IMG/VR virus record: IMGVR_UViG_3300025712_000004
Span: 33,806-97,805 of that record
DNA length: 64,000 nt
Reading direction: 5' to 3' (one strand)
Source of the DNA: a virus
Made by a program: the position numbers and the translations under genes. How positions within the stretch are numbered: position 1 is the first letter of the stretch; each line of letters starts with the position of its first letter. Positions 1-64,000 of the stretch are shown piece by piece. The notes under the pieces were generated by a model, which had not been told where the DNA came from, ran no database searches, and saw nothing but the letters and a program-made list of their open reading frames with translations.

Positions 1-321
1 CGTGGTATAGTTGATGGCTCTGATGAATATTGGAAATACATCGCAGTCGCATTCGGTCATGATTTAATCGAAGACACTAGCGTAAAAATAGACACATTAT
101 TATGGTCTAATATTCCGGTTGATGCTGTTAATGGTATCGATATGATGACGAAGCGTAATGGTGAATCTCGTACAGAATATATTGAGCGAGTAAAATCCGA
201 CAAGTACAGCCACTTAGTTAAACAGGCAGATTCGCTAAGCAATTTAACACATAGCATTCGTGCTGGTAACTCTAAGCGAATTGCTAAATACACAACATAC
301 TTATCAATATTGGGAGAATAA
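1..321 (+). CDS. RelA/SpoT-type HD hydrolase (3' part only)
   Basis: The frame is open from the window edge and stops at 319-321, so only the last 106 residues are seen. HDLIEDT (visible residues 20-26) and VKQADSLSNL (73-82) match the HDxxEDT and VKxADxxxNL signatures of the metal-dependent HD domain in SpoT and in small MESH1-type hydrolases, which remove pyrophosphate from (p)ppGpp. No synthetase or regulatory domain follows, so this looks like a stand-alone hydrolase. The first metal-binding His lies off the window. The role in infection, perhaps blunting the stringent response, is inference. The stop is followed two bases later by the next start, so the two genes form one operon. Confidence 0.72.
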   Translation, partial: RGIVDGSDEYWKYIAVAFGHDLIEDTSVKIDTLLWSNIPVDAVNGIDMMTKRNGESRTEYIERVKSDKYSHLVKQADSLSNLTHSIRAGNSKRIAKYTTYLSILGE

Positions 322-322
322 A

Positions 323-550
323 ATGAGCGTTGTAGATTTAACTAAACAGACAGCAGAGCGTGGATATTTCAGCCACAATCAAGAAATGCTGGAGAAAACT
401 AAACCATTCCTTGATGCGATATTGGCGAAATATCCTACTGGTGTCCATATCCAAAGAGTAGGCGATTTTATATATAACGTCCATATAATGAATCAGGTTT
501 GGCAATTTGAAAATGATGGTAACGTCGCACAGATGTTTCGAATTGGTTAG
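323..550 (+). CDS. hypothetical protein, 75 aa
   Basis: Not recognised. The ATG at 323 is chosen over an upstream in-frame ATG because it follows GGGAGA, which lies at the end of the HD gene, and avoids a long overlap. The product is mixed in charge and soluble, with no membrane segment or known motif. It sits in an operon with the HD hydrolase and the following endonuclease-like gene. Confidence 0.7.
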   Translation: MSVVDLTKQTAERGYFSHNQEMLEKTKPFLDAILAKYPTGVHIQRVGDFIYNVHIMNQVWQFENDGNVAQMFRIG

Positions 551-559
551 GGGGGATAT

Positions 560-1219
560 ATGTTTAACAAAGAAGAATTAGCAATTGCTCGCGTGAAATA
601 TGTCGGTAAGATGTATAGAGCTAAATACGCAGATATATCCTTCGATTTGTCTTTTGATGATTATTTAAATTTGATAACGAATGCTGGTATATCGGTCAGT
701 GATATCGGTCGTGCTGGCAATCAGTTTTGCTTAGGTAGAAAATGTACAAAAACTGGAAAGGTTGATGGGGATTTGCCATATTCTATAGGTACATGTCGAT
801 TTATAACAAAAGCAGAAAACACTGCAGAGGCAGAGAAAGGTACAACATTTAGTGCCAAGATGTCTGCTATACATAAAGGTAAAGTTGTATCAGCACCCCA
901 ACGAAAGGGGATGTCCGAACGTATGATAGGCAACACTAATCTTAAGGGCTTCAAGCAAACCGAATATAGTAAAAAAGTTACATCCGATAGAATGCTTGGC
1001 ACTTTACCATGGGATGTATATAACACAAACGAAACCCAACTAAAAGCTTGGAAAATTATGCCAGAAATACATACAAAATGGATTGAGTTTGGTAGACCTA
1101 AAACTGGATTCAGGTTAGCCAAGATATATGGCGGTCATCTAAATAAAATGGTACGTATATTTATGGACGAACCGAAGTATATTAAAATATTAAAAGAATG
1201 GAGGGTAAAATATGGATAA
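560..1219 (+). CDS. putative homing endonuclease with NUMOD3-like motifs
   Basis: The 219-aa product aligns by eye with the 6711-7286 product over the first ~95 residues: both carry a SFD(D/E) segment, a DIG...LGRKC segment and DGDLPYxIxTCRFITK. A spaced Cys/Arg block ending in Y..(N/G)TCRFI is typical of phage HNH-like free-standing endonucleases. The middle contains S.KMS..HKGK and MS..MIGN, which resemble NUMOD3 DNA-binding repeats of homing endonucleases. It lies directly upstream of the DNA polymerase gene and overlaps it by 8 bases; polymerase genes are a common target of such elements. Family membership is inferred from pattern, and catalytic residues are not assigned. Confidence 0.55.
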   Translation: MFNKEELAIARVKYVGKMYRAKYADISFDLSFDDYLNLITNAGISVSDIGRAGNQFCLGRKCTKTGKVDGDLPYSIGTCRFITKAENTAEAEKGTTFSAKMSAIHKGKVVSAPQRKGMSERMIGNTNLKGFKQTEYSKKVTSDRMLGTLPWDVYNTNETQLKAWKIMPEIHTKWIEFGRPKTGFRLAKIYGGHLNKMVRIFMDEPKYIKILKEWRVKYG

Positions 1220-3830
1220 AATATGGTATATGAATTGTGAAGCGAGAGGCAACAATATTTTGCTTACGTATTCGCACAACGGGGAAACTAAATACCAGAA
1301 AATAAGCGACTATAAACCATCGTTATTTTCTGAGTCTGCGGGTCCAACCGAATATACAGAATTACTTTCGGGTAAACATCTGTTCAAGAAAACATATAAA
1401 AATATGTGGGAAGCGAACCAAGCCATACGTCAAGCGCACGATACTGAAGGTATGACTATTTACGGTAACCGTAATTTCAACTATACGTTTTTGCATGAAA
1501 ATTTCGACGACATGGAACTGAATTATGATGCGTCAAAAATACGAGGTTTTATAATCGATATCGAATGTCCGTCGGATTTTGGTTTCCCTGAAGCTTCAAA
1601 AGCTGAGTGGGCCATCAACTTGATGTGTATACGTGATTCTATTACTGGTATATACGATGTATATGGCCTTGAGAGCTTCGCAATTGAACGATACCTCGAT
1701 AAGCTAATCGAAGGTGGTGTTACGATGGAAGAGGTCAGATACCATCAGTTTGATAGCGAAATTGACCTATTAGAAGCCATGGTAAGTTACTGGGAAAATA
1801 ATTACCCACAATACATTACCGGATGGAACATAACAAACTTCGATATGCCTTATATATACAATCGACTTCAACGTTGCGGATTTAACGCAAACCGTCTGTC
1901 TCCATGGAACTCGGTACGAGTACGTGACTTTACTGATGGCTTTGGTAAAGATGCACAAAACATTATCATCTCTGGTGTTAGTGATTTGGATTATATAGAC
2001 CTATACAAAAAGAATAGGTTTATAACTCGTGCAAGCTATAAGTTGGATTTCATACTGGAAATTGAAGGCTTAGGTAATAAGGTAGATTTCTCTCATATCG
2101 CACCGGACCTAAAAACTCTTTATCGAGTAGATTGGGATTTGTACACCGCATACAATATAATCGATGTTGCTGGTATTAAACGGTTAGACGATAAATTGGG
2201 GTTCATTGGTATATCATTTGCCGTTGCTTATGCAGCAGGAATTAATTATAGTGATGTGAGTTCTCCGGTGGCGACATGGGAAAACATTTTTTATCGGGAC
2301 TTAATTAGAAGTAATGTTATATTACCGCCTAAAAAGAACCATGATAAAATAGGTTTCGAGGGTGGGTATGTTAAAGACCCACAAACTGGTAAGCATCGTT
2401 GGGTATGTAGTTTCGATTTGGCTTCTCTTTATCCGCATTTAATAATGCAATATAATATTAGCCCAGAAACAATTAGCCAATATATGGTAGCTGGCGTGAA
2501 TGTAGATACAATGACTGAGGGTGATTATTATAAGCCACCACCATTAGATTTGTGTGTATGTCCAACAGGTAATACATTTAAGCGAGATAAAGCTGGTATT
2601 ATACCTAAGCAAATGTTACGATTATATCTTGAACGTAAAGAAATTAAGCGGCAGATGTTACAACATGAGCAAGATGTAATCGATATAGAAAACGGTAATT
2701 TTGATGAACATGCAATGTTTGGCAAGTATGGACTAAATCTAGCAACCGACACATATGAAACACTATTATCGGCAGCAAAGAAACAAGTTAGCCTGAAGGA
2801 CGGTGCGCAAATGGTTCGTAAGATTTTACTTAACTCTGCGTATGGTGCATTAGCGAATATACATTTTTGTTTGTTTGATTTACGTTTAGCTGAAAGCATA
2901 ACTAAATCAGGTCAACTTAGTATTCGTTGGATAGGCCGTGTGGTTAATGAGAAGCTAAATGCTGCGTTCGGCACCAATAAAGACTATGTGGTGTATACCG
3001 ATACCGATTCTATCTATGTTAAGTTAGAAGAGGTCGTCGAGCGTATGGGTTATTCGGATAAACCAACCGATGAAATTGTTGCCATGCTTGATAATTTCTG
3101 CTCCAGTAAAATGGAACCGATGATTAATGCAGGTTATGAAGAATTGGCGAAGTATACTAATGCATATGAGCAGAAGATGTTCATGGACCGTGAAGTTATT
3201 TCAGATAATTCTGTGTTCTGTGCCAAAAAGCGTTATGCTATGTCGGTGTGGAATTCTGAAGGTGTTGCGTTCACTGAGCCATACATTAAAGTTATGGGAT
3301 TGGATTTAGTTAAATCATCCACTCCGCAGGTCTGTAGGGACGCCATGAAGGAAACTGTACGTATGATATTAAATCATACCGAAAGTGAAGTTCAGGCATA
3401 CTTCAGGGACTTTAGAGAACGGTATAATGGATTCACACCAGAACAGATTGCCAAACCGAGTGGTGTATCTGCGATGGAAGAAAAATATTGTAATGGTGAT
3501 GGTAGTTTCCGTGATGGTACTGTATACTACATATCTAAAGCGTGTATCCATTACAACAGGCATATAGAAAAGTTGGGTTTAGATAAGGTTAAGGTGGTTG
3601 CTGGCGATAAGATTAAATATCTTGAATTGAAGCTCCCAAACAAACTAAAATCTAAAGATATTGGATTTCCTGATGAATTGCCTATTGAATTTGGTCTACA
3701 TCATAAGGTAGACTATAAGACAATGTTTGAAAAGACGTTCAAGAAGCCGATGGAAGACATCGCGAGATTGATTGGTTGGTCCCTTGAGCCTAAAGCGACA
3801 TTGAAAGGTTTATTATTTAAAAAGAAATAA
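1212..3830 (+). CDS. 43: family B DNA polymerase, T4 gp43-like
   Basis: Replicative polymerase of 872 aa (T4 gp43 is 898). The 3'-5' exonuclease motifs are present: DIE at 116-118, NITNFD (Exo II) and YNIIDV (Exo III). The polymerase motifs follow in order: FDLASLYP near residue 402 (motif A), K..LNSAYG near 535 (motif B) and YTDTDS near 598 (motif C). All catalytic acids are therefore intact. The start at 1212 follows GGAGGG with good spacing and overlaps the endonuclease-like gene upstream. The C-terminal region should carry the clamp-binding peptide. A T4-type clamp, ssDNA-binding protein and helicase loader are encoded downstream, so this is the polymerase of a T4-type replisome. Confidence 0.97.
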   Translation: MDKIWYMNCEARGNNILLTYSHNGETKYQKISDYKPSLFSESAGPTEYTELLSGKHLFKKTYKNMWEANQAIRQAHDTEGMTIYGNRNFNYTFLHENFDDMELNYDASKIRGFIIDIECPSDFGFPEASKAEWAINLMCIRDSITGIYDVYGLESFAIERYLDKLIEGGVTMEEVRYHQFDSEIDLLEAMVSYWENNYPQYITGWNITNFDMPYIYNRLQRCGFNANRLSPWNSVRVRDFTDGFGKDAQNIIISGVSDLDYIDLYKKNRFITRASYKLDFILEIEGLGNKVDFSHIAPDLKTLYRVDWDLYTAYNIIDVAGIKRLDDKLGFIGISFAVAYAAGINYSDVSSPVATWENIFYRDLIRSNVILPPKKNHDKIGFEGGYVKDPQTGKHRWVCSFDLASLYPHLIMQYNISPETISQYMVAGVNVDTMTEGDYYKPPPLDLCVCPTGNTFKRDKAGIIPKQMLRLYLERKEIKRQMLQHEQDVIDIENGNFDEHAMFGKYGLNLATDTYETLLSAAKKQVSLKDGAQMVRKILLNSAYGALANIHFCLFDLRLAESITKSGQLSIRWIGRVVNEKLNAAFGTNKDYVVYTDTDSIYVKLEEVVERMGYSDKPTDEIVAMLDNFCSSKMEPMINAGYEELAKYTNAYEQKMFMDREVISDNSVFCAKKRYAMSVWNSEGVAFTEPYIKVMGLDLVKSSTPQVCRDAMKETVRMILNHTESEVQAYFRDFRERYNGFTPEQIAKPSGVSAMEEKYCNGDGSFRDGTVYYISKACIHYNRHIEKLGLDKVKVVAGDKIKYLELKLPNKLKSKDIGFPDELPIEFGLHHKVDYKTMFEKTFKKPMEDIARLIGWSLEPKATLKGLLFKKK

Positions 3831-3837
3831 ATATTAG

Positions 3838-3873
3838 TTGACTTTACACTGGAACCTAGTAACATAGGTTCCA
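3838..3873 (+). promoter_or_regulatory. sigma70-like promoter with inverted repeat around the -10 box
   Basis: TTGACT (3838-3843), 16 bp spacer, TAACAT (3860-3865). The perfect arms TGGAACCT (3850-3857) and AGGTTCCA (3866-3873) enclose the -10 box. It lies just after the polymerase stop and drives the 3906 gene, whose leader carries an ACGGAG ribosome site. Confidence 0.7.
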
Positions 3874-3905
3874 AGATAAAGATAATTAATTAAACGGAGA
3901 AAATT

Positions 3906-4649
3906 ATGAAAACTACAATCAATGCAAACGAACTTAAAGAACTTAGTGCCTGTACGTCAGGATATAAAACATTCGTTGAAGCTCATGAAGATAAAACTGT
4001 TAAGCTGAGTGAAGCTTTAGAATCTAATGGTATTGATGACCTGTTTTGGTTGTTAGATGAAATACCCCTATCAACAGAGCAAGAAAATGATTTACGGTTG
4101 TTGGCTTGTGATTATGCATCAGACGTTTTACATATTTTCGAAGAAAAATATCCTACTGATAAAAGACCAAGATTGGCCATTGAAGCAGCTAGAAAATATA
4201 TAAATGGTGAGATAAGTAAAGAGGAATTAGATGATGTTGTTGTTGCTGCTGCTGCTGCTCGTGCTGCTGCTCGCTCTGCTACTGTTGCTGCTCGTGCTGC
4301 TGCTCGCTCTGCTACTGTTGCTGCTGTTGCTGATTATGCTGCTAGTGCTGTTGCTGATTATGCTGCTAGTGCTACTACTTCTTCTCGTGCTGCTGCTCGC
4401 TCTGCTACTGTTGCTGCTGTTGCTGATTATGCTGATTATGCTGCTGCTGCTGCTCGTGCTGCTTCTCGCTCTGCTACTGTTGCTGCTGCTGCTGCTCGTG
4501 CTGATTATGCTGCTGCTGCTACTGTTGCTGCTGTTGCTGATTATGCTGCTAGTGCTGTTGCTGATTATGCTGCTAGTGCTACTACTTCTTCTCGTAAAAC
4601 GCAATCAGAGCAATTAATGAAGGTTTTATTGAAATGGGAAAATAAATAG
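3906..4649 (+). CDS. phage protein with long alanine-rich repeat tail
   Basis: 247 aa. The first ~113 residues are a soluble domain (ACTSGYKTFVE; LRLLACDYA; AIEAARKYINGE) that resembles a widespread phage family of unknown function whose C-terminal part is made of Ala-rich, often Trp- or Tyr-containing repeats. From residue ~114 to ~230 the chain is almost only Ala, Arg, Ser, Thr, Val, Asp and Tyr (ARAAARSATVAA, VADYAASA). It ends in a short charged tail, KTQSEQLMKVLLKWENK. The start follows ACGGAGAAAATT. It is a single-gene unit with its own promoter, and another promoter follows it. No function can be assigned. Confidence 0.85.
   Translation: MKTTINANELKELSACTSGYKTFVEAHEDKTVKLSEALESNGIDDLFWLLDEIPLSTEQENDLRLLACDYASDVLHIFEEKYPTDKRPRLAIEAARKYINGEISKEELDDVVVAAAAARAAARSATVAARAAARSATVAAVADYAASAVADYAASATTSSRAAARSATVAAVADYADYAAAAARAASRSATVAAAAARADYAAAATVAAVADYAASAVADYAASATTSSRKTQSEQLMKVLLKWENK
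4245..4595 (+). repeat. GCT-rich in-frame codon repeat
   Basis: 117 codons, nearly all ending in T, with Ala encoded almost only by GCT. Larger blocks are duplicated: the segment TVAAVADYAASAVADYAAS followed by ATTSSR occurs twice, at the middle and at the end. Its base composition is unlike the flanks. Open frames on the other strand and in the other plus frames here are by-products of the repeat. Confidence 0.9.
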
Positions 4650-4685
4650 TTGACACGGTCTTGGGGTCATGTATAATGGCTCCAA
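4650..4685 (+). promoter_or_regulatory. sigma70-like promoter with inverted repeat around the -10 box
   Basis: TTGACA (4650-4655), 16 bp, TATAAT (4672-4677). The arms CTTGGGGTCA (4660-4669) and TGGCTCCAAG (4677-4686) are complementary over 10 positions, two of them G-T pairs. It begins directly after the stop of the Ala-rich gene. The core is identical to the promoter at 28990. Confidence 0.8.
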
Positions 4686-4706
4686 GATGAACAAACGGAG
4701 AAAAAT

Positions 4707-5066
4707 ATGAGTCAGTTATTTATAGATAGTGTTACTGAATTAGCAAAGTTAAACCATAACAAGTTTACTGCCATTGAGCAGTTGGCATTAAAGCAATTAG
4801 AAAGTAAATGCCACGAATCATTATCTCATATTGATAGAGCTATCAGGATATCGAAAAATGCCGATACAGAAATAAAAAATAGCCCAGAAAAAATGGAAGA
4901 TGTTCGTCGATATTATTCGTATATATTATCTTCGTGCGAAATGATGTCGTCTTCGTTTTTACTTAAGCCTGTTAAGGGTCATGTAATCCAACGAGACCGT
5001 ACATTTATTGCGAAATATATGGAAGCTGCAAAAATTTTATTAGAAAAACATAAAATTAGTAGTTGA
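4707..5066 (+). CDS. hypothetical protein, 119 aa
   Basis: Not recognised. A predicted all-helical, soluble protein (heptad-like LALKQLESKCHESL; EKMEDVRRYYSYILSSCEM). The start follows ACGGAGAAAAAT behind the 4650 promoter. Its TGA stop lies inside the -35 box of the next promoter, so genes here are arranged as single transcription units. Confidence 0.8.
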   Translation: MSQLFIDSVTELAKLNHNKFTAIEQLALKQLESKCHESLSHIDRAIRISKNADTEIKNSPEKMEDVRRYYSYILSSCEMMSSSFLLKPVKGHVIQRDRTFIAKYMEAAKILLEKHKISS

Positions 5067-5097
5067 CAATAGAATCGAGTCATATTATAATGGCTCC
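5063..5097 (+). promoter_or_regulatory. sigma70-like promoter with partial inverted repeat
   Basis: TTGACA (5063-5068), 17 bp, TATAAT (5086-5091). GAGTCA and TGGCTC flank the -10 box and pair with one G-T. The leader GATAAACAAACGGAGAAA is almost the same as at 4650 and 28990. It drives the 48-aa gene and possibly the structured RNA after it. Confidence 0.75.
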
Positions 5098-5120
5098 AAG
5101 ATAAACAAACGGAGAAAGTT

Positions 5121-5267
5121 ATGTCATCATTCAAGCACCATTGGGCATTTAATGTTGTTTCGATAAGTAGAGAAACTATAAAAAGACCTTTACTTACTCT
5201 TTGGAAACATGATAAACTAGTTCAGTACAAGGGACAAAGAATTATCCCTTGCAAATATATCGGTTAG
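5121..5267 (+). CDS. small protein, 48 aa
   Basis: A short frame with a strong promoter 30 bases upstream and ACGGAGAAAGTT before the ATG at 5121. The product is basic (MSSFKHHWAF at the start, GQRIIPCKYIG at the end) and has no membrane segment. The promoter and ribosome site are the evidence that it is real; the function is unknown. Confidence 0.65.
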   Translation: MSSFKHHWAFNVVSISRETIKRPLLTLWKHDKLVQYKGQRIIPCKYIG

Positions 5268-5271
5268 ATAT

Positions 5272-5444
5272 ATTTATGTAAATGTTTAGTATCTGGTGAC
5301 GTATGGGTGTCGATAGCCCAATATGAATAGAATATATGTTGTTTGTTCCTTCTGTATATTCATGGCATATTCATGGCCCGTATGGTGGGATTAAGACTTA
5401 AGATTGGCAAGTTCGATTCTTGCACACTAAACAATTACATAAAT
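5272..5444 (+). ncRNA. structured RNA candidate with tRNA-like T-arm
   Basis: ATTTATGTAAATGTTTAGT (5272-5290) and ACTAAACAATTACATAAAT (5426-5444) pair at 18 of 19 positions and close a 173-nt element. Two bases inside the 3' strand is a perfect T-arm: GCAAG, loop TTCGATT, CTTGC (5407-5423), with the canonical tRNA T-loop pattern TTCRANN. The interior has possible helices (GAATATA with TATATTC) and a tandem 11-nt repeat, ATATTCATGGC, at 5356-5377. I cannot draw a standard D-arm and anticodon arm, and no reading frame fills the region. It may be a tRNA mimic, a Y-RNA-like RNA or a decayed tRNA. Transcription could come from the promoter at 5063. Confidence 0.5.
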
Positions 5445-5466
5445 GTATTTATTATAGGAGAAAAAT

Positions 5467-5730
5467 ATGCAAAACGTACAATTTATTTTGAACGAAGATG
5501 GCTTCGCGTTTGAAGTTAAATGTGAAATCGACCTAGAAAATTTAGAAGGTTGCGAGTTATTTGAAACTGAAGAAGAGTTATGCCAAGCACACCGAGAAAT
5601 CCACAAAAATTCTGGATTTCGAGCGGAACTTATCACGATTGATGAAGCCGAAATTGTATCAAATTTTGATGGTGTTATTGGTGTAGTTGATTCTTGTGTT
5701 GCGGTGTATGTATCGGCCTTCTCGTATTAG
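5467..5730 (+). CDS. hypothetical acidic protein, 87 aa
   Basis: Not recognised. Strongly acidic (EIDLENLEGCELFETEEEL), soluble, with a hydrophobic C-terminus. It starts after TAGGAGAAAAAT. It is followed 10 bases later by the Mom-like gene and probably shares its transcript. Confidence 0.75.
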   Translation: MQNVQFILNEDGFAFEVKCEIDLENLEGCELFETEEELCQAHREIHKNSGFRAELITIDEAEIVSNFDGVIGVVDSCVAVYVSAFSY

Positions 5731-5814
5731 GGGATTTTTTATGAGTAAAGATAAATTTAGTATAGGGATAATAGATAAATCTAGATGTTCTAGAATCTTA
5801 AACCAATGGCACTA

Positions 5815-5821
5815 TTTAAAG
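5815..5821 (+). other. possible -1 frameshift site T TTA AAG
   Basis: In the frame starting at 5741 the codons are TTA AAG, preceded by T, giving an X XXY YYZ heptamer. The zero frame stops two codons later (ACG TGA). A -1 slip continues as GAC GTG AGC into the rest of the Mom-like fold. The YYZ part, AAAG, is the same as in the lambda G-GT site (GGGAAAG). No clear downstream stem was found. Confidence 0.45.
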
Positions 5822-6164
5822 ACGTGAGCAAATCGTTTAAAAGTGGAATAAATTATGGACTATTCGATGATGGGAAGTTAGTTGGCGTATGTATATATAC
5901 AGGATTTCCTGTACCTGAATTAGTTTATGGTATGTTTGGTTTGGATAGAGACGACCAACAAGGGTTTTATGAACTTAGTCGGTTATGTATCAGCCCACAA
6001 ACACAAGAATCTGAACATAATATAGCCAGTTGGTTTATAAGTAAAACCATCAAGGAACTTAGAAGAAATTTTAGTGTTCGTGCTATTCTAAGTTATGCAG
6101 ACGACGACCACCATAATGGTATAATTTATAAGGCTTCAAACTTCACTTATTATGGCAAAACAGC

Positions 6165-6173
6165 AAAAAAAAA
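6165..6173 (+). other. A9 run where the Mom-like frame returns
   Basis: Nine A bases followed by G. Loss of one A, by transcript slippage or mutation, joins the middle segment to the C-terminal segment of the Mom-like protein (AKK then SDFWI). Without it the middle frame ends at 6228 with an unrelated tail. Confidence 0.45.
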
Positions 6174-6428
6174 GCGATTTTTGGATTCGCCACAAAAATG
6201 GGACATACACCAAACATTCACGGGGTAAGATTAGTGGATTGGATGGCGAATGGCGACCGCGCAGTATAAAACACCGATTTGTTATGGTCTATGATGGAAC
6301 TTTGGACATGAAATGGGAAGAACAATTATGGATTAGAACGCCAGATAGAATAAGACCAACAGTTGTGGCTGGTCCATCAAATGGTATACAAAAAACACCA
6401 TTCGTTAAATTGTTATTTGGTAACTCGC

Positions 6429-6701
6429 ATGATTGAAATAAAAGAAATCGCAGGTTTCGATGAAGCCAAGCAACGAAAAGTTATGAACGTGTTATTATAT
6501 GGCACAAGTAAAGCAAAAACCGCTTTACAATTCGAAACGAGTCGTGGTACTATTATTCGCATCGAACAGCAGATGGCTCCAATATTAGAAGCCGAAGCCG
6601 ATGTGTGTATTGGTCAAGATATACATGAAGCAATATCAACATTTGGCCACAATAAAAAAATTAAACGTACACCGTTTACAGTATTAGTGTTAAACTATTA
6701 G
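6429..6701 (+). CDS. small HTH-like protein, 90 aa
   Basis: The ATG at 6429 overlaps the stop of the Mom-like gene (ATGATTGA), which suggests translational coupling and supports the C-terminal frame of that gene. The segment KVMNVLLYGTSKAKTALQFETSRGTIIRIEQQM has the look of a helix-turn-helix (TSKAKTALQFETSRGTI). The family is not recognised. A DNA-binding role is inference. Confidence 0.6.
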   Translation: MIEIKEIAGFDEAKQRKVMNVLLYGTSKAKTALQFETSRGTIIRIEQQMAPILEAEADVCIGQDIHEAISTFGHNKKIKRTPFTVLVLNY

Positions 6702-6710
6702 GAACTAGAA

Positions 6711-7286
6711 ATGATACAAAATGAAATAGATATAGCTAAGCAATATTATATAAGTAAACAATATAGTAGTAAAAGGTTGGGTATACCATTCGTATTGTCA
6801 TTTGATGAATTAATAGATAAGATACATGAAGCTGGTATATTTCCTAGTGATATTGGCTGTAGGCGTGGACAATATGTTCTTGGTAGAAAGTGCCAAAATA
6901 CATCAAAAACTGATGGCGATTTACCATATTATATAAATACTTGTAGATTTATTACTAAGCACGACAATGATATAGAGCGAGTTATGCCAGTGACAGATGA
7001 GCATAAATATAATTTATCGGTTGCTTTATTAAATGGAAACAACTTTAGTAGAGGTAATAAGGGTTCCGACTCCTTGAAGTTTAAAGGTTGGTACATAACA
7101 CCTAAAGGGAAGTTCGACGATATGAAACTGGCTGGTATAGCTAACGGTATATCACCTAGAACTATACATAGTTGGTGTGGAAAAGAAAATGAACGAGTGT
7201 TCAAGAAAAGTAGGAAAGGTTCTACTACGTTGGACATGTTGGGCAAAACGCCTAAGGATTTAGGATTTGGGTTTTTGTCTAAATAA
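6711..7286 (+). CDS. putative homing endonuclease, paralogue of 560-1219
   Basis: 191 aa. The N-terminal ~90 residues match the 560-1219 product: LSFDELIDKIHEAG, DIG, LGRKC, DGDLPYYINTCRFITK. The C-terminal parts differ: here DEHKYNLSVALLNGNNFSRGNKG resembles a NUMOD3-like element, followed by a possible HTH (GIANGISPRTIHSWC). Swapped DNA-binding modules on a shared catalytic core are usual for homing endonucleases. It lies next to the gp59-like gene. The catalytic residues are not assigned. Confidence 0.55.
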   Translation: MIQNEIDIAKQYYISKQYSSKRLGIPFVLSFDELIDKIHEAGIFPSDIGCRRGQYVLGRKCQNTSKTDGDLPYYINTCRFITKHDNDIERVMPVTDEHKYNLSVALLNGNNFSRGNKGSDSLKFKGWYITPKGKFDDMKLAGIANGISPRTIHSWCGKENERVFKKSRKGSTTLDMLGKTPKDLGFGFLSK

Positions 7287-7297
7287 TAGGAGATACC

Positions 7298-7903
7298 ATG
7301 ATACAGAAACTATCACCTTATCAGGCTTGTAAGTTGTTTATGAACATCAGGACGCATTTTAGTAATGAGAAATTTGATATAACTGCGTCTAACGGTATCC
7401 GATACAGTGAAGCGAGTTTCGAAAAGCGCAAAGATAAAGGCTACTTCACGAAACTGGCACACGAATACGCTTCCGGTGATTTAGGTTACTACTTTATGAG
7501 TAACTTAATAGATGGAAACGAACATCCGTCAGGGATGATGGATATAACATATCGGGAATGGAAGGCACGAATGCATAAGATTGAGCACATCTTCAATGAA
7601 GATTGTATGTTGATTTATTCGCATATGATGCAACAGGAACTGACGTTTAATGATTTCTTCGTGTCCAACAATGGTGGACTCCCGATATCAATACAAATGC
7701 TAAACGGTAACATGATAAGCATAGAAACTATTTGCCTTATAGATGCACTCTTTGATGGGTTCATTATCCAACGAATGGACACGCAAATAACAGATAGGTT
7801 TGTCTGGGACAAGATTAGAATTAGAATTGTTAAATATGCACCATGGATAAAACGATATTATAAAGCTGAAGAAATTAAAGCTATACTACGAAATTACACT
7901 TAA
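7298..7903 (+). CDS. 59: helicase loader, T4 gp59-like
   Basis: 201 aa (T4 gp59 is 217). It follows gp59 along its length: YQACKLFMNIRTHF at the N-terminus, ASFEKRKDKGYFTKLAHEYA, YYFMSNLID, IEHIFNEDCMLIY, then ML.GNMISIETICLIDALF and FVWDKIRIRI. gp59 binds forked DNA and gp32 and loads the gp41 helicase. The gene lies directly upstream of the gp32-like gene, as expected for partners, and starts after TAGGAGATACC. The cognate helicase is not in this window. Confidence 0.85.
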   Translation: MIQKLSPYQACKLFMNIRTHFSNEKFDITASNGIRYSEASFEKRKDKGYFTKLAHEYASGDLGYYFMSNLIDGNEHPSGMMDITYREWKARMHKIEHIFNEDCMLIYSHMMQQELTFNDFFVSNNGGLPISIQMLNGNMISIETICLIDALFDGFIIQRMDTQITDRFVWDKIRIRIVKYAPWIKRYYKAEEIKAILRNYT

Positions 7904-7928
7904 ATTATAAAACTTAAAGGATAAAAAT

Positions 7929-9011
7929 ATGTCATTCGCAAATATGAAGAAAAACAACGCTAGCGCACTACAAGGTTTACAGGCACAAGTACAGCAGTCA
8001 TTAGAAAACCAAAATGGTGGCGTAGCAAAAGACCCACGCTTCTGGAAACACACATACGACAAAACTACTAAAGTTGGTAGTGCTGTTATTCGCTTCTTAC
8101 CGTTTGGTGATGGTGAGCGTCTACCTTGGGCATCATGGCAGGGTTACAACTTTAAAACGGCTGCAGGTAGCTATTGGAACCGTTCACGAGTAACTATTGG
8201 CCAACCAGACCCAATGGCAGAAATCAACAAAACTGCATGGGCGCGTAATTTAGCTGGTGACCAAAATGGTTGTAAAGACCGCACAATTAAGAAACGTTTT
8301 GTTGCGAACATTGTGGTCATTAGTGACCCAGCGAACCCACAAAACAACGGCCAGAACTTCTTATATGAATACGGTCCTTCTATCCAAGACTTGATTTTGG
8401 CTAAGATGGCACCAAAATACGAAGACCAAGCAAAGGTTCCAGTATTTGATTGGTGGAAAGGTGCAAACTTTGAGCTTCGTTCATGTGAAGATAAAAAGTT
8501 CTTAAGCTATAAAGATAGTACTTTTGCTCCGGCAGGTCCATTACATCCAGATGATGCAGTGCTTGAGAAAATCTACAACGGTATGCATGATTTGGTTGAG
8601 TTCGAGAAAGAAGAAGGCAACTATAAGTCTTACGATGACTTGAAAGCTGATGCGATTAAAGTATTGGGTGCACGTTTCGTCGCTGGTATCTTCGGTGAAG
8701 AATTCTCGCCTGAAGCTGCAGCGCAAAGTGGTGGTAATCCTTTTGGTCAAGCCCAACAGCAAGCCCAAAAGCAAGCAGCACCTCAAGGTAATCCTTTTGG
8801 TCAACAGCAAGCAGCGGTAAGTAATGAGCCAGCGGCAGCAGGTAACCCGTTTGAACAGCAAGCAGCCAGTAATGAGCCAGCGGCAGCAGGTAACCCGTTT
8901 GAACAGCAAGCAGCCAGTAATGAGCCAGCGGCAGCAGGTAACCCGTTTGAACAGCAAGCAGCAAGCACTGAAAATGTAGCAGCCGACCCATTTGCAAATA
9001 TTCCTTTGTAA
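7929..9011 (+). CDS. 32: single-stranded DNA-binding protein, T4 gp32-like
   Basis: 360 aa (T4 gp32 is 301). The core OB-fold region is clear: FWKHTYDKTTKVGSAVIRFLP, then FVANIVVISDPANPQNNGQN followed by FLYEYG, which parallels gp32 [20 protein letters not shown]. The N-terminus carries the basic/polar cooperativity segment. The zinc-binding CxxC of gp32 is absent: only one Cys lies in that region (NGCKDR). The C-terminus is lengthened by tandem repeats rich in Gln, Ala and Pro (NPFEQQAASNEPAAAG) and ends DPFANIPL, the usual place for contacts with partner proteins. It coats template DNA at the fork. The start follows AAAGGATAAAAAT. Confidence 0.93.
   Translation: MSFANMKKNNASALQGLQAQVQQSLENQNGGVAKDPRFWKHTYDKTTKVGSAVIRFLPFGDGERLPWASWQGYNFKTAAGSYWNRSRVTIGQPDPMAEINKTAWARNLAGDQNGCKDRTIKKRFVANIVVISDPANPQNNGQNFLYEYGPSIQDLILAKMAPKYEDQAKVPVFDWWKGANFELRSCEDKKFLSYKDSTFAPAGPLHPDDAVLEKIYNGMHDLVEFEKEEGNYKSYDDLKADAIKVLGARFVAGIFGEEFSPEAAAQSGGNPFGQAQQQAQKQAAPQGNPFGQQQAAVSNEPAAAGNPFEQQAASNEPAAAGNPFEQQAASNEPAAAGNPFEQQAASTENVAADPFANIPL
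8820..8963 (+). repeat. three tandem 48-bp units in the gp32-like C-terminus
   Basis: Units begin at 8820, 8868 and 8916 and are nearly identical, encoding SNEPAAAGNPFEQQAA. A shorter related NPFGQ(A/Q)Q motif precedes them at about 8735-8810. The repeat lengthens the disordered tail without breaking the frame. Confidence 0.92.
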
Positions 9012-9069
9012 TTTGGTTGAAGTGTAGTATAATGTAGTTATCTAAGGTGGCTGGAATGGTCTAGCCACC
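9006..9069 (+). promoter_or_regulatory. promoter and leader stem-loop before 9098
   Basis: TTGTAA (9006-9011), 16 bp, TATAAT (9028-9033) overlaps the end of the gp32-like gene. No inverted repeat flanks this -10 box. Instead the leader holds GGTGGCTGGA (9046-9055) and TCTAGCCACC (9060-9069), a 10-bp stem with one G-T pair and an ATGG loop. No T-run follows it directly, so it is more likely a leader or mRNA-stability hairpin than a terminator. Confidence 0.55.
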
Positions 9070-9097
9070 GAATATTAAAATTTTTGGAGAATATTAA

Positions 9098-9298
9098 ATG
9101 TCAGTACAATTAAATGAGCGTAAATTAGAATTAGCAGCCGACGTAGTAAAATTTGTTGAACAGTACAACGATTGCATAAGCCAAACAGACGTATTACGCA
9201 AATGTGAATCAGTTGATGACTTTGATGCATTAGAAGATGAAGTAACAATCGCTATCGATACAGGCAACATCGAAGCACTATCTGAAGCACTAATTTAA
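9098..9298 (+). CDS. hypothetical acidic protein, 66 aa
   Basis: Not recognised. A short, acidic, helical protein (ESVDDFDALEDEVTIAIDTGN). The start follows TTGGAGAATATTAA. It is first in a run that leads into RNase H and the sliding clamp. Confidence 0.75.
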   Translation: MSVQLNERKLELAADVVKFVEQYNDCISQTDVLRKCESVDDFDALEDEVTIAIDTGNIEALSEALI

Positions 9299-9309
9299 TA
9301 GGTGATGTT

Positions 9310-9492
9310 ATGGCGAAGACAGTCAAGGTAAAAAAACATAAGCGCGACGGAGTGGTTGTCGAAGCACACGACAGAGAAATCACCCGTGGTAAAGAATCAC
9401 TATCAAACAAGATTAAAAGTAAGGCCATAGAAAAAGCTAAAGGCCAGAAATTAAAGAAACTATTTTTTGGAGAGAACAATGATACTACTTGA
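9310..9492 (+). CDS. hypothetical basic protein, 60 aa
   Basis: Not recognised. Very rich in Lys (KVKKHKRDG; NKIKSKAIEKAKGQKLKK), so nucleic acid binding is possible. The start follows GGTGATGTT. The end overlaps the RNase H gene by 14 bases and supplies its GGAGAG ribosome site. Confidence 0.7.
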   Translation: MAKTVKVKKHKRDGVVVEAHDREITRGKESLSNKIKSKAIEKAKGQKLKKLFFGENNDTT

Positions 9493-10396
9493 TTTTAGTG
9501 CGATTATATTTGCTGCGATTCATGTTGATATTAAAGGTGGAACTAAACCAAACTTTGAATACATTCGCCACTTAGCACTTAATACAATTCGTCACCAGAA
9601 CAACATGCATAAACGAGAATACGGTGAAATGTATTTGATATTTGATTCGAAGTCTTGGAGACAGTCAGCGTTCCCACTATATAAATGGGCAAGACAACAC
9701 GACCGAGAAATAAATCCAGACCAAGATTGGGAAGTTTTATTTGAAATGGTAGAGGAAATAAAGCGCACATTAATTGAGCATTTCCCATACCCATCGGTAG
9801 AAGTTAAGTTTGCCGAAGCAGATGATATTATCGGTGTCATGTGTAGAAACGCCAAAGAAAAGGTTTTGGTTAGTTCAAACGATAAAGATTTCGGTGGTTT
9901 GTTGAAGTATAAGCGAGTGTCACAATATAGACCGTCGCAGAAAAGCTTCCTTGAAATAGCAGACCCAGTACGGTTCGAATATGAATTGATAATGAAAGGC
10001 GATAAGTCTGATGGTGTTCCAAACATATTCAGTCCTGATGATTTTCTAAAGCAGCAGGTACTAGATAAAGAAGCCGGATTAAAGCCACAACGTGCTAAGC
10101 CAGTATCACAAAAATATATGGATAGTATGTGGGAAGTATACAGTTCGAATGATGAGGCATTAATCGAAAAAGAGTTTGGCCCATTATATAAAAACTTTAG
10201 ACGCAACCGTAGATTAGTATCATTAGACTGGATACCAGATATTTTAGTTGATTCGATAAATAAACAGTTGCAAAACTTAACAAGACAGCCTATCATGAAG
10301 GCTATGGAATATATGACAACGAACAGAATGACTTTGATGGCGCACCACTTAGGTGACTTCGAACCAAACCGTACGTTAAAAACATCTTTAATTTAG
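9479..10396 (+). CDS. rnh: RNase H / 5'-3' exonuclease, T4 Rnh-like
   Basis: 305 aa, the same length as T4 RNase H, a FEN-1-type nuclease that removes RNA primers from lagging-strand fragments. Metal-binding acids are in place: DFSAI at the start, D..SWR...Y..K near 55-70, EADDIIG near 118, SSNDKDF near 137 and GDKSDGVPNI near 180. The ATG at 9479 follows GGAGAGAACA. The next gene is the sliding clamp. Confidence 0.92.
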   Translation: MILLDFSAIIFAAIHVDIKGGTKPNFEYIRHLALNTIRHQNNMHKREYGEMYLIFDSKSWRQSAFPLYKWARQHDREINPDQDWEVLFEMVEEIKRTLIEHFPYPSVEVKFAEADDIIGVMCRNAKEKVLVSSNDKDFGGLLKYKRVSQYRPSQKSFLEIADPVRFEYELIMKGDKSDGVPNIFSPDDFLKQQVLDKEAGLKPQRAKPVSQKYMDSMWEVYSSNDEALIEKEFGPLYKNFRRNRRLVSLDWIPDILVDSINKQLQNLTRQPIMKAMEYMTTNRMTLMAHHLGDFEPNRTLKTSLI

Positions 10397-10405
10397 GAGA
10401 AATTT

Positions 10406-11077
10406 ATGAAAATATCAGAAGAAACATTAATCGTATTAGGCAACATGGCCAAACTAAACCCACACTTAGTAATCGAAGCCGGAAGTAAAATCCGAAGCAT
10501 CAATGAAATTGGTTCTTACATCATCGAAGTTGAATGTAATGAAACGTTCCCAGTGCAGGTTGCACTACACGACTTAGGTGGCTTCCTGAAGGTATTAAGT
10601 ATCTTCGAAGAGCCAGAGTTAACATTCACTGATAAGTATGTTGAAATCACTGATGAATTCGCCTCACAAAAATATTATTTTTCTGAGCCGGACGAGCTAA
10701 TTTACGACAACGACGAAGCTACCCAATTAGATTTTGGTATAAACTTCAAGTTAGAATTCGCGAAGTTCGACCGAGCATTAAAAGCTGCTGGCGTTAATGG
10801 CGTAGAAGATATCATATTTGTTGGTACAGATGCTGGTATATTCTTGGAAGCATCAGATAAAGAAAACCCAACTCGTGCATTCACTATCCAAGTAAGTGAA
10901 GAAAACCATGGCGAATTTAGAGCATGTATGCGCCATGGCAAGAAAAACAAAATCGGTGTGTTGCCAATGGATTACGATGTTAGTATCTGTAAAGATGGCG
11001 CTATCCGTTTCGCATCAGACATCGAAGAGTTTGATTTAGTGTACTTAATGGCTTTAGAAGCCGATTCTGAATTTTAA
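10406..11077 (+). CDS. 45: sliding clamp, T4 gp45-like
   Basis: 223 aa (T4 gp45 is 228). It matches gp45 at the N-terminus (MKISEETLIVLGNMAKLNP; VALHDLGGFLKVLSIFEEPE) and in the conserved end, LMALEADSEF. A trimeric clamp that tethers the polymerase to DNA; in T4 it also activates late transcription. The start follows TAGGAGAAATTT. Clamp-loader genes (44/62) that follow gp45 in T4 are not found here. Confidence 0.9.
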   Translation: MKISEETLIVLGNMAKLNPHLVIEAGSKIRSINEIGSYIIEVECNETFPVQVALHDLGGFLKVLSIFEEPELTFTDKYVEITDEFASQKYYFSEPDELIYDNDEATQLDFGINFKLEFAKFDRALKAAGVNGVEDIIFVGTDAGIFLEASDKENPTRAFTIQVSEENHGEFRACMRHGKKNKIGVLPMDYDVSICKDGAIRFASDIEEFDLVYLMALEADSEF

Positions 11078-11087
11078 GGAGTAACAT

Positions 11088-11696
11088 ATGGCAGATTACG
11101 ACGAACAGCGAGAATTCCATGAAATGTTAGATGGAATTAAAAACGGTGATGTGTTTACTTGGCACGGTAACTCCGATAAAACATATGGCTTAGCTGATGG
11201 TGATGTTTATATTGCATTATCAGATAAACCAGACATTTTACACAGAGAAAAGGATACTGGCCGTTACATTATTATCCGTTCACCTAGTGGACATGTATGT
11301 TTATCTACTGGCGACATCAAGAAATGTGGATATATATTGCAAGGTAACGAACGTATAGTTACTAAGCCATTAAATCGCCCACCATTTTGGTTATCATTAG
11401 AACCTAATGCACCTGTTGTATCAGATGGTAAATCATCATCATATTACAACCTGTTACTGAATGAGCGTTTAACTAAAAAGATAAAAGACCAGCTAGAAAA
11501 AGGTGAGCCGTTAAATCTTGAAACTGGCGACATTATCGAAATGATGTTTGGTAATGACTTCGACTTTGGTAATATCGAAAAGGCATTACGTCGAATATTC
11601 GAAGCCAAGCATGGTCGCGGTAAAGCCGGAGTTGATATTAAATATGATATTAACAAGTGCCATTATTTTCTTGACCAGATAGAAGAAAAATGTTAA
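11088..11696 (+). CDS. protein with C-terminal DUF3310-like domain
   Basis: 202 aa. The C-terminal segment FDFGNIEKALRRIFEAKHGR then DIKYDINKCHYFLDQI has the spacing of DUF3310 (GN..KY..R...K.....D..K...YL), a small phage domain often called a nucleotide-kinase-like protein without proof. The N-terminal ~140 residues are not recognised. The start follows AAGGAGTAACAT. Confidence 0.55.
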   Translation: MADYDEQREFHEMLDGIKNGDVFTWHGNSDKTYGLADGDVYIALSDKPDILHREKDTGRYIIIRSPSGHVCLSTGDIKKCGYILQGNERIVTKPLNRPPFWLSLEPNAPVVSDGKSSSYYNLLLNERLTKKIKDQLEKGEPLNLETGDIIEMMFGNDFDFGNIEKALRRIFEAKHGRGKAGVDIKYDINKCHYFLDQIEEKC

Positions 11697-11702
11697 TTTA
11701 TA

Positions 11703-12284
11703 ATGATTATTTTTAGTGATGCTTTATATAATCAGGATAAAATCGCTGGAGTATACGTAATATACTCTGGTGATGGTGTCCCTCTGTATTGTGGTCAGTC
11801 TTGCAACATTATGGAAAGGTTGGGAGTTCATAGGAAATGGGTCAGCGATAGTTATTATGCCGAGATTATACTATTAGAACCAAACAAGCACCTACGGATG
11901 GAATTTGAGGGTCTATACCATGATGTGTGTGGGTATACTTTATTATCCAAGAAATACAATGGGCGAGATACACCATGTAAATTTAATGGTATGGAGTTTG
12001 ATAGTAAAACTGATATGTACAATCATGTTTCTGATATTGGTGGTATATCCACCACCACGGTAGAGAAATATATACGCAAATATAATTGTAAAACGTTATT
12101 AGATATATTAACATTGGGTAATAATGAGCAGCAATCTAGAATCGATGCCGTATCAGCATCAAATGCTCGTAGGGTCGGAAAAAAACTTAATATGAAACCT
12201 AAGATATGCCCACATTGTGGTGCTGAAGGTAAAGGAGGCAATATGACAAGATATCATTTCAACAATTGCAAAGATTCATCATGA
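11703..12284 (+). CDS. GIY-YIG homing endonuclease
   Basis: 193 aa. The N-terminus is a GIY-YIG nuclease domain: GVYVIYSG (GVY for GIY), then LYCGQS (YCG for YIG) and the conserved Arg in NIMERLGVH. The middle holds an HTH-like segment (ISTTTVEKYIRKYNCKTLLDIL). The C-terminus is a Cys2-His-Cys finger, CPHCGAEGKGGNMTRYHFNN plus C, of the kind found in phage homing endonucleases. It is a free-standing gene placed just before uvsW and overlaps its start by ATGA. It probably spreads by cutting phage genomes that lack it at this site. Confidence 0.85.
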   Translation: MIIFSDALYNQDKIAGVYVIYSGDGVPLYCGQSCNIMERLGVHRKWVSDSYYAEIILLEPNKHLRMEFEGLYHDVCGYTLLSKKYNGRDTPCKFNGMEFDSKTDMYNHVSDIGGISTTTVEKYIRKYNCKTLLDILTLGNNEQQSRIDAVSASNARRVGKKLNMKPKICPHCGAEGKGGNMTRYHFNNCKDSS

Positions 12285-13825
12285 ATGTATATGATACTAC
12301 TGTATACTTCATAAAGACTAGTGAAGTATATGGGACGATTCAATGCCAAGATTTTGATACCATTGTAGCATTAAGAGAATACTTTAGTTTCTTTGCCGAT
12401 GGTTACCAGTTCCAACCTAGCTTCATCAATTTACAATGGGATGGCAAAATTCGTCTGATTGATGCTAGCAATCAAATTCGTCTGGGTCTATGGCATGAGG
12501 TAAAATCGTTCTGTGAGCGATATAATTTACCATTCATGTTGGACCCAAAAATTCAACGGTTTAGTTTAGACAAGAAAAAGTTCGAAGGTTTTGTTGAAAA
12601 CTTAGACGTTCATGCTGGTGGTGATTCGATTACTCCATACGACTATCAAGTTGACGCAGCACATCATGCATTAGAAAGTCAGCGTTGTTTATTGCTATCA
12701 CCGACATCTTCGGGAAAGTCCCTGATACAGTATATGCTGATACGAATGTATGAAAAGATACTACCGGACCAGAAAATGCTAATAATCGTTCCTACGGTCG
12801 GTTTGGTCACTCAAATGCAAGGTGACTTCAATGATTATAGTTCGAATATTGAATGGGATGCGGAATCTAGCATTCATGGTATAAAAGCTGGCGTATGTAA
12901 GGATACAAATAAACATATTGTTGTCTCAACATACCAAAGTTTAATCCGTGTTGATGTGTCGTTCTTTCATCAGTTTAGTGCTATCATGTGCGACGAAGTT
13001 CATACCGCCACGGCTAAAAGTATTACTCGCATTTTAGATAACGGTGTTAATGCATCATGGAGAGTTGGACTTACTGGAACACTAGATGAGTGTAAAACCA
13101 ATAAACTTATACTTACTGGTATGTTTGGTCCAGTGTATACAGTAATATCAACAAAAGAACTTATGGACTCTGGCCAAGTCGCTCAGTTGAAGGTTAATGT
13201 AGCACTACTGAAGCATAACGAAAAAGATTGTAAGTTTATGCGGTCAGCACCACGTGGCCCAATAGAAGAATCAACCGGAAAGAAGAAGCGAGTTAAGGCG
13301 ACATATAAAGAAGAGATAGATTTTATTATATCTTCTGAAGCCAGAAATAAATTCATAATGAATTTTACCGCCAAACTTAAAGGTAATTCTATACTAATGA
13401 TAAATATCGTAGAACATGGCGAGAATTTATTTAAGTGGATGAAGGCAGCATTCCCAGATAGAGAAATTTATTTATATACTGGGGCAACAAAAGCAGACGA
13501 ACGAGAAGAGATTCGTCAATTAATGGAGAAGTCAGAAAATGCAATTATTATTGGTAGTTTGGGTGTGCTTAGCACTGGAATTAGTATTAAACGCTTACAT
13601 AATCTTGTGTTCGCTCATCCTAGTAAATCCAGAGTCAAGGTGTTACAAAGCGTTGGTAGGTTGTTGCGCTTATCTAAGTTCGGCAATCTTGTCCATATGT
13701 TTGATATGGTGGATGATTTCTTAATTGGTGCCTACGAAAATTATACGTATGGCCATGGCCAGAAGCGAGTTAGTTTCTACCACGACCAACAATTCGATAC
13801 CGAAGTATTTAAAGTGACATTATAG
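12281..13825 (+). CDS. uvsW: UvsW-like superfamily 2 helicase
   Basis: 514 aa (T4 UvsW is 503). Walker A PTSSGKS near 141, DEVH near 237, GLTGTLDE (motif III) and SVGRLLR (motif VI) are intact, and the N-terminal ~110 residues resemble the UvsW substrate-binding domain. UvsW unwinds R-loops and branched DNA, promotes fork regression and helps shift T4 from origin-driven to recombination-driven replication. The start at 12281 overlaps the stop of the endonuclease gene (ATGA). Confidence 0.92.
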   Translation: MNVYDTTVYFIKTSEVYGTIQCQDFDTIVALREYFSFFADGYQFQPSFINLQWDGKIRLIDASNQIRLGLWHEVKSFCERYNLPFMLDPKIQRFSLDKKKFEGFVENLDVHAGGDSITPYDYQVDAAHHALESQRCLLLSPTSSGKSLIQYMLIRMYEKILPDQKMLIIVPTVGLVTQMQGDFNDYSSNIEWDAESSIHGIKAGVCKDTNKHIVVSTYQSLIRVDVSFFHQFSAIMCDEVHTATAKSITRILDNGVNASWRVGLTGTLDECKTNKLILTGMFGPVYTVISTKELMDSGQVAQLKVNVALLKHNEKDCKFMRSAPRGPIEESTGKKKRVKATYKEEIDFIISSEARNKFIMNFTAKLKGNSILMINIVEHGENLFKWMKAAFPDREIYLYTGATKADEREEIRQLMEKSENAIIIGSLGVLSTGISIKRLHNLVFAHPSKSRVKVLQSVGRLLRLSKFGNLVHMFDMVDDFLIGAYENYTYGHGQKRVSFYHDQQFDTEVFKVTL

Positions 13826-13826
13826 C

Positions 13827-13866
13827 TTGACATTAGCTTGGGACTCTGTAAAATGGGTTCCAAGCT
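13827..13866 (+). promoter_or_regulatory. sigma70-like promoter with long inverted repeat
   Basis: TTGACA (13827-13832), 16 bp, TAAAAT (13849-13854). AGCTTGGGACTC (13835-13846) pairs with GGGTTCCAAGCT (13855-13866) over 12 positions with two G-T pairs; the -10 box is in the loop. It lies just after the uvsW stop. Confidence 0.75.
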
Positions 13867-13885
13867 AAGTTGTTTGGAGAAACAC

Positions 13886-14014
13886 ATGAAGAAACCTAAA
13901 TCTACATTAAAGCAATTAAAACATATAAAACTAGTTGCACCCGTTTGCCCTATATGTAATACTAGGGTTTATTCGTTAACAGACAACACACATATTAAAG
14001 GTAAAGGACATTAA
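13886..14014 (+). CDS. small Cys-motif protein, 42 aa
   Basis: The ATG at 13886 follows TTTGGAGAAACAC, 20 bases behind the promoter. The product is basic and holds one CPIC knuckle (VCPICNTRVYSL), perhaps half of a zinc site. One base separates it from the next start. The promoter and ribosome site support it; the function is unknown. Confidence 0.65.
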   Translation: MKKPKSTLKQLKHIKLVAPVCPICNTRVYSLTDNTHIKGKGH

Positions 14015-14015
14015 C

Positions 14016-14432
14016 ATGAAGTTATTAACTGTATTAACATTAGGTTTATATAAAACTAAGCCAGCGATGACTGTAAAGAAATCATCAGTAAAGAAACCAT
14101 TGCGTCCATTTATCGAAGATGTGTGGCAGCTAAAAGACCATAGCGAATGGATAACACCATTACCAGAAACAATCACACGTATTGAAATTCTAAACGTATC
14201 AAGAGATGGTGATAAGGTTCTGTGTCGTAAAATTATACAAGACGGTAAAGCTGTATCTGTAAAACTCAAACAAGAAATGTTGATGTGCACACTACATTCA
14301 ATGTATCGATTATATGAGTCACCGTTAAGAACTCGGTCTAAACATGAGCGCGAGTTTATGAATAGGCATAATAAACCATTAAGTAAGGTTCCACCAATGC
14401 CACCATGCAAGCCACCATTAAGGAAGATATAA
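14016..14432 (+). CDS. hypothetical basic protein, 138 aa
   Basis: Not recognised. Basic, with proline-rich ends (KPPLRKI at the C-terminus). No membrane segment. It is co-transcribed with the 42-aa gene and the following hypotheticals. Confidence 0.72.
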   Translation: MKLLTVLTLGLYKTKPAMTVKKSSVKKPLRPFIEDVWQLKDHSEWITPLPETITRIEILNVSRDGDKVLCRKIIQDGKAVSVKLKQEMLMCTLHSMYRLYESPLRTRSKHEREFMNRHNKPLSKVPPMPPCKPPLRKI

Positions 14433-14434
14433 TT

Positions 14435-14737
14435 ATGCACGACCTACAAGAACGAGTAATGGACGCAAACCATGCTAGACAAATATCGGCCAAATATATT
14501 GCTACGATTGCGAACGTAAAGGACGCATTAGTTGCTGTTAGCTTCAAGGCGCATGAGGGTAAATACTCAGTCAGTTTTATGCATGACCGCGAATTGGAAT
14601 ATAAGGGCCGTAGTTTGGTTGCAGATTTCCTAAAACGGTTCCATGGTTTTGATGTTGTCGACAGTGAAGGTGTTGATAACAAACAGAACAATCACAGAAC
14701 AATTATTATTAACTGGAGAAAAGATAATGCTAAATAA
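14435..14737 (+). CDS. hypothetical protein, 100 aa
   Basis: Not recognised. The ATG at 14435 is preferred because AAGGAAG lies at the right distance; an upstream in-frame ATG would overlap the previous gene. It ends inside the next gene by 11 bases, which suggests coupling. Confidence 0.7.
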   Translation: MHDLQERVMDANHARQISAKYIATIANVKDALVAVSFKAHEGKYSVSFMHDRELEYKGRSLVADFLKRFHGFDVVDSEGVDNKQNNHRTIIINWRKDNAK

Positions 14738-15161
14738 AGTCCAACTGTATGCTGAACTTGATACAGACGGTAAAATCGATTTTACCAACTTAGAAGATGA
14801 ATTGGCCAGATGCCCATTACTATTTTCTAAATGGCTCAAGTATCACTTCGATTATAAGTCTGCAGAAATTCGTGGTGAATCTCTATTGGCCGAAATGGTA
14901 GTAAAGAAACAATTGTTTTATTCTGGTGCAGCGGCAGCAGAAGATTATCGTGGGCATCCTATGTCACATATTAGTGCCAAAAACTCTACAGAGATGGCTA
15001 GACTAATCGATGGAGATACTGAGTTGTGTGCTCTACGCGAAAAGGCCGACCTGAATAAAGCATTTAAGGAAGTTTGCGAGCACATGATTGAATCAATCAA
15101 GTATAGACCGAACCACCTTAAAACAATTTTAGATGTCCGCAAATTCCAATCTGGAGAATAA
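14727..15161 (+). CDS. hypothetical protein, 144 aa
   Basis: Not recognised. The start at 14727 (MLNKVQLYAEL) follows CTGGAGAAAAGATA, while upstream in-frame starts lie deep in the previous gene. A soluble, mixed-charge protein. Confidence 0.72.
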   Translation: MLNKVQLYAELDTDGKIDFTNLEDELARCPLLFSKWLKYHFDYKSAEIRGESLLAEMVVKKQLFYSGAAAAEDYRGHPMSHISAKNSTEMARLIDGDTELCALREKADLNKAFKEVCEHMIESIKYRPNHLKTILDVRKFQSGE

Positions 15162-15162
15162 T

Positions 15163-15642
15163 ATGTTTAGTAAAGATAAAAAGTATATGATTAAGAATTC
15201 ACGAAATAAATCTGCATTAAGTTTTATTAGTTGTGATGGTGATTGCGTAAATCTAAAAGACACAGACGGTAACATATTACTATTTCTTCGAGAAGAAGTT
15301 GTGGAGTATGCAGAAGACGAGCCAATGTCTAGCGCAGAATACCACAAACAGATGCAAGAATTAATCGCTCAAGATAACCGTCTACGTAAAGAATTAAATA
15401 TGCGTTACATTTCAGAGCGTCGAAGATTCGCTAATGGTGACATTATCGTAAATAAACAACGTCGGATAATTAAAGTAACCGGAGTTCGTTACAGTCGACC
15501 ATTTTCTTTAGGTAACAGTAGTAATGTACCGATGTGTGTTTATGTTGGCGTCGAATGTACACAAAAATTAGTACCAAGAAAAGATGGTAGCAGTGGCTCG
15601 ATGATTGATTCACCACATGAGCAGCTAACTAAATTAAAATAA
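15163..15642 (+). CDS. hypothetical protein, 159 aa
   Basis: Not recognised. The start at 15163 (MFSKDKKYM) follows CTGGAGAATAAT. The N-terminal half looks beta-rich (SFISCDGDCVNLKDTDGNI); a helical segment follows. The next promoter begins directly after the stop. Confidence 0.72.
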   Translation: MFSKDKKYMIKNSRNKSALSFISCDGDCVNLKDTDGNILLFLREEVVEYAEDEPMSSAEYHKQMQELIAQDNRLRKELNMRYISERRRFANGDIIVNKQRRIIKVTGVRYSRPFSLGNSSNVPMCVYVGVECTQKLVPRKDGSSGSMIDSPHEQLTKLK

Positions 15643-15645
15643 GTG

Positions 15646-15681
15646 TTTACTTTACCGTAGGGTTATATATAATGACTCTAT
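15646..15681 (+). promoter_or_regulatory. sigma70-like promoter with inverted repeat
   Basis: TTTACT (15646-15651), 16 bp, TATAAT (15668-15673). TAGGGTT (15658-15664) and GACTCTA (15674-15680) pair with two G-T pairs around the -10 box; a further G-T pair extends the stem by one. It is followed by a CCGGAG ribosome site for the 15709 gene. Confidence 0.72.
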
Positions 15682-15708
15682 CATAAAGAAATCACACCGG
15701 AGAAGGTC

Positions 15709-16212
15709 ATGTCGCGAAAAAATAAAAATTTATCTAAGAAGAAAAACAAGCAAAATAAACCAGTTTTTGCTTCGTGTTGGGATGAGAAAGACATCATGTA
15801 CCCTGCAGTATCTACCGCTAAATTTATAGAAGAAATTGAAGTGTTTGATATATTAACCGATGATAAAGTAGATGAACCCAAATACACCCATGTGGATGAA
15901 TTTATAGATTACGGTACTTCGGTCATTAGTAGTAAACGTGAAGCTGGCGAAGATTATGCTCGCTGGTTATTAAATCATTTTAGAATGTCTGCTATGATGC
16001 GTATGGCATTTGATACATTTATGACCAATCATGAATTATACGCCCAATACGAAGGTAAAACTTATCGTGTTATTGGTGCTAGCCGTATGGGTGATGTTTG
16101 GTTAACCGATAAATTTGAAAACACCCACGGATACCAACACCGTGTAGAAGTAACTACGCTAAGCAAGTGGTCAGACTCTTGTGATGCACCGTATGAAGGA
16201 CCACAGTTATGA
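15709..16212 (+). CDS. hypothetical protein, 167 aa
   Basis: Not recognised. A lysine-rich N-terminal tail (SRKNKNLSKKKNKQNK) precedes a soluble domain (YARWLLNHFRMSAMMRMAFD). The start follows CCGGAGAAGGTC. It is the first gene of a run of four short overlapping genes. Confidence 0.75.
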   Translation: MSRKNKNLSKKKNKQNKPVFASCWDEKDIMYPAVSTAKFIEEIEVFDILTDDKVDEPKYTHVDEFIDYGTSVISSKREAGEDYARWLLNHFRMSAMMRMAFDTFMTNHELYAQYEGKTYRVIGASRMGDVWLTDKFENTHGYQHRVEVTTLSKWSDSCDAPYEGPQL

Positions 16213-16592
16213 TTATTAATGATATTCCTCGACACTACCGTGAACAAGTAGGTAGAGAACGAGCCACAGGCAAAACATTCCGTCGAGTATGTGAATCATT
16301 TGAACAGGCATCTGCAGGGAATCATGTATATTATGTGGTTAATAATGAGCAGATGAAGCGATGGACTGGTAACTATATGCTTGATGCGCTACATGGATTC
16401 TTTGGCAATAGTGAAACGATGGTTGCTGGTGGCAGACAACATACTGGAATGCCACACGACAAATATTATTTCGAGTTCCCTACTGGTGGGTTTATTAAAG
16501 TTGTAACCGAAAATGAGTGGAACCGTCGACCAATCCCAACCGATGTCAAGGCCACATACACCATCATTGAAATGTGGGATGTACACTCATGA
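16209..16592 (+). CDS. P-loop-like hypothetical protein, 127 aa
   Basis: The segment RATGKTFRRVCESFEQA followed by NHVYYVVNN resembles the Walker A strand-loop-helix of small phage P-loop proteins, though it is not a perfect GxxxxGKT. The start overlaps the previous stop (ATGA). No Walker B is evident, and the function is unknown. Confidence 0.6.
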   Translation: MIINDIPRHYREQVGRERATGKTFRRVCESFEQASAGNHVYYVVNNEQMKRWTGNYMLDALHGFFGNSETMVAGGRQHTGMPHDKYYFEFPTGGFIKVVTENEWNRRPIPTDVKATYTIIEMWDVHS

Positions 16593-16831
16593 AGTTTAAT
16601 AGCAGTGCCAGTTTATTAGATAAAATATTTGCGGCACATCGATACGACCCAGATATTTATTCGGTCGATTTAAGTCCGAACGACTATCACGAATGTCTTC
16701 GGTCCGTGACCTGCGCATATTATGACCATGGTTGTTTTAAAGACTTCTGCCATGCTGCTGATGATAGTACCAGTTTCGAAGCTGGCGGCATGACTTTTAA
16801 TTTAGTAGAAGGCGAGCAAGATGAAGTTTAG
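16589..16831 (+). CDS. hypothetical protein, 80 aa
   Basis: Not recognised. The start at 16589 overlaps the previous stop (ATGA). Acidic, with several Cys and His (CAYYDHGCFKDFCHA) that might bind metal, but with no known spacing. Confidence 0.65.
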   Translation: MKFNSSASLLDKIFAAHRYDPDIYSVDLSPNDYHECLRSVTCAYYDHGCFKDFCHAADDSTSFEAGGMTFNLVEGEQDEV

Positions 16832-17021
16832 GATGCAACATTTATTCTTTCCGTCGGACGTTAAAGAGTTCGACGAAACAAATGCCCCAAAATGGCTATC
16901 TAAAGGTGGCCCTGCTGGGTCGACCATGGATAACCGATGGTTTTGGGAAGGTTTTGCACTTAAATTGGAAGTAGGTAAAAGTATCAAGACAGACTTCCAC
17001 GAAATTACAAGGATATCATAA
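16821..17021 (+). CDS. hypothetical protein, 66 aa
   Basis: Not recognised. The start overlaps the preceding gene by 11 bases behind GGCGAGCAAG. A soluble, aromatic-rich protein (NRWFWEGFALKLEVGK). Confidence 0.6.
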   Translation: MKFRMQHLFFPSDVKEFDETNAPKWLSKGGPAGSTMDNRWFWEGFALKLEVGKSIKTDFHEITRIS

Positions 17022-17023
17022 TT

Positions 17024-17230
17024 ATGCCAAAATATATTAAAGCTGTACGAAACGATAACGATTCGACGTTCTTTAAAGTTCAATCAGTCGACGGTGATGT
17101 TATGATTGTACGTTGCACTCATGGTGGCTGGGTTGGTTATCTTAAAGATAATGTAATATATGCTTGCAAGTTGATGCGTGTTACTGATATAGTAATCAAA
17201 ATCAAAAAAAGTCATATCATACGAAAGTGA
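17024..17230 (+). CDS. hypothetical protein, 68 aa
   Basis: Not recognised. It follows two bases after the previous stop, behind AAGGATATC. Predicted small beta-rich, basic protein (VQSVDGDVMIVRCTHGGWVG). Confidence 0.65.
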   Translation: MPKYIKAVRNDNDSTFFKVQSVDGDVMIVRCTHGGWVGYLKDNVIYACKLMRVTDIVIKIKKSHIIRK

Positions 17231-17282
17231 AAGTGCTTACAATAAAGCATATAAATCCGAGTACAGATTGTAGGAGTAAATT

Positions 17283-17864
17283 ATGAAGAAGACTAAACTT
17301 TTGGCTGGTGTTGGTGTTTGTGATGCCGATTATCCGGTGGTTCGATATCAGCAGTTGGGTTACGTGGATGGCAAACAAAAACAGAAGCGAGTTTGGGCTT
17401 GTAAATTATATGAATGTTGGTCAAACATGATTAGACGCTGTTATTCTGATAGTAATCCAAGCTACGATAACTGTATCGTAGTTGAAGAATGGCACAAGTT
17501 TTCTAATTTTAGAAAATGGGCAATAGAGCAAGATTGGGTAGGTATGTGTTTAGATAAAGATATACTTTCGAATGGTCGTAAGATATACTCACCATCAACA
17601 TGCGTTTTTATTGATTCGAAAACAAACAATTTCATGACAGATAGTAAAAAGGTTAGGGGTGAGTTTCCGATAGGCGTATCAAAGCATAAATGTACTGGTA
17701 AATATAAAGGTCGGTGTGGTGGCAAAGAATTGGGTCTATTCACAACACCGGAAGATGCTCATGATGCGTGGAAAATAGAAAAAGCAAAACAGGCTGAGTT
17801 GTTGGCATTATCACAAAACGATTATAGGGTGGCATACCACATAAGGAGGATATATGAGGTTTAG
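17283..17864 (+). CDS. HNH-family homing endonuclease with AP2-like domain
   Basis: 193 aa. The N-terminal domain has the phage endonuclease pattern: LYECWSNMIRRCYS, NCIVVEEWHKFSNFRKWA, LDKDI...YSPSTCVFID..TNNF. The C-terminus (PIGVSKHKCTGKYKGRC, LGLFTTPEDAHDAWKIEKAK) is an AP2-like DNA-binding domain of the sort fused to HNH homing endonucleases. The first domain aligns with the insert in thymidylate synthase (27683-28249). It is a free-standing gene that overlaps the start of the primase-like gene by 11 bases. The start follows TAGGAGTAAATT. Confidence 0.8.
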   Translation: MKKTKLLAGVGVCDADYPVVRYQQLGYVDGKQKQKRVWACKLYECWSNMIRRCYSDSNPSYDNCIVVEEWHKFSNFRKWAIEQDWVGMCLDKDILSNGRKIYSPSTCVFIDSKTNNFMTDSKKVRGEFPIGVSKHKCTGKYKGRCGGKELGLFTTPEDAHDAWKIEKAKQAELLALSQNDYRVAYHIRRIYEV

Positions 17865-18771
17865 TTATTTTAATGGTTTTTACTCAAACACCGCACAAAA
17901 ATGTGAAGTTGTGGATTGGGACGAATTTGTTACAATTATGCGAGCTATGTCCAATGTTGAAGGGTATAAACCAGCCATGGGCGAATATAAGCGCGAACAG
18001 CCATTAATATCACCAGCAATTTACGAAGAAAATATACACCGAACTAACGAAGCAGTGGTTGGTTGGGATATGATTATGCTCGATATAGATGATGGTATAG
18101 ATAGCTTAGAGCGAATTAAACAGCACTTTAAGCCGTTTAATTACATTATCTATTCAACTGCCAACTGTACGTTAGCAAAGCTCAAAATACGTGTGTGTAT
18201 ACCGTTAAATCAACATGCACCAAAGAAAGAACTTCATGGCCTATGGTACGCCTTAAATCTTTGGTGTTCTGGTATATTAGACGCACAAACTAAAGATAAA
18301 TCACGTATGCATTACATACCAGCGATGTATATAAATAAAGGTAGCGATTATAACCATACGTTTATTGTTAATGATGGTATAGATTTGGATTGGTCTGGGC
18401 TGATGGCGAAATATCCGGCACCACCAGAAAAAGATAAATTTAAGGTAGTAAATCCTTTACGTGATTTGAAACGTAAGGTATACTTGGGCGCTAAGGCTAA
18501 GCCGACCATCAATATAGCCGACAAGAATTGCCCGTTCGTCTACCAAAACATGATAGATGATTATCGGTTAACTCCGGCTGGTGGACATCATGGTGCCATA
18601 TATAAATTTATGGTAATGTGTTGTTACAATGCAGCGAAGATTGACTACCCAATATCTACTGATGAATTGGTTGATATGGCAGAACAACTCGATGCGATAG
18701 ATGGTGGTTTCTATGACCAGAAAAAATTATACGGTAATGCAGTTGATGCATTAAATTACACATGCGTTTAG
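17854..18771 (+). CDS. AEP-superfamily primase candidate
   Basis: 305 aa. WDMIMLDIDDG near 68-78 supplies the hhhDhD acid pair of archaeo-eukaryotic primases. FNYIIYSTANCTLAKLKIRV then CIPL follows, as in phage AEP-type proteins (T-S before R(I/V)(C/V)(I/L)PL), and SRMHYIPAMY may hold the His motif. The C-terminal part is helical and may be a PriCT-like region. If active, it would prime lagging-strand synthesis; a T4 gp61-type primase is not seen here. The start follows AAGGAGGATAT inside the endonuclease gene. Confidence 0.6.
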   Translation: MRFSYFNGFYSNTAQKCEVVDWDEFVTIMRAMSNVEGYKPAMGEYKREQPLISPAIYEENIHRTNEAVVGWDMIMLDIDDGIDSLERIKQHFKPFNYIIYSTANCTLAKLKIRVCIPLNQHAPKKELHGLWYALNLWCSGILDAQTKDKSRMHYIPAMYINKGSDYNHTFIVNDGIDLDWSGLMAKYPAPPEKDKFKVVNPLRDLKRKVYLGAKAKPTINIADKNCPFVYQNMIDDYRLTPAGGHHGAIYKFMVMCCYNAAKIDYPISTDELVDMAEQLDAIDGGFYDQKKLYGNAVDALNYTCV

Positions 18772-18778
18772 GGATAGT

Positions 18779-19144
18779 ATGATGATGAATTTAATCAGTG
18801 GGAAAAAAATAGGAAGAATTCATATAGGTCGAGTTGGTACGTATATCATCGGAGCAAATAACATACGTATAGACCGAGGACATTCAATTCTATCAAATAA
18901 ATTCAAGTTAAAAGATGAAATGTGGAGAGATGAATGTTGTGATTGGTATGATGATTGGTTAAGGGAACAATTTTTCGCATGTTCTGGTGGTGATTCTGCT
19001 AGTGTATCTGCTGAAATTATACGGATAGTTGGTATTATTGAAAGCGGCAAAGACGTAAATTTACAATGTTGGTGTGCTCCAAAACGATGCCACGGACAAA
19101 GCATAAAAAAATTAGTATTACAATATATAAAGGAGAGAAAATAA
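18779..19144 (+). CDS. DUF4326-family protein, 121 aa
   Basis: The C-terminal block SGKDVNLQCWCAPKRCHGQS matches the L.CWCxPxxCHG signature of DUF4326, a small domain common in phages and of unknown function; the Cys/His set suggests metal binding. The upstream half fits the family (IGRVGTYIIGANNIRIDRG; WYDDWLREQ). It ends on the first base of the Dda start codon. Confidence 0.7.
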   Translation: MMMNLISGKKIGRIHIGRVGTYIIGANNIRIDRGHSILSNKFKLKDEMWRDECCDWYDDWLREQFFACSGGDSASVSAEIIRIVGIIESGKDVNLQCWCAPKRCHGQSIKKLVLQYIKERK

Positions 19145-20499
19145 TGCGATTGTTTCAATTAACAAAAGGGCAAGAAATTGCTAAAGGTGAGGTTTTGGCC
19201 ACTTGTCGAAACCCATGCAGAAAAGATGAGAATAAATTTCATCTTATTTTTGGTCCAGCAGGTAGCGGAAAATCTACACTAATACAAGACATCATCAAAT
19301 CATTACCAACTGGTAGTAAAATTGGATTTACTGCACCAACACATAAAGCTGCAAAGGTTTTATATAAGATGGCATTTAAGCTTGGTATAACGCACCTAGT
19401 GGACATTAAAACGATTCACTCTGCCTTGGGTCTAAAGCTAGAACGAAAGTACGGTGAAGAAGTTATCACGAAGCCTAAGTTCTCGGTTGAACATATTTAT
19501 GACTATCTTTTCATTGATGAAGGCAGTATGCTTGGCGATGAGATATTACAATTCATTATAGAATGTAAATCTGTCAAGGTCATATTCGTTGCGGATAAAG
19601 CACAAATTGGGCCAATAAATTCAGCCAAAGATGAATATGGTAATACGTTAATTGATGCGACCATGGCAGACCAACTTAGTAAAATATTCACTGAGGTTAC
19701 GCATACATCAGAACTGATGGAAATTATGCGACAGGCTGCAGATAGCCCAATTATTCGTTTAGCTACAAAGATGCGAGAAGCACAAGAAAATCTTCACCTT
19801 GGCTTCCCACAAATCGTAAATGATTTAGATGCAGATGGTAATGGTATTGCCGTAATGCCGTTTGATGATTGGACTGCTGAGTTAGTTGGAAAGTTTCGTT
19901 CGCAGGAATTTAAAGATGACCCAGACTTCTGTCGTGTGGTATGTTACACAAATAGTGCAGTGGACCAAGTAAATGATTTTGTCCGTCAACAATTACATGG
20001 TGTTGGTGTTGCTGAATTTGTAGATGGTGAAATAATCGTTGCACAAGAAAGTGGCGGTACACCGGACTCATATAAAAACGCTGAAGAGTTCATTGTAGTA
20101 ACTAGCGAGAAGTTCTTCGATGATGAATATCACGTAGAGGTAATTGAGTTAGTGCTTAAGTCATTGGATGATGGTAGAATACATAATGTTCGAACCGTTG
20201 CCAAAGATTACAAGCTCGAATTTGATAGACACATTCAGCAATTGGCCGACCGTGCAAACTCAGTAGATAAAATCTCAGCTAAAGCATTTTGGCGAGAGTT
20301 CTGGGCAGCAAAAGATAAGTTTAAGTCGTTTAAATATGTATATGCTCTAACGTCGCACAAGTCGCAAGGTAGCACGTTTACTTATACATACATATATTCG
20401 TCAGACTTTATCAATTTTGGCCCCACATTGGCCGTACTTAGGTTGTTATATACGGCAACAACACGAAGTGAATTAAAAACTTCATTTAGCTTAGAATAG
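19144..20499 (+). CDS. dda: Dda-like superfamily 1 helicase
   Basis: 451 aa (T4 Dda is 439). Walker A FGPAGSGKST near 36-45, LFIDEGSML (Walker B) and the motif V/VI region ALTSHKSQGSTFTY are intact; APTHKAAKVL is motif Ia. Dda is a 5'-3' helicase that removes proteins from DNA and helps start replication and branch migration. The start at 19144 follows AAGGAGAGAAAATA; an earlier in-frame start would run into DUF4326. Confidence 0.92.
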   Translation: MRLFQLTKGQEIAKGEVLATCRNPCRKDENKFHLIFGPAGSGKSTLIQDIIKSLPTGSKIGFTAPTHKAAKVLYKMAFKLGITHLVDIKTIHSALGLKLERKYGEEVITKPKFSVEHIYDYLFIDEGSMLGDEILQFIIECKSVKVIFVADKAQIGPINSAKDEYGNTLIDATMADQLSKIFTEVTHTSELMEIMRQAADSPIIRLATKMREAQENLHLGFPQIVNDLDADGNGIAVMPFDDWTAELVGKFRSQEFKDDPDFCRVVCYTNSAVDQVNDFVRQQLHGVGVAEFVDGEIIVAQESGGTPDSYKNAEEFIVVTSEKFFDDEYHVEVIELVLKSLDDGRIHNVRTVAKDYKLEFDRHIQQLADRANSVDKISAKAFWREFWAAKDKFKSFKYVYALTSHKSQGSTFTYTYIYSSDFINFGPTLAVLRLLYTATTRSELKTSFSLE

Positions 20500-20509
20500 G
20501 AGAATTATT

Positions 20510-21121
20510 ATGGCATTGGATGGATGGTATGTAAAAGAGGTGACAAGGAAAGATATAACAAATTTTATTGAAACTTGGCACTACTCAAAAAATATAAACG
20601 GGTGTATATGTGATTACAACTTCGCATTATATTCCCCAGATGGTATAATGAAGGGGGCTATGTTCTACGGTCGGATGGCTATGGCAAACCAATGGAAGCG
20701 ATTTTCATCTTCACCAGATGATGTAATCGAGTTGCGTCGATTGTGTTGCGTCGATGATACACCGAAAAATACAGAAAGTTACTTTATTGGACAAACCTTC
20801 AAATTACTCAGAAAAAATTGGCGCAGAGATGGGGTTATTGTTAGTTATGCAGATAAAGAGTACGGTCACGAAGGGACGATATATAAAGCCACAAATTTCG
20901 TAATGACTAGGGAAATTGCTGGCGCTAAGGTTATCATGCATGGTGATAAACGCTACCATGATAAGGCTATACGCACAAAATATAAGGGCGAACTAAAACC
21001 ATTCGCTAAGAGGTTGGTCGAGGCATTAAAAAACGGGGACGCACAATATAAAAACACTGCAGGGAAATTTACATACGTATATAATTTATGTAAAAAGAAA
21101 CATAAATTATTAAGCACATAG
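20510..21121 (+). CDS. Mom-like GNAT acyltransferase (intact)
   Basis: 203 aa. ETWHYSKN at the N-terminus, VIELRRLCCVDD near 75-86 and VIVSYADKEYGHEGTIYKAT near 105-124 match the Mom family, GNAT-fold enzymes related to the phage Mu protein that converts adenine in DNA to a carbamoylmethyl derivative and so blocks restriction. It is paralogous to the interrupted gene at 5741-6436 but ends differently, with a Lys-rich C-terminus. The start follows TAGGAGAATTATT. Whether it modifies DNA or another substrate is not shown. Confidence 0.78.
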   Translation: MALDGWYVKEVTRKDITNFIETWHYSKNINGCICDYNFALYSPDGIMKGAMFYGRMAMANQWKRFSSSPDDVIELRRLCCVDDTPKNTESYFIGQTFKLLRKNWRRDGVIVSYADKEYGHEGTIYKATNFVMTREIAGAKVIMHGDKRYHDKAIRTKYKGELKPFAKRLVEALKNGDAQYKNTAGKFTYVYNLCKKKHKLLST

Positions 21122-21131
21122 GAGAATTATT

Positions 21132-21374
21132 ATGATGAACGACACAGAACTAAAAACTTTCGTAGAAGACCTTAGTGGTTGGTACGATGGCAGAAAAGAA
21201 AACCTTCAAGAAGTACTAAAAAATATCGAAGGCAAAGAAAAATTAACTTTGGATTTTGGTGATGATTTACAAATTAAACTAAAAAACAAACAAGAAATTA
21301 ATGCTTACCGTATGGGTATCATTAGTGCCATATCTGCCTTTGGCGATTTTCCAGTTAGTATTGAAAATAAATAA
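21132..21374 (+). CDS. hypothetical protein, 80 aa
   Basis: Not recognised. It starts after GGAGAATTATT (a second ATG follows at once). Charged and soluble (LDFGDDLQIKLKNKQEI). Last gene before the 21384 promoter. Confidence 0.7.
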   Translation: MMNDTELKTFVEDLSGWYDGRKENLQEVLKNIEGKEKLTLDFGDDLQIKLKNKQEINAYRMGIISAISAFGDFPVSIENK

Positions 21375-21383
21375 AATAAACTG

Positions 21384-21420
21384 TTGACTTTTATCTATGG
21401 GTCTATATAATGGACCCATA
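21384..21420 (+). promoter_or_regulatory. sigma70-like promoter with perfect 8-bp inverted repeat
   Basis: TTGACT (21384-21389), 16 bp, TATAAT (21406-21411). The perfect arms TATGGGTC (21396-21403) and GACCCATA (21413-21420) enclose the -10 box. The leader carries CCGGAG before the ATG at 21449. Confidence 0.78.
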
Positions 21421-21448
21421 TTCAAGAGAAACTAAACCGGAGTAACAT

Positions 21449-21946
21449 ATGGAATCATTTAAAATAGGCAGAGAAAACAGAGCAACATTAAATGTGGATT
21501 TAACGACTGCAATTGATGAGCATTTCCATTATATGGGTATGGGTGACCATACAATTAAGGTTCCATGTATATGTACCAATGAATATGTATGTGTAATGTG
21601 TAATAAATCTAAAGACTTGTGGGTCGAACGTGGAGATAGAGGTTTGGCTATACATCATGCCAGAAGAACCACCACCACATTCACCGTGACCGTAATCGAT
21701 GACCCATCAGACCAAACCAATAATGGTAAGAAATTTAAGTTGGTTGTTGGACGGGGGTTATTGAAGAAGATTGCCGCAGTTAGCGCAAAATATAATGACG
21801 TAGTTTTACATTTACTAAATACACCTAAAGGATTCGGGTCTAGAACTTTTCCAGATTATTCTAATAGTACAATATCAATACCAAAAGAAACAATCACAAA
21901 CCAATTAGCTATGGATTTATTCGAAGCAACAGAAGGCGAACTATAA
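21449..21946 (+). CDS. gp32-like zinc/OB-fold protein, 165 aa
   Basis: The middle shows C-x-C-x5-C-x2-C (Cys 40, 42, 48, 51, with His 34 nearby) followed by TTFTVTVIDDPSDQTNNGKK, FKLVVG and a KI pair. T4 gp32 has the same order: zinc Cys pair, then [20 protein letters not shown] and a helix with KI. The phage's own gp32-like protein (7929-9011) has the second part but lost the zinc Cys. I read this as a shortened gp32 relative; ssDNA binding is inference. Confidence 0.5.
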   Translation: MESFKIGRENRATLNVDLTTAIDEHFHYMGMGDHTIKVPCICTNEYVCVMCNKSKDLWVERGDRGLAIHHARRTTTTFTVTVIDDPSDQTNNGKKFKLVVGRGLLKKIAAVSAKYNDVVLHLLNTPKGFGSRTFPDYSNSTISIPKETITNQLAMDLFEATEGEL

Positions 21947-22680
21947 TGCAAGACTTAGACCGAGTTAAACGTAAAATAGCAAAGCTAATGAATTTGGCTG
22001 CAGGTACATCGAACGAACATGAAGCCGATAATGCCATGCGAAAAGCTGGTGGGCTTATGAACAAATTCCACGTTGAAGGTGCTGCTGATTGGGACAAGAA
22101 AATTGTATTAATCGAAAAAGCATTTGGCACCCGTAAGATTGCCAAGGCCCACGAAAAGAAATTGTTCTGGGCGATATGCGAAAGTGTCGGTGTGTATGGT
22201 TTACATACTTCATCGCAGAAAGCATATACATATTGGGATGGGTTCGCTTATGTGAATGCTGAAGGTGTGCCATGTAAATTTAGGTTGGTTGGTCACCCGA
22301 GCGACATAGATATTGCTTGGTATATGTTTGAAGTGTGTCTATCACAGGTACAGAAACAAACTACCATCTATGGCCAAGGTAAGAAGCTTAAGCGTTCACA
22401 ACTGAATGATTATGCAATGGGCCTAGTGTTTGGTTTATCTGCTAGATTTAAAGCTATGCAGTCCAAATGTAATGAGGTTGGTACTGGTTTAGTGCCAGTA
22501 GATACCAGAAAAGATGACGCTGAATCATTTTATGCATCCGAAGGTGGCAAAGTAAAATCGAGCAGTATGACTGTACGTAACAACGACTTTCTACATTCTG
22601 GTGTGAAAGATGCTAAAGATATTCGTGTCAATGCTGGCGTAGAAGCAACCAAACCAAATAAAACTTTGAGATTGGGGTAG
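21946..22680 (+). CDS. DUF2786-domain protein, 244 aa
   Basis: The first ~45 residues (VKRKIAKLMNLAAGTSNEHE, ADNAMRKAGGLMNKFHV) match DUF2786, a short helical domain found in phage and bacterial proteins of unknown role. The rest (LFWAICESVGVYG; RLVGHPSDIDIAWYMFEVC) is the domain that usually follows it. The start overlaps the preceding stop (TAATG). Confidence 0.78.
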   Translation: MQDLDRVKRKIAKLMNLAAGTSNEHEADNAMRKAGGLMNKFHVEGAADWDKKIVLIEKAFGTRKIAKAHEKKLFWAICESVGVYGLHTSSQKAYTYWDGFAYVNAEGVPCKFRLVGHPSDIDIAWYMFEVCLSQVQKQTTIYGQGKKLKRSQLNDYAMGLVFGLSARFKAMQSKCNEVGTGLVPVDTRKDDAESFYASEGGKVKSSSMTVRNNDFLHSGVKDAKDIRVNAGVEATKPNKTLRLG

Positions 22681-22683
22681 TAT

Positions 22684-22989
22684 ATGGACGAGAAAGCTGT
22701 TATCATAATCCGGTACATTGGTCAGAACATAGAACAAGTAGTTCTTGATGAATTAGACGGAATGTATGATTTATCTGTGCGAGAGTTCCAATCCCATCTT
22801 CACTGGCTAATTAAAAATAAATATGTCCGCGAAGAAAAAGCGACATTACGTAAATTTAGGTATTTACATTTAGAACCACTTGGTTTAGAATACTTTAAAT
22901 CGGATATAACTGAAATTAAGGAGAAGTCAAAATGTGTAACCAAACCAACGAAACAAAAATCGGGTCTGATAACGGGAAGTTTCAGGTAG
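22684..22989 (+). CDS. winged-helix-like protein, 101 aa
   Basis: IEQVVLDELDGMYDLSVREF then HLHWLIKNKYVREE...YLHLEPLG has the order helix, helix, recognition helix, wing of a MarR- or Lrp-like winged helix. The family is not named with certainty. The C-terminal tail overlaps the dCMP deaminase start by 58 bases. A regulator of phage genes is a guess. Confidence 0.6.
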   Translation: MDEKAVIIIRYIGQNIEQVVLDELDGMYDLSVREFQSHLHWLIKNKYVREEKATLRKFRYLHLEPLGLEYFKSDITEIKEKSKCVTKPTKQKSGLITGSFR

Positions 22990-23591
22990 ATTTAGATGTA
23001 ATGCATATGTACCCACATGTACATACTATATATTGCCCACAAAAAGCAGCCAGAGAAAAGCAACACAAAATTGACCGTGTTCGATTAAAACAGGCTGAGA
23101 GCGAATCTGAGCTTACTAACTGCATAAAGCATGCAGTTGGGTGCATAATCACAGATAAGCATGGCAGAATCGTTTCTACTGGACGTAACGGTACGCCAGA
23201 AGGTATAGAAAATTGTTCTGAGCGTTTTAGTAGCAAAAGGATGCGAATCGAACGACTTAAGTTTAACATTAAGCATTCTATCGGTTCGGTTAATGCCACA
23301 CAACGTGCGGAACTTGAAAAGATATACTTAGAGCATCATGAATGGTCTGCGGCAAATGAAATTCATGCTGAAATTAATGCCATCATTCATTCTAGCCCAG
23401 AAAAACGTGCTGGTGGTACATTGTATGTAAACTTGCAACCATGTCCTGTGTGTGCTAAAGTGATTGCGAATTCTGGCGTTAGTCGAGTAGTGTTCGGTAA
23501 AATGTACGAACGTTCAGATAGCGCAGCAACCCAAGCAATGTTCGATGCGAAAAATATCGAATATATTTTTATACCTAACTTACTGGATTGA
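22932..23591 (+). CDS. cd: dCMP deaminase
   Basis: 219 aa (T4 Cd is 193). The zinc ligands and catalytic Glu are in NEIHAEINAI (H, E) and PCPVCAKVI (C, C). The internal GTPEGIENCSERF segment fits the extra loop of phage dCMP deaminases. It makes dUMP for thymidylate synthase, encoded at 27335. The start at 22932 follows AAGGAGAAGTCAAA inside the previous gene. Confidence 0.92.
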   Translation: MCNQTNETKIGSDNGKFQVDLDVMHMYPHVHTIYCPQKAAREKQHKIDRVRLKQAESESELTNCIKHAVGCIITDKHGRIVSTGRNGTPEGIENCSERFSSKRMRIERLKFNIKHSIGSVNATQRAELEKIYLEHHEWSAANEIHAEINAIIHSSPEKRAGGTLYVNLQPCPVCAKVIANSGVSRVVFGKMYERSDSAATQAMFDAKNIEYIFIPNLLD

Positions 23592-23595
23592 TATT

Positions 23596-24159
23596 ATGTT
23601 ATACCAAAAAGACTGCCCAAGATGTGGCGACCCAATGATACGAACGTCTAAAGATACACATTATTGCGATTGGTGTGATATTAGAGTAGATGAAAACGCA
23701 AACCAGTTCTTCTTGATATGGGTATTGATGGCCATACTTATTATGTTTGGTGTTGCGTCGAAGCCAGCAGAAGCAAACGACGAAGTTAAATATATGGCAG
23801 AAGCTATTTATTTTGAAGCTCGGAACCAAGCGTTGGTTGGACAGGTTGCTGTTGGATGTGTAATTAAAAATAGAGTTGAGCATAGGCGATGGGCGAATAA
23901 TGTCCGCGACGTAGTGCATCAACCAAAACATTTTAGTTACTATTCTGATGGTAAGCCTGAAGTGTATAATGACACAAAAGCCCATTATATTGCTGTACAA
24001 ATGGCATTGCATGTATTAAACTCTGATGCATGTGATATGTACGACAAGATTGACCATTACATCAATCATGATATTGCAAACCCAAAGGCCACTTGGTATA
24101 AACAAATGAAGTTTATTATGAAAGTTGGCGAACACTCATTTTACAAAAGTATTAAATAG
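23596..24159 (+). CDS. zinc ribbon-TM-SleB-type cell wall hydrolase
   Basis: 187 aa. The order is a zinc ribbon CPRCG...CDWC (Cys 7, 10, 24, 27), one membrane segment (FFLIWVLMAILIMFGVA, about 38-54), then a SleB/Hydrolase_2 domain: YMAEAIYFEARNQALVGQVA, CVIKNRV, QPKHFSYYSDGKP and ATWYKQMKFIMKVGEHSFYK. The family cleaves peptidoglycan; the membrane segment would place the enzyme in the periplasm with the ribbon in the cytoplasm. It sits among nucleotide genes rather than with the late endolysin, so it is a second lysin of unclear use. Upstream in-frame starts lie within the deaminase gene. Confidence 0.8.
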   Translation: MLYQKDCPRCGDPMIRTSKDTHYCDWCDIRVDENANQFFLIWVLMAILIMFGVASKPAEANDEVKYMAEAIYFEARNQALVGQVAVGCVIKNRVEHRRWANNVRDVVHQPKHFSYYSDGKPEVYNDTKAHYIAVQMALHVLNSDACDMYDKIDHYINHDIANPKATWYKQMKFIMKVGEHSFYKSIK

Positions 24160-24168
24160 GAGAAATTT

Positions 24169-24423
24169 ATGAATAAGAAATTCAAAAGCAAGAAATTTGT
24201 AAGAAGATTACCAGTACGTGTGGTACGATATAGCCCAGTGTCAAATGCGTTTTTATTTGAAGGTAAAGTGTTTGGTTTCGAGTTTGACCAAGCGCCATCA
24301 ACGACTAGAATGATTGCGCAATCATTGGTACAAACTAAAGGCCGTGCATATTATGGCCACAACGCAAGAGCCGAAGAATTACCAAACTTCTTTAAGCCTT
24401 CGGTAATTAAATTTACATATTAA
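24169..24423 (+). CDS. hypothetical basic protein, 84 aa
   Basis: Not recognised. Strongly basic N-terminus (NKKFKSKKFVRRLPVRVVR). The start follows TAGGAGAAATTT. Nucleic acid binding is possible from charge alone. Confidence 0.7.
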   Translation: MNKKFKSKKFVRRLPVRVVRYSPVSNAFLFEGKVFGFEFDQAPSTTRMIAQSLVQTKGRAYYGHNARAEELPNFFKPSVIKFTY

Positions 24424-24439
24424 ATAAATAAATAAAAAC

Positions 24440-24473
24440 TTTACTTTAAACTTTAAGGGTGTATACTACACCC
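24440..24473 (+). promoter_or_regulatory. sigma70-like promoter with perfect inverted repeat
   Basis: TTTACT (24440-24445), 16 bp, TATACT (24462-24467). The perfect arms GGGTGTA (24457-24463) and TACACCC (24467-24473) overlap the -10 box. It lies after the 24423 stop and before the 24515 gene, whose leader holds AAAAGGAAAC. Confidence 0.7.
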
Positions 24474-24514
24474 AACTTAGAAAATACTTATTATTAACCA
24501 AAAGGAAACATATT

Positions 24515-25015
24515 ATGTCAAACACAGATATCAAACACACTGGTCTTAAAGCACGTTTAGAAGCATTACCAAAAGAACAAGCAGCTACAGTTGGTGACTT
24601 GTTAGAATTAGCGAACATCGTTAATCACAACATCTATAAAGCTAGCGATGGTGCCAAAAAATTACAGGCAAAATTAGACCATCAAATGACCATCAATAAA
24701 GGCTTAATTGAAACTATGTCTATTATGTCTAAAAACATAACTAACATGGGTGGACGTATTGAAAGTGTATGGGACACCGTAAATGTAATCGATAAAGATT
24801 TAGATGGTGCGTATGATGACATCAATCTATTAAATAGCGAAGCCGACATCAAGTATGTGCGCCCTAGCGATTTAATAGACGAAGACGAAGTCGTATGTTA
24901 TGTTGATAAAGGTCGTGGTGATTGTACTGGCGTATGCACATTACAATTCACCGACAACGATGGTAAAGCGTACGACTTCGATATCGGTAACTTAAGCAAC
25001 TATATCGTCGAGTAA
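24515..25015 (+). CDS. hypothetical protein, 166 aa
   Basis: Not recognised. Helical N-terminal two thirds with coiled-coil character (ASDGAKKLQAKLDHQMTI; ITNMGGRIESVWDTVNVI), then an acidic, beta-rich C-terminus (FTDNDGKAYDFDIGNLSNYI). A single-gene unit between its own promoter and a strong terminator, which suggests high expression. Confidence 0.75.
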   Translation: MSNTDIKHTGLKARLEALPKEQAATVGDLLELANIVNHNIYKASDGAKKLQAKLDHQMTINKGLIETMSIMSKNITNMGGRIESVWDTVNVIDKDLDGAYDDINLLNSEADIKYVRPSDLIDEDEVVCYVDKGRGDCTGVCTLQFTDNDGKAYDFDIGNLSNYIVE

Positions 25016-25025
25016 TACTGTCTTT

Positions 25026-25057
25026 TGGTGGGGATTTATTCTCCACCATTTTTTTTT
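25026..25057 (+). terminator. rho-independent terminator
   Basis: TGGTGGGGA (25026-25034) pairs with TCTCCACCA (25040-25048), one G-T pair, 5-nt loop, followed by nine T (25049-25057). It ends the 24515 gene unit. Confidence 0.9.
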
Positions 25058-25077
25058 CTTTATAATGTGAGGTTGTT

Positions 25078-25617
25078 ATGGCTATTCCAGTTGAGGTAAT
25101 TGAAATTAAGCGCAAAACAATGGGACTATGTCACCAAGAAAGAGATATAGATTTCATGACTATGAATCGAGACATGCTACGAACAACCAATGGTATGTTT
25201 TTATCTGGCGAAGCTGCATACGATGAAGTTGTGGCCGAGCGACAAAGTAGACGAGCTGTCCACATCAGAGATAATCGAGGCCAAGATAAATTTATTGTAT
25301 GGTCTCCAGAGTTTGAAGAGTTTGTTGGAGTTGGGTTAAATATAATCGAAGAGCTTCAAGCAGAAATCAAGCAGAAAAGTCTTGACAATCACTTCTTGAA
25401 GTCGGAGCTAAACAATAGTAAAATATTAGTAGCCAGCGAAAAGAAGGCCCACGATAAAACTAAAAATTTATTGGATGGATGGCAGTCGATTGCTGAACGA
25501 TTCAAGTGTAGATTACACCGAGCAAGAAAGGTATCATTTACACTGAAGGTTGGTAGCCTTTTCGCTATATATGTTTACGGTTGTATCGTATATGTCGGCA
25601 CCGTGGGGTTATCTTGA
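25078..25617 (+). CDS. coiled-coil protein with C-terminal membrane segment, 179 aa
   Basis: Not recognised. A globular N-terminal part (about 1-95) is followed by a coiled coil (IIEELQAEIKQKSLDNHFLK...LASEKK, about 98-135) and ends in one hydrophobic segment (GSLFAIYVYGCIVYVGTVGL), giving a tail-anchored layout. The start at 25078 follows TGAGGTTGTT. The stop overlaps the next start (TTGA). Confidence 0.7.
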   Translation: MAIPVEVIEIKRKTMGLCHQERDIDFMTMNRDMLRTTNGMFLSGEAAYDEVVAERQSRRAVHIRDNRGQDKFIVWSPEFEEFVGVGLNIIEELQAEIKQKSLDNHFLKSELNNSKILVASEKKAHDKTKNLLDGWQSIAERFKCRLHRARKVSFTLKVGSLFAIYVYGCIVYVGTVGLS

Positions 25618-25865
25618 GCGTACATTTTGAGCCAATAATTGAAGTGATGCGAGTATACACCGATGGTGGTAGTTACGAGCAGAAATCCTCATTTGTTGCA
25701 GTGGCTACAATTGTATGGGACAGCGAAACCCAAGTAACTCTAAAGGGGTTGCATGGTGATGTTAATAAGAGTATACTACTTACGGTTAAAGAAGCTTTAC
25801 GTAATCGTGGCGTTACTCATTACAGACAATACCGCAATAACAGATGGCAAACCAAACCTTGTTAG
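25614..25865 (+). CDS. small phage protein, paralogue of 42212-42466
   Basis: 83 aa if the TTG at 25614 is the start. The start is favoured because VHFEP...MRVYTDGGSYEQKS lines up with VEEP...IRWYTSGSYEEKS of the minus-strand protein at 42212-42466. Further shared positions are SAV/VAV, GL.G..N and a C-terminal HY...YRNNRWQT against KIFRHGHWKT. The family is small and of unknown function. YTDGG recalls RNase H but the other RNase H acids are missing. The alternative ATG at 25647 would cut into the conserved part. Confidence 0.65.
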   Translation: MSVHFEPIIEVMRVYTDGGSYEQKSSFVAVATIVWDSETQVTLKGLHGDVNKSILLTVKEALRNRGVTHYRQYRNNRWQTKPC

Positions 25866-25874
25866 GAGTGTGTG

Positions 25875-25952
25875 ATGCGAAAACGAAAAACGAAGAGCTA
25901 CGCTGCATGCATTAAAGCAATCCAACCCAACATTAGGAAAACCGAACCATGA
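25875..25952 (+). CDS. very short basic peptide, 25 aa
   Basis: The ATG at 25875 follows TAGGAGTGTGTG, and the stop overlaps the next start (ATGA). The product begins MRKRKTKSY and is very basic. The ribosome site and the overlap are the only support; it could be a leader peptide for the next gene. Confidence 0.45.
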   Translation: MRKRKTKSYAACIKAIQPNIRKTEP

Positions 25953-26944
25953 AATTGATAATAGCCGGAGGTAGACATTTCGATGATTATCAGCTATTAT
26001 TAGAGTCGTTCGATTTTGGTGTATGTTGGGAGTTCGGTGAAGTGGATTGTATATTTAGCGGTTGTGCTAAAGGTGCAGACTCATTAGGCGAACGTCTAGC
26101 GAAAGAACGTGGTATACGAGTAAGTAGATTCCCAGCAAATTGGGATTACCATGGCAAGAAGGCTGGTATATTACGAAACGAAGAAATGGCAGAATGGGCC
26201 GATGGTCTGTTAGCGTTTTGGGACGGGGAATCTACCGGAACTAAGCATATGATTGATTATGCTAAATCTATGGGCTTAATCGTCCACGTTGTAATGTATG
26301 ATAAGGAGAAGAAAGTGGATGTACCATTAAATGTAATTATAGATTTCGAAACGGTAGATAAAATACCGACTGCGGCAGTTGCGTCTATGGCGGTTATTGT
26401 ATTCGACCCTAGCGTAGTGCAAGATTTCGACAATCTAGTAAAAAACTCGTTCCGTATAAAATTTAATTTGGCCGAGCAATATAGTATGGGTCGAACGTGG
26501 GAACAGTCGACTGTGGATTGGTGGATGGCCCCAGAACAGGCAGACGCGTTTCAGCGAGTGATTGTACCAAGCACTGACGATGTTTCTATTAATGAGCTGC
26601 CTATTAAGCTTAAACAATATCTAGACCGTATGGGATACAAACCAAACGTTGGCGAAAAGATATATGCTCGTGGTAATGCTTTCGATATGCCATTAATGGA
26701 AAATATTTTTACTTCCCTTGGAGCTGAAGCTGTGTTACCTTGGTGGGGTTATCGAGATGTTCGTACAGAAATTGACGCTATTGCGCCATACTGGAACCCA
26801 GAACATAAAGCATGGGGAAACATGAATTGCTTTGTACCGCCAGCTAGTTTTGTGAAGCATATAGATACACATGATTGTGCTATTGATGTTATAAAGATGC
26901 AATACGCACACCTTAAACTAATGAAACATTTTGGGATGATATAA
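25949..26944 (+). CDS. dexA: SLOG (DUF2493)-DexA exonuclease fusion
   Basis: 331 aa with two domains. Residues 1-~115 are a SLOG/YspA-like (DUF2493) nucleotide-binding fold: IIAGGRHFDD, FSGCAKGADSLGERLA, NWDYHGKKAGILRNEEMAE. Residues ~123-331 match T4 DexA, a 3'-5' exonuclease: NVIIDFET, FDNLVKNSFRIKFNL, TVDWW, ARGNAFDMPLMENIF, GYRDVRTEI, HDCAIDVIKMQYA. Its DEDD acids (D and E of DFET, D of FDMP, D of HDCAID) are present. T4 DexA lacks the SLOG part. SLOG domains bind nucleotides or derivatives, so a ligand-gated nuclease is a possible reading. Confidence 0.85.
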   Translation: MKLIIAGGRHFDDYQLLLESFDFGVCWEFGEVDCIFSGCAKGADSLGERLAKERGIRVSRFPANWDYHGKKAGILRNEEMAEWADGLLAFWDGESTGTKHMIDYAKSMGLIVHVVMYDKEKKVDVPLNVIIDFETVDKIPTAAVASMAVIVFDPSVVQDFDNLVKNSFRIKFNLAEQYSMGRTWEQSTVDWWMAPEQADAFQRVIVPSTDDVSINELPIKLKQYLDRMGYKPNVGEKIYARGNAFDMPLMENIFTSLGAEAVLPWWGYRDVRTEIDAIAPYWNPEHKAWGNMNCFVPPASFVKHIDTHDCAIDVIKMQYAHLKLMKHFGMI

Positions 26945-27348
26945 TGATTGAAGTTAAAATAGGTGATGTGGTTAAAGTAACCGTATCCGATACATTACCA
27001 TACGCCAACCCATACCGTAAAGGTACAACTGGCGTAGTCAAAGCTATATCTTTGTCTGGTAGAGTTGTATTGCTTAAAGTACGCGGACAGCATAATAAAG
27101 TTACTGTTCCGTTGTATCATTTAAAATTTCACCAAATACCAAAATTTGTTGTTGACATGAGAGACAGTCATGGTAATATTGTTCAAGCAAAAGTCGGTGA
27201 CCTATTTGCTGCTTATAGTTTCTCGAAGAAACGTGTTATGGTGGTTCGCATAGAATCAATCAAGAAGCGGTTTAGTTTGGATGGGTGGAAGAACTCACCG
27301 AAAGCAAGCCAATGTATATTTATAGGAGAATATCATGCAAGAGATTAA
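26944..27348 (+). CDS. hypothetical protein, 134 aa
   Basis: Not recognised. The N-terminal half looks like an SH3/KOW-type beta barrel (IGDVVKVTVSD; GTTGVVKAISLSGRVVLLKV), which often binds RNA or DNA, but no family is assigned. It overlaps thymidylate synthase by 14 bases and provides its ribosome site (TAGGAGAATATC). Confidence 0.65.
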   Translation: MIEVKIGDVVKVTVSDTLPYANPYRKGTTGVVKAISLSGRVVLLKVRGQHNKVTVPLYHLKFHQIPKFVVDMRDSHGNIVQAKVGDLFAAYSFSKKRVMVVRIESIKKRFSLDGWKNSPKASQCIFIGEYHARD

Positions 27349-28756
27349 AAAAATTATTAATAATGTTATGTTACTTGGTACATCAAGAAATACTCGTGCC
27401 GGAGTAACCACCAGTAAGTTTTTCGAAACTGTATCGTTTAACCTACAAGATGGGTTCCCTGCAGTTACTTGTAAACAATTGGCGTTTAAGTCTATGATGG
27501 GTGAATTGTTACTATTTTGTGGTGGTGTGGCAGACCGTCGATTGATGAGCGAAAACTTCAATGATTCCAATTGGGATATATGGAAGCAAGATTGTGAGAG
27601 AAAATCGAAAGAAGACCCATCAAGGTTTAATGGTTATAATATGGGCGAAATGTATCCAGAAATGTGGAGAATGCGTAGAATATCTCCCAGCGGAACAATA
27701 GAACTAAAACCACGAACAGATTTAGATTCCAACGAAACGGTAAAAGGTATACCCAGTGTTTGTGGTTTTGGTATTAATGATTATCCTGATGGTCGAAGAG
27801 AAAATCCAAAAATATATAGAATATGGATGGATATGATTATTCGATGTTATGGTTCCAGACCGCACCATAAAAAATATAGAGAAAATGGTTGTTCGGTGAG
27901 TCCTAGATGGCAATCGTTTAGAAACTTCTACAATGATGTGTTTTCGATTTCGGGTTTTCAAAGTTGGGTGGATGATAGTGGAAATTTCTCTTTAGATAAA
28001 GATTATTTTGGGTCTAATGTATATTCTAGAAATACTTGCATATTTTTAGAATCGAACATAAACAGAAAATTAAATGGGGGTGGGCAAGGTCTTCGAATAT
28101 TTAAGGTAGGTGATGATATACTATTCGGCCTACAGGAATTAGCCGATAGATTTGATACGTATAGACAACATGATTTGGTTGGTCGATTACTTAAGAGTGG
28201 GTGTGATTTTATTGAGATATATGACAGTGTGGATGTAATTTATAGACCGAAAATATTTGTAGACCAATTACAAGATGCAATTGATAAATTAATAAACGAC
28301 CCAACTGGTCGATACGCCTTAATCGATAATTGGAACATCGATTATAAGAAAAAGGCAGTGTTGGGTGCTTGCCATAATATGTTACAGTTTTATGTTAGAG
28401 ATGCCGGAGGTAAGAAATATTTAGATATGGCTTGGCACCAACGCTCTGTGGATGTATTTCTGGGCCTTCCTTTTAATATTGCTAGCTATGCAGCACTAGT
28501 ACACATATTAGCTCAAATTTGTGGGTATGAAGTTGGTATGCTGCATGGTACATTGGGCGATGTACATATTTATGAGCAACATGTAGATGGATGCACAGAA
28601 TATCTAAGCCGTGATTGTTTAGAACTGCCACAGCTATTTATTATGCCTGATGTTAATTCTCTTAGCGATTTGGAGAAATTAACCGCCAAGGATTTTTCTT
28701 TGGTTAATTATAAACATCATGGTAAAATTGCTGGTAAACTTAGTGTAGGTAACTAA
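27335..28756 (+). CDS. td: thymidylate synthase with in-frame endonuclease-like insert
   Basis: 473 aa; ordinary thymidylate synthases have about 260-290. Residues 1-~116 (FFETVSFNLQDGFPAVTCKQ; GELLLFCGG; MYPEMWRMRR) and ~306-473 (LGACHNMLQFYV with catalytic Cys 346; WHQRSVDVFLGLPFNIASYA; GDVHIYEQH) form a complete enzyme that makes dTMP from dUMP with methylenetetrahydrofolate. The ~189 residues between them replace a short linker just before the VDQLQDAIDKL helix and resemble an HNH homing endonuclease plus HTH. The frame is open throughout. No intein splice residues flank the insert, so the product is probably a single long chain unless an RNA-level event removes it. Confidence 0.9.
   Translation: MQEIKKIINNVMLLGTSRNTRAGVTTSKFFETVSFNLQDGFPAVTCKQLAFKSMMGELLLFCGGVADRRLMSENFNDSNWDIWKQDCERKSKEDPSRFNGYNMGEMYPEMWRMRRISPSGTIELKPRTDLDSNETVKGIPSVCGFGINDYPDGRRENPKIYRIWMDMIIRCYGSRPHHKKYRENGCSVSPRWQSFRNFYNDVFSISGFQSWVDDSGNFSLDKDYFGSNVYSRNTCIFLESNINRKLNGGGQGLRIFKVGDDILFGLQELADRFDTYRQHDLVGRLLKSGCDFIEIYDSVDVIYRPKIFVDQLQDAIDKLINDPTGRYALIDNWNIDYKKKAVLGACHNMLQFYVRDAGGKKYLDMAWHQRSVDVFLGLPFNIASYAALVHILAQICGYEVGMLHGTLGDVHIYEQHVDGCTEYLSRDCLELPQLFIMPDVNSLSDLEKLTAKDFSLVNYKHHGKIAGKLSVGN
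27683..28249 (+). mobile_element. homing-endonuclease-like insert in thymidylate synthase
   Basis: Residues ~117-305 of the fused protein. IYRIWMDMIIRCYG, VSPRWQSFRNFYND, LDKDYFGSNVYSRNTCIFLE and SNIN align with the 17283-17864 endonuclease (LYECWSNMIRRCYS; VEEWHKFSNFRKW; LDKDI..GRKIYSPSTCVFID; TNN). After this, GLQELADRFDTYRQHDLVGR, LLKSG looks like a NUMOD1-type HTH. The AP2-like domain is missing. The boundaries are estimates from where the thymidylate synthase sequence stops and resumes. Confidence 0.75.
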
Positions 28757-28771
28757 ATATTTGGAGGTATA

Positions 28772-28975
28772 ATGTTAAAAATTTATATAGCTAAAGGGTT
28801 ATCTACAATACAAAATTCTAATATAACAACTAAAGATATATTAATCGAAGATGTTGTGGTTACTCCAACTGGTGTATGTACTTGTAATTTTTATTATGAA
28901 TCGAATCAATACAGTTTCAGGTTTGATGTTGGTCATGAAGGTGAAGGTTTATGTATTTATGGATTTACATACTAA
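28772..28975 (+). CDS. hypothetical protein, 67 aa
   Basis: Not recognised. The start follows TTGGAGGTATA. Predicted beta-rich (VVVTPTGVCTCNFYYESNQY). The middle of this sequence loosely echoes the C-terminal part of the 24515 product (VCTLQFTDNDGKAYDFDIG against VCTCNFYYESNQYSFRFDVG), so the two may share a small domain. Confidence 0.65.
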   Translation: MLKIYIAKGLSTIQNSNITTKDILIEDVVVTPTGVCTCNFYYESNQYSFRFDVGHEGEGLCIYGFTY

Positions 28976-28989
28976 ATAAAAATAAGTAG

Positions 28990-29026
28990 TTGACAGTATC
29001 TTGGGGTCATGTATAATGGCTCCAAG
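28990..29026 (+). promoter_or_regulatory. sigma70-like promoter with inverted repeat, near-copy of 4650
   Basis: TTGACA (28990-28995), 16 bp, TATAAT (29012-29017), with arms CTTGGGGTCA (29000-29009) and TGGCTCCAAG (29017-29026). The segment from the left arm through the leader is the same as at 4660-4700 except for single changes, although the two sites are 24 kb apart. Confidence 0.8.
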
Positions 29027-29048
29027 ATAAACAAACGGAGAAAAGAAT

Positions 29049-29267
29049 ATGGTTACAACAATAGAAAAAGTTATGGTTGGTGTAGTTCTAGTATTAAGCG
29101 TTGTTATGGTGACATCATGTAATTTCGCAATCTCTGGCTTCAAGGAAATTGAAGACAGAGAACAGGCTAAGTTTGATGCGTGTATGGTTAAGAATCATAA
29201 AGAAGGCATGGACGTGAAGGCACAGTTAGAAGCTGTTAATCTATGCGACAAAATTAAAGAGCATTAA
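29049..29267 (+). CDS. small membrane lipoprotein candidate, 72 aa
   Basis: The N-terminus VMVGVVLVLSVVMVTSCNF is a hydrophobic signal ending in a possible lipobox (VTSC). The mature part is short and charged, with two Cys. It is first in an operon of membrane-related genes (29049-30935). The start follows ACGGAGAAAAGAAT. Confidence 0.65.
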   Translation: MVTTIEKVMVGVVLVLSVVMVTSCNFAISGFKEIEDREQAKFDACMVKNHKEGMDVKAQLEAVNLCDKIKEH

Positions 29268-29279
29268 ACGGAGAACGTT

Positions 29280-29624
29280 ATGAAAGAACTATCAAAGAAA
29301 GAACAACTCGAAGTAATCTTAAAGCGTAAACTTGCTACTGGTGAGAAATTACACTCACAAGATGTAATTGATATTATGGCGGTATTTAACAAGCCAGCAG
29401 ACCTTAAAGGTACCGTTATGGGTATATCTATTAAGCATGGTTTACACTCGATAGAAAATATCGGATACCACGAGCCACAATTGAGAGTTCGTGGTGTACC
29501 AGCCATATCGTATGAGGTTGAGGTTAAATTATATAACCCAACATCAGAACAATTACTTGAGGCACATAATATGATGCGCAATTCTAGAGGCCCACAAGTA
29601 GTCTCAATCAATCTGGAGGAATAG
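29280..29624 (+). CDS. hypothetical protein, 114 aa
   Basis: Not recognised. Soluble and mixed charge (LSKKEQLEVILKRKLATGEK). The start follows ACGGAGAACGTT. It lies between a lipoprotein candidate and a two-TM protein. Confidence 0.7.
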   Translation: MKELSKKEQLEVILKRKLATGEKLHSQDVIDIMAVFNKPADLKGTVMGISIKHGLHSIENIGYHEPQLRVRGVPAISYEVEVKLYNPTSEQLLEAHNMMRNSRGPQVVSINLEE

Positions 29625-29626
29625 TA

Positions 29627-30007
29627 ATGACCGGATTTGAATTTGAAGTATTAAATACGATTACTTATTTCGTATATGTAATTATCTCAATCGTGCTGTT
29701 CTTCTTGGCAAAGAAACAATGGGACGAACTAAAATGGTCTTGGTTATTTTCAGCGATTGTTATATCAACATTAGTTTCTTATAAAATGTTCTTTACTTTA
29801 TCAGAACGAACAGATATAATTAAGCAACAGTCGATAATGATGGGGCAAAGCAACCAAATAATAAATGATAAAGTACTTGACAGTTACTTAAAAGTAGCTA
29901 CAATACAACCAATCGACGAAGTAGCTCAACGTGAAGCTGAGTTACTGAAGCAAAAACAGAAAAACGAAGAACTAATTAAACAATCATTCTCAAAAGGAGA
30001 AAAGTAA
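29627..30007 (+). CDS. membrane protein, two TM segments, 126 aa
   Basis: Hydrophobic segments at about 10-30 (ITYFVYVIISIVLFFLA) and 40-57 (WLFSAIVISTLVSYKMFF) are followed by a long polar helix (QREAELLKQKQKNEELIKQS) likely to form a coiled coil. It is one base from the SPFH-like lipoprotein gene, so the two products may form a membrane complex. The family is not recognised. Confidence 0.7.
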   Translation: MTGFEFEVLNTITYFVYVIISIVLFFLAKKQWDELKWSWLFSAIVISTLVSYKMFFTLSERTDIIKQQSIMMGQSNQIINDKVLDSYLKVATIQPIDEVAQREAELLKQKQKNEELIKQSFSKGEK

Positions 30008-30008
30008 T

Positions 30009-30935
30009 ATGAAGTCACGTAATATTTTTAGAGCAATCGCAATGAGCGCAATCGTACTATTCGCATCAGCATGTTCAGACTACCGCACAATTCCGGTATC
30101 GACAGTTGGTAAAGTTGTAAGTAACTCTGGCGTATCAAAAGAAACGTACCAAGCAGGTACTCGTGACATCGGTTGGAACATGAAGTATACAAGCAAATTG
30201 GTACTACTTGATACAGCGGTTGAAATTATCCCTCTAAACTTAGATATTCGATTGAGTGACAGTCAAGAGTTAGGTATCGAATTGTTAGTGAAGACGCAAT
30301 TAGATTTAACTGATAGCGCATCAATTGATAGTATGTTTGGTTTAGTTACTCCGGTCGCTTCAGGCAACAATACACTCAAGATTCCGCTTACTCTGGTATA
30401 CGCAAAACTTGGCCAAGATTTAGCCAGACGAACATTAGTTGAAGTTGTTACGCCACAGACGTTAGAAAGCTTCCAAACCAACCGTAAAGAAATCAACGAC
30501 AAGATTGAGCAGATTATTGCCGAACGATTTAAGAATACGCCATTGAAATTATACTCTGCCACGATTAACCGCGTAGTGTACCCAAAAACGTATATTAATA
30601 GTTCGAATGAAATCAAGACCCAAGAAATGTCAGTAGCATTAAAACAAGCCGAAGAAAAAGCGAAACGTGCTAAACTGTTAGAAGAAGAAATTACCATCGA
30701 AATCGACCAACGTGTTCGACTAGCTAAAGCAAAAACAATTCGATTAGAAAATGCAGAAACATCTGCTGGCCTAAATCCAATGTTACTAGAGTACCGTAAA
30801 ATGGAACTAGAAGAAAAGCGTTTAGAAGTTGATATGGAATTTGCGAAAAACTCGGGCAAGAATGGTAACACTGTTTATTACCCAGTTGGACAAAAGCCGA
30901 CATACATCGATACTCTGATGGGCCAGAAAAAATAA
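30009..30935 (+). CDS. SPFH/band-7-like lipoprotein, 308 aa
   Basis: The signal peptide AMSAIVLFASACSD ends in a lipobox (SAC), so the mature protein begins at Cys and would be anchored by lipid. The body has the SPFH layout: IIPLNLDIRLSDSQELGIEL, VKTQL, then ..LVEVVTPQTLE, INDKIEQIIAERFKNTP and a long charged helix (KQAEEKAKRAKLLEEEITIE), as in prohibitin and HflC-like proteins. SPFH proteins form large ring-like cages on membranes. A phage role such as altering the host membrane or proteases is inference. It is last in its operon, followed by a terminator-like element. Confidence 0.78.
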   Translation: MKSRNIFRAIAMSAIVLFASACSDYRTIPVSTVGKVVSNSGVSKETYQAGTRDIGWNMKYTSKLVLLDTAVEIIPLNLDIRLSDSQELGIELLVKTQLDLTDSASIDSMFGLVTPVASGNNTLKIPLTLVYAKLGQDLARRTLVEVVTPQTLESFQTNRKEINDKIEQIIAERFKNTPLKLYSATINRVVYPKTYINSSNEIKTQEMSVALKQAEEKAKRAKLLEEEITIEIDQRVRLAKAKTIRLENAETSAGLNPMLLEYRKMELEEKRLEVDMEFAKNSGKNGNTVYYPVGQKPTYIDTLMGQKK

Positions 30936-30947
30936 TAAAATAAAACG

Positions 30948-30993
30948 TTGACACCAAGCTTGGATACATATATTATGTGTCCAAGCTTTTTTA
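30948..30993 (+). terminator. terminator hairpin with embedded promoter
   Basis: AAGCTTGGATACAT (30956-30969) pairs with ATGTGTCCAAGCTT (30975-30988) over 14 positions (one G-T), followed by a T-run ending TTATT, a typical intrinsic terminator for the SPFH operon. The same bases hold TTGACA (30948-30953), 17 bp, TATTAT (30971-30976), a promoter for the 31013 operon, so end and start overlap. Confidence 0.8.
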
Positions 30994-31012
30994 TTACCTA
31001 AAGGAAATTATT

Positions 31013-31348
31013 ATGGAACGTTTTATTCAAGGCAGTCATTTTACACAGTTAGCAATCAACATCCTATTCGATGAGGCGACACTAGAAGAAGAAATTGGGG
31101 GTGATGGTCGCAAAGGTGTATATCAATCCAAATATGTTATTAAATGCCCAGAAGGCGAATACTGGTGCTCTAAGAAGAACGTACTCAAGCCTATACCAAA
31201 AGAACTTGTAGGTTTCTGGATTATGTTGTTCGATGCTGACCTTAATCATATGAATTGGCAACAGGCACTAGATAATATGAACTGGGGCAAGTGTAAGAAG
31301 AAGGTTAAGGTTGTTACCACAGAAACATGGGTGAGGGTAAAGAAATGA
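31013..31348 (+). CDS. hypothetical protein, 111 aa
   Basis: Not recognised. The start at 31013 follows AAAGGAAATTATT behind the hybrid promoter. Basic C-terminus (GKCKKKVKVVTTETWVRVKK). The stop overlaps the next start (ATGA). Confidence 0.72.
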   Translation: MERFIQGSHFTQLAINILFDEATLEEEIGGDGRKGVYQSKYVIKCPEGEYWCSKKNVLKPIPKELVGFWIMLFDADLNHMNWQQALDNMNWGKCKKKVKVVTTETWVRVKK

Positions 31349-31596
31349 AAAAGATTACAATTACCCAATTTAAAACAGTTGACACGCTAAGTAATGTTGG
31401 TATCATACCTGCAGTTGCAGAAACATTATACCGCGACTTAGTTAACTTACGGGACCATGGCTTCTATTGTGCGCTACTAACATACAAGCTGGCGAAAGAT
31501 GGGCAATGGACCGTGTTCTTACAAAACGAATGTGTGGACGATGCTGCATTAATGAGTGTAGCCACCAGATTCATTAAACTAGTCAATGGAGAATGA
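31345..31596 (+). CDS. hypothetical protein, 83 aa
   Basis: Not recognised. The ATG at 31345 overlaps the previous stop. Soluble protein with two Cys (YCALLTYKLAKDGQWTVFLQ). Confidence 0.68.
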   Translation: MKKITITQFKTVDTLSNVGIIPAVAETLYRDLVNLRDHGFYCALLTYKLAKDGQWTVFLQNECVDDAALMSVATRFIKLVNGE

Positions 31597-31597
31597 T

Positions 31598-31906
31598 ATG
31601 AGTAATGATACATACTACAAGAAGAAAACTATAGAAAACCTAAAGGCTTATATTGATGGTAAGTTTAAGTCTGAGGAAACTAAGGTTAGTTACGGATTAT
31701 GTTATAACGTGATTGTTGGGATAGATGTTGTTGATATTTTCAGAACATGGCCGAATTATTCTGGTAATGATAGTTACCCAATAGAAGGGTCATGTGGGGA
31801 ATATTTTGTATGTGGTGCCACAAGACATGATGTAACAACCATATATGGTAAATTGCGTATGGAATTGGCGAAATATACTTTAGCTGAATTGGAGAAAACA
31901 TTATGA
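31598..31906 (+). CDS. hypothetical protein, 102 aa
   Basis: Not recognised. The start at 31598 follows AATGGAGAATGAT. PIEGSCGEYFVCGATRHDVT is the most distinct part. It overlaps the deformylase start by 4 bases. Confidence 0.7.
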   Translation: MSNDTYYKKKTIENLKAYIDGKFKSEETKVSYGLCYNVIVGIDVVDIFRTWPNYSGNDSYPIEGSCGEYFVCGATRHDVTTIYGKLRMELAKYTLAELEKTL

Positions 31907-32316
31907 TAATTACTGAAGGTAACCCAATACTAAGCCAGATGGCAAAAGAAATTGCATTTGGTGAAGATTGTAGCGAATTAATCGTTGACATGCGTAAAGC
32001 ATTAGGGCAAACTACTGGTATTGGGTTAGCGGCAAACCAAATTGGTGTTCTGAAGCGCGTTATACTGATTAATACATCAGACTACGTCCAGACAATTATC
32101 AATCCGGTGATTACCGCCAGCAATAATAAATTTAAAAATTCTACAGAAGGTTGCTTGTCTTTTCCAAATAAGTCTGCTAAGATGAAGCGAGAAAGTGTAG
32201 TTACGGTTGAAGGCTTCGATGAAGACTGGAAACCAATCAAGAAAAAATGTCGTGGTTTGTTGGCCGTAGTCATGCAGCATGAAATTGACCACCTTAACGG
32301 TATTACTATAATTTAG
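31903..32316 (+). CDS. def: peptide deformylase
   Basis: 137 aa, shorter than bacterial enzymes (~170) at the C-terminus, as is usual for phage forms. All three motifs are present: GIGLAANQIG (I), EGCLSFP with the metal-binding Cys (II) and QHEIDHLNG with the two His and catalytic Glu (III). It removes the formyl group from new proteins. It begins inside the previous gene. Confidence 0.93.
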   Translation: MIITEGNPILSQMAKEIAFGEDCSELIVDMRKALGQTTGIGLAANQIGVLKRVILINTSDYVQTIINPVITASNNKFKNSTEGCLSFPNKSAKMKRESVVTVEGFDEDWKPIKKKCRGLLAVVMQHEIDHLNGITII

Positions 32317-32324
32317 GAGAAATT

Positions 32325-32756
32325 ATGATTGTTCATTACACAAATTCATTGGGTATTCACCGAGATACTATGCCACAAATAGATGCTAAAATGGTTCCAC
32401 ATTTTGTAGCCAACCTAAACTCATTATTTGGTATCGGGTCTAGGCTAGAATATAGAGTTGCTGGTGTACTAGTACCAACCCAACAACACTTCAATCAACT
32501 GCGTGTAGACGCCAAGATATTAGAGGCCGAACGAGAAGGTATCCATGTTTTATTTAAGCCTTTAATGATTAGTTCGTTTGGTGGACGTATACTTGATGGA
32601 CACAACACAGTCGAAGCAATTAAACAATATAATAAAAAACACAACGAAATACATAAAGTTGTTGTTATTGCGATTGATTATGATATACTAGAGTTATTGA
32701 AGTTTGCAGAACACTATTGCTATTCATACAAAAAATCTATAAACCAAATATTTTAG
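32325..32756 (+). CDS. ParB/sulfiredoxin-like domain protein, 143 aa
   Basis: PLMISSFGGRILDGHNTVEA then HKVVVIAIDYDILELLKFA follows the ParB-like pattern (P-h-h-S, G.ILDGH...A, then VVhID.D). Such domains occur in many phage proteins, including nucleases and CTP-binding regulators; no HTH is seen here, so the role is open. The start follows TAGGAGAAATT. Confidence 0.6.
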   Translation: MIVHYTNSLGIHRDTMPQIDAKMVPHFVANLNSLFGIGSRLEYRVAGVLVPTQQHFNQLRVDAKILEAEREGIHVLFKPLMISSFGGRILDGHNTVEAIKQYNKKHNEIHKVVVIAIDYDILELLKFAEHYCYSYKKSINQIF

Positions 32757-32765
32757 GAGAAATTT

Positions 32766-33143
32766 ATGAGTAAGAAATTCAGTTTACGTAATAAGAACAA
32801 CTGGTCTAAGCTTCGTGCCGGACAAACATTATTCGAAGTTAATGCTTACGGTGTAATGGACCCAAACAACCTACGTGTCAATTCTAGCGTATTTGCTGGT
32901 CTTATAACTATCAACGGTAGCGAAGGGTTTAAGTGTTTGGGTACTACTCGTAAGCGTTTCATCGAAGATGCAATTCGTAGTGGTAAATTCGTAACTACTA
33001 GTAGACGTAAGGCAGAATCTTATGTTAAGCTACTACAAACTACTGGTTACCCTGAAGCTGTAGTTAAACACAATGCATGGGTACATGAAGATTTAATGTA
33101 TAATGACCAAATATGGGAGGTTATGCATAATGAGTACTACTAA
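32766..33143 (+). CDS. hypothetical protein, 125 aa
   Basis: Not recognised. Basic N-terminus (SKKFSLRNKNNWSKLRAGQ). The start follows TAGGAGAAATTT. It overlaps the next gene by 14 bases. Confidence 0.7.
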   Translation: MSKKFSLRNKNNWSKLRAGQTLFEVNAYGVMDPNNLRVNSSVFAGLITINGSEGFKCLGTTRKRFIEDAIRSGKFVTTSRRKAESYVKLLQTTGYPEAVVKHNAWVHEDLMYNDQIWEVMHNEYY

Positions 33144-33312
33144 AACTGATGGTTCTGGAATCGATTATAAAATCGTTGGTCGAGTCCACCAAATTTCGAT
33201 GATAAAGAAAATACGTGAAGTTAACCGTTGTTCTTTATTGGAAGCAAAACAACTATACCGAGCAATGATGGTATTTCAAGCAAACATGAGTAAGATGGGA
33301 GAAGTTAGATGA
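33130..33312 (+). CDS. hypothetical basic protein, 60 aa
   Basis: Not recognised. The ATG at 33130 follows GGGAGGTTATGCATA within the previous gene. Helical and basic (QISMIKKIREVNRCSLLEAK). The stop overlaps the ligase start. Confidence 0.65.
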   Translation: MSTTKTDGSGIDYKIVGRVHQISMIKKIREVNRCSLLEAKQLYRAMMVFQANMSKMGEVR

Positions 33313-34742
33313 TAGTAACAAAAACACACGTATTGGATATCATAAACCGAATTTCTGCTGCGAAAGGCAAAGATAAAATTTTCGTAATTGAAGCATTCGA
33401 GCATTCGAGCGAACTTGATTTGTTTAAGCGCGTAGTATCCATGGCGTATAAACAAGGTGTGGCGTATCACATTACATCATTGCCGACATTAGAAACAACA
33501 CTACCAGCATTTAGTTTGTTGGGTAATAAATCTCAAGCGCCAGCAGCTACTGGTAATTTGGCCAAAGCATTACACCTTCTCGATGAAGCAAACATGTACG
33601 GTAGAATGGACCGAGCAGATAAGCAAGTGTTAGCCTCTGTAGTGAGTCGTTTACCTGAAGATGATAAAAGACTAGTTGAACTTATTATCGGGCGAGATTT
33701 GAAGTGTGGGGCGTCTTTATCGAGCTTTCGTAAGGTATGGGGCAAGAAATTTTGTCCAGACTTCCCGAAAATGCTTTGTGCGTCATTCGACGAAGATAAA
33801 ATTGCTAAAAATATTACGTTTCCGGCATACTCACAATTAAAGTCTGATGGTGCTCGTGCTCAAGCTGTGCATATTTCAACTACATCTTACGCAGATGGTT
33901 TATATACTCGTAACGGCCAACGATATAATGGAATCGACCATATATACAATGCGTGTGTTGATTTGTTTGGTGTCGAATACATACCAGACGGTGAACTGGT
34001 AGTGGTAGATGCTGATGGTAAAATTTTACCACGTGAAACTGGTAATGGTATATTAAATAAATGTATCAAAGGTACTGCCAAGTTACATGAACAAATGCGA
34101 GTTCGTTTCATTGTGTGGGATTTGATATTCGTAAATGAATGGAATGGCGAAGCAGATGTCAAAACTGATTATGCTGAACGTTGGGCCATGCTAGAACGAA
34201 TCATGAATGAAGAAGGTGGGTTTATAAATGGAGTTAATTGCCCCCTCATCTTAACCGAAAATCGAATCGTAAATAACTTACGTGAAGCCAAGCTACATTA
34301 CCAAGAAATGCTTGCTCGTGGCGAAGAAGGTACTATCCTTAAAGATTTAGATGGTGAATGGGTAGATAATCGCAGTACTAGCCAGTTTAAATTTAAAGAA
34401 GAGCATGAAGGTGATTTTATTATTACTTCTTGGGGATACGGTAAAGTTGGCAGTAAAAACGAAAAACGTATCGGTAAATTGTTCGTAGCAACTAAGTGTG
34501 GCAAAGTTACTGCAGCGTTTGGTAGCTTAACGGACGTACAACGTAATATGGACGGTGATGAGCTAATCGGTACAGTAATAGAAGGGATATACAATTCCCG
34601 TACTAATATGGACACTGATGAGCAAAGCCTATTCTTACCACGTCCGGTTGAGTTGCGGTTTGATAAAGATAAAGATGATGCTGATACGTTAGAGTCGTTA
34701 ATCGCTCGCGAAGAAGCATCCAGACAAATAGGGGAACTATAA
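33309..34742 (+). CDS. 30: ATP-dependent DNA ligase, T4 gp30-like
   Basis: 477 aa (T4 ligase is 487). The AMP-binding Lys is in YSQLKSDGAR (K178). Further nucleotidyltransferase motifs are GELVVV, RFIVWDLI, EEGTILKDLDG and FKFKEE. The ~170-residue N-terminal part is the DNA-binding region. It joins lagging-strand fragments made by the polymerase and RNase H encoded upstream. Confidence 0.95.
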   Translation: MIVTKTHVLDIINRISAAKGKDKIFVIEAFEHSSELDLFKRVVSMAYKQGVAYHITSLPTLETTLPAFSLLGNKSQAPAATGNLAKALHLLDEANMYGRMDRADKQVLASVVSRLPEDDKRLVELIIGRDLKCGASLSSFRKVWGKKFCPDFPKMLCASFDEDKIAKNITFPAYSQLKSDGARAQAVHISTTSYADGLYTRNGQRYNGIDHIYNACVDLFGVEYIPDGELVVVDADGKILPRETGNGILNKCIKGTAKLHEQMRVRFIVWDLIFVNEWNGEADVKTDYAERWAMLERIMNEEGGFINGVNCPLILTENRIVNNLREAKLHYQEMLARGEEGTILKDLDGEWVDNRSTSQFKFKEEHEGDFIITSWGYGKVGSKNEKRIGKLFVATKCGKVTAAFGSLTDVQRNMDGDELIGTVIEGIYNSRTNMDTDEQSLFLPRPVELRFDKDKDDADTLESLIAREEASRQIGEL

Positions 34743-34966
34743 TGTTTACTTGGATTATTACTTACAGTATTAACGGCAAGATGCGATGCCAAAAAGTAAA
34801 GGCGCGTGATATTACTGATGCATGCGAACAGTCGATGTATAATCAAGGTTTTATTACTGGTTGTGTTCGTGGTGAGCCAGTAGACCCGAAACATGATGTA
34901 GCGTTACAACCAACACACCAGCAAGTTATGTTGCAATTGCAAACCGGAATGGCAGCAACACACTAA
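34742..34966 (+). CDS. hypothetical protein, 74 aa
   Basis: Not recognised. It starts on the last base of the ligase stop (TAATG). Last gene of the plus-strand arm, directly before the shared terminator. Confidence 0.68.
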   Translation: MFTWIITYSINGKMRCQKVKARDITDACEQSMYNQGFITGCVRGEPVDPKHDVALQPTHQQVMLQLQTGMAATH

Positions 34967-34971
34967 CGAAA

Positions 34972-35011
34972 AAAAAGGCTACAACACAAATTAATGTGTT
35001 GTAGCCTTTTT
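34972..35011. terminator. bidirectional rho-independent terminator
   Basis: AAAAAGGCTACAACACA (34972-34988) and TGTGTTGTAGCCTTTTT (34995-35011) form a perfect 17-bp stem with a 6-nt loop, with A- and T-runs on the two sides. It separates the convergent gene arms and can stop transcription from both. Confidence 0.95.
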
Positions 35012-35051
35012 GTATCCACGATAGAATCCCCACTCTACCATAAATATTTTC

Positions 35052-35582
35052 TTAGTCACTAAGTGACATTATCCTACCAGCGAGTCTAGAAGCACGATTT
35101 GGTGTCTGTCTAGCCCACTCCGAATCTAACATCTCGGCAGCAGCCAAATCATAATCACTACGTTCTAATGCGAGTAAAGTTTGCTCGAATTTGCTAAGCC
35201 TACCTTCGCCCATTTGAAATGACATATTAACTAACACTCGATGGACATCACCAGAGGCCCACGGATAGCGTTTTAATACCGATTTGCTCGCGATGTTGTA
35301 ATCGTACCGCAAAAGCTCAATAGCTTGGTGTGGTGTTAGTTTGGTGTATTGTTCGTCATCTGTTAGCATATGACCCACACCGATGGTTTTATTGCCTAAA
35401 GTATCGACATATACGTCATATCTAATGCTTTCGTCTTTCATTAGTTGAGCAATTTCGTTTTCGTATGCTTGATGCTCTAACATATTCCCAACAGTTGCTG
35501 ATACGCTAATTACTATGGTTAATGTGATGGCGATTAATATAGTATTAATTGAGCGCCACCACGTTTGTTTATTTTCGTTCAT
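35052..35582 (-). CDS. endolysin, T4-lysozyme type with N-terminal anchor
   Basis: 176 aa. DESIRYDVYVDTLGNKTIGV plus GH gives the GH24 catalytic triad E51-D60-T66 with the spacing of T4 lysozyme (E11-D20-T26). It cuts peptidoglycan sugar bonds. Residues 11-32 (SINTILIAITLTIVISVSAT) form a membrane segment rich in Ala, Ser and Thr, as in SAR endolysins, which are exported by the host and released at lysis. It is last in the late transcript, next to three membrane genes. Confidence 0.92.
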   Translation of the reverse strand: MNENKQTWWRSINTILIAITLTIVISVSATVGNMLEHQAYENEIAQLMKDESIRYDVYVDTLGNKTIGVGHMLTDDEQYTKLTPHQAIELLRYDYNIASKSVLKRYPWASGDVHRVLVNMSFQMGEGRLSKFEQTLLALERSDYDLAAAEMLDSEWARQTPNRASRLAGRIMSLSD

Positions 35583-35584
35583 AA

Positions 35585-35989
35585 TTATCTACCGAATAGT
35601 TTTAATATGAAGTTTGATATACCTTTCAATGGGTATATGATAAAGGCATTAAGTGTGTCTGTTATAACAAGCTTAACACCACCGTAGAGTTCACGAGATG
35701 ATGGTATAGCAACACCAGCACAAATTATAATGGCGACCAATTGCCACCACGTCAATTCATTTGTTATTTGATTGATGACGTCGGCTTTAGTTGATGTGGT
35801 GTTACTGATAGAATCTGCTGTTTGTTTAGTGCCTTCAGACTCAACACTAATTAAAGATTGGGAATGCTCGGCATTTTTTGCTACTTGTGCATTCACTTCA
35901 ATGCTTGGTTTATCTGTTAGAACAGATAACGGATTGATAGAACTACATCCAAAAGTCAATACACATATTAGTAGTATTATACGTTTCAT
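35585..35989 (-). CDS. lipoprotein with C-terminal membrane segment, lysis region
   Basis: 134 aa. The signal MKRIILLICVLTFGC ends in a lipobox-like TFGC. Near the C-terminus WWQLVAIIICAGVAIP is a possible membrane or membrane-lying segment. It shares VAKNAEHS exactly with the neighbour at 36002-36337. Position next to the endolysin suggests a lysis role (holin- or spanin-like), but I cannot match it to a known family. Confidence 0.65.
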   Translation of the reverse strand: MKRIILLICVLTFGCSSINPLSVLTDKPSIEVNAQVAKNAEHSQSLISVESEGTKQTADSISNTTSTKADVINQITNELTWWQLVAIIICAGVAIPSSRELYGGVKLVITDTLNAFIIYPLKGISNFILKLFGR

Positions 35990-36001
35990 GTTTGTGTCCT
36001 G

Positions 36002-36337
36002 TTATTTATTTTTTTCGAAGTTGTCTAACCTGATTGAGTTCTTTGTTGTTTCGTTGACGATAATATCGAGACTATCACCAATTTTTGTCAACGTACCATT
36101 CAATCTATTTAGGACCGATGTGGTCACTGCCGAATGTTCTGCGTTTTTTGCAACTTTATCTGCTAGTACATTGATAGTACCTACCATTAAAGTTCTTTCT
36201 TCTAATAATAACTTTTGGTTTACTTTTAACTCGGTTATTGTATTTGAATACGTAATCCAAGAACCACCAAACGTTATACACCAAGTTATAAATCCTGCAA
36301 GAAATACACCTTTAGTGTGTATATCACATTTAAACAT
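36002..36337 (-). CDS. single-TM coiled-coil protein, lysis region
   Basis: 111 aa. One N-terminal membrane segment (GVFLAGFITWCITFGGSWITY, about 10-30) is followed by a long polar helix (TITELKVNQKLLLEERTLMV; LNGTLTKIGDSLDIIVNETT). This type II layout fits an inner-membrane spanin or a pinholin-like helper. It contains VAKNAEHS, as in the adjacent lipoprotein. The start follows GAGGGTTGT. Confidence 0.65.
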   Translation of the reverse strand: MFKCDIHTKGVFLAGFITWCITFGGSWITYSNTITELKVNQKLLLEERTLMVGTINVLADKVAKNAEHSAVTTSVLNRLNGTLTKIGDSLDIIVNETTKNSIRLDNFEKNK

Positions 36338-36347
36338 ACAACCCTCA

Positions 36348-36455
36348 CTAGCTTTGTTTTTTTCGTATAGTATGATTATTTTTATATACTCTTATATAAA
36401 AATCACCAACTTTCGAAGTTTTGATAGTTTCTTTTATTTCTATAGATAAATTCAT
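36348..36455 (-). CDS. small protein, 35 aa
   Basis: A short frame between two late genes, with AGGA 8 bases before the ATG and tight spacing on both sides. The product (MNLSIEIKETIKTSKVGDFY at the start) is basic and soluble. The ribosome site and the filling of the gap support it. Confidence 0.5.
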   Translation of the reverse strand: MNLSIEIKETIKTSKVGDFYIRVYKNNHTIRKKQS

Positions 36456-36465
36456 TATAACATTC

Positions 36466-36831
36466 CTAATATGGCATAGGTGAATGAAGTACAACCAATG
36501 AGCCGTATAGTATAGTATTCCTATATCCTATAGAGTTAACGCCATTAATATCCGTTAGATGTTCGATTCTAATCTGATATGTATATTCACCTACATCTAA
36601 TTCACTAGTCAAACTAGAATTTATAATTGCGTGATGTTTTGTTGGTGTTATTTCATCAACCAAAAATTCAAAATTCAAAATATCATCTGTTGAATGTTCA
36701 ATACCAAAATAACCATCTAGTAATATTTCGGTATCAGATAAAAGACTTCCGTCTAATGATATATCAAATGTAACATCTAGTGTGTCGCCCTGTATAACCG
36801 ACAGCGGCATAAATAATCCTTTTGTGGTCAT
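36466..36831 (-). CDS. hypothetical late protein, 121 aa
   Basis: The start MTTKGLF at 36831 is preferred to an upstream in-frame ATG because AGGAGGT lies 5 bases before it. LSVIQGDTLDVTFDISLDGS and GEYTYQIRIEHL suggest an immunoglobulin-like beta sandwich, as in many virion accessory proteins. It is next to the fibre-adaptor-like gene. Confidence 0.65.
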   Translation of the reverse strand: MTTKGLFMPLSVIQGDTLDVTFDISLDGSLLSDTEILLDGYFGIEHSTDDILNFEFLVDEITPTKHHAIINSSLTSELDVGEYTYQIRIEHLTDINGVNSIGYRNTILYGSLVVLHSPMPY

Positions 36832-36867
36832 TGGACCTCCTAAATTTAGCACGTCCATGTGCATACG

Positions 36868-37158
36868 TTATTTGTTTGTTATTTTAATAGCTCTAGTAGA
36901 ATCTTCGACTCGACCATCAACAGTGGTGACGCGACAAGTAATCATATACTTCATATTCTTGCGACCAGCACTCAACCAAACAGTAACTATATTTTCAGAT
37001 AATGATGTTTGGTTGATTAATAGTTGACCTGTGTGGGTGGTTGTGTTGTATATAATTTCAAATGAAGAAATACTATCACCACCCTCCACCCAATCAGACC
37101 AGTCAAAAGAAAAGTCAAGAGTCGAATTTGGGTCTTTAACCCAGTCTGCAATTGACAT
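36868..37158 (-). CDS. fibre-adaptor-like virion protein, 96 aa
   Basis: WVKDPNSTLDFSFDWSDWVE resembles the short phage proteins with the pattern KDP...L.Y..DW..W(L/V) that are usually called fibre-tail adaptors, found near tail fibre genes in siphoviruses. The rest is a small beta sandwich. The exact role is not shown. Confidence 0.6.
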   Translation of the reverse strand: MSIADWVKDPNSTLDFSFDWSDWVEGGDSISSFEIIYNTTTHTGQLLINQTSLSENIVTVWLSAGRKNMKYMITCRVTTVDGRVEDSTRAIKITNK

Positions 37159-37169
37159 AATTCTAATCC

Positions 37170-37670
37170 TTATGCGATTGTTTGACCTTTAAGTGAAAGG
37201 GTATAATTGTCGTTGGCTGCTTGGTTATTGGTGTTTACAACAGTACGACGAATCCAAACTGCAACATAATCACCAGCACCGCCAGCATCAAAATCCAATT
37301 GTGCACTGAATGGGATGTCCACATTTATTGCTTGCCAAGAAGGGGAACCTGTTGGTTCTGTGTCTTCATTAGCAATAGAAACTGTATCAACGTTAACATT
37401 GTCCATAACTGCAATGTGAATGGTGGTGTCTGGGTCGACTGCACCTTGGGTCAGTTCTATGGATGGTGCAATTAGTGCGTTTGTTGTACTTGTATTACGG
37501 ACATACATACAACGATATTCAACATCACCAGAAGATGATTCAGCAGCTTCAATTCTATCCCAGAAAGCGTCAGATAAGCCACTAACTTCTGTTGTGAAGT
37601 CTGGTGCGCCACCTAGACTTCCGGCTGTGATAGATTGGTAAAATTTAAGATTAGCTATATTTAAAGCCAT
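37170..37670 (-). CDS. virion structural protein, 166 aa
   Basis: LKFYQSITAGSLGGAPDFTT and GDVEYRCMYVRNTS match a conserved siphovirus structural protein type found next to fibre genes. Beta-rich, acidic, no signal. It lies between the WSK-repeat fibre and the adaptor-like gene. Confidence 0.65.
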   Translation of the reverse strand: MALNIANLKFYQSITAGSLGGAPDFTTEVSGLSDAFWDRIEAAESSSGDVEYRCMYVRNTSTTNALIAPSIELTQGAVDPDTTIHIAVMDNVNVDTVSIANEDTEPTGSPSWQAINVDIPFSAQLDFDAGGAGDYVAVWIRRTVVNTNNQAANDNYTLSLKGQTIA

Positions 37671-37676
37671 GTTATA

Positions 37677-40600
37677 TTATCCTTTAATTATTAATTTTCT
37701 ACTTTCGTAGGAGATTGTGAACGTTCTGTTCGTGTGTGGGATTGTGTATGTTCTCAGTTTAGATGGTTTGGATATTCTAGTGAAATCCTTAGACCAAGTA
37801 ACTTTAACATTCACATTTAAGTTTTTAGATTTAGACCATGAGACATTCAGAGGTTTGGTGTAATATGAATAAACACCTTTAGACCAACTATTCTGAGTTT
37901 GTTTGGAAATAGTCTTAACTTTAGACCAACTATTAGTTGTATCTTTCGATATAGATTCAACTTTAGACCAAGTAACATTATAATCTTTCGATATAGTTTT
38001 AGTCTTAGACCATGAAATATTAGTTGATTTTGATATAGTTTTAGTCTTAGACCAACTCGATATTATATTAGACGAAATCGATTCAACTTTAGACCAGATA
38101 ACATTAATTAATTTAATGATGCTAGACTGAGATATTTTCGACCAAGTGACATTAACATCTTTAGATAATTGTTTCGTCTTAGACCAGTTGTTTGTTATTG
38201 GTCTATTAACAACTTCAACTTTAGACCAGTTATTGGTTATTGGTTTATTAACAACTTCAACTTTAGACCATGAGGTGGTGATTTGTTTAACTAAATCTAG
38301 ACCTAACTTAGACCATCGTGTAGTTAATGGTTTATCTATAGTTTTCGTCTTCGACCACGAATTATTGGTTGATTTAGATACAGTTTTCGTCTTCGACCAT
38401 ACGACTGTCGTTTGTTGACTTATAGTTGCATCTTTAGACCACAAATTAACTACTGTGGTATTGACTTGTTTCGTCTTCGACCAAGTAACATTAACATCTT
38501 TAGATAATTGTTTCGTCTTAGACCAGTTATTGGTTATTGGTTTATTAACAACTTCAACTTTAGACCAAGTAACATTAACATCTTTAGATATATATTCGAA
38601 TTTAGACCAACTATTAGTTGTTGATTTAACAACCGACTTAACTTTAGACCATAATATGGTCAGGTCTTTTGATATAATCGTTTCTGAAGATTTAGACCAT
38701 AAGTTTGTTACACTTGTCTGTAAGTATTTAACTTTAGACCAAACCGAATTAATCGTCTTAGATATTGTGGTTTGTGCATCCTTAGTCCAAATAACATTAA
38801 TGGATTTCGATATTGGTGTTGTTGGGTCCGACGTGTCAATATCATAAGCCCAACTCGCAATATCTGAGCCGTTCCAACCTTTACCTGCTAGTGCTGTTTG
38901 ACCACCAGTAGTGATTTGCGTATTAGCGTCAAACCAACTAGCTTGCGCGTTTACTATGTTACCTGTACCTGCTAATGTGCCTTTTGTGGTGGCACAATAA
39001 TCAGTAACGCTAGCTAATGGGTCATTAGTGTTATCTTTTAATATTGTGTTAATTAGTGTTGCTGTGACTGTTGCGTAACGATTAGAGTTCTCAATAATAG
39101 AGTCTATAATTACTAAATCTTCAACAGGTATTTTATTGTTATACGCGCCATCGTTACAATTCTTAATAAGGGTATTTTTTACCGTTACTTTACCTGAGTT
39201 TGGCGTTATACCATCAATAGACGTACTGTTAAGTCCATCTACCACGCAACTATCTATAACAGTAGAACTACCCTCTACATTGAAGTTTTGTGCACCGATA
39301 TTGTAATAAAAATTATCACCTAAACTAGAGTTTCTTAGTACCCCTGTAAATCCAACTTGAGCAACATTATTGATAGGTTCAAGACCTTTAGCGGCTGTGA
39401 ATGTCATACCTTTTGTCAACTTATTCAGTGACGTAGTAAATCCATTTGGTTCAAGGTCGTGCATGAGTAACTTATAGTGATAGTCACCGTTGTTATTCGC
39501 ACCGTACCAAGTAGCCGTGTCAGCATAATCCCACTTAGGGTCACTACCAACAGTGTAAACACTAACAGGCAGTACAGGTTGCCACTTAACAACAGAATCA
39601 TTAACAATAGTCGCGTGATTGTTACCAACCGTGTCGATTATCTTTTCTTGGTCGCCAGTGGTGAAGTCGTAGAAATGACTTTTCCCTTGGGTATGGTTAG
39701 TGACCTCAGCCTCTGCAATAAATAGGGGTGCAGTAGCACCTACAGAGTCACCTCTGGTCCCAAAAGTTAATCTGTTAAAGTCGAGTGTCGGGTCAGTAGC
39801 TAAGTTGTTGTCTGTAACTACAACGCCATCTAAAATTATTGTTCTAGCCCTATTAGTTTGATTCTCGTATACCTCTAAAATGTGAGGCTCACTATAATCT
39901 AACGGTAGAAGTTCAGCAGGTAACTCGTAAGCTTGTGCCCAATCTAGTGTACTGTATCGAGTAGCAACATAAACTCTTGTAGGGGTTATAGATAAACCCC
40001 TAGAGGTGCTTGACCACGATAAAAAATAGGACCCTGCGGTATGGTCGGGATTTAGCCAAAGTTTAAGTTTTAGAGTTAATTCCGTACAGCCTAGAAGTAA
40101 GTCCTCAGCCATAGCATAAGTGATACCACTCGTCTGATACCCAACAACAGCCTCATCATCACCGCGCACATAACCACTATCGGCAGGGTAGTTGTTTAAC
40201 GTAGCAATAGCACCGTTATAGTGGTCAATAACAGTATCGCCTTTGGTTTGGTTGAATTCCCAATAGCGTGAGTTTGAGCTATCAACAAAGTCAGTTATTT
40301 GAATTGTACTGTCAGAGCCAGAGAAAAAATGTATATCTCCTTTCTGACCTATCCGATTAATTATAAATGTGTTTGCAGAGCCAACCGTGTTAGTGCCAAA
40401 CAACACACCATCTACCCACACTTCATAGGTTAAACCTGTTCGTTTTATCTCAATCTCGTACCAAGTATCAACAACCAAAGCAGAATTTAAATCAATCACT
40501 ATAGCGTTAGTAGACTCAGTTTTAATTCGCATTTGAGTTGAATTGTTAAACCGCCAAGTAACCTGACCTGTATCCGAACCGAACAAGGTTCTATTTAGGA

Positions 40601-40970
40601 AGTCTTTCATCAACACTTTTCGTTTAACGCTATAGTCACCAGTAATAGTGATAGGGTCAAAACTCACCCATTGGTCAGTGCCATTTAGGGCTAAAGCATA
40701 CTCTTGATTAACGTCTTCAATCGTTTGAAAAAGCGAGTATGGGTCACTATCAATGCCTACTGGTTTGGTTGTCCAAGTTGCACCAACACGATACGTCCCG
40801 TCTGTTACACCAATTTGATTAGCCGCATCAAAGGTTTCGCCTGTTACACCCGTGATTACATTAGTAACGGTTATTCCATCGTCAATTTGACACGTTAGTA
40901 ATTCGTCCGTATCAGGATTAGTCCAATCTATATCATACGGCTGTGCTAACTCGCCTCTGAACGTAGTCAT
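37677..40970 (-). CDS. tail fibre with LamG-like domains and 24 WSK repeats
   Basis: 1097 aa. An N-terminal part (1-~90) is followed by two concanavalin/LamG-like regions (~95-260: ALNGTDQWVSFDPITITGDY, WVDGVLFGTN; ~280-465: LKLWLNPDHTAGSYFLSWSS, IILDGVVV). Next is a beta-helix-like stretch (~520-690: VIDSCVVDG, VTVKNTLIKN, VIIDSIIEN). Then come 24 units with the core WSK (one WTK), mostly 14 residues apart (SKDVNVTWSKTKQL). A basic beta C-terminus closes it (RTYTIPHTNRTFTISYESRK). It is likely a host-binding fibre or decoration protein. The repeat may form a beta stalk. Confidence 0.75.
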   Translation of the reverse strand: MTTFRGELAQPYDIDWTNPDTDELLTCQIDDGITVTNVITGVTGETFDAANQIGVTDGTYRVGATWTTKPVGIDSDPYSLFQTIEDVNQEYALALNGTDQWVSFDPITITGDYSVKRKVLMKDFLNRTLFGSDTGQVTWRFNNSTQMRIKTESTNAIVIDLNSALVVDTWYEIEIKRTGLTYEVWVDGVLFGTNTVGSANTFIINRIGQKGDIHFFSGSDSTIQITDFVDSSNSRYWEFNQTKGDTVIDHYNGAIATLNNYPADSGYVRGDDEAVVGYQTSGITYAMAEDLLLGCTELTLKLKLWLNPDHTAGSYFLSWSSTSRGLSITPTRVYVATRYSTLDWAQAYELPAELLPLDYSEPHILEVYENQTNRARTIILDGVVVTDNNLATDPTLDFNRLTFGTRGDSVGATAPLFIAEAEVTNHTQGKSHFYDFTTGDQEKIIDTVGNNHATIVNDSVVKWQPVLPVSVYTVGSDPKWDYADTATWYGANNNGDYHYKLLMHDLEPNGFTTSLNKLTKGMTFTAAKGLEPINNVAQVGFTGVLRNSSLGDNFYYNIGAQNFNVEGSSTVIDSCVVDGLNSTSIDGITPNSGKVTVKNTLIKNCNDGAYNNKIPVEDLVIIDSIIENSNRYATVTATLINTILKDNTNDPLASVTDYCATTKGTLAGTGNIVNAQASWFDANTQITTGGQTALAGKGWNGSDIASWAYDIDTSDPTTPISKSINVIWTKDAQTTISKTINSVWSKVKYLQTSVTNLWSKSSETIISKDLTILWSKVKSVVKSTTNSWSKFEYISKDVNVTWSKVEVVNKPITNNWSKTKQLSKDVNVTWSKTKQVNTTVVNLWSKDATISQQTTVVWSKTKTVSKSTNNSWSKTKTIDKPLTTRWSKLGLDLVKQITTSWSKVEVVNKPITNNWSKVEVVNRPITNNWSKTKQLSKDVNVTWSKISQSSIIKLINVIWSKVESISSNIISSWSKTKTISKSTNISWSKTKTISKDYNVTWSKVESISKDTTNSWSKVKTISKQTQNSWSKGVYSYYTKPLNVSWSKSKNLNVNVKVTWSKDFTRISKPSKLRTYTIPHTNRTFTISYESRKLIIKG
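37788..38830 (-). repeat. DNA repeat encoding the 14-residue WSK units
   Basis: About 24 degenerate units of about 42 bp. Some blocks are near-identical, such as SKVEVVNKPITNNWSK and QLSKDVNVTWSK, which recur with changed order, showing recent recombination between units. Long open frames on the plus strand here are shadows of the repeat. Confidence 0.85.
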
Positions 40971-40973
40971 TAG

Positions 40974-41675
40974 CTACGCTCCTGTGACTTCAACCGTGAA
41001 TGGATTAAGCACGTTTGATTTAGCTGTGAACTGAGTATGTCTTGTCAGTTTACGGGTATTGGTTATCTCGCGTGTTGATGTTGTACTACCTGCGGGTACA
41101 GTAATTTGAAACGTCCAATTCTGGACTGGGCTAAATTCTTGGTCGTCTGTATTACGAATAAGTAACTCGAAATCTACTATTGTATCTACCAGTACAGGAG
41201 CATCTAAGCGCACCGTTAATCGAACATCTTCATTGCTCAATTTAACGTGTTTATCATTACCGCCTAAATATTCGATATGCGACGGTAATTGCTCACCTAA
41301 AAATGCTTGTTTAAGTTTAAGGTCATCAAAAACTTCAGCGGTGGTGTCCTTAAATGGGAACGATACGCGGTTGGCAAAGTATACACACATGTCGCGCAAC
41401 TTAGCTAAATTTTGACCGTGTGGTGGGTCAAGTGATATCATCACGTCCAGCAATGAAGTGATATTACTTGGGTGACCATTAATGAAGTTGAATTCTCCAC
41501 CGCTAATCATGTTGTCGTATGTTGCCATTTGGTAATCGCCATCATGTAGTTTGAAGTATGAGTATAGCCCACATATAACGACGAATATACGCATTTGGTC
41601 TGCTGATATCATTTTTGTTGACGCAACCGTATATGCACGAGCATCTTCTAATGTTGCAAAATCTTGTAATTCCAT
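40974..41675 (-). CDS. hypothetical virion-associated protein, 233 aa
   Basis: Not recognised. The N-terminal half is helical (FATLEDARAYTVASTKMISA; MRIFVVICGLYSYF). The C-terminal half is a beta sandwich (DVRLTVRLDAPVLVDTIVDF), perhaps an Ig-like domain. It is directly upstream of the WSK fibre in the same operon. Confidence 0.65.
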   Translation of the reverse strand: MELQDFATLEDARAYTVASTKMISADQMRIFVVICGLYSYFKLHDGDYQMATYDNMISGGEFNFINGHPSNITSLLDVMISLDPPHGQNLAKLRDMCVYFANRVSFPFKDTTAEVFDDLKLKQAFLGEQLPSHIEYLGGNDKHVKLSNEDVRLTVRLDAPVLVDTIVDFELLIRNTDDQEFSPVQNWTFQITVPAGSTTSTREITNTRKLTRHTQFTAKSNVLNPFTVEVTGA

Positions 41676-41728
41676 ATTAGTACCTTTTGGGTTAGTTGAT
41701 GATGCATCAGCACCGTTCTATTGTTTAG

Positions 41729-42109
41729 TTATTTCCATCGCCATAATGTCAATTCACCGACATCGGGCTGGATTGATTTGACGCAATGGTGTAGGTCGCG
41801 TTCTATTGGATAAAATATTAAATTAATTAAATACATTATCGGGATAATCCACACAACACCGCGCTTATATGCTTTACCTATTCGAGATGATATCGTCTCT
41901 CGATAATCGCCAGCCAAAAATACAGCATTCACCATGATATCCAACACAACTAATACGTTGCGAGAATAGCGGTAAAATATCGTCTTTTTGGGGAGTATAA
42001 GGAATGATAGCGCCAATATAATAAAGTATATCATTATAGGCAAACTAGTAAGATACGTTAACCCGAAGGTGTAAAATGTATCGGTCAAATATTGTAAATA
42101 TTGTAGCAT
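41729..42109 (-). CDS. membrane protein, possible lysis helper, 126 aa
   Basis: Membrane segments at about 23-40 (LPIMIYFIILALSFLILP), 50-67 (VLVVLDIMVNAVFLAGDY) and 86-100 (VVWIIPIMYLINLIFY). The block AGDYRETISSRIGKAYKRG is like a recurrent small phage membrane protein found near lysis and tail genes (GD..ETISSR.GK). Function unknown. Confidence 0.6.
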   Translation of the reverse strand: MLQYLQYLTDTFYTFGLTYLTSLPIMIYFIILALSFLILPKKTIFYRYSRNVLVVLDIMVNAVFLAGDYRETISSRIGKAYKRGVVWIIPIMYLINLIFYPIERDLHHCVKSIQPDVGELTLWRWK

Positions 42110-42119
42110 TACGATGCTC

Positions 42120-42200
42120 CTATTTTATTGGGAATCTTTGCTTTAGTTCTGCAACTTTATTCTTCCAACGTTCTTTCGATTCGTCGGTTTTACTCATCAT
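42120..42200 (-). CDS. very short protein, 26 aa
   Basis: MMSKTDESKERWKNKVAELK continues for six residues. It starts 11 bases after the 42212 gene stop, behind a weak GCGGGTG site. Charged and helical. A longer in-frame version would overlap the 42212 gene almost fully. Weak support. Confidence 0.35.
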   Translation of the reverse strand: MMSKTDESKERWKNKVAELKQRFPIK

Positions 42201-42211
42201 TTTACACCCGC

Positions 42212-42466
42212 TTAATCTGTTGTTATAGTTTTCCAATGTCCATGCCTGAAGATTTTCACTGATGTGTAACCAAGACCAATTATAATTTGTCGAATCTCGA
42301 CCCAAAATTTATGATTAATGTTACCGCATAATCCTTCAATAATTGCAGTATTCTCGTCGACGTGGACGAGATTACACACTGCACTATATTTTGACTTTTC
42401 TTCGTACGAACCAGAAGTGTACCACCGAATCAATCTAGATTTTTTTGGTTCCTCTACATGTATCAT
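42212..42466 (-). CDS. small phage protein, paralogue of 25614-25865
   Basis: 84 aa. IRWYTSGSYEEKSKYSAV, IEGLCGNIN and the HGHWKT end line up with the plus-strand protein at 25614-25865. It sits in the late operon, while its relative is in the early arm. The fold may be a small alpha/beta domain. Function unknown. Confidence 0.68.
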   Translation of the reverse strand: MIHVEEPKKSRLIRWYTSGSYEEKSKYSAVCNLVHVDENTAIIEGLCGNINHKFWVEIRQIIIGLGYTSVKIFRHGHWKTITTD

Positions 42467-42480
42467 TTATTTTTTTGCCT

Positions 42481-42843
42481 TTATGTATTTAAGGTTTCGC
42501 TACAATGTTTTTCGACGATTTCTGTCAACGATAAGCCAGAGTACTCTTCAGTATTTAACAAGTCAGATTCTATATAAAATCTATCACCTAATGGTTCGGT
42601 GTTCGCTAAAATGTATGGCAATTTACCATCCAATCTAGATTGTTCAGATACCCAATAAAACATTTGATAGTTTATGTTGGTATTTCCTGAAGTTGCGGTT
42701 TGGATTGAGTTTTCAGAATCACCTTGAGAAATGACGAAATTGATTGATTCATGATTATATTTGTCGGAGCATGCGTCAGATATTTCGAAGACTGCATCCG
42801 TTTGTAATGTACCCTGTGGGTCGGTGAATGTTTGTATGAACAT
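42481..42843 (-). CDS. hypothetical late protein, 120 aa
   Basis: Not recognised. It begins MFIQTFTDPQGTLQTDAVFE and looks like a small beta-rich virion accessory protein. It is between the 84-aa gene and a fibre gene. Its start follows AGGTAAACTTAAT. Confidence 0.62.
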   Translation of the reverse strand: MFIQTFTDPQGTLQTDAVFEISDACSDKYNHESINFVISQGDSENSIQTATSGNTNINYQMFYWVSEQSRLDGKLPYILANTEPLGDRFYIESDLLNTEEYSGLSLTEIVEKHCSETLNT

Positions 42844-42856
42844 ATTAAGTTTACCT

Positions 42857-44116
42857 TTAAAGTGATGAGAAGAACGTTAATTCAAAACTCGTGTTTGTTA
42901 TTGTCACTGCTTGTGTTGCAATATGTCTAGCATATATACGAACATACCCAGAATAGTCTCTGTCTGCTCTAATTGGCACAGAGCATGATAGTGTTACATT
43001 TGTGTTGTTTGATGAGTATGTGCCATCTGAGGCTCCTAGAACAACATCAGTCACAGATGAACCTCCACCAAAAGCCACTACATCAAATAACTCATATCTA
43101 AATTCCACGACAGCATTCATTCTAGCACCATGCCCCATCCAGAAATCGCTAGCAGATTCATTATTCTCATATGTATTCCATGATAATGTTGCAGTGGCTG
43201 ATGAATTGGTTGTATCTGTGCGTTTAGTTTGTTGTTGTGGTGACTTAGAAAAATATAAAGCAGTACCAGTATTATAAAAGTTAGTTAAATATATATCACC
43301 AGATGTTGGAACATTTGGTGAATTGTTTGATATATTTGGAACTAACGAACCGGACCTATAATAATCCTTGATGTATATAGGATATGTACCACCGAACGTA
43401 TTATATAAATCGGTCATATAAATCGGTCCAGATGATATGCCCATAGGGATGAATGTAGAATTAGATAGTGGGTCAACTCCAGTATTCACAGTGAATACTG
43501 GGTTGGTTTGGTTTCCATAAACTACTGTCGTATTTGTTGCTTGTTCATATGCAGAAGGAGACAATACACGAACTTCGATATAGTCTCCATTAAATACATT
43601 AGATGTTGAGGTAAGCCATGCTCCGGAATTTATTCTATATGCCCTACCAGAACTGCCAGTAACCGAAATGGTTGTGGATACATTAGAAGATAACCCAGAA
43701 ACAGTAAATGAAAATGTATAATATTCACTCAGCTTGGCAAACGATATCGACCTAGATGGAACTGGGTCAGGGATATTATCTGCAGCATCTTCAAAGTATA
43801 CATATATATATCTATTACTTGCACCAGACATAGTTATAGATATCTGCTGATTACCAATAGTATACGCAGGTTTAACCATTCTTGTACCTGAAGAACCAGT
43901 AGAAGATAAAGATAAAGTTCCGTCAGTGAAGTAATTCGTTCCGGTATTTATTGTTACAGTTCTACCTGCGTTGTTTGATATGTATGTTATAGTTAATGTA
44001 TCGTCAGGGAATAACGATATTCTGTTACTTGATGAACCTGCACCAGTGACTGCTAATAAATACCCACCGAATTCTGGTTCATATTCTGACGATATATTTA
44101 TATTATAATTAGCCAT
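42857..44116 (-). CDS. tail fibre/tip protein, 419 aa
   Basis: A Ser-, Thr-, Gly- and Asn-rich beta protein with repeated short domains (FDDTLTITYISNNAG-like blocks; FSFTVSGLSSNVSTTISVTG) and a motif repeated twice, IYMTDLYNTFGG and IYLTNFYNTG, after I.KDYY. The C-terminal ~130 residues look like a separate beta sandwich (GAVVEFRYELFDVVAFGGGS-like region). It overlaps the J-like gene by 8 bases, so it is probably a fibre or fibre-assembly partner. Confidence 0.65.
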   Translation of the reverse strand: MANYNINISSEYEPEFGGYLLAVTGAGSSSNRISLFPDDTLTITYISNNAGRTVTINTGTNYFTDGTLSLSSTGSSGTRMVKPAYTIGNQQISITMSGASNRYIYVYFEDAADNIPDPVPSRSISFAKLSEYYTFSFTVSGLSSNVSTTISVTGSSGRAYRINSGAWLTSTSNVFNGDYIEVRVLSPSAYEQATNTTVVYGNQTNPVFTVNTGVDPLSNSTFIPMGISSGPIYMTDLYNTFGGTYPIYIKDYYRSGSLVPNISNNSPNVPTSGDIYLTNFYNTGTALYFSKSPQQQTKRTDTTNSSATATLSWNTYENNESASDFWMGHGARMNAVVEFRYELFDVVAFGGGSSVTDVVLGASDGTYSSNNTNVTLSCSVPIRADRDYSGYVRIYARHIATQAVTITNTSFELTFFSSL

Positions 44117-47100
44117 TTATTTTCACCATTTCGATTATAGTTTCCATTTTAGATTTTAGGTTATCAATTTCAGTCTTCAGGTTATCAATTTCAATTTCCT
44201 GTTTGTTTATGACGATTCTATCTTCGTTGGCTGATTCTACTAACAACCCAATCATGGCAGACATCGAAACATTGAGTTTCTGTTTATCCGTTATTAATGG
44301 GTCGTCCGAATCTGTGAATATAATAGCCTCTGGTAATATCTTCTGAACTTCTTGTGCTATAACGCCAGCATGTTGTTGGTTGTCCATATCATAACGACCG
44401 AAAGTACAACCACGAATAGACATCCTTTTATTAGAAGCATCTTCAATATTACATATATCGTACTTAACACGTATATCTGATGTTGCACCAGCATCTGTAC
44501 CTGTGATTACACCACTTGTACTAATATTCCAAGAGTTACCATTTAATAAATTACCTCTAAAACTATGAGTCGTTCCAGTTGTGTTGCCGTGGTACTGTGT
44601 TGGTGAATAATTATAATATGTGGGAACAGAAGACTGTATATAAAGTGTACCACCAGCGAATGCTGTTCGGTTTGTTGCATCTGTGTAGAAATAACCACGT
44701 GTGGCATCACCAACATAAAATCTCCCAGCTCTTATAGAATTAGTGGAACCTTGAATTTCTACACCGACAGAAGAATATAAATTAACACCCGAGTGCCAAG
44801 CAACATCATACCATATCCCAGAAGTGTTACCTGAGTTGATATTAACTGTAGACGCCTTTGTTGCTGTAGTTGCATTACCAGAAAATGTAGCAGCAGTCAC
44901 AGTACCAGAACCAGCATTTATACTATTATTATTGGTTATTATTGCACCATACAACCAATTAGTTCCCTGCGAATATATACCAGAAGGGCAATATATAGCG
45001 GCACCAGTACCACCAACATTGGCGTTACCAGCAAACGATTTTGCTGCTATCTGACCAACAGCCGGATTTATCGTTACTGGTTGTACAGAACTATACAGTG
45101 AATTACCTGAATGCCACACAACCTCATATATAGAATTTGATGTATTATCGGCATTTATGGTGACGGTCGATGCCTTAGCGGCAGTAGCAGATAAACCTAA
45201 ATATTTAGATGTTAAAGCTGTACCATTTTCATAAAAGTTAACACCATGTATTTGCGCCCATCTCCAAGAATTTGTTCCCATGTAACTAGAACCATTAGAA
45301 AATGGTAAAAATCCACCCCCAGCGGATGGTGCTCGAAGGTAATTATCATCACTAGCTGGATTATTTATTGGATTAAATCTTGGGTAGGTCGAGCTACCTG
45401 ATGTGTCCAGACTAACATAAGGGAACGTTGCAGCAGAAGCTAAACCTTCAAGTCCACCACCAGATTTTATTTGCCCAACAGTGAATGAAGTTACACGTTG
45501 AGTTATAACAGAGAATCCATTAGTTGAATTATAACCAGAAACATATCTAACAATAAGGAAATATTGTATAGTATCATTATCGGCTGCGTTATGACCAACA
45601 TCAGTAACATTAACATTCACGGTTAAATCATAAGTTCTATAATTCGACTCATTATCAATCCAAACTTCACCAGTATGGTCTTTGTTATATACATCAACAA
45701 GACCACCATCATTTATAGACCTCTTCACAGTAAAATTATATATTGGTGATGGGTTTGTGGTTGATGATGATTGATTTAATTGATAATGGAATTTAAACGA
45801 TATTTCTACATCATTTGAGTTACCTGCAGGAATTTCTAATACAGGTAGTGATGTTGTACCAGATGGAGTCACCATATACGGTAATGATGTATGCTCATAC
45901 ACACCACCAGTAGAACCTTGAACTGGTGGTGCAATCAAATCCCATATATTCTTAGTGAATACATCGGCACTATCAATTGTGTTAGCAGCAAGACCACCAC
46001 CCAACTGAAGAACAGTCTTTTCTGATGTTTGTCCTGCATTCACAGTAACAAAGTTCAACATGGTATCGTTATTATTTTTCACAACAATAGGTGAACTGGC
46101 TAAACTATCTAAAACGACAGTCTTACCTTGCGAATTAGCAACATCACCAACATATATTTTAGGAGATTCAATTAAAGAATTAGACTTAATTGAGTGACCT
46201 TCGATTATACCAGCTTTAATATTTTCTGAACGAATGAATCCAGCACCAACACGTTTAACGCTAGGGTTGAAGAAGTGGTTAGTTACTGATGTTCCATTAT
46301 TATAATGATTCAGGAATCTTATCTTACAACTTTTTTGTTCTGGTCGCAACTTCCAAAGGGTGGTGACATTAGATGCTTGTGGTATAGTATTTATGTCGAC
46401 ATTGGCACCAATAATATATGCCTTCATTATTCTCCACGAACCATTCGAGACATCACCTAACCAAAAATATGCATTAGATGCTGGATTACCTATGGTTAAT
46501 GTTGTTGGATTATATGAGTCCATAACTGATGTTGTTGATGCACCAGAAATATTATATATGTCGTCATCGTAAGCATATACACCAAAATATCTAGTTCCTG
46601 TGTCATCTGGTGCGTCGCTATATATACTTAAGCTAACTTCATATACTTCGTCATGGTCTATGGCGAATGCATCCGATAGAACCTGAACGTCGCCACTGGT
46701 TGTAACTTTCATTGTCTTGACCGTAGAGCCATACAACATAACTTCATCAACTAGTGGATAATTCCCAGACCATCCATCATTCTTGCCGCTTGTACTGAAA
46801 TTGTTAACACCACTAATGGCACCAACATATAAATTTTCAGCACGAACAACGTTAGTAGATAATTCTCTTGTTGTAATTGCACCAGCAGAAATCTTTTCTG
46901 ATATGATAGAATTAGCTAGAATTTTAGGCGAGGAAATTGCACCATCAGAAATATCAGTTTCTGTTATTGGGAACTTATTATTTAAATCGGTTTCCAATTG
47001 ACCGATATCACCGGATAGTTCTTCTATTTCTAGTCGAAGTTCGGCATCATCATAGCCAACAGTGATAGGAACATACGCCAATAAAATCTCAGGAGAAAAT

Positions 47101-49451
47101 GTTATACTATCAGTACCAAATTCATCATAATGACCAATTCTAGCATACTTGTCTCCGACACCTTCAGGGAATTGATATAAGTATGAATCGTTGACCGTAG
47201 TTTTATATAGAGAAGATGCGTTTGGCGTGAATCCGGTTGTTCCTGATATGTGTATCTGTGTAGCAGCAAAGTCAGGTTCAGTTCTTACATCCCAAGTCAA
47301 ATTGGATATTTGTAGCTTGTTATTTGCAACGAAGTTTGTTGGTGCTGTTATTTGTGGATTAACACCAAGAACATCAACACCATCACCAGATACATCATTG
47401 ATATCGAATATCTGAACGGTGAATGTAACTGAACGATTAACTCCACTAGGTGATGCTTGATTTTCTGGTAAAGTATAAACAAAAAATGGGTCTGTAACTT
47501 TATGGGTTGATTGTGCGACATTATTCTTAATTACCGTAATTAAATAGTAACCAAAAACATCGCGAACTACACCATTAGAACCACCACCATTTGGGTCATC
47601 TGCAGATACTGAGTTATTAATTGGATACGACATAGCATCATCCCAATTAAGAGAAAAACTACTTGTAGACGCATCGACTGTTAAATTTTCAATTAATGGT
47701 AAAGTATAATCTATACCAACTATATGAGATTCGATAGTAGACCAAATAGATGTGCCTAAAATATTATCGTTTGTTCTAATCCTAAAATCATATGTGTCTT
47801 TTTTAAGATTATAAACATGATATTTATTTTGTGTATGGTGAGATGCTATTCTGGTCCAATTTGGTTCGCTCTGTAATTTATATTCTATATCATAACCAGT
47901 AGAATGCGTAAAATGTTGAGGTGTCCAAGTTAAAATACCATACCCATTAGTTACATATGTTTTAAGGTCGAAGTTTAAGTTTAATGGAGGTTTAATTTCT
48001 GCTGTTGTTGGTAACTTCGATGATGGTGCGCCTTCAAGTGTTTCTGTGTAAATTGAATCATCATATTCCGACAAATTTATAGTCGCGATGTTAAATCCAC
48101 CAGTTTCACTTGCGACCGATTGGTTCATCGACTGTACACGCATTTTCTTTTTTACCCAACCATAAATTGGATGGGTAACTTCAACAACCGACCAAATACC
48201 TAATAATGGGTAGTCCAATAAATCTATATCAAACGAGCAGGTTTTCTGAAATTCTGCTCGTTTATATTCACGGTTAGTTAATAATTTAACACCACGACTA
48301 ACTTCACCTAAATCAGATTCATATGCATCTACAGAATATGGTAATTCTATAGATTTTGTTATAATTTCACCATCTATAAAAATTCTAGTCGGGTGAAATT
48401 CATGCGTCATCGATAGTCTATCTGTTGCATCTGCAGGGATAACATAATCTGATGAGTTTTCTGAGTTTATTTCAGACTTATAACTTGCACTAACAACATT
48501 ATAATAGTTACCACTTGAGTCAGGTCGAACAGAGAATGTACCCTCTAAAATATTATCAAAATCAAATGAATATACCGATGTAAGCTCTAAATCTTCGAAT
48601 AATATTTTTATTTTACCTTGGTGTATGACTAAAGCACCACCAAAAGTAGATAGCATTTTTTGTAAAGTTTCAGAAAATGCTTCGTTAGCATCTATTTGTG
48701 CGTTTATTTCTAAACCTAAAAATTCACATCGATTAGCTACATGTTTAAATGATTCTAAATCTATGTAATCTTCAGTAATCCCCATACCAAAATAATCTGA
48801 TGTTAAAAAATCATATATAGCTAAAGATGGGTTTGAACTTGCACCATCATATAAACCAGTGCGAACATCGTATATATCAACAGCAGTAACTTTAACTATT
48901 ATATTATATCGGTCACCGAAGATTACAAAATCTTGGTCTAATGTCGCATCAGCGTATATAGTTATGTTTGGGACTAAAGCACCTTTTGCTGATGTTTTTA
49001 CCTCACCATCAGAATTATTAACCATTGTGTCGGCTGCTACTTGGTTCTCTTGTCCAGAGCGCCAATGCATAACTAATTCTTTAGATTGTTGGTATGGTTC
49101 TCTCATTTGTGAATCTGAATATTTTCCAGAAATTGCAGAAGTTGCGACAGTTAAATCATTCTTGTCAACCTCGAACATTTTTTTATCATCAATCCATACA
49201 TTATGGAAGATTAAAGGTCCAATACCTGCTACCGAAAACGTATCTACTCGAAAACTTCGGTCTCTGTTTAATACGTTAGTGTATACGTTAGTACATGAAA
49301 CTAAACACGTACCATAAACTCTATCTCTACCGGATAGAGTACCTTGTTTTGTTAATTTAGTACCACCAGCATCATCAGGTGCAATATTTCTGGCGTACAT
49401 CACAGAACCAACCGCTATAATTAGTGCTGCTATTGCTACTATACCACCCAT
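44109..49451 (-). CDS. J-like tail tip hub/central fibre with S74 chaperone
   Basis: 1780 aa. A hydrophobic start (GGIVAIAALIIAVGSVMYA) leads into the hub domains seen in lambda J-type proteins of siphoviruses (TLSGRDRVYG; KIKILFEDLE; FEKTCSFDIDLLDYP-like). A fibronectin type III region follows (NGYGILTWTPQHFTHSTGYD then IEYK), then long beta regions. The C-terminus is a Peptidase_S74 intramolecular chaperone: SDIRVKYDI with the Ser-Lys dyad, GVIAQEVQKILPEA, and a final coiled coil (KQEIEIDNLKTEIDNLKSKM). S74 domains trimerise the fibre and then cut themselves off before the conserved Ser. This is the main receptor-binding and baseplate hub candidate. Confidence 0.88.
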   Translation of the reverse strand: MGGIVAIAALIIAVGSVMYARNIAPDDAGGTKLTKQGTLSGRDRVYGTCLVSCTNVYTNVLNRDRSFRVDTFSVAGIGPLIFHNVWIDDKKMFEVDKNDLTVATSAISGKYSDSQMREPYQQSKELVMHWRSGQENQVAADTMVNNSDGEVKTSAKGALVPNITIYADATLDQDFVIFGDRYNIIVKVTAVDIYDVRTGLYDGASSNPSLAIYDFLTSDYFGMGITEDYIDLESFKHVANRCEFLGLEINAQIDANEAFSETLQKMLSTFGGALVIHQGKIKILFEDLELTSVYSFDFDNILEGTFSVRPDSSGNYYNVVSASYKSEINSENSSDYVIPADATDRLSMTHEFHPTRIFIDGEIITKSIELPYSVDAYESDLGEVSRGVKLLTNREYKRAEFQKTCSFDIDLLDYPLLGIWSVVEVTHPIYGWVKKKMRVQSMNQSVASETGGFNIATINLSEYDDSIYTETLEGAPSSKLPTTAEIKPPLNLNFDLKTYVTNGYGILTWTPQHFTHSTGYDIEYKLQSEPNWTRIASHHTQNKYHVYNLKKDTYDFRIRTNDNILGTSIWSTIESHIVGIDYTLPLIENLTVDASTSSFSLNWDDAMSYPINNSVSADDPNGGGSNGVVRDVFGYYLITVIKNNVAQSTHKVTDPFFVYTLPENQASPSGVNRSVTFTVQIFDINDVSGDGVDVLGVNPQITAPTNFVANNKLQISNLTWDVRTEPDFAATQIHISGTTGFTPNASSLYKTTVNDSYLYQFPEGVGDKYARIGHYDEFGTDSITFSPEILLAYVPITVGYDDAELRLEIEELSGDIGQLETDLNNKFPITETDISDGAISSPKILANSIISEKISAGAITTRELSTNVVRAENLYVGAISGVNNFSTSGKNDGWSGNYPLVDEVMLYGSTVKTMKVTTSGDVQVLSDAFAIDHDEVYEVSLSIYSDAPDDTGTRYFGVYAYDDDIYNISGASTTSVMDSYNPTTLTIGNPASNAYFWLGDVSNGSWRIMKAYIIGANVDINTIPQASNVTTLWKLRPEQKSCKIRFLNHYNNGTSVTNHFFNPSVKRVGAGFIRSENIKAGIIEGHSIKSNSLIESPKIYVGDVANSQGKTVVLDSLASSPIVVKNNNDTMLNFVTVNAGQTSEKTVLQLGGGLAANTIDSADVFTKNIWDLIAPPVQGSTGGVYEHTSLPYMVTPSGTTSLPVLEIPAGNSNDVEISFKFHYQLNQSSSTTNPSPIYNFTVKRSINDGGLVDVYNKDHTGEVWIDNESNYRTYDLTVNVNVTDVGHNAADNDTIQYFLIVRYVSGYNSTNGFSVITQRVTSFTVGQIKSGGGLEGLASAATFPYVSLDTSGSSTYPRFNPINNPASDDNYLRAPSAGGGFLPFSNGSSYMGTNSWRWAQIHGVNFYENGTALTSKYLGLSATAAKASTVTINADNTSNSIYEVVWHSGNSLYSSVQPVTINPAVGQIAAKSFAGNANVGGTGAAIYCPSGIYSQGTNWLYGAIITNNNSINAGSGTVTAATFSGNATTATKASTVNINSGNTSGIWYDVAWHSGVNLYSSVGVEIQGSTNSIRAGRFYVGDATRGYFYTDATNRTAFAGGTLYIQSSVPTYYNYSPTQYHGNTTGTTHSFRGNLLNGNSWNISTSGVITGTDAGATSDIRVKYDICNIEDASNKRMSIRGCTFGRYDMDNQQHAGVIAQEVQKILPEAIIFTDSDDPLITDKQKLNVSMSAMIGLLVESANEDRIVINKQEIEIDNLKTEIDNLKSKMETIIEMVKING

Positions 49452-49849
49452 TATTTTCTCCTAAATATAGTATAATCTTCTTCGTTATATTTATCTTTTG
49501 ATATAATAGAAAATATGTTGTCATCATTGACACCGAACCACTTATCACCTAAAGATATAAACACATCATGACAATCATGGAAGGTTACAATATCTAGTGG
49601 TTGTTGGAAGTTACAATCTACTGTTTTATATATATCTTCAGAATTCAACATCTCAAATACAGAAGAAACACCAAACTCTTTTCGAGCAACACGTACTGCA
49701 CCAGTTAAAGTCTTATATCTACCTTTAAATTTTTCAAATTTTGTTTTATCGAATAATTCAAGAACTAATAAATTACAGTCGGTAGTTCCTCTAATATGTA
49801 ACTGGTTGTTGTATCTATTTATTATTTTTGATGCTGATAATAAATCCAT
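49451..49849 (-). CDS. tail-tip protein, NlpC/P60-like, 132 aa
   Basis: The start at 49849 (MDLLSASKI) follows GGAGGGACGAGTA and overlaps the previous stop (TAATG). GTTDCNLLVLELFD gives the Asp-Cys of an NlpC/P60-type site, and DIVTFHDCHDVFISLGDKWF resembles its His strand. The position before the J-like gene is where lambda K-type peptidase proteins lie. The catalytic set is not certain, so it may be structural only. Confidence 0.6.
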   Translation of the reverse strand: MDLLSASKIINRYNNQLHIRGTTDCNLLVLELFDKTKFEKFKGRYKTLTGAVRVARKEFGVSSVFEMLNSEDIYKTVDCNFQQPLDIVTFHDCHDVFISLGDKWFGVNDDNIFSIISKDKYNEEDYTIFRRK

Positions 49850-50391
49850 TACTCGTCCCTCCAAGTTTCTTCACCAATTCCGGTATCTGCGGTATATTTA
49901 AAGAATGTATCTCCGGTATGTAAAGATTGATGATGAGCTAATGAGGTTGTCATCAGGTTACTGTTTCTATCCAAGCTCTTGAATATAGATTGTGTTTCAA
50001 ATATAATTGATATAGTACCAGAAGTTTCATCAAATTCAGTTACTGGTGTTCCAGCGAAACCTCGATGATAGAATATTGCGGCTGTTATATTATTTGAATT
50101 ATCTGGTAAGTTTGCTAACCAGATATCAACTGGTGCATTTCTGAAACCGTTTTGGTCGATGATTGGTTGGTATGCTGTGTTAACACCGGATAATCTAATT
50201 TCTACGTTATCTGTTATTAATTCATAATTGGATTCATGGTCACCTATATTCAAAAGGTCACCTGCTGCAGTCCACAAATAACCGTTATAATTTACGTCGA
50301 ATGGTGCACTTGTTAAACGAAACGGAGTTATCTCACCAGTTTCGTGATTCTTATATCTTAATTCCATTAGAATTACTTTTCCTAGTGACAT
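49849..50391 (-). CDS. tail-tip protein (DUF2163-like), 180 aa
   Basis: FRLTSAPFDVNYNGYLWTAA, DNVEIRLSGVNTAYQPII, and IFKSLDRNSNLMTTSLAHHQ before a terminal TFFKYTADTGIGEETW match a conserved siphovirus tail protein between tape measure and hub, related to the lambda L/K region or DUF2163 group. The start follows GAGGAGAAAACA. Confidence 0.65.
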   Translation of the reverse strand: MSLGKVILMELRYKNHETGEITPFRLTSAPFDVNYNGYLWTAAGDLLNIGDHESNYELITDNVEIRLSGVNTAYQPIIDQNGFRNAPVDIWLANLPDNSNNITAAIFYHRGFAGTPVTEFDETSGTISIIFETQSIFKSLDRNSNLMTTSLAHHQSLHTGDTFFKYTADTGIGEETWRDE

Positions 50392-50406
50392 TGTTTTCTC
50401 CTCATT

Positions 50407-51000
50407 TTAATAAAGTTCTTCGGTCCAAGTTAAAATTACCGATGAAATTAATCCACCGTTATTGTGTGTTATTGTTGTATTATTTGTATCTAATATTACA
50501 GTAAATTTCGGATTGATAAAATTAATGTCTTCGTTTATATTATGTTGGATTTTTAATGCTGGAACTATACCAACTGATGGATTACCGTATAATGGTATAT
50601 CGTCGATTATAGTATATAATTTAGTTTCATTTGGTAGTGTAAATACCGAACCTGCATATATTTTATCGTTACCGATAAATGGTGAAATGTTTATAGTTTC
50701 ACTACCAATATTATATGAAGCGTTTAATTTTGGGTTGGTCGTTATATTGTCATAGCCATACGCACCACCTAACTGAAGTTCGAACGAATTTAATCGACCT
50801 CTTAATTTTATTAAGAACCCATTAAGTATCTTAGCAGAATCAAAACCGGAAGCGGTTAGTGTCAGGCTACCGGAATATTTCTGTATACCTGAATCTTGTC
50901 TATATTGTATACCTGATATCGATTTCGAGGTGTATGTTCGATGTTCGTTAGTTATAGTAACGTCAGATATGATTAAATTTGTTGGTATTTTTTCAGCCAT
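50407..51000 (-). CDS. minor tail / distal tail-like protein, 197 aa
   Basis: TITNEHRTYTSKSISGIQYR, SGSLTLTASGFDSAKILNGF, LRGRLNSFELQLGG and VSLTWTEELY-like end form a beta protein that always lies after the tape measure in related tail modules. It is probably part of the distal tail ring. The name is based on position and pattern. Confidence 0.65.
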   Translation of the reverse strand: MAEKIPTNLIISDVTITNEHRTYTSKSISGIQYRQDSGIQKYSGSLTLTASGFDSAKILNGFLIKLRGRLNSFELQLGGAYGYDNITTNPKLNASYNIGSETINISPFIGNDKIYAGSVFTLPNETKLYTIIDDIPLYGNPSVGIVPALKIQHNINEDINFINPKFTVILDTNNTTITHNNGGLISSVILTWTEELY

Positions 51001-51009
51001 GTAATTGCC

Positions 51010-51531
51010 TCATATATGGTCATTTAATGCGTGGTTAGATAGTGATAGTGTATCATTGGATACTACTATCTTTGATGTCATAAGTTTTTGTATATGGTGT
51101 AAATCTATTCTAACACCACAAAAATTAATTATGGATATTACGCAATTTATATCATTCATATCTGCGAAATCTACTCTCATACAATTTTTAGATTTTATAT
51201 ATTTTAATTTATTATACATATTATCTAATATAATATTATGTTGCTCGGTGTTTTTGTAATCGAAAGATTTTATTAATGATTGTTTTATATCATCTATATG
51301 TCTATCGATTAATATAAGTGGACTTTCGCCCACTATATTAGAGTTATAACCCAGCGGATATGTGTCTGCTGAGCCGATATTATCGTAACCATATAACTTA
51401 GGTAGAGTTGGTGACAATAAACCTTTTCGTTGGGATAATGCTTCATGAAAGCAATATGAATCACCGAACGACAATAAATGGGATAACCATAATGACCTAC
51501 ATCTTGGCATACCCAACAAAAAGAAATTCAT
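51010..51531 (-). CDS. sulfotransferase-like P-loop protein, 173 aa
   Basis: FFLLGMPRCRSLWLSHLLS matches the 5' phosphosulfate-binding loop of sulfotransferases (G.PR(S/C)(R/G)(S/T)), and SPLILIDRHIDDIKQSLIKS matches the later (V/I)(I/V).R...(D/E)(V/I)..S(L/Y) motif that binds the 3' phosphate. CFHEAL is the usual short link. It is small for the family, so the acceptor part is reduced. It is embedded between tape measure and tail-tip genes; whether it acts on a tail protein or a host molecule is unknown. Confidence 0.65.
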   Translation of the reverse strand: MNFFLLGMPRCRSLWLSHLLSFGDSYCFHEALSQRKGLLSPTLPKLYGYDNIGSADTYPLGYNSNIVGESPLILIDRHIDDIKQSLIKSFDYKNTEQHNIILDNMYNKLKYIKSKNCMRVDFADMNDINCVISIINFCGVRIDLHHIQKLMTSKIVVSNDTLSLSNHALNDHI

Positions 51532-53720
51532 TATTGACTCCTTACGCTTCTTCTACTAGGACGTTTACGTTCTTCCTTGCTCATTAAAGCTGCTATGTTA
51601 GATTGTTGTTTTGATAATGCTTGTGCAAAGACTTTTTCATCAACTAATGATGGACCCATTTGTATTGTTGATGTGATGTTGACACCACTACCAGAAGATT
51701 CTGGGTTATCTAAGAATTTAGTTAACTTTTTATTGGCCTCTGGTTGAACAACTCGTTCACCAGCTTTAAGCATAAATGATTTATTATCCATAGAAGATGG
51801 TAATGAATCTGTACCACCATGAAATTGACCTGCTAGGCTCGAAACTGCACCTATAGCAGCAATTGATGCCGGAATTTTGGCATAAAACGATAACGTCGGG
51901 TCAGACCATACTTGTATACCTGCCTGTATAGCCGATATAGCCGCTTGTGTTTTTGCGTAGGTTTCTTGAGCCTTCAACTGAACACCAAATGCATCAGCTA
52001 TCTGGTCTACGTCGCCCAAAACTGCGGCTTCTCTGACTTGTTGTGCCTCGGCTTCTTTTTCTGCTTTTTCTTCAGCATAACGCTCTTCTAACTCTTTCTT
52101 TTGTAATAAATAATTTTCGTCGGTTAAGTAGTCGTTCTCATATTTTAATATAAGTGCAGCTTGCTGGTCTGCATATTTTTGAGTAAGTATTTCTTGCTCA
52201 TATGCAGCATCTATCGCATTCTGTTCGACCTTAGTTTTGGACATATTGCGTTCAAAATTATATGTGTCGGTTAATGTTTTTCTACGGGCCTCTTCTACAC
52301 GTCTTGCTTCTGAGATTTTTTCTGCATTTCTGCGCTTCTCTTCGTCGTCTGCAGTCTTTTGGATTTGTAAACCGATTTGTGTATATTTATCACGTAAACC
52401 CAATAACGCCATTTGATATTCTTCTTCGGATATCAATTTCATTTCTAGGTTCATTTCTAGAGTTTTTTGTTCTTCTACTAAAGCACGAGTCGGGTCTGAT
52501 TTTGTTGCCGATGTTGAGTAGCTAGCCAGTTTGGCTGCTTGTTTTTCTGCAGTCTTAATACGGTTAGTTTCTGCAGTTATCGCATCTTTTTCTGTTTTCT
52601 CTCTTGCTCTTTTGGCGTCTTCTTTGGCTTTTTTTGCAGCTTCGGCAGCTTTTTCTTCTGCTTTTGTTTTGTCTTCTAATGCCTTAAGTTGAGCTTGAAG
52701 TATTTTTAAGTTAGCTAGAGCTGTTTTGTTTGCGCCATTTTGTGCAAACTTATGGTTCTCTATTGCTTCTGAACCTTTACCGTAATATTCGATTTCTAGC
52801 TTGAGCGATTCTGTAAGTTTTTTTATTGTAGAATCTGCGTCGATTGATTCTTTTGTCGCACCAGATGCAACTATAGTTAATGATGCTCGTTGGTCGGTTT
52901 GTTGCTTTAATGCTAATGTTAACTTATCGACTTCCTTCTTCTCATTACTCATGTAGTCTATACTTTTTTCGATTGTATATGTACGCTTAGATTCCCAATC
53001 ATAGTAAGATACGCTAGTTTTCGTTGCTTCTTTTTTTGCTTCTGTTAGTGCTTCTTCGGATTTTAATATTTTTTTATTTAATTTAACTAGTTGGTCTGAT
53101 GCTTCTTTAACGTTTAATCGCTTAGATACATCACTAGTCATAGCACTATTGTTTAATTTAGTTATAGCATCAGCTAATTCTATTACACCTTCTGTGGTTT
53201 TTTGTGCTTGTTTTTCAGCCGCGACTCCAGCAGCATTAAATATACCAACACCAACCGCACCGATAGCCAACGCTGCACCAGCAAGTGCACCAGCAGCACC
53301 AAACGCACCAAGGAATTGTGAACCCTGTTGTGCGATGATTGTGGTTGCTTGTATACCCATTTGTGCCTGAACAAAAGTATCCTGTAATTGGAAACCTGCT
53401 TGTTGTGCTATACTACGACTCTTTCGAGATGCAGATTGCTGTAAAGTTAGTTTATCACGTTCATGTTTTGCTTGTCTTCGTGATGCTTCTGCATAGGCTT
53501 CGGTTTCTGCCTTTGCTCTTTTCTTAGCTATCATCTCAGCAGCTTTAGCGGCCTTATTATCATCTGAATTTTGTTGGCTATTACTTTTTTGGTTTGTTTT
53601 CTCAAGCTCTTTTAGACGCTTGTCGGTTTGTTTTACCATCTCGGCTAATTGTGACCGATAGGTTGCAGTATTTGCAACCATATCGACCGCTAACCGAGCA
53701 ATATTAATCTCTTTTGCCAT
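51531..53720 (-). CDS. tape measure protein, 729 aa
   Basis: INIARLAVDMVANTATYRSQ and LAEM at the start, then GFQLQDTFVQAQMGIQATTI and IAQQGSQFLGAFGAAGALAG, then AALAIGAVGVGIFN (the hydrophobic central part), long Lys/Glu/Ala coiled coils (EEKAAEAAKKAKEDAKRARE) and a C-terminal AGQFHGGTDSLP block followed by FMLKAGERVV are typical of siphovirus tape measures. It sets tail length; at about 0.15 nm per residue a tail near 110 nm is expected. It overlaps the chaperone gene by 17 bases, and its start follows AGGAAATATCGCAA. Confidence 0.93.
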   Translation of the reverse strand: MAKEINIARLAVDMVANTATYRSQLAEMVKQTDKRLKELEKTNQKSNSQQNSDDNKAAKAAEMIAKKRAKAETEAYAEASRRQAKHERDKLTLQQSASRKSRSIAQQAGFQLQDTFVQAQMGIQATTIIAQQGSQFLGAFGAAGALAGAALAIGAVGVGIFNAAGVAAEKQAQKTTEGVIELADAITKLNNSAMTSDVSKRLNVKEASDQLVKLNKKILKSEEALTEAKKEATKTSVSYYDWESKRTYTIEKSIDYMSNEKKEVDKLTLALKQQTDQRASLTIVASGATKESIDADSTIKKLTESLKLEIEYYGKGSEAIENHKFAQNGANKTALANLKILQAQLKALEDKTKAEEKAAEAAKKAKEDAKRAREKTEKDAITAETNRIKTAEKQAAKLASYSTSATKSDPTRALVEEQKTLEMNLEMKLISEEEYQMALLGLRDKYTQIGLQIQKTADDEEKRRNAEKISEARRVEEARRKTLTDTYNFERNMSKTKVEQNAIDAAYEQEILTQKYADQQAALILKYENDYLTDENYLLQKKELEERYAEEKAEKEAEAQQVREAAVLGDVDQIADAFGVQLKAQETYAKTQAAISAIQAGIQVWSDPTLSFYAKIPASIAAIGAVSSLAGQFHGGTDSLPSSMDNKSFMLKAGERVVQPEANKKLTKFLDNPESSGSGVNITSTIQMGPSLVDEKVFAQALSKQQSNIAALMSKEERKRPSRRSVRSQ

Positions 53721-54485
53721 TTGCGATATTTCCTAATAAAACGTTTAATTGTTTAATCTTGAGTTCGTCAGGTTGGCGCTTAGCTGATTCGATTTTTATT
53801 TCTTCCATTATTAATGGGCGAACATATTCGTAATCTGGTGCTACGCCTCGAAGCTCGCAACCATGCTCATGGCGACGAATGAGTTCTTTGGCTGTTTGTA
53901 CCGTTTTATCGGATAACCAAGATGGTGCTTCATTGCTCATATACGGAAATAGTTCAGCTACTTTAATTTGCTTTTTTCTACGTGCGTTGAATGTTTCGGC
54001 AATTAGCAGACCCTCACGCCTCGATGAAATATCGTGGGTGAATGGCTCCAAGTAATTTAGAGCAAGCATATTATTAAATTCGGACAAAGGTAGACTATCT
54101 ATATAATCTAGGGTCCACCCTGTCGCTACTGCCAACATCAGTCTGAATTTATATGCTTCGTCTGCTATTATTTTTTTGCTTGTTTTTCAACGCTATCCGA
54201 ATTAAAGTCGTTTACCTTATTGAACATTTCAAGAACTTTATCGTCCTTAAGTTCAGCTACTTGTTCTGCACTTTCGAAAATACGAGAACCGTTAGCATCA
54301 ACGATGCCAACATATACCATAGTAGACACCATGTCTGGTGCTGTACTAAAAATGGTTGAGTCTTTTCGTGTGAACTTTTTCACGAATGCGGTAGTATTGA
54401 ACTTTTCTAAAGTCACCTCTTTTAATACTGAGTCAGCGGTGATTGATGATTTAATCATTTCTATATTTAACATTTTCTTCTCCAT
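53704..54485 (-). CDS. tail assembly chaperone GT, made by -1 frameshift
   Basis: About 260 aa if the ribosome slips back one base at A AAA AAA (54177-54171) at the end of the G frame. After the slip the codons read IIADEAYKFRL then MLAVATGWTLDYIDSLPLSE, with no stop to 53706. The ATG at 54138 has no ribosome site, so the second part is probably made only as the fusion. Lambda and most siphoviruses use the same device to set the G:GT ratio. The proteins coat the tape measure during tail building. Confidence 0.85.
54168..54485 (-). CDS. tail assembly chaperone G-like, 105 aa
   Basis: The product of the zero frame: MLNIEMIKSSITADSVLKEV, then FVKKFTRKDSTIF, ending VEKQAKK. Length and position just before the tape measure fit the G protein. 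The start overlaps the stop of the HK97 gp10-like gene and follows a GAGAAG-type site. Confidence 0.82.
   Translation of the reverse strand: MEKKMLNIEMIKSSITADSVLKEVTLEKFNTTAFVKKFTRKDSTIFSTAPDMVSTMVYVGIVDANGSRIFESAEQVAELKDDKVLEMFNKVNDFNSDSVEKQAKK
54171..54177 (-). other. frameshift slippery site A AAA AAA
   Basis: On the minus strand GCA AAA AAA TAA: seven A bases with codons AAA AAA in the zero frame, directly before the TAA of the G frame. It is a standard heptamer for -1 slippage. Confidence 0.88.
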
Positions 54486-55075
54486 TATGATTTGGCTTTT
54501 CTTCGTGCCTGTGCTTTAGCTTTTTTGATGATTTCTTTACTTAATTCCTTACGGAAAGTAAATAATATATCGCCTTTCATTCTATCAAATGTTGGACGCA
54601 TCCACGGTTTCGGTACAAGCGTTGGTAGTGTTACCTCATATGCTTGTGTTAGTTTTCCGAATGCAGAGTATCTATTTATTTGGGTCTCTTTCCGTCCATA
54701 TTCTGAGACTATGGCATAACCCTGTGCTTCTTTACCAGTCGCTATAACTATACGCAATTCACTTTTACTTGCTTTAGTAATTTTAGGTTTTTTTGCTTTA
54801 GTCATCTTAGGACTTTTATTTACACTAACTCTCATTCGTATACTATCCTTTAAAGCGTCCTTAATGGAGCCTGTAGGTAAAATACTAGTTTCTTTTAGTG
54901 TTGGTGCGGCTGCAACCATAGCGTCCTTTACAGGTGCCATTGCTTTACGTCCAGCAGACCTAAGTGCATTAGTTCTGAAGTTTGCATCGGTTAAGGCATT
55001 CAATCCTTGTTCGAGTTGTTTGAATCCGGTTATGCTATATTGTGTTATCGCAATTTTGGGTCTTACGCTTGCCAT
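54485..55075 (-). CDS. HK97 gp10-like head-tail/tail completion protein, 196 aa
   Basis: TGFKQLEQGLNALTDANFRT then ALRSAGRKAMAPVKDAMVAA, PTLKETSILPTGSIKDAL, AIVSEYGRKE and WMRPTFDRMKGDILFTFRKE are typical of the HK97 gp10 family. It is basic in the middle (KSPKMTKAKKPKITKASK). It is placed after the tail tube gene instead of before it, an unusual order. The start follows CGGAGCAACC, just behind a hairpin. Confidence 0.8.
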   Translation of the reverse strand: MASVRPKIAITQYSITGFKQLEQGLNALTDANFRTNALRSAGRKAMAPVKDAMVAAAPTLKETSILPTGSIKDALKDSIRMRVSVNKSPKMTKAKKPKITKASKSELRIVIATGKEAQGYAIVSEYGRKETQINRYSAFGKLTQAYEVTLPTLVPKPWMRPTFDRMKGDILFTFRKELSKEIIKKAKAQARRKAKS

Positions 55076-55085
55076 GGTTGCTCCG

Positions 55086-55111
55086 TAGCGGACACTAATA
55101 TGTATCCGCTA
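55086..55111 (-). promoter_or_regulatory. intergenic hairpin with ATATTA loop
   Basis: On the minus strand TAGCGGATAC, loop ATATTA, GTGTCCGCTA: a 10-bp stem with one T-G pair, just before the ribosome site of the gp10-like gene. The core ATACATATTAGTGT recurs at 62633-62646. No T-run follows and no -35 box is seen. Confidence 0.65.
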
Positions 55112-55118
55112 TATCCGA

Positions 55119-55568
55119 TTATTTAGATACGTACAAACCCAAACCATTAACAGGCACTAAACTAAATGTCATTGTGCGCGTTTCGTCGAATGAGTTACTT
55201 ACAGTTGCCGATGCAACAAGTGCGTCGAATTGGTTATATGTACCATTAGTACCAGATTCATCTTCGTCCATAACTAACGCAATAGAGCGTTGAGTTGATG
55301 TATTATATGCCGCCAATAAATCAATTTGACCTGCTTCTGATGGATTATAATTTACAACAATTTCGATTGCTGATGCGTTAGCCGAGCCTACCAGTTTCTT
55401 TAGGTATTTTTGGCCGTATGCTTGAACATCGACGATTGTTGCTTCATCTGTAAGTTCACCCACAGACTGTACATCAGGTAAATTTGTTAGAATTGCAAAA
55501 TCGGTAGATAATGGGCCATATGAGATTTTGGTAAAGTTACCAAGTGAAATATCAGTTAAACCTGCCAT
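55119..55568 (-). CDS. major tail tube protein, 149 aa
   Basis: ISLGNFTKISYGPLSTDFAI, DEATIVDVQAYGQKYLKKLV, ANASAIEIVVNYNPSEAGQI then DLLAAY fit the tail tube proteins of siphoviruses (one subunit per ring position; short beta protein). It lies between the tail terminator and the chaperones. The start follows AAGGAACACATAA. Confidence 0.82.
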   Translation of the reverse strand: MAGLTDISLGNFTKISYGPLSTDFAILTNLPDVQSVGELTDEATIVDVQAYGQKYLKKLVGSANASAIEIVVNYNPSEAGQIDLLAAYNTSTQRSIALVMDEDESGTNGTYNQFDALVASATVSNSFDETRTMTFSLVPVNGLGLYVSK

Positions 55569-55579
55569 TTATGTGTTCC

Positions 55580-55954
55580 TTAATTAATTAATTTTGGTAA
55601 AAAGTCTATAGTCAATTCGAATAACGATTGAGCGTGATTGTAGCTTTCTACTGAGTTGTCGAAATAGATGACTAATGTTTTAGTATTGTCAGTATTTAGT
55701 GTTTTGTTATGCAGTCCTGTTTTTAATAACTTTTCTACCTCATAACATTGGGCTAGCGTCGAGGCACACACAATTAAACTAATTCTATGGTTTGATATCG
55801 ATGTACCATTAAGACTAGAATCGTCATCTCTTCGACCACCGGATATTTGCATTTCGATGCATGGATATTTAGCACCTTCTGGAATTATCACTGGATATAC
55901 GTCAAGTTTTGATATGCGCTCTATAGCTTCTTTATAATCTATGCGATATTCCAT
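55580..55954 (-). CDS. tail terminator/completion protein (DUF3168-like), 124 aa
   Basis: VYPVIIPEGAKYPCIEMQIS, NHRISLIVCASTLAQCYEVE, then KLLKTGL and QSLFELTIDF match the DUF3168/gp17-type tail completion proteins that cap the tail tube at the head side. Position between head-tail adaptor and tail tube agrees. Confidence 0.75.
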   Translation of the reverse strand: MEYRIDYKEAIERISKLDVYPVIIPEGAKYPCIEMQISGGRRDDDSSLNGTSISNHRISLIVCASTLAQCYEVEKLLKTGLHNKTLNTDNTKTLVIYFDNSVESYNHAQSLFELTIDFLPKLIN

Positions 55955-55956
55955 AG

Positions 55957-56304
55957 TTATCTCCGCTTGATTGCCGTGATTATTGTTTTCTCGTTTAGCT
56001 TAAGCTTATTAACTGCCGAAGTTATATCGAAGGTATCACCCTGAAACTTTAGAGACATTTTCGTTTCTGCGTTCTCATACATTTTAGAATATCTAAGTTC
56101 GAAACGGATAACTTCTTGGGTATTTATTGCTGTCGAAACGCTTTCATCTGAATCGTTTGCCAATATACGACACCAAGGTCTCTGTACGACTTTAGTTTCG
56201 TGTGTAGGAGAACCAAAGGCGTCACGTAAAGGTAAACAATCATCACCCAATTTAGGCTTCAATAGCTCTATCCTATGGCGGTAACTACCGCTACGAACAC
56301 CCAT
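55957..56304 (-). CDS. head-tail adaptor (stopper), 115 aa
   Basis: SGSYRHRIELLKPKLGDDCL, W.RI near 45 (RPWCRILANDSDE), QEVIRFELRYSKM and FDITSAVN are the pattern of phage head closure proteins (SPP1 gp16-like, head-tail joining family). The start overlaps the end of the connector gene by one base. Confidence 0.82.
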   Translation of the reverse strand: MGVRSGSYRHRIELLKPKLGDDCLPLRDAFGSPTHETKVVQRPWCRILANDSDESVSTAINTQEVIRFELRYSKMYENAETKMSLKFQGDTFDITSAVNKLKLNEKTIITAIKRR

Positions 56305-56861
56305 TATATGGGTCTCACTCTATGCATTTTACATAGTCGCTTAGCCGGAGCCGGAATTTCTGTCACGTTCATAGCAATAACCGTATCTTCTCGGTTCTCG
56401 TAAAGAGTTGCGAAAGTTTGTCTAATTGCGTGAGGAATAGAGCGAGGAATGTCTTCGATTTTAGCGTACCCACATTCGAATGTGACTTGAAATTCTGTAT
56501 GCATGTAAGCATCATTCCAAGAATTTAAAAATATGATGGCCTTTCGAACATTATCAAATTTATAATGCACACCTTCTATTAGAGTAATAGAAGTTTCATT
56601 TGCGTTTTGGCATGTGATGTTAGTTATTTTTTGTATTGGTGGATATGGTAAAGTGATTCTCTTACGAAAATCCGAAACAACACCTATCATAAGGGTTGTC
56701 GATAACCGACGATTTAAATATTGTTCAATTATATCATGGGCTGCGTCTAGGCACATCTGAACGACTGTTTCGTCATAATGGTCGGTGATTCGGGAATGTT
56801 CCATCGCATCTTCGAGGGAGACTACGACCACATCCTCGTGGGATAATATGTCAGTAATCAT
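56304..56861 (-). CDS. gp6-like head-tail connector, 185 aa
   Basis: VVSLEDAMEHSRITDHYDET, VQMCLDAAHDIIEQYLNRRL, then PYPPIQKITNI, and YAKIEDIPRSIPHAIRQTFA match HK97 gp6-type connectors that bind under the portal. It follows the capsid gene after a terminator. Confidence 0.87.
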   Translation of the reverse strand: MITDILSHEDVVVVSLEDAMEHSRITDHYDETVVQMCLDAAHDIIEQYLNRRLSTTLMIGVVSDFRKRITLPYPPIQKITNITCQNANETSITLIEGVHYKFDNVRKAIIFLNSWNDAYMHTEFQVTFECGYAKIEDIPRSIPHAIRQTFATLYENREDTVIAMNVTEIPAPAKRLCKMHRVRPI

Positions 56862-56881
56862 ATATTAATACCTCATATTGT

Positions 56882-56916
56882 AAAAATGGCGCACACTAGA
56901 TGTGTGCGCCATTTTT
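56882..56916 (-). terminator. rho-independent terminator after the capsid gene
   Basis: AAAAATGGCGCACAC (56882-56896) and GTGTGCGCCATTTTT (56902-56916) form a perfect 15-bp stem with a 5-nt loop and T-runs on both strands. It should lower read-through from the highly expressed capsid gene into the connectors. Confidence 0.93.
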
Positions 56917-56937
56917 TATAACATTTTTAAACTCTAA

Positions 56938-58194
56938 TTATAAAATAGTGTTTAAAATTACGATTGCATCATTTGCTTGCATTAAGTCACCTTTACGGGC
57001 TTCATATTTAAGCGTGATTGCACCATCAGCAGTGTATGGGTCAACCAAGAAGAAATCGTCAATTGAGCATAACGCGTAAGCTTTAGATAAGTCACCGAAG
57101 ATAACTGGAGCTTTACTAGTACCAGCTTCACCTTGCATGTAATCTTCTAACACTACAGGGAAACCAGATAAGTTGAAACCGCCAGCTTCGAATTGAATTA
57201 AAGGGCGACCTTCTAAATCTTTAAGTTTACGATATTCTGCAAGTGTAAATCGGTTCATTACAAACTTAGAAGCACCTAAATACTTAGATGGCAACATCGC
57301 AGTTAAATCGATAATTGTATCAATTGCTGAGTTTGCAGCAGTTGGGTCACGGTCACCAATAGAATCAGCAATACCAGTTTTCATCGCAGCGTAAAATTCT
57401 ACGTTACGTGGAGCTACTGCGTCCATAGTAGGTTTGTAAGATTCTAAGCCGAATCGTTTAGTACTTAAGATGCCGCGTAATTGGTTGTTTGAACCATTAC
57501 CTTCGCCAAATAATACTTGAACTGCCCAGTAGCGTGAAACTTCTTCAGCTAATAATGATTGTAAGTGAGCGAAAAGGTCAATATGTGGGTCATTGATTGA
57601 TTCACGTGAGATTTGTGGCTTAGCATATTGCTTAGCTACTTGCATTGATACGCCAACATATTTTTGTGTACCAGTTTGCGCCCAAACATCAGCAGGGTTG
57701 CCAGTTTGCTCGCCAACAGCACCAGTAGCTGGGAAGTTAGCAAGTACCATTTCACGGTATTCAACTGAGCCAACAGTTTTAGCCGAGATAAGGCCAAGAA
57801 TAGCAACATTTTCACGAGCGCGTTCGATGATGGTGCGACCCAATTCAGCGTCGATACCTAATGCAATACCATCGGCACCAATTTGCATTTGCTTAAGGTC
57901 TAATGGGCGACCATTAGATACTGCATCTTGGATTGCAGTTTTAAGTTGTGTGCTAGCAGCTTTAACGTCAAATACAGCGTCGGCTTGTTTAGTATCTAAT
58001 ACCAATTCAGCTTGTTTTGCTTCTAAGTTAGCGGCAAGTTCTTTTACGTCTGCAACGGCAGCGTTTAACGTTTTAATCTCAGCTTCTTGCTCTGCGTTTT
58101 TGGCAGAAAGGGCAGCAACAGTTGCAGCGTCGGCTTTTGATTCTAAGCCAGTAGCTACTGCAGATTTTACGTCTTCGATTTTTAGTTCAGTCAT
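56938..58194 (-). CDS. HK97-fold major capsid protein, 418 aa
   Basis: The first ~90 residues are helical and acidic (KADAATVAALSAKNAEQEAE; VKELAANLEAKQAEL), a scaffold-like delta domain expected to be cut by the protease at 58323. The rest has the HK97 order: ERARENVAILGLISAKTVGS, VGVSMQVAKQYAKPQISRES, DLFAHLQSLLAEEVSRYWAV, KFVMNRFTLAEYRKLKDLEG, and AGGFNLSGFPVVLEDYMQGE. The start follows AAAGGAAACCAC. A terminator follows. Confidence 0.95.
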   Translation of the reverse strand: MTELKIEDVKSAVATGLESKADAATVAALSAKNAEQEAEIKTLNAAVADVKELAANLEAKQAELVLDTKQADAVFDVKAASTQLKTAIQDAVSNGRPLDLKQMQIGADGIALGIDAELGRTIIERARENVAILGLISAKTVGSVEYREMVLANFPATGAVGEQTGNPADVWAQTGTQKYVGVSMQVAKQYAKPQISRESINDPHIDLFAHLQSLLAEEVSRYWAVQVLFGEGNGSNNQLRGILSTKRFGLESYKPTMDAVAPRNVEFYAAMKTGIADSIGDRDPTAANSAIDTIIDLTAMLPSKYLGASKFVMNRFTLAEYRKLKDLEGRPLIQFEAGGFNLSGFPVVLEDYMQGEAGTSKAPVIFGDLSKAYALCSIDDFFLVDPYTADGAITLKYEARKGDLMQANDAIVILNTIL

Positions 58195-58322
58195 GTGGTT
58201 TCCTTTAGGATGTGGTAGTAAATAATAAAATATATTAATAAATAGTTAATTGAGAGGTATCGTTATTGTTGCGTAGTCGTCCACGCACAATGCAGATTAT
58301 TATATAATGTGGACTACCACTT
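58195..58322 (-). promoter_or_regulatory. intergenic region before the capsid gene
   Basis: 128 bases without a gene. On the minus strand it has GTGG-TAGT-CCAC, the AT-rich TTATATAATAATC (a possible -10 box without a clear -35 box) and a stem TTG.TGCGTG/TACGCA.CAA with an imperfect base. It could give the capsid gene its own transcript start or RNA processing site. Not proved. Confidence 0.4.
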
Positions 58323-59447
58323 TTATTTGAACCAGCTCTTGATTTCATCTACGGTTAATGTAGACGCTTCCGATTTAATTTCTTCCGGTTCGATTGGCAC
58401 TTCGTTTTCGATTGGTGCGATATCTTCCTGAATATCTTCATCAGATTTTATTTCTCGACTTTCGATGTTTAGTTCTAGGTCTTTTTCTCCATCAGTGATG
58501 GTGTCTTCGTTTTTCATTGCTTCTGTTTCTGTTTCGTTTAGCCAAGATACATGGCGCACAACTACTTCACCAGAACCAACCATAATGTCACCGTTTTCAG
58601 CGACGGAATATGGGATTCGCAAGTAATATTCGGCAGAATCATCTTCCAAATAAACATGGGCAATAACATATGTCATATAAATATCTTGAATATAGACATA
58701 CTTACCTTCACCGCCAGCACTTTTACGTATAGCTTCAGAAACAGTACCAGCAAATTCACCTAGTGACATTTCTGATTTTATTTCTAAATCGTGTGTGGTT
58801 GCTGGGGTTTCGGCTTTAATTTTAAATGCTTCTAATGCGTTTGCCATTTCAGCTTCGCTCTCCCGAACGGCCTTAATGGAATCGACAGCAGCCTGTGCTT
58901 GGCGTTTTGATATACCTGCAGCCTGAAGTGCTTTCTGTACTCCGCGCATAGGATTATCATTATCAACTAGAGCAGATTTAACAGATTGAATTAATGAGTC
59001 TTCGTTGCATGCGAATGTGACTAATGAAATTTCTTTCACGTCTAGTTCATGTAGCTCATTTACGCCATTAATCATTTTCTCTTTGACGGTTTTGTATCCG
59101 ATTGAGAAACGCTTAAGAGCACCCATTTTAACTAGAGCATATGCTTCTGAGCCAGCTTGAGTTTCTAAGCAGAATTCACCTTCGAACAGTAAACCCATAT
59201 CATCTTCTTTCATAGAAGTAATGATACCGATAGGATTTTCTGTGTGTCCATGTTGGCCAAGAAACTGTGGCATTTCTGCCTTAGCTGCCCAACCTTGGAT
59301 ACATTTTGTAAAGGCACCATGCATAGTTTTATCGTTCGCATGGTCGACTGTACCGAAAGTGTTTCCGTAGGCACTAAATGTGCCAATCTCACCGCCAGCT
59401 TTTATTTTAAAGCCACCGTATAAAGATTTTGTGTTCAGATTATACAT
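58323..59447 (-). CDS. prohead protease with long C-terminal extension, 374 aa
   Basis: Residues 1-~160 are an HK97 U35-type Ser protease: GTFSAYGNTFGTVDHANDKT, QFLGQHGHTENPIG (H66 or H68), LKRFSIGYKT (S115) and the following ELHELDVKEISLV strand. It matures the capsid and removes the delta domain. The remaining ~210 residues include a folded beta part (YVYIQDIYMTYVIAHVYLED) and an acidic tail (EDIQEDIAPIENEVPIEPEE), which may act in scaffolding. It overlaps the portal gene by 8 bases. Confidence 0.87.
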   Translation of the reverse strand: MYNLNTKSLYGGFKIKAGGEIGTFSAYGNTFGTVDHANDKTMHGAFTKCIQGWAAKAEMPQFLGQHGHTENPIGIITSMKEDDMGLLFEGEFCLETQAGSEAYALVKMGALKRFSIGYKTVKEKMINGVNELHELDVKEISLVTFACNEDSLIQSVKSALVDNDNPMRGVQKALQAAGISKRQAQAAVDSIKAVRESEAEMANALEAFKIKAETPATTHDLEIKSEMSLGEFAGTVSEAIRKSAGGEGKYVYIQDIYMTYVIAHVYLEDDSAEYYLRIPYSVAENGDIMVGSGEVVVRHVSWLNETETEAMKNEDTITDGEKDLELNIESREIKSDEDIQEDIAPIENEVPIEPEEIKSEASTLTVDEIKSWFK

Positions 59448-60762
59448 TTTTATCCCCTGCTACTTCATTAGGTTCTGTCACCGTAGGATTAGCTACCGAT
59501 TCCAAACCTGAAATTGTAGCTTCAGTCATTTGTTTTTGTTGGTCCCATGTACCATAAGTAAAATTGTTCGTACCTATGATATAAACGTCACCACCTTGAA
59601 TTGTTGGTCGACCCAACTCACGACATGCATCATTTACCGAAGTTGTACCAAGAGCCATTTCTTCTTTGAGTGTTTGTACTAATGTTTTTCTGTCGCCACG
59701 TGTAAATTCTCTCTCATCCAATTTAATTGAATGGTTAGATGGTAATAATAATTTAATATTATTTTCCAAACGTGTAACTAAAGGCATTAATGAATCTCGA
59801 AAGAATGCTGTTGCTGTTTGTTCTATTGTGTTATACTTCATTGCGTCAGGTGAACCTAACATATGAAGAGGGACACGAAATATAGAAGCAATTTGCTCTC
59901 TTGAATATTTTCGTTGTTCGATTAACTGGACATCAACTGCAGACATTTGAATTTGTTGGTAAGTCATACCATATTCTAATACTGCTGTTTTTCCTGAGTT
60001 TTTCGGACCTTTATATAGCTCATCCCATTGGTCTTTTAGACGTTGGATTGATGCTTCGGCTTCTTCATCGTCACCGAACGTTTGTTCAGTTGATAATACG
60101 CCAGAAGGTCTTGCGCCATTTTCGAATAGTGCTGCTGCGTGTGTGTCGCCAGCAATTGCCGAACCAATTGTTTGTGAGGATTGTGTAATAGGGGATAATC
60201 CACGATAACCGTTGGTTGCGTTCAATTTAATGTGTAAAATTTCACTGGGTGCATATGTTTTAATTGTTTTATTACCTCTACCGTCGTTGGTAGTATAGGT
60301 ATGATACACTTGCCCATATGAGTTCATGCTGGTGGTACAATTTTCTTGATGTTCGAACGGTACTAATTCGTATACGTTCTTATATCTATTGCGTTTTACC
60401 ATTGCATAAAAGTTACCTAGCGTTTCTACACTAGTGACATACGTTTCGATGAATTCTTGCCAAGTTTGGTACGTGTTTGGTCGCTGCGTAAATACTGTAT
60501 GCTGAGTACCAGACGTTATTTCGACTTTTTGGTTTCCATCATGGCTGTATAATTTAATTGGCAGTTGACCAATACTTTCTGCTTTAATACGGATACAAGA
60601 ATAAACATCTTGCTGGCGCATAGCTGAAGTATAGGTGACAGTTGTCTTGGCACTAACACCATTAAAGTATTGTGATAGTGATTCTGCTGCATAAGGATTA
60701 TCGGCCTTGGTTCCAACCGACGTGGGGATGGATTTTCTTTTAAACGGATTGCTAAATATCAT
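59440..60762 (-). CDS. portal protein, HK97 type, 440 aa
   Basis: SAMRQQDVYSCIRIKAESIG, QLPIKLYS; TWQEFIETYVTSVETLGNFY; ILHIKLNATNGYRGLSPITQ; and LEYGMTYQQIQMSAVDVQLI followed by IASIFRVPLHMLG are the classical HK97-family portal blocks. The ring of 12 forms the DNA channel. The start MIFSNPFKRK at 60762 is preferred because GAGG lies six bases before it, while the ATG two codons earlier touches it. Confidence 0.94.
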   Translation of the reverse strand: MIFSNPFKRKSIPTSVGTKADNPYAAESLSQYFNGVSAKTTVTYTSAMRQQDVYSCIRIKAESIGQLPIKLYSHDGNQKVEITSGTQHTVFTQRPNTYQTWQEFIETYVTSVETLGNFYAMVKRNRYKNVYELVPFEHQENCTTSMNSYGQVYHTYTTNDGRGNKTIKTYAPSEILHIKLNATNGYRGLSPITQSSQTIGSAIAGDTHAAALFENGARPSGVLSTEQTFGDDEEAEASIQRLKDQWDELYKGPKNSGKTAVLEYGMTYQQIQMSAVDVQLIEQRKYSREQIASIFRVPLHMLGSPDAMKYNTIEQTATAFFRDSLMPLVTRLENNIKLLLPSNHSIKLDEREFTRGDRKTLVQTLKEEMALGTTSVNDACRELGRPTIQGGDVYIIGTNNFTYGTWDQQKQMTEATISGLESVANPTVTEPNEVAGDKNV

Positions 60763-60772
60763 GTCCATCCTC

Positions 60773-62599
60773 TTAGGTTGTTACTAGTCCTCGTTTCCGG
60801 TATGGATTCTTCGGGCTAGGAGTTTTAAGCTCGCAAAGTTGCATTCCGATTATAGTAGCTATAATAGAGTCAATTTTGTCGTGCGGTTTTGACTTATCTT
60901 TGAGAACTTTCATATTCTCATTGATGTCCTTGAAACAAACCGCGTTGGCACAACACCATTCAAACGCTTTGTCTTTTTCGTCATAATTTAATTTACCTTG
61001 AGCAATCAACGATTGAACCATTTTCGCAGGTTCACTTAAATGTGATATACCTTGCTTAACTTCAACCATTTCGATGTTACTCTTCTCCAGAGAAATTGCA
61101 AATTGCGATGCAGAATATGGGTCATACCCAACCATCTGTAAATCGTAATGTTTAGCACAATGTAATATTTCTCGCTTAATAAAGTCATAGTCTGTGGCAG
61201 CACCTTGGGTGATGGTTAATATACCATCCTCTTCCCATTGGACATAAGCTTCATATCGTGCCGGAGTGGCTGCATCGAGAGCATGCTCAGGTAAATAGTG
61301 CCGCTGAAATATAGTTACGCTACCATCATCTTCGGGGAAGAGGATGCTTAGTGCAGCTAAATCGATTTTTTGTGCTAAATCGAGTCCTATATAACATTTA
61401 CGGCCTATGTAGTTTTTTATATCTAAACCTCGTCTAGAACATGTCATTTGCATGTGAAGTAAATCTAGATATGGTGAATCATTTGTATTTACGAAAACAT
61501 CACAATATTTTGTTAGGAAATCTTTTCGGTTGGCGGCATTTTGAAGTGCGCCAGCGAAGTCTGAACGAAGGGTATGTATATTTGTAGCAAAACCAATAGA
61601 TGGATTTGCTTTATACCAGTTCTTCTCATCTTTCCAATCATCATTATCATCTATTGCAAATTCCATACCGAAATATGAATCTAATTTTTCTAGGTTACTA
61701 TTGATGTCTCTTACATGGTTTCTCTGTGCTATACAAACACCATCGAGCTGGGTTCCGGCTGTGGAAATTAGGAACAAAAAAGGGTCTTGGGTTGCACTAG
61801 TACCTGTAGATAATGTGTTCATTAAATCTGCATTATGGTGTGCGTGAAGCTCGTCACAAATACCCAAAGCAACACGTAATCCATCAATTGCCATTGGGTC
61901 GTTTGGCTTTGGTTCCATGATACCATCACGAAGCCACGATTTAAGATTGCTTGCCATGACGTCATAATGCTTACGGAGATTCCAGTCTGCAGATTTAATC
62001 ATTTTCTTTGCATCTTTAAATACGATACCAGCTTGTTCATAATTACGGGCAACTACATAACAAGATGGGTTACCATTTGGAGAAAACGCCATGGTGTATA
62101 ATGCTATTATAGAACATAGGAAAGATTTAGCGTTACCACGAGCAACCAATGTGAATGCTTTAGTGAATCTACGTTCTCCTGCTCGTTCATGGTTTTTGCC
62201 GTAATACCATCCAAACATATTACCTAATACGAACACCATCCACATTAGTAATTCTATTTTTTTGCCTTGCATCTTACCTTTAGTGTGACGGAATCTACCA
62301 GCGAAATCTATAACATCAGTTACTTCTTCAAATCTGAATTCCAACTCACCTTTTTCTATTCTACTACAATCATAAACAAATCTAGCACAAGCATTCTTTG
62401 TTTGTACGCCAGTTTTATTGAAATATATACCATCTTGGTGTAATACTTCATATGCGTATCTTCCGCATGATTGCCAAATCTGAGCAGTGTCAGTTGAGCC
62501 ATTATGTATATCGAAATTAATGTCGCCAATATCAGAAATGAATTTCATCTCTTTACATGACTCAATATTATCTACGGAGATAAGTTTATGATATGACAT
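60773..62599 (-). CDS. terL: terminase large subunit, HK97 type
   Basis: 608 aa. ATPase: Walker A-type VARGNAKS near 152-159, Walker B GICDELH with D249/E250, and the coupling motif SLISTAGT-like (FLFLISTAGT). Nuclease: GLDLAQKIDLAALS near 411-424 with the metal-binding Asp, and Asp residues near the C-terminus (GYDPYSASQF; HDKIDSIIATI). It cuts and pumps DNA into the prohead through the portal. The start follows GGAGGTAATAA. Confidence 0.95.
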   Translation of the reverse strand: MSYHKLISVDNIESCKEMKFISDIGDINFDIHNGSTDTAQIWQSCGRYAYEVLHQDGIYFNKTGVQTKNACARFVYDCSRIEKGELEFRFEEVTDVIDFAGRFRHTKGKMQGKKIELLMWMVFVLGNMFGWYYGKNHERAGERRFTKAFTLVARGNAKSFLCSIIALYTMAFSPNGNPSCYVVARNYEQAGIVFKDAKKMIKSADWNLRKHYDVMASNLKSWLRDGIMEPKPNDPMAIDGLRVALGICDELHAHHNADLMNTLSTGTSATQDPFLFLISTAGTQLDGVCIAQRNHVRDINSNLEKLDSYFGMEFAIDDNDDWKDEKNWYKANPSIGFATNIHTLRSDFAGALQNAANRKDFLTKYCDVFVNTNDSPYLDLLHMQMTCSRRGLDIKNYIGRKCYIGLDLAQKIDLAALSILFPEDDGSVTIFQRHYLPEHALDAATPARYEAYVQWEEDGILTITQGAATDYDFIKREILHCAKHYDLQMVGYDPYSASQFAISLEKSNIEMVEVKQGISHLSEPAKMVQSLIAQGKLNYDEKDKAFEWCCANAVCFKDINENMKVLKDKSKPHDKIDSIIATIIGMQLCELKTPSPKNPYRKRGLVTT

Positions 62600-62618
62600 T
62601 TATTACCTCCTATTTAAA

Positions 62619-62663
62619 TTTATTTTAGTATGCACACTAATATGTATGCATCATTAAAATAAA
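62619..62663 (-). promoter_or_regulatory. AT-rich hairpin with ATATTA loop before terL
   Basis: Outer arms TTTATTTTA (62619-62627) and TAAAATAAA (62655-62663). The inner stem on the minus strand is ATGCATAC, loop ATATTA, GTGTGCAT, with one T-G pair. The core ATACATATTAGTGT is the same as in the hairpin at 55086-55111. It sits between the 62664 gene stop and terL. Confidence 0.65.
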
Positions 62664-63194
62664 CTATATACGTTTCCAGTCGCAAATTAATCTGGCAATT
62701 TCTGGAACTCTCGCTCTCATTATCCCATTGCCTCTAAACTCCAAATATTCTTCTACATATCTTGCGGCTAATCCACGGTCGAATGTAGTCTCGAATACTT
62801 TCTCTCTAAGTCTAGTTAATTTTACTCGGATGGATGGGTCACCAATATCATCTAATGGTTTAGCATATTCATCTTCTCTTCTCTGGTCTTCGTTATATTT
62901 AATTTTTAATCTCTTGTACACTTTCATTTGTCCGTGTGGGTCTAAGCCAGCATATGGAGATTCTTCTTGAAAATCTGTTAATGATTTTAATACATCATAA
63001 TTGTACATGACTGGAATCTGGTTCCATAAATTTAGTTCTATTGAAAGTGTCTTTTGGTCCACCCAATCTGTCACGTGCGAGAAATCCATCTTTAATATAT
63101 CTTTACCTTTTATAACTTCATCTAAATAATCGTAGTCTGCGTCTGGGATAATTTTGGCAACATATCTACCAAGTTGTATTGTATTGTTTGACAT
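62664..63194 (-). CDS. possible terminase small subunit, 176 aa
   Basis: Not recognised from sequence. The place directly before terL is where TerS is expected. The product is acidic and basic in blocks (LDPHGQMKVYKRLKIKYNED; TRLREKVFETTFDRGLAARY), mostly helical, but I see no clear HTH. The start follows AAGGAGCTAAGAAA. TerS is an inference from position only. Confidence 0.45.
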   Translation of the reverse strand: MSNNTIQLGRYVAKIIPDADYDYLDEVIKGKDILKMDFSHVTDWVDQKTLSIELNLWNQIPVMYNYDVLKSLTDFQEESPYAGLDPHGQMKVYKRLKIKYNEDQRREDEYAKPLDDIGDPSIRVKLTRLREKVFETTFDRGLAARYVEEYLEFRGNGIMRARVPEIARLICDWKRI

Positions 63195-64000
63195 TTTCTT
63201 AGCTCCTTGTAGGGAATATCTTTATAGAACCCTTTAAAAATGGGAGTTGTTAGAAAAGTACATTTGCGACTTTTTATTTGAGTTATCAGTTTTGGGCTAT
63301 TTGTTAGCATATATTATATCGGTCGTTATCAGGCCATTTTTGACGAAATGCTCTGAAGGCCAGTAAAAACGGACTATTTGGTTTTATCTCTTAACATACC
63401 GTATCGATGTTAACACATTCATTTTACGCGAAAATTTTGGCAGCGCGGGTTAACCATAGGATTAGGTGTTTTATTTTGACAGCCCCCAAGGCTGATAGCC
63501 GCATTTTTAAAGGGCTGCAGAGCATATAGGGTATATAGTCATGTTTGAATCGATATTTTATTTTTTATTTAGAATATAGTTAAATGGTTTACAAGCCGCG
63601 TAATACATAGCGATGAGCCATATAGCAACATCATTATATTGATTGATATAGCAATGCGATAGCCTTACAAGCCGCGTAATACATAGCGATGCATGATATA
63701 TGCGTATATGTAAGCCGTATATGTAAGCCATACGATATAGCTATAGATATAACTATGATTATGGTATGGTGTTTTGTGGTGGTGGTGGGCATAGAATAAG
63801 CTTTAATATATAGGGTATATATAGCCTTATATAATAGCTTAGATATACGTATATATGTTGATGTATATATCTATATATTTATATGTATATATGGGCCTTA
63901 TATGGGGCATATATAGAATGATAATTATAGCTAAATATTGTTGTTAGGATATAAGGGAATAAGCCAGATATTTATTAATTATATAGCTACTCTTCCTAAT
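63195..64000. other. non-coding AT-rich region upstream of terminase genes
   Basis: 806 bases with no credible gene. The first ~120 bases are the leader of the 62664 gene, with TATAAT on the minus strand at 63313-63318 but no good -35 box. The middle holds a more GC-balanced part (63430-63530). The rest is dominated by TATA-type tracts and a 27-bp direct repeat. Candidate packaging start, terminus or replication origin. Confidence 0.6.
63589..63691 (+). repeat. 27-bp direct repeat, two copies 76 bp apart
   Basis: Identical copies at 63589-63615 and 63665-63691, each starting TTACAAGCCGCG and ending ACATAGCGATG. They are among the few GC-containing words in this tract, and related short words (AAGCCGTAT, AAGCCATA) follow. 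They look like protein-binding iterons. Confidence 0.85.

Follow-up and report, generated by a model that had tools for sequence, protein, structure and literature searches.

A structured element with a canonical tRNA T-arm and a long closing stem in a T4-like phage: a candidate oversize tRNA mimic

Between two replication genes of a phage lies a 173-nt element whose ends are joined by a long inverted repeat and which carries a canonical tRNA T-arm, raising the question of whether it is a tRNA, a mimic of one, or a structure of another kind that includes a tRNA part. The window analysed here, 64,000 nt in length, comprises bases 33806–97805 of a linear 97.8-kb IMG/VR virus record (IMGVR_UViG_3300025712_000004), and the source is a marine, T4-like phage related to Vibrio phages.

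Genomic setting and flanking reading frames

Among named phages, the DNA polymerase is nearest to those of Vibrio phages henriette 12B8, V6Aob and 2.058.O (~56% identity), in all three of which the polymerase gene is in two pieces with ORFs inserted, whereas that of the window is a single ORF. The interval between polymerase and loader genes is short in the Vibrio phage relatives; in the window it is a 3.4-kb island of small ORFs, within which the element lies. The same island holds a Mom-like DNA modification protein (phrog_1384) at window positions 5806–6228. The features of the region are as follows.

1212–3830, DNA polymerase, a T4-type replication gene
5063–5091, + strand, sigma-70-type promoter TTGACA-17-TATAAT, then leader GGCTCCAAGATAAACAAACGGAG; 12 of 12 consensus bases
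5121–5267, + strand, 48-aa ORF in the interval from promoter to element, from translation; leader and RBS common to other ORFs
5467–5730, + strand, 87-aa ORF downstream of the element, RBS AGGAG just 3′ of the stem
7298–7903, gp59-like loader, a T4-type replication gene
7929–9011, gp32-like protein, a T4-type replication gene

An earlier note on this DNA had placed a strong promoter upstream of the element, and the promoter at 5063–5091 indeed matches the consensus at every position; its description of the stretch as gene-free was too strong, since the promoter and the stem are separated by a probable 48-aa ORF, and another of 87 aa begins at 5467. The promoter and leader module recurs at window positions 4650 and 28990, each time ahead of small ORFs and in the general form TTGACA-16/17-TATAAT-GGCTCCAAGATNAACAAACGGAG, and the small ORFs behind it are probably early phage genes. 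Because this module precedes ORFs at those two further sites, the 48-aa ORF is itself probably a gene. No useful homologue was found for either the 48-aa or the 87-aa ORF, the latter giving a weak match to PHROG 25589. Both ORFs abut the element closely, the stop codon of the first (5265–5267) overlapping the outer end of the stem and the start of the second lying 16 bases past the stem, which itself ends 4 bases before the RBS. The inverted repeat was also considered as a place where late promoters might be hidden (TATAAATA), an idea that was dropped as no late consensus could be derived.

Closing stem, T-arm and interior

The anatomy originally described is placed exactly as claimed: a 19-bp inverted repeat with one mismatch pairs 5272–5290 with 5426–5444, a canonical T-arm occupies 5407–5423, two bases inside the 3′ strand, and neither a D-arm nor an anticodon arm is recognisable. 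When G.U pairs are counted, the stem of the + strand RNA grows to 25 bp (17 + 8) around a single A.A mismatch, giving the following parts.

5265–5281, + strand, outer closing helix, 5′ strand; 17 bp with 5435–5451, some of them G.U (MFE fold; pair probabilities 0.85–1.0)
5282 and 5434, + strand, A.A mismatch between inner and outer helix (MFE fold)
5283–5290, + strand, inner acceptor-like helix, 5′ strand; 8 bp with 5426–5433 (MFE fold, pair probabilities)
5291–5406, + strand, interior; D-arm and anticodon arm unrecognisable, 11-nt tandem duplication ATATTCATGGC
5407–5423, + strand, T-arm GCAAG-TTCGATT-CTTGC (MFE fold, pair probabilities, shuffle test)
5426–5433, + strand, inner acceptor-like helix, 3′ strand (MFE fold, pair probabilities)
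5435–5451, + strand, outer closing helix, 3′ strand (MFE fold, pair probabilities)

The closing stem and T-arm together are a real, non-random sequence feature. The element folds to an MFE of -54.9 kcal/mol (z -3.9), a stability reached by none of 200 shuffles, and within a sense transcript covering 5093–5730 the closing stem retains pair probabilities of 0.8–1.0 and the T-stem 0.92–0.93. Forty dinucleotide-shuffled versions of the full window contain no inverted repeat of 19 bp with at most one mismatch within 200 nt. For a perfect 5-bp T-arm with a TTCRA loop the expectation is 0.58 per window; the single one present, its invariants complete (G53-C61, TTCRANN), falls exactly within the closing stem. 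The minus strand folds to only -39.2 kcal/mol, and since it is the G.U pairs that stabilise the + strand, the latter is favoured as the RNA. On the 3′ side two nucleotides, A5424 and C5425, separate the T-arm from the inner helix, although A5291 and U5292 could conceivably bridge this gap by A.C and U-A pairs and so restore a continuous stack.

The interior is of a different character. Residues 5291–5406 are no more stable than their shuffles (z +0.33) and the 150-nt core (5284–5433) folded alone scores z -0.57, so that the closing stem and T-arm account for everything unusual about the element. For the interior, two folds differ by no more than 0.7 kcal/mol, one with two hairpins and the other with one long irregular hairpin that closes directly on the acceptor helix.

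The position of the stem, running from the stop codon of one ORF almost to the RBS of the next, raises the possibility that the duplex and T-arm act in cis, as an RNase III and/or RNase P processing signal between the 48-aa and 87-aa cistrons that sets mRNA ends and stability, the excised RNA being functionless. The unstructured interior would fit a spacer, and the 25-bp duplex is of a size that RNase III cuts. Against this, cutting by RNase III calls for no full canonical T-arm, and the RBS is not covered by the stem, and on balance this reading is possible but rather unlikely.

Known RNA classes and T4 RNAC

Among the collections searched the element currently appears to be an orphan. The search against Rfam proposed in the earlier note, with the tRNA, tmRNA and YrlA models included, returned no family at the element at either gathering or relaxed thresholds, nor did the tRNA model (RF00005) match there at E ≤ 1. 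ARAGORN called no tRNA or tmRNA gene at the element under default settings, and only low-threshold noise with its intron, mitochondrial and tmRNA options; a tRNA with a 62-nt anticodon intron, which emerged only at reduced threshold and whose intron is too short for group I, was rejected. By blastn, the element has no relative in four related genomes, and among phages and plasmids it matches only pieces of T-arm and short stretches by chance. Scanning IMG/VR and GTDB for its patterns gave nothing or chance coding matches, and a covariance model (CM) of the element run against 57 viral records and other loci recovered only itself.

The proposal of a tRNA mimic is supported by anatomy, an invariant-complete T-arm set on an acceptor-like stem with no anticodon arm, and fails as membership of the tRNA or tmRNA models. 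With tRNA (RF00005) the element shares the invariant T-arm and acceptor-like stem, and differs in having no D-arm, no anticodon arm and no CCA, a length of 149 nt and a 25-bp closing stem. The tRNA-like domain of tmRNA has the same acceptor and T-arm, and there too a long helix stands where the anticodon arm would be, yet the element is far too short for a tmRNA, and neither a model or ARAGORN match nor a tag reading frame was found in it.

A bacterial Y RNA had also been suggested. In YrlA (RF02553) a large stem joins the ends of the molecule and is accompanied by a tRNA-like domain (PMC8394870). The long 5′/3′ end-joining stem and tRNA-like T-arm of the element resemble this gross plan, and a phage Y RNA of this type would bind Ro/Rsr through the stem and PNPase through the tRNA-like domain. 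However, the YrlA covariance model does not match the element, its sole weak match lying elsewhere, and the element has neither a D-arm nor the GGTCCGA motif, a mark of YrlA. The contig encodes no Ro/Rsr (TROVE) protein, although the host could supply one. A Y RNA is highly improbable.

More improbable still, and hardly credible, is that the element is a retron-type msr/msd RNA or a small mobile element bounded by terminal inverted repeats. In favour is the inverted repeat at its ends, with some 130 nt in between; against it, no second copy exists in the contig, none was found in the relatives searched, the contig holds no reverse transcriptase (RVT_1), and the T-arm would be left unexplained. 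A parallel search for RNA ligase gave no match in the contig, but it matched no control genome either and is uninformative.

By layout, the known RNA that the element most resembles is RNAC of phage T4.

NC_000866, 70908–71046, T4 RNAC (species 1 RNA), 139 nt

RNAC is transcribed, has been detected by Northern blot (PMC9697503, PMC3014915) and, known for decades, is still termed an RNA of unknown function (PMC9697503). Its parts are an acceptor-like helix, two hairpins, of which the first is long and irregular, and a canonical T-arm. Both RNAs belong to T4-type phages, measure ~140–150 nt, carry the T-arm on the 3′ side of an acceptor-like helix and go unmatched by the tRNA model, and in both one long irregular hairpin replaces the D and anticodon arms, in the element only in the near-optimal single-hairpin fold, whose topology is that of RNAC. 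The element has the layout of the RNAC family (acceptor helix, long irregular hairpin, T-arm, ~140–150 nt). T4 RNAC differs in lying inside a tRNA cluster, in its second hairpin before the T-arm, which in the element is missing or tiny, and in having no long outer duplex. The suggestion that the element is a new phage RNA may still be right, yet the earlier note made no mention of RNAC, a known RNA of the same layout.

An alignment of RNACs from seven T4-like phages shows that RNAC helices covary across Tevenvirinae, 23 of the 46 predicted pairs having changed at both positions in one or more sequences (n = 7). In six of these sequences two mismatches interrupt the middle of the acceptor, which is fully paired in that of the Yersinia phage. 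The CM built from this alignment (R1) scored the element no higher than noise, with a 5.8-bit overlap at 5246–5373, and the reverse model, built from the element (R2), did not match RNAC. The two have a layout in common; neither sequence nor CM detects a relation or places the element in the family.

The preferred reading, which stands about an even chance of being correct, is that the element is an RNAC-like oversize tRNA mimic of ~150 nt cut from an early operon. The + strand would encode an RNA spanning about 5284–5433, made from the 5063 promoter along with the small ORFs, in which the T-arm would stack on the acceptor-like inner helix to present the T-arm/acceptor half of a tRNA, a larger anticodon-less domain taking the place of the remaining tRNA parts. 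RNase III may cut the 25-bp outer duplex, and RNase P or other tRNA-maturation enzymes may read the T-arm/acceptor stack, so that a stable RNA is released from the mRNA. Neither charged nor decoded, this RNA could then engage tRNA-binding factors, as T4 RNAC may do. In favour of the mimic are the stem and T-arm beyond chance, the + strand preference, the layout common with RNAC, and a 140-nt tRNA-like RNA on the same contig with an 8-bp acceptor and a GCCA end. Against it are the lack of a homologue and hence of covariation, an interior at shuffle level, the failure of sequence and CM comparison with RNAC in either direction, the 2-nt 3′ offset of the T-arm unless bridged as above, the missing CCA end, and a location outside the phage's own tRNA region.

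Oversize tRNA-like RNAs in this and other phages

That tRNA region, on the minus strand of another part of the record (locus L039, record bases 1–20000), carries a tRNA-Met. The 140-nt tRNA-like RNA lies there (L039 3428–3289, minus strand), with a perfect 8-bp acceptor GGACUGUA/UACAGUCC, a weak T-arm and a large extra domain (z -3.3). Nearby (L039 3521–3434, minus strand) is an 88-nt degenerate, class-II-like tRNA with a CCA end and an odd anticodon loop, which scores 28.7 bits against the tRNA model, just under the Rfam cut-off of 29. In Vibrio phage V6Aob (L054 4125–4229), a 105-nt tRNA-like RNA called by neither ARAGORN nor Rfam directly follows tRNA-Ile and tRNA-Gly.

Such RNAs bear on the view that a tRNA gene has decayed or been disrupted here, keeping its T-arm and acceptor while its D and anticodon parts were lost or expanded by insertion, for example through the 11-nt duplication. 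In favour of this, blastn against phages shows the same 19 bases at the T-arm of a tRNA-Met annotated in an Aeromonas phage; this phage, V6Aob and CIP9 have other tRNAs that are degenerate or oversize; and the interior shows no selection for stability. Decay would not be expected to bring the gain of a 17-bp outer duplex, however, nor to leave the T-arm perfect, and the element is not in the tRNA region, making this origin unlikely.

A descriptor requiring a strict T-arm (G53-C61), a 7-bp acceptor and a total length of 98–190 nt returned five places in 1.67 Mb of phage DNA, compared with 0–1 in shuffles: the window element, RNAC of the Yersinia phage, a 130-nt RNA of phage CIP9, one true tRNA and one weak match. 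As the descriptor was written after the element and RNAC were known, this recurrence is supportive of the tRNA mimic rather than independent.

A broader conjecture, put forward tentatively, is that T4-like phages repeatedly evolve oversize tRNA-like RNAs reduced to the T-arm/acceptor half, which serve as decoys for proteins that handle tRNAs or as their ligands (RNase P, EF-Tu and host tRNA-cleaving defence being examples of possible partners), and that the element is an independent, sequence-unrelated case that brings its own excision duplex of the RNase III type. Phage tRNAs are regarded as a countermeasure against tRNA-cleaving host defence (PMC10264068), which makes a decoy role conceivable. 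A second, sequence-unrelated half-tRNA RNA in a distant T4-like phage, together with the 140-nt one, would suggest convergent selection for mimics of a tRNA half, and, if so, would offer a comparative handle on the binding partners of such RNAs.

Two side observations were made. The 130-nt RNA of Enterobacter phage CIP9 (L065 557–686), which is unannotated and adjoins RNAC, resembles a tRNA-Leu whose anticodon region has been enlarged. Elsewhere in the window, at the junction of convergent + and - gene blocks, an 18-bp inverted repeat with at most one mismatch and a T-rich tail (34970–35013) is probably a two-way terminator.
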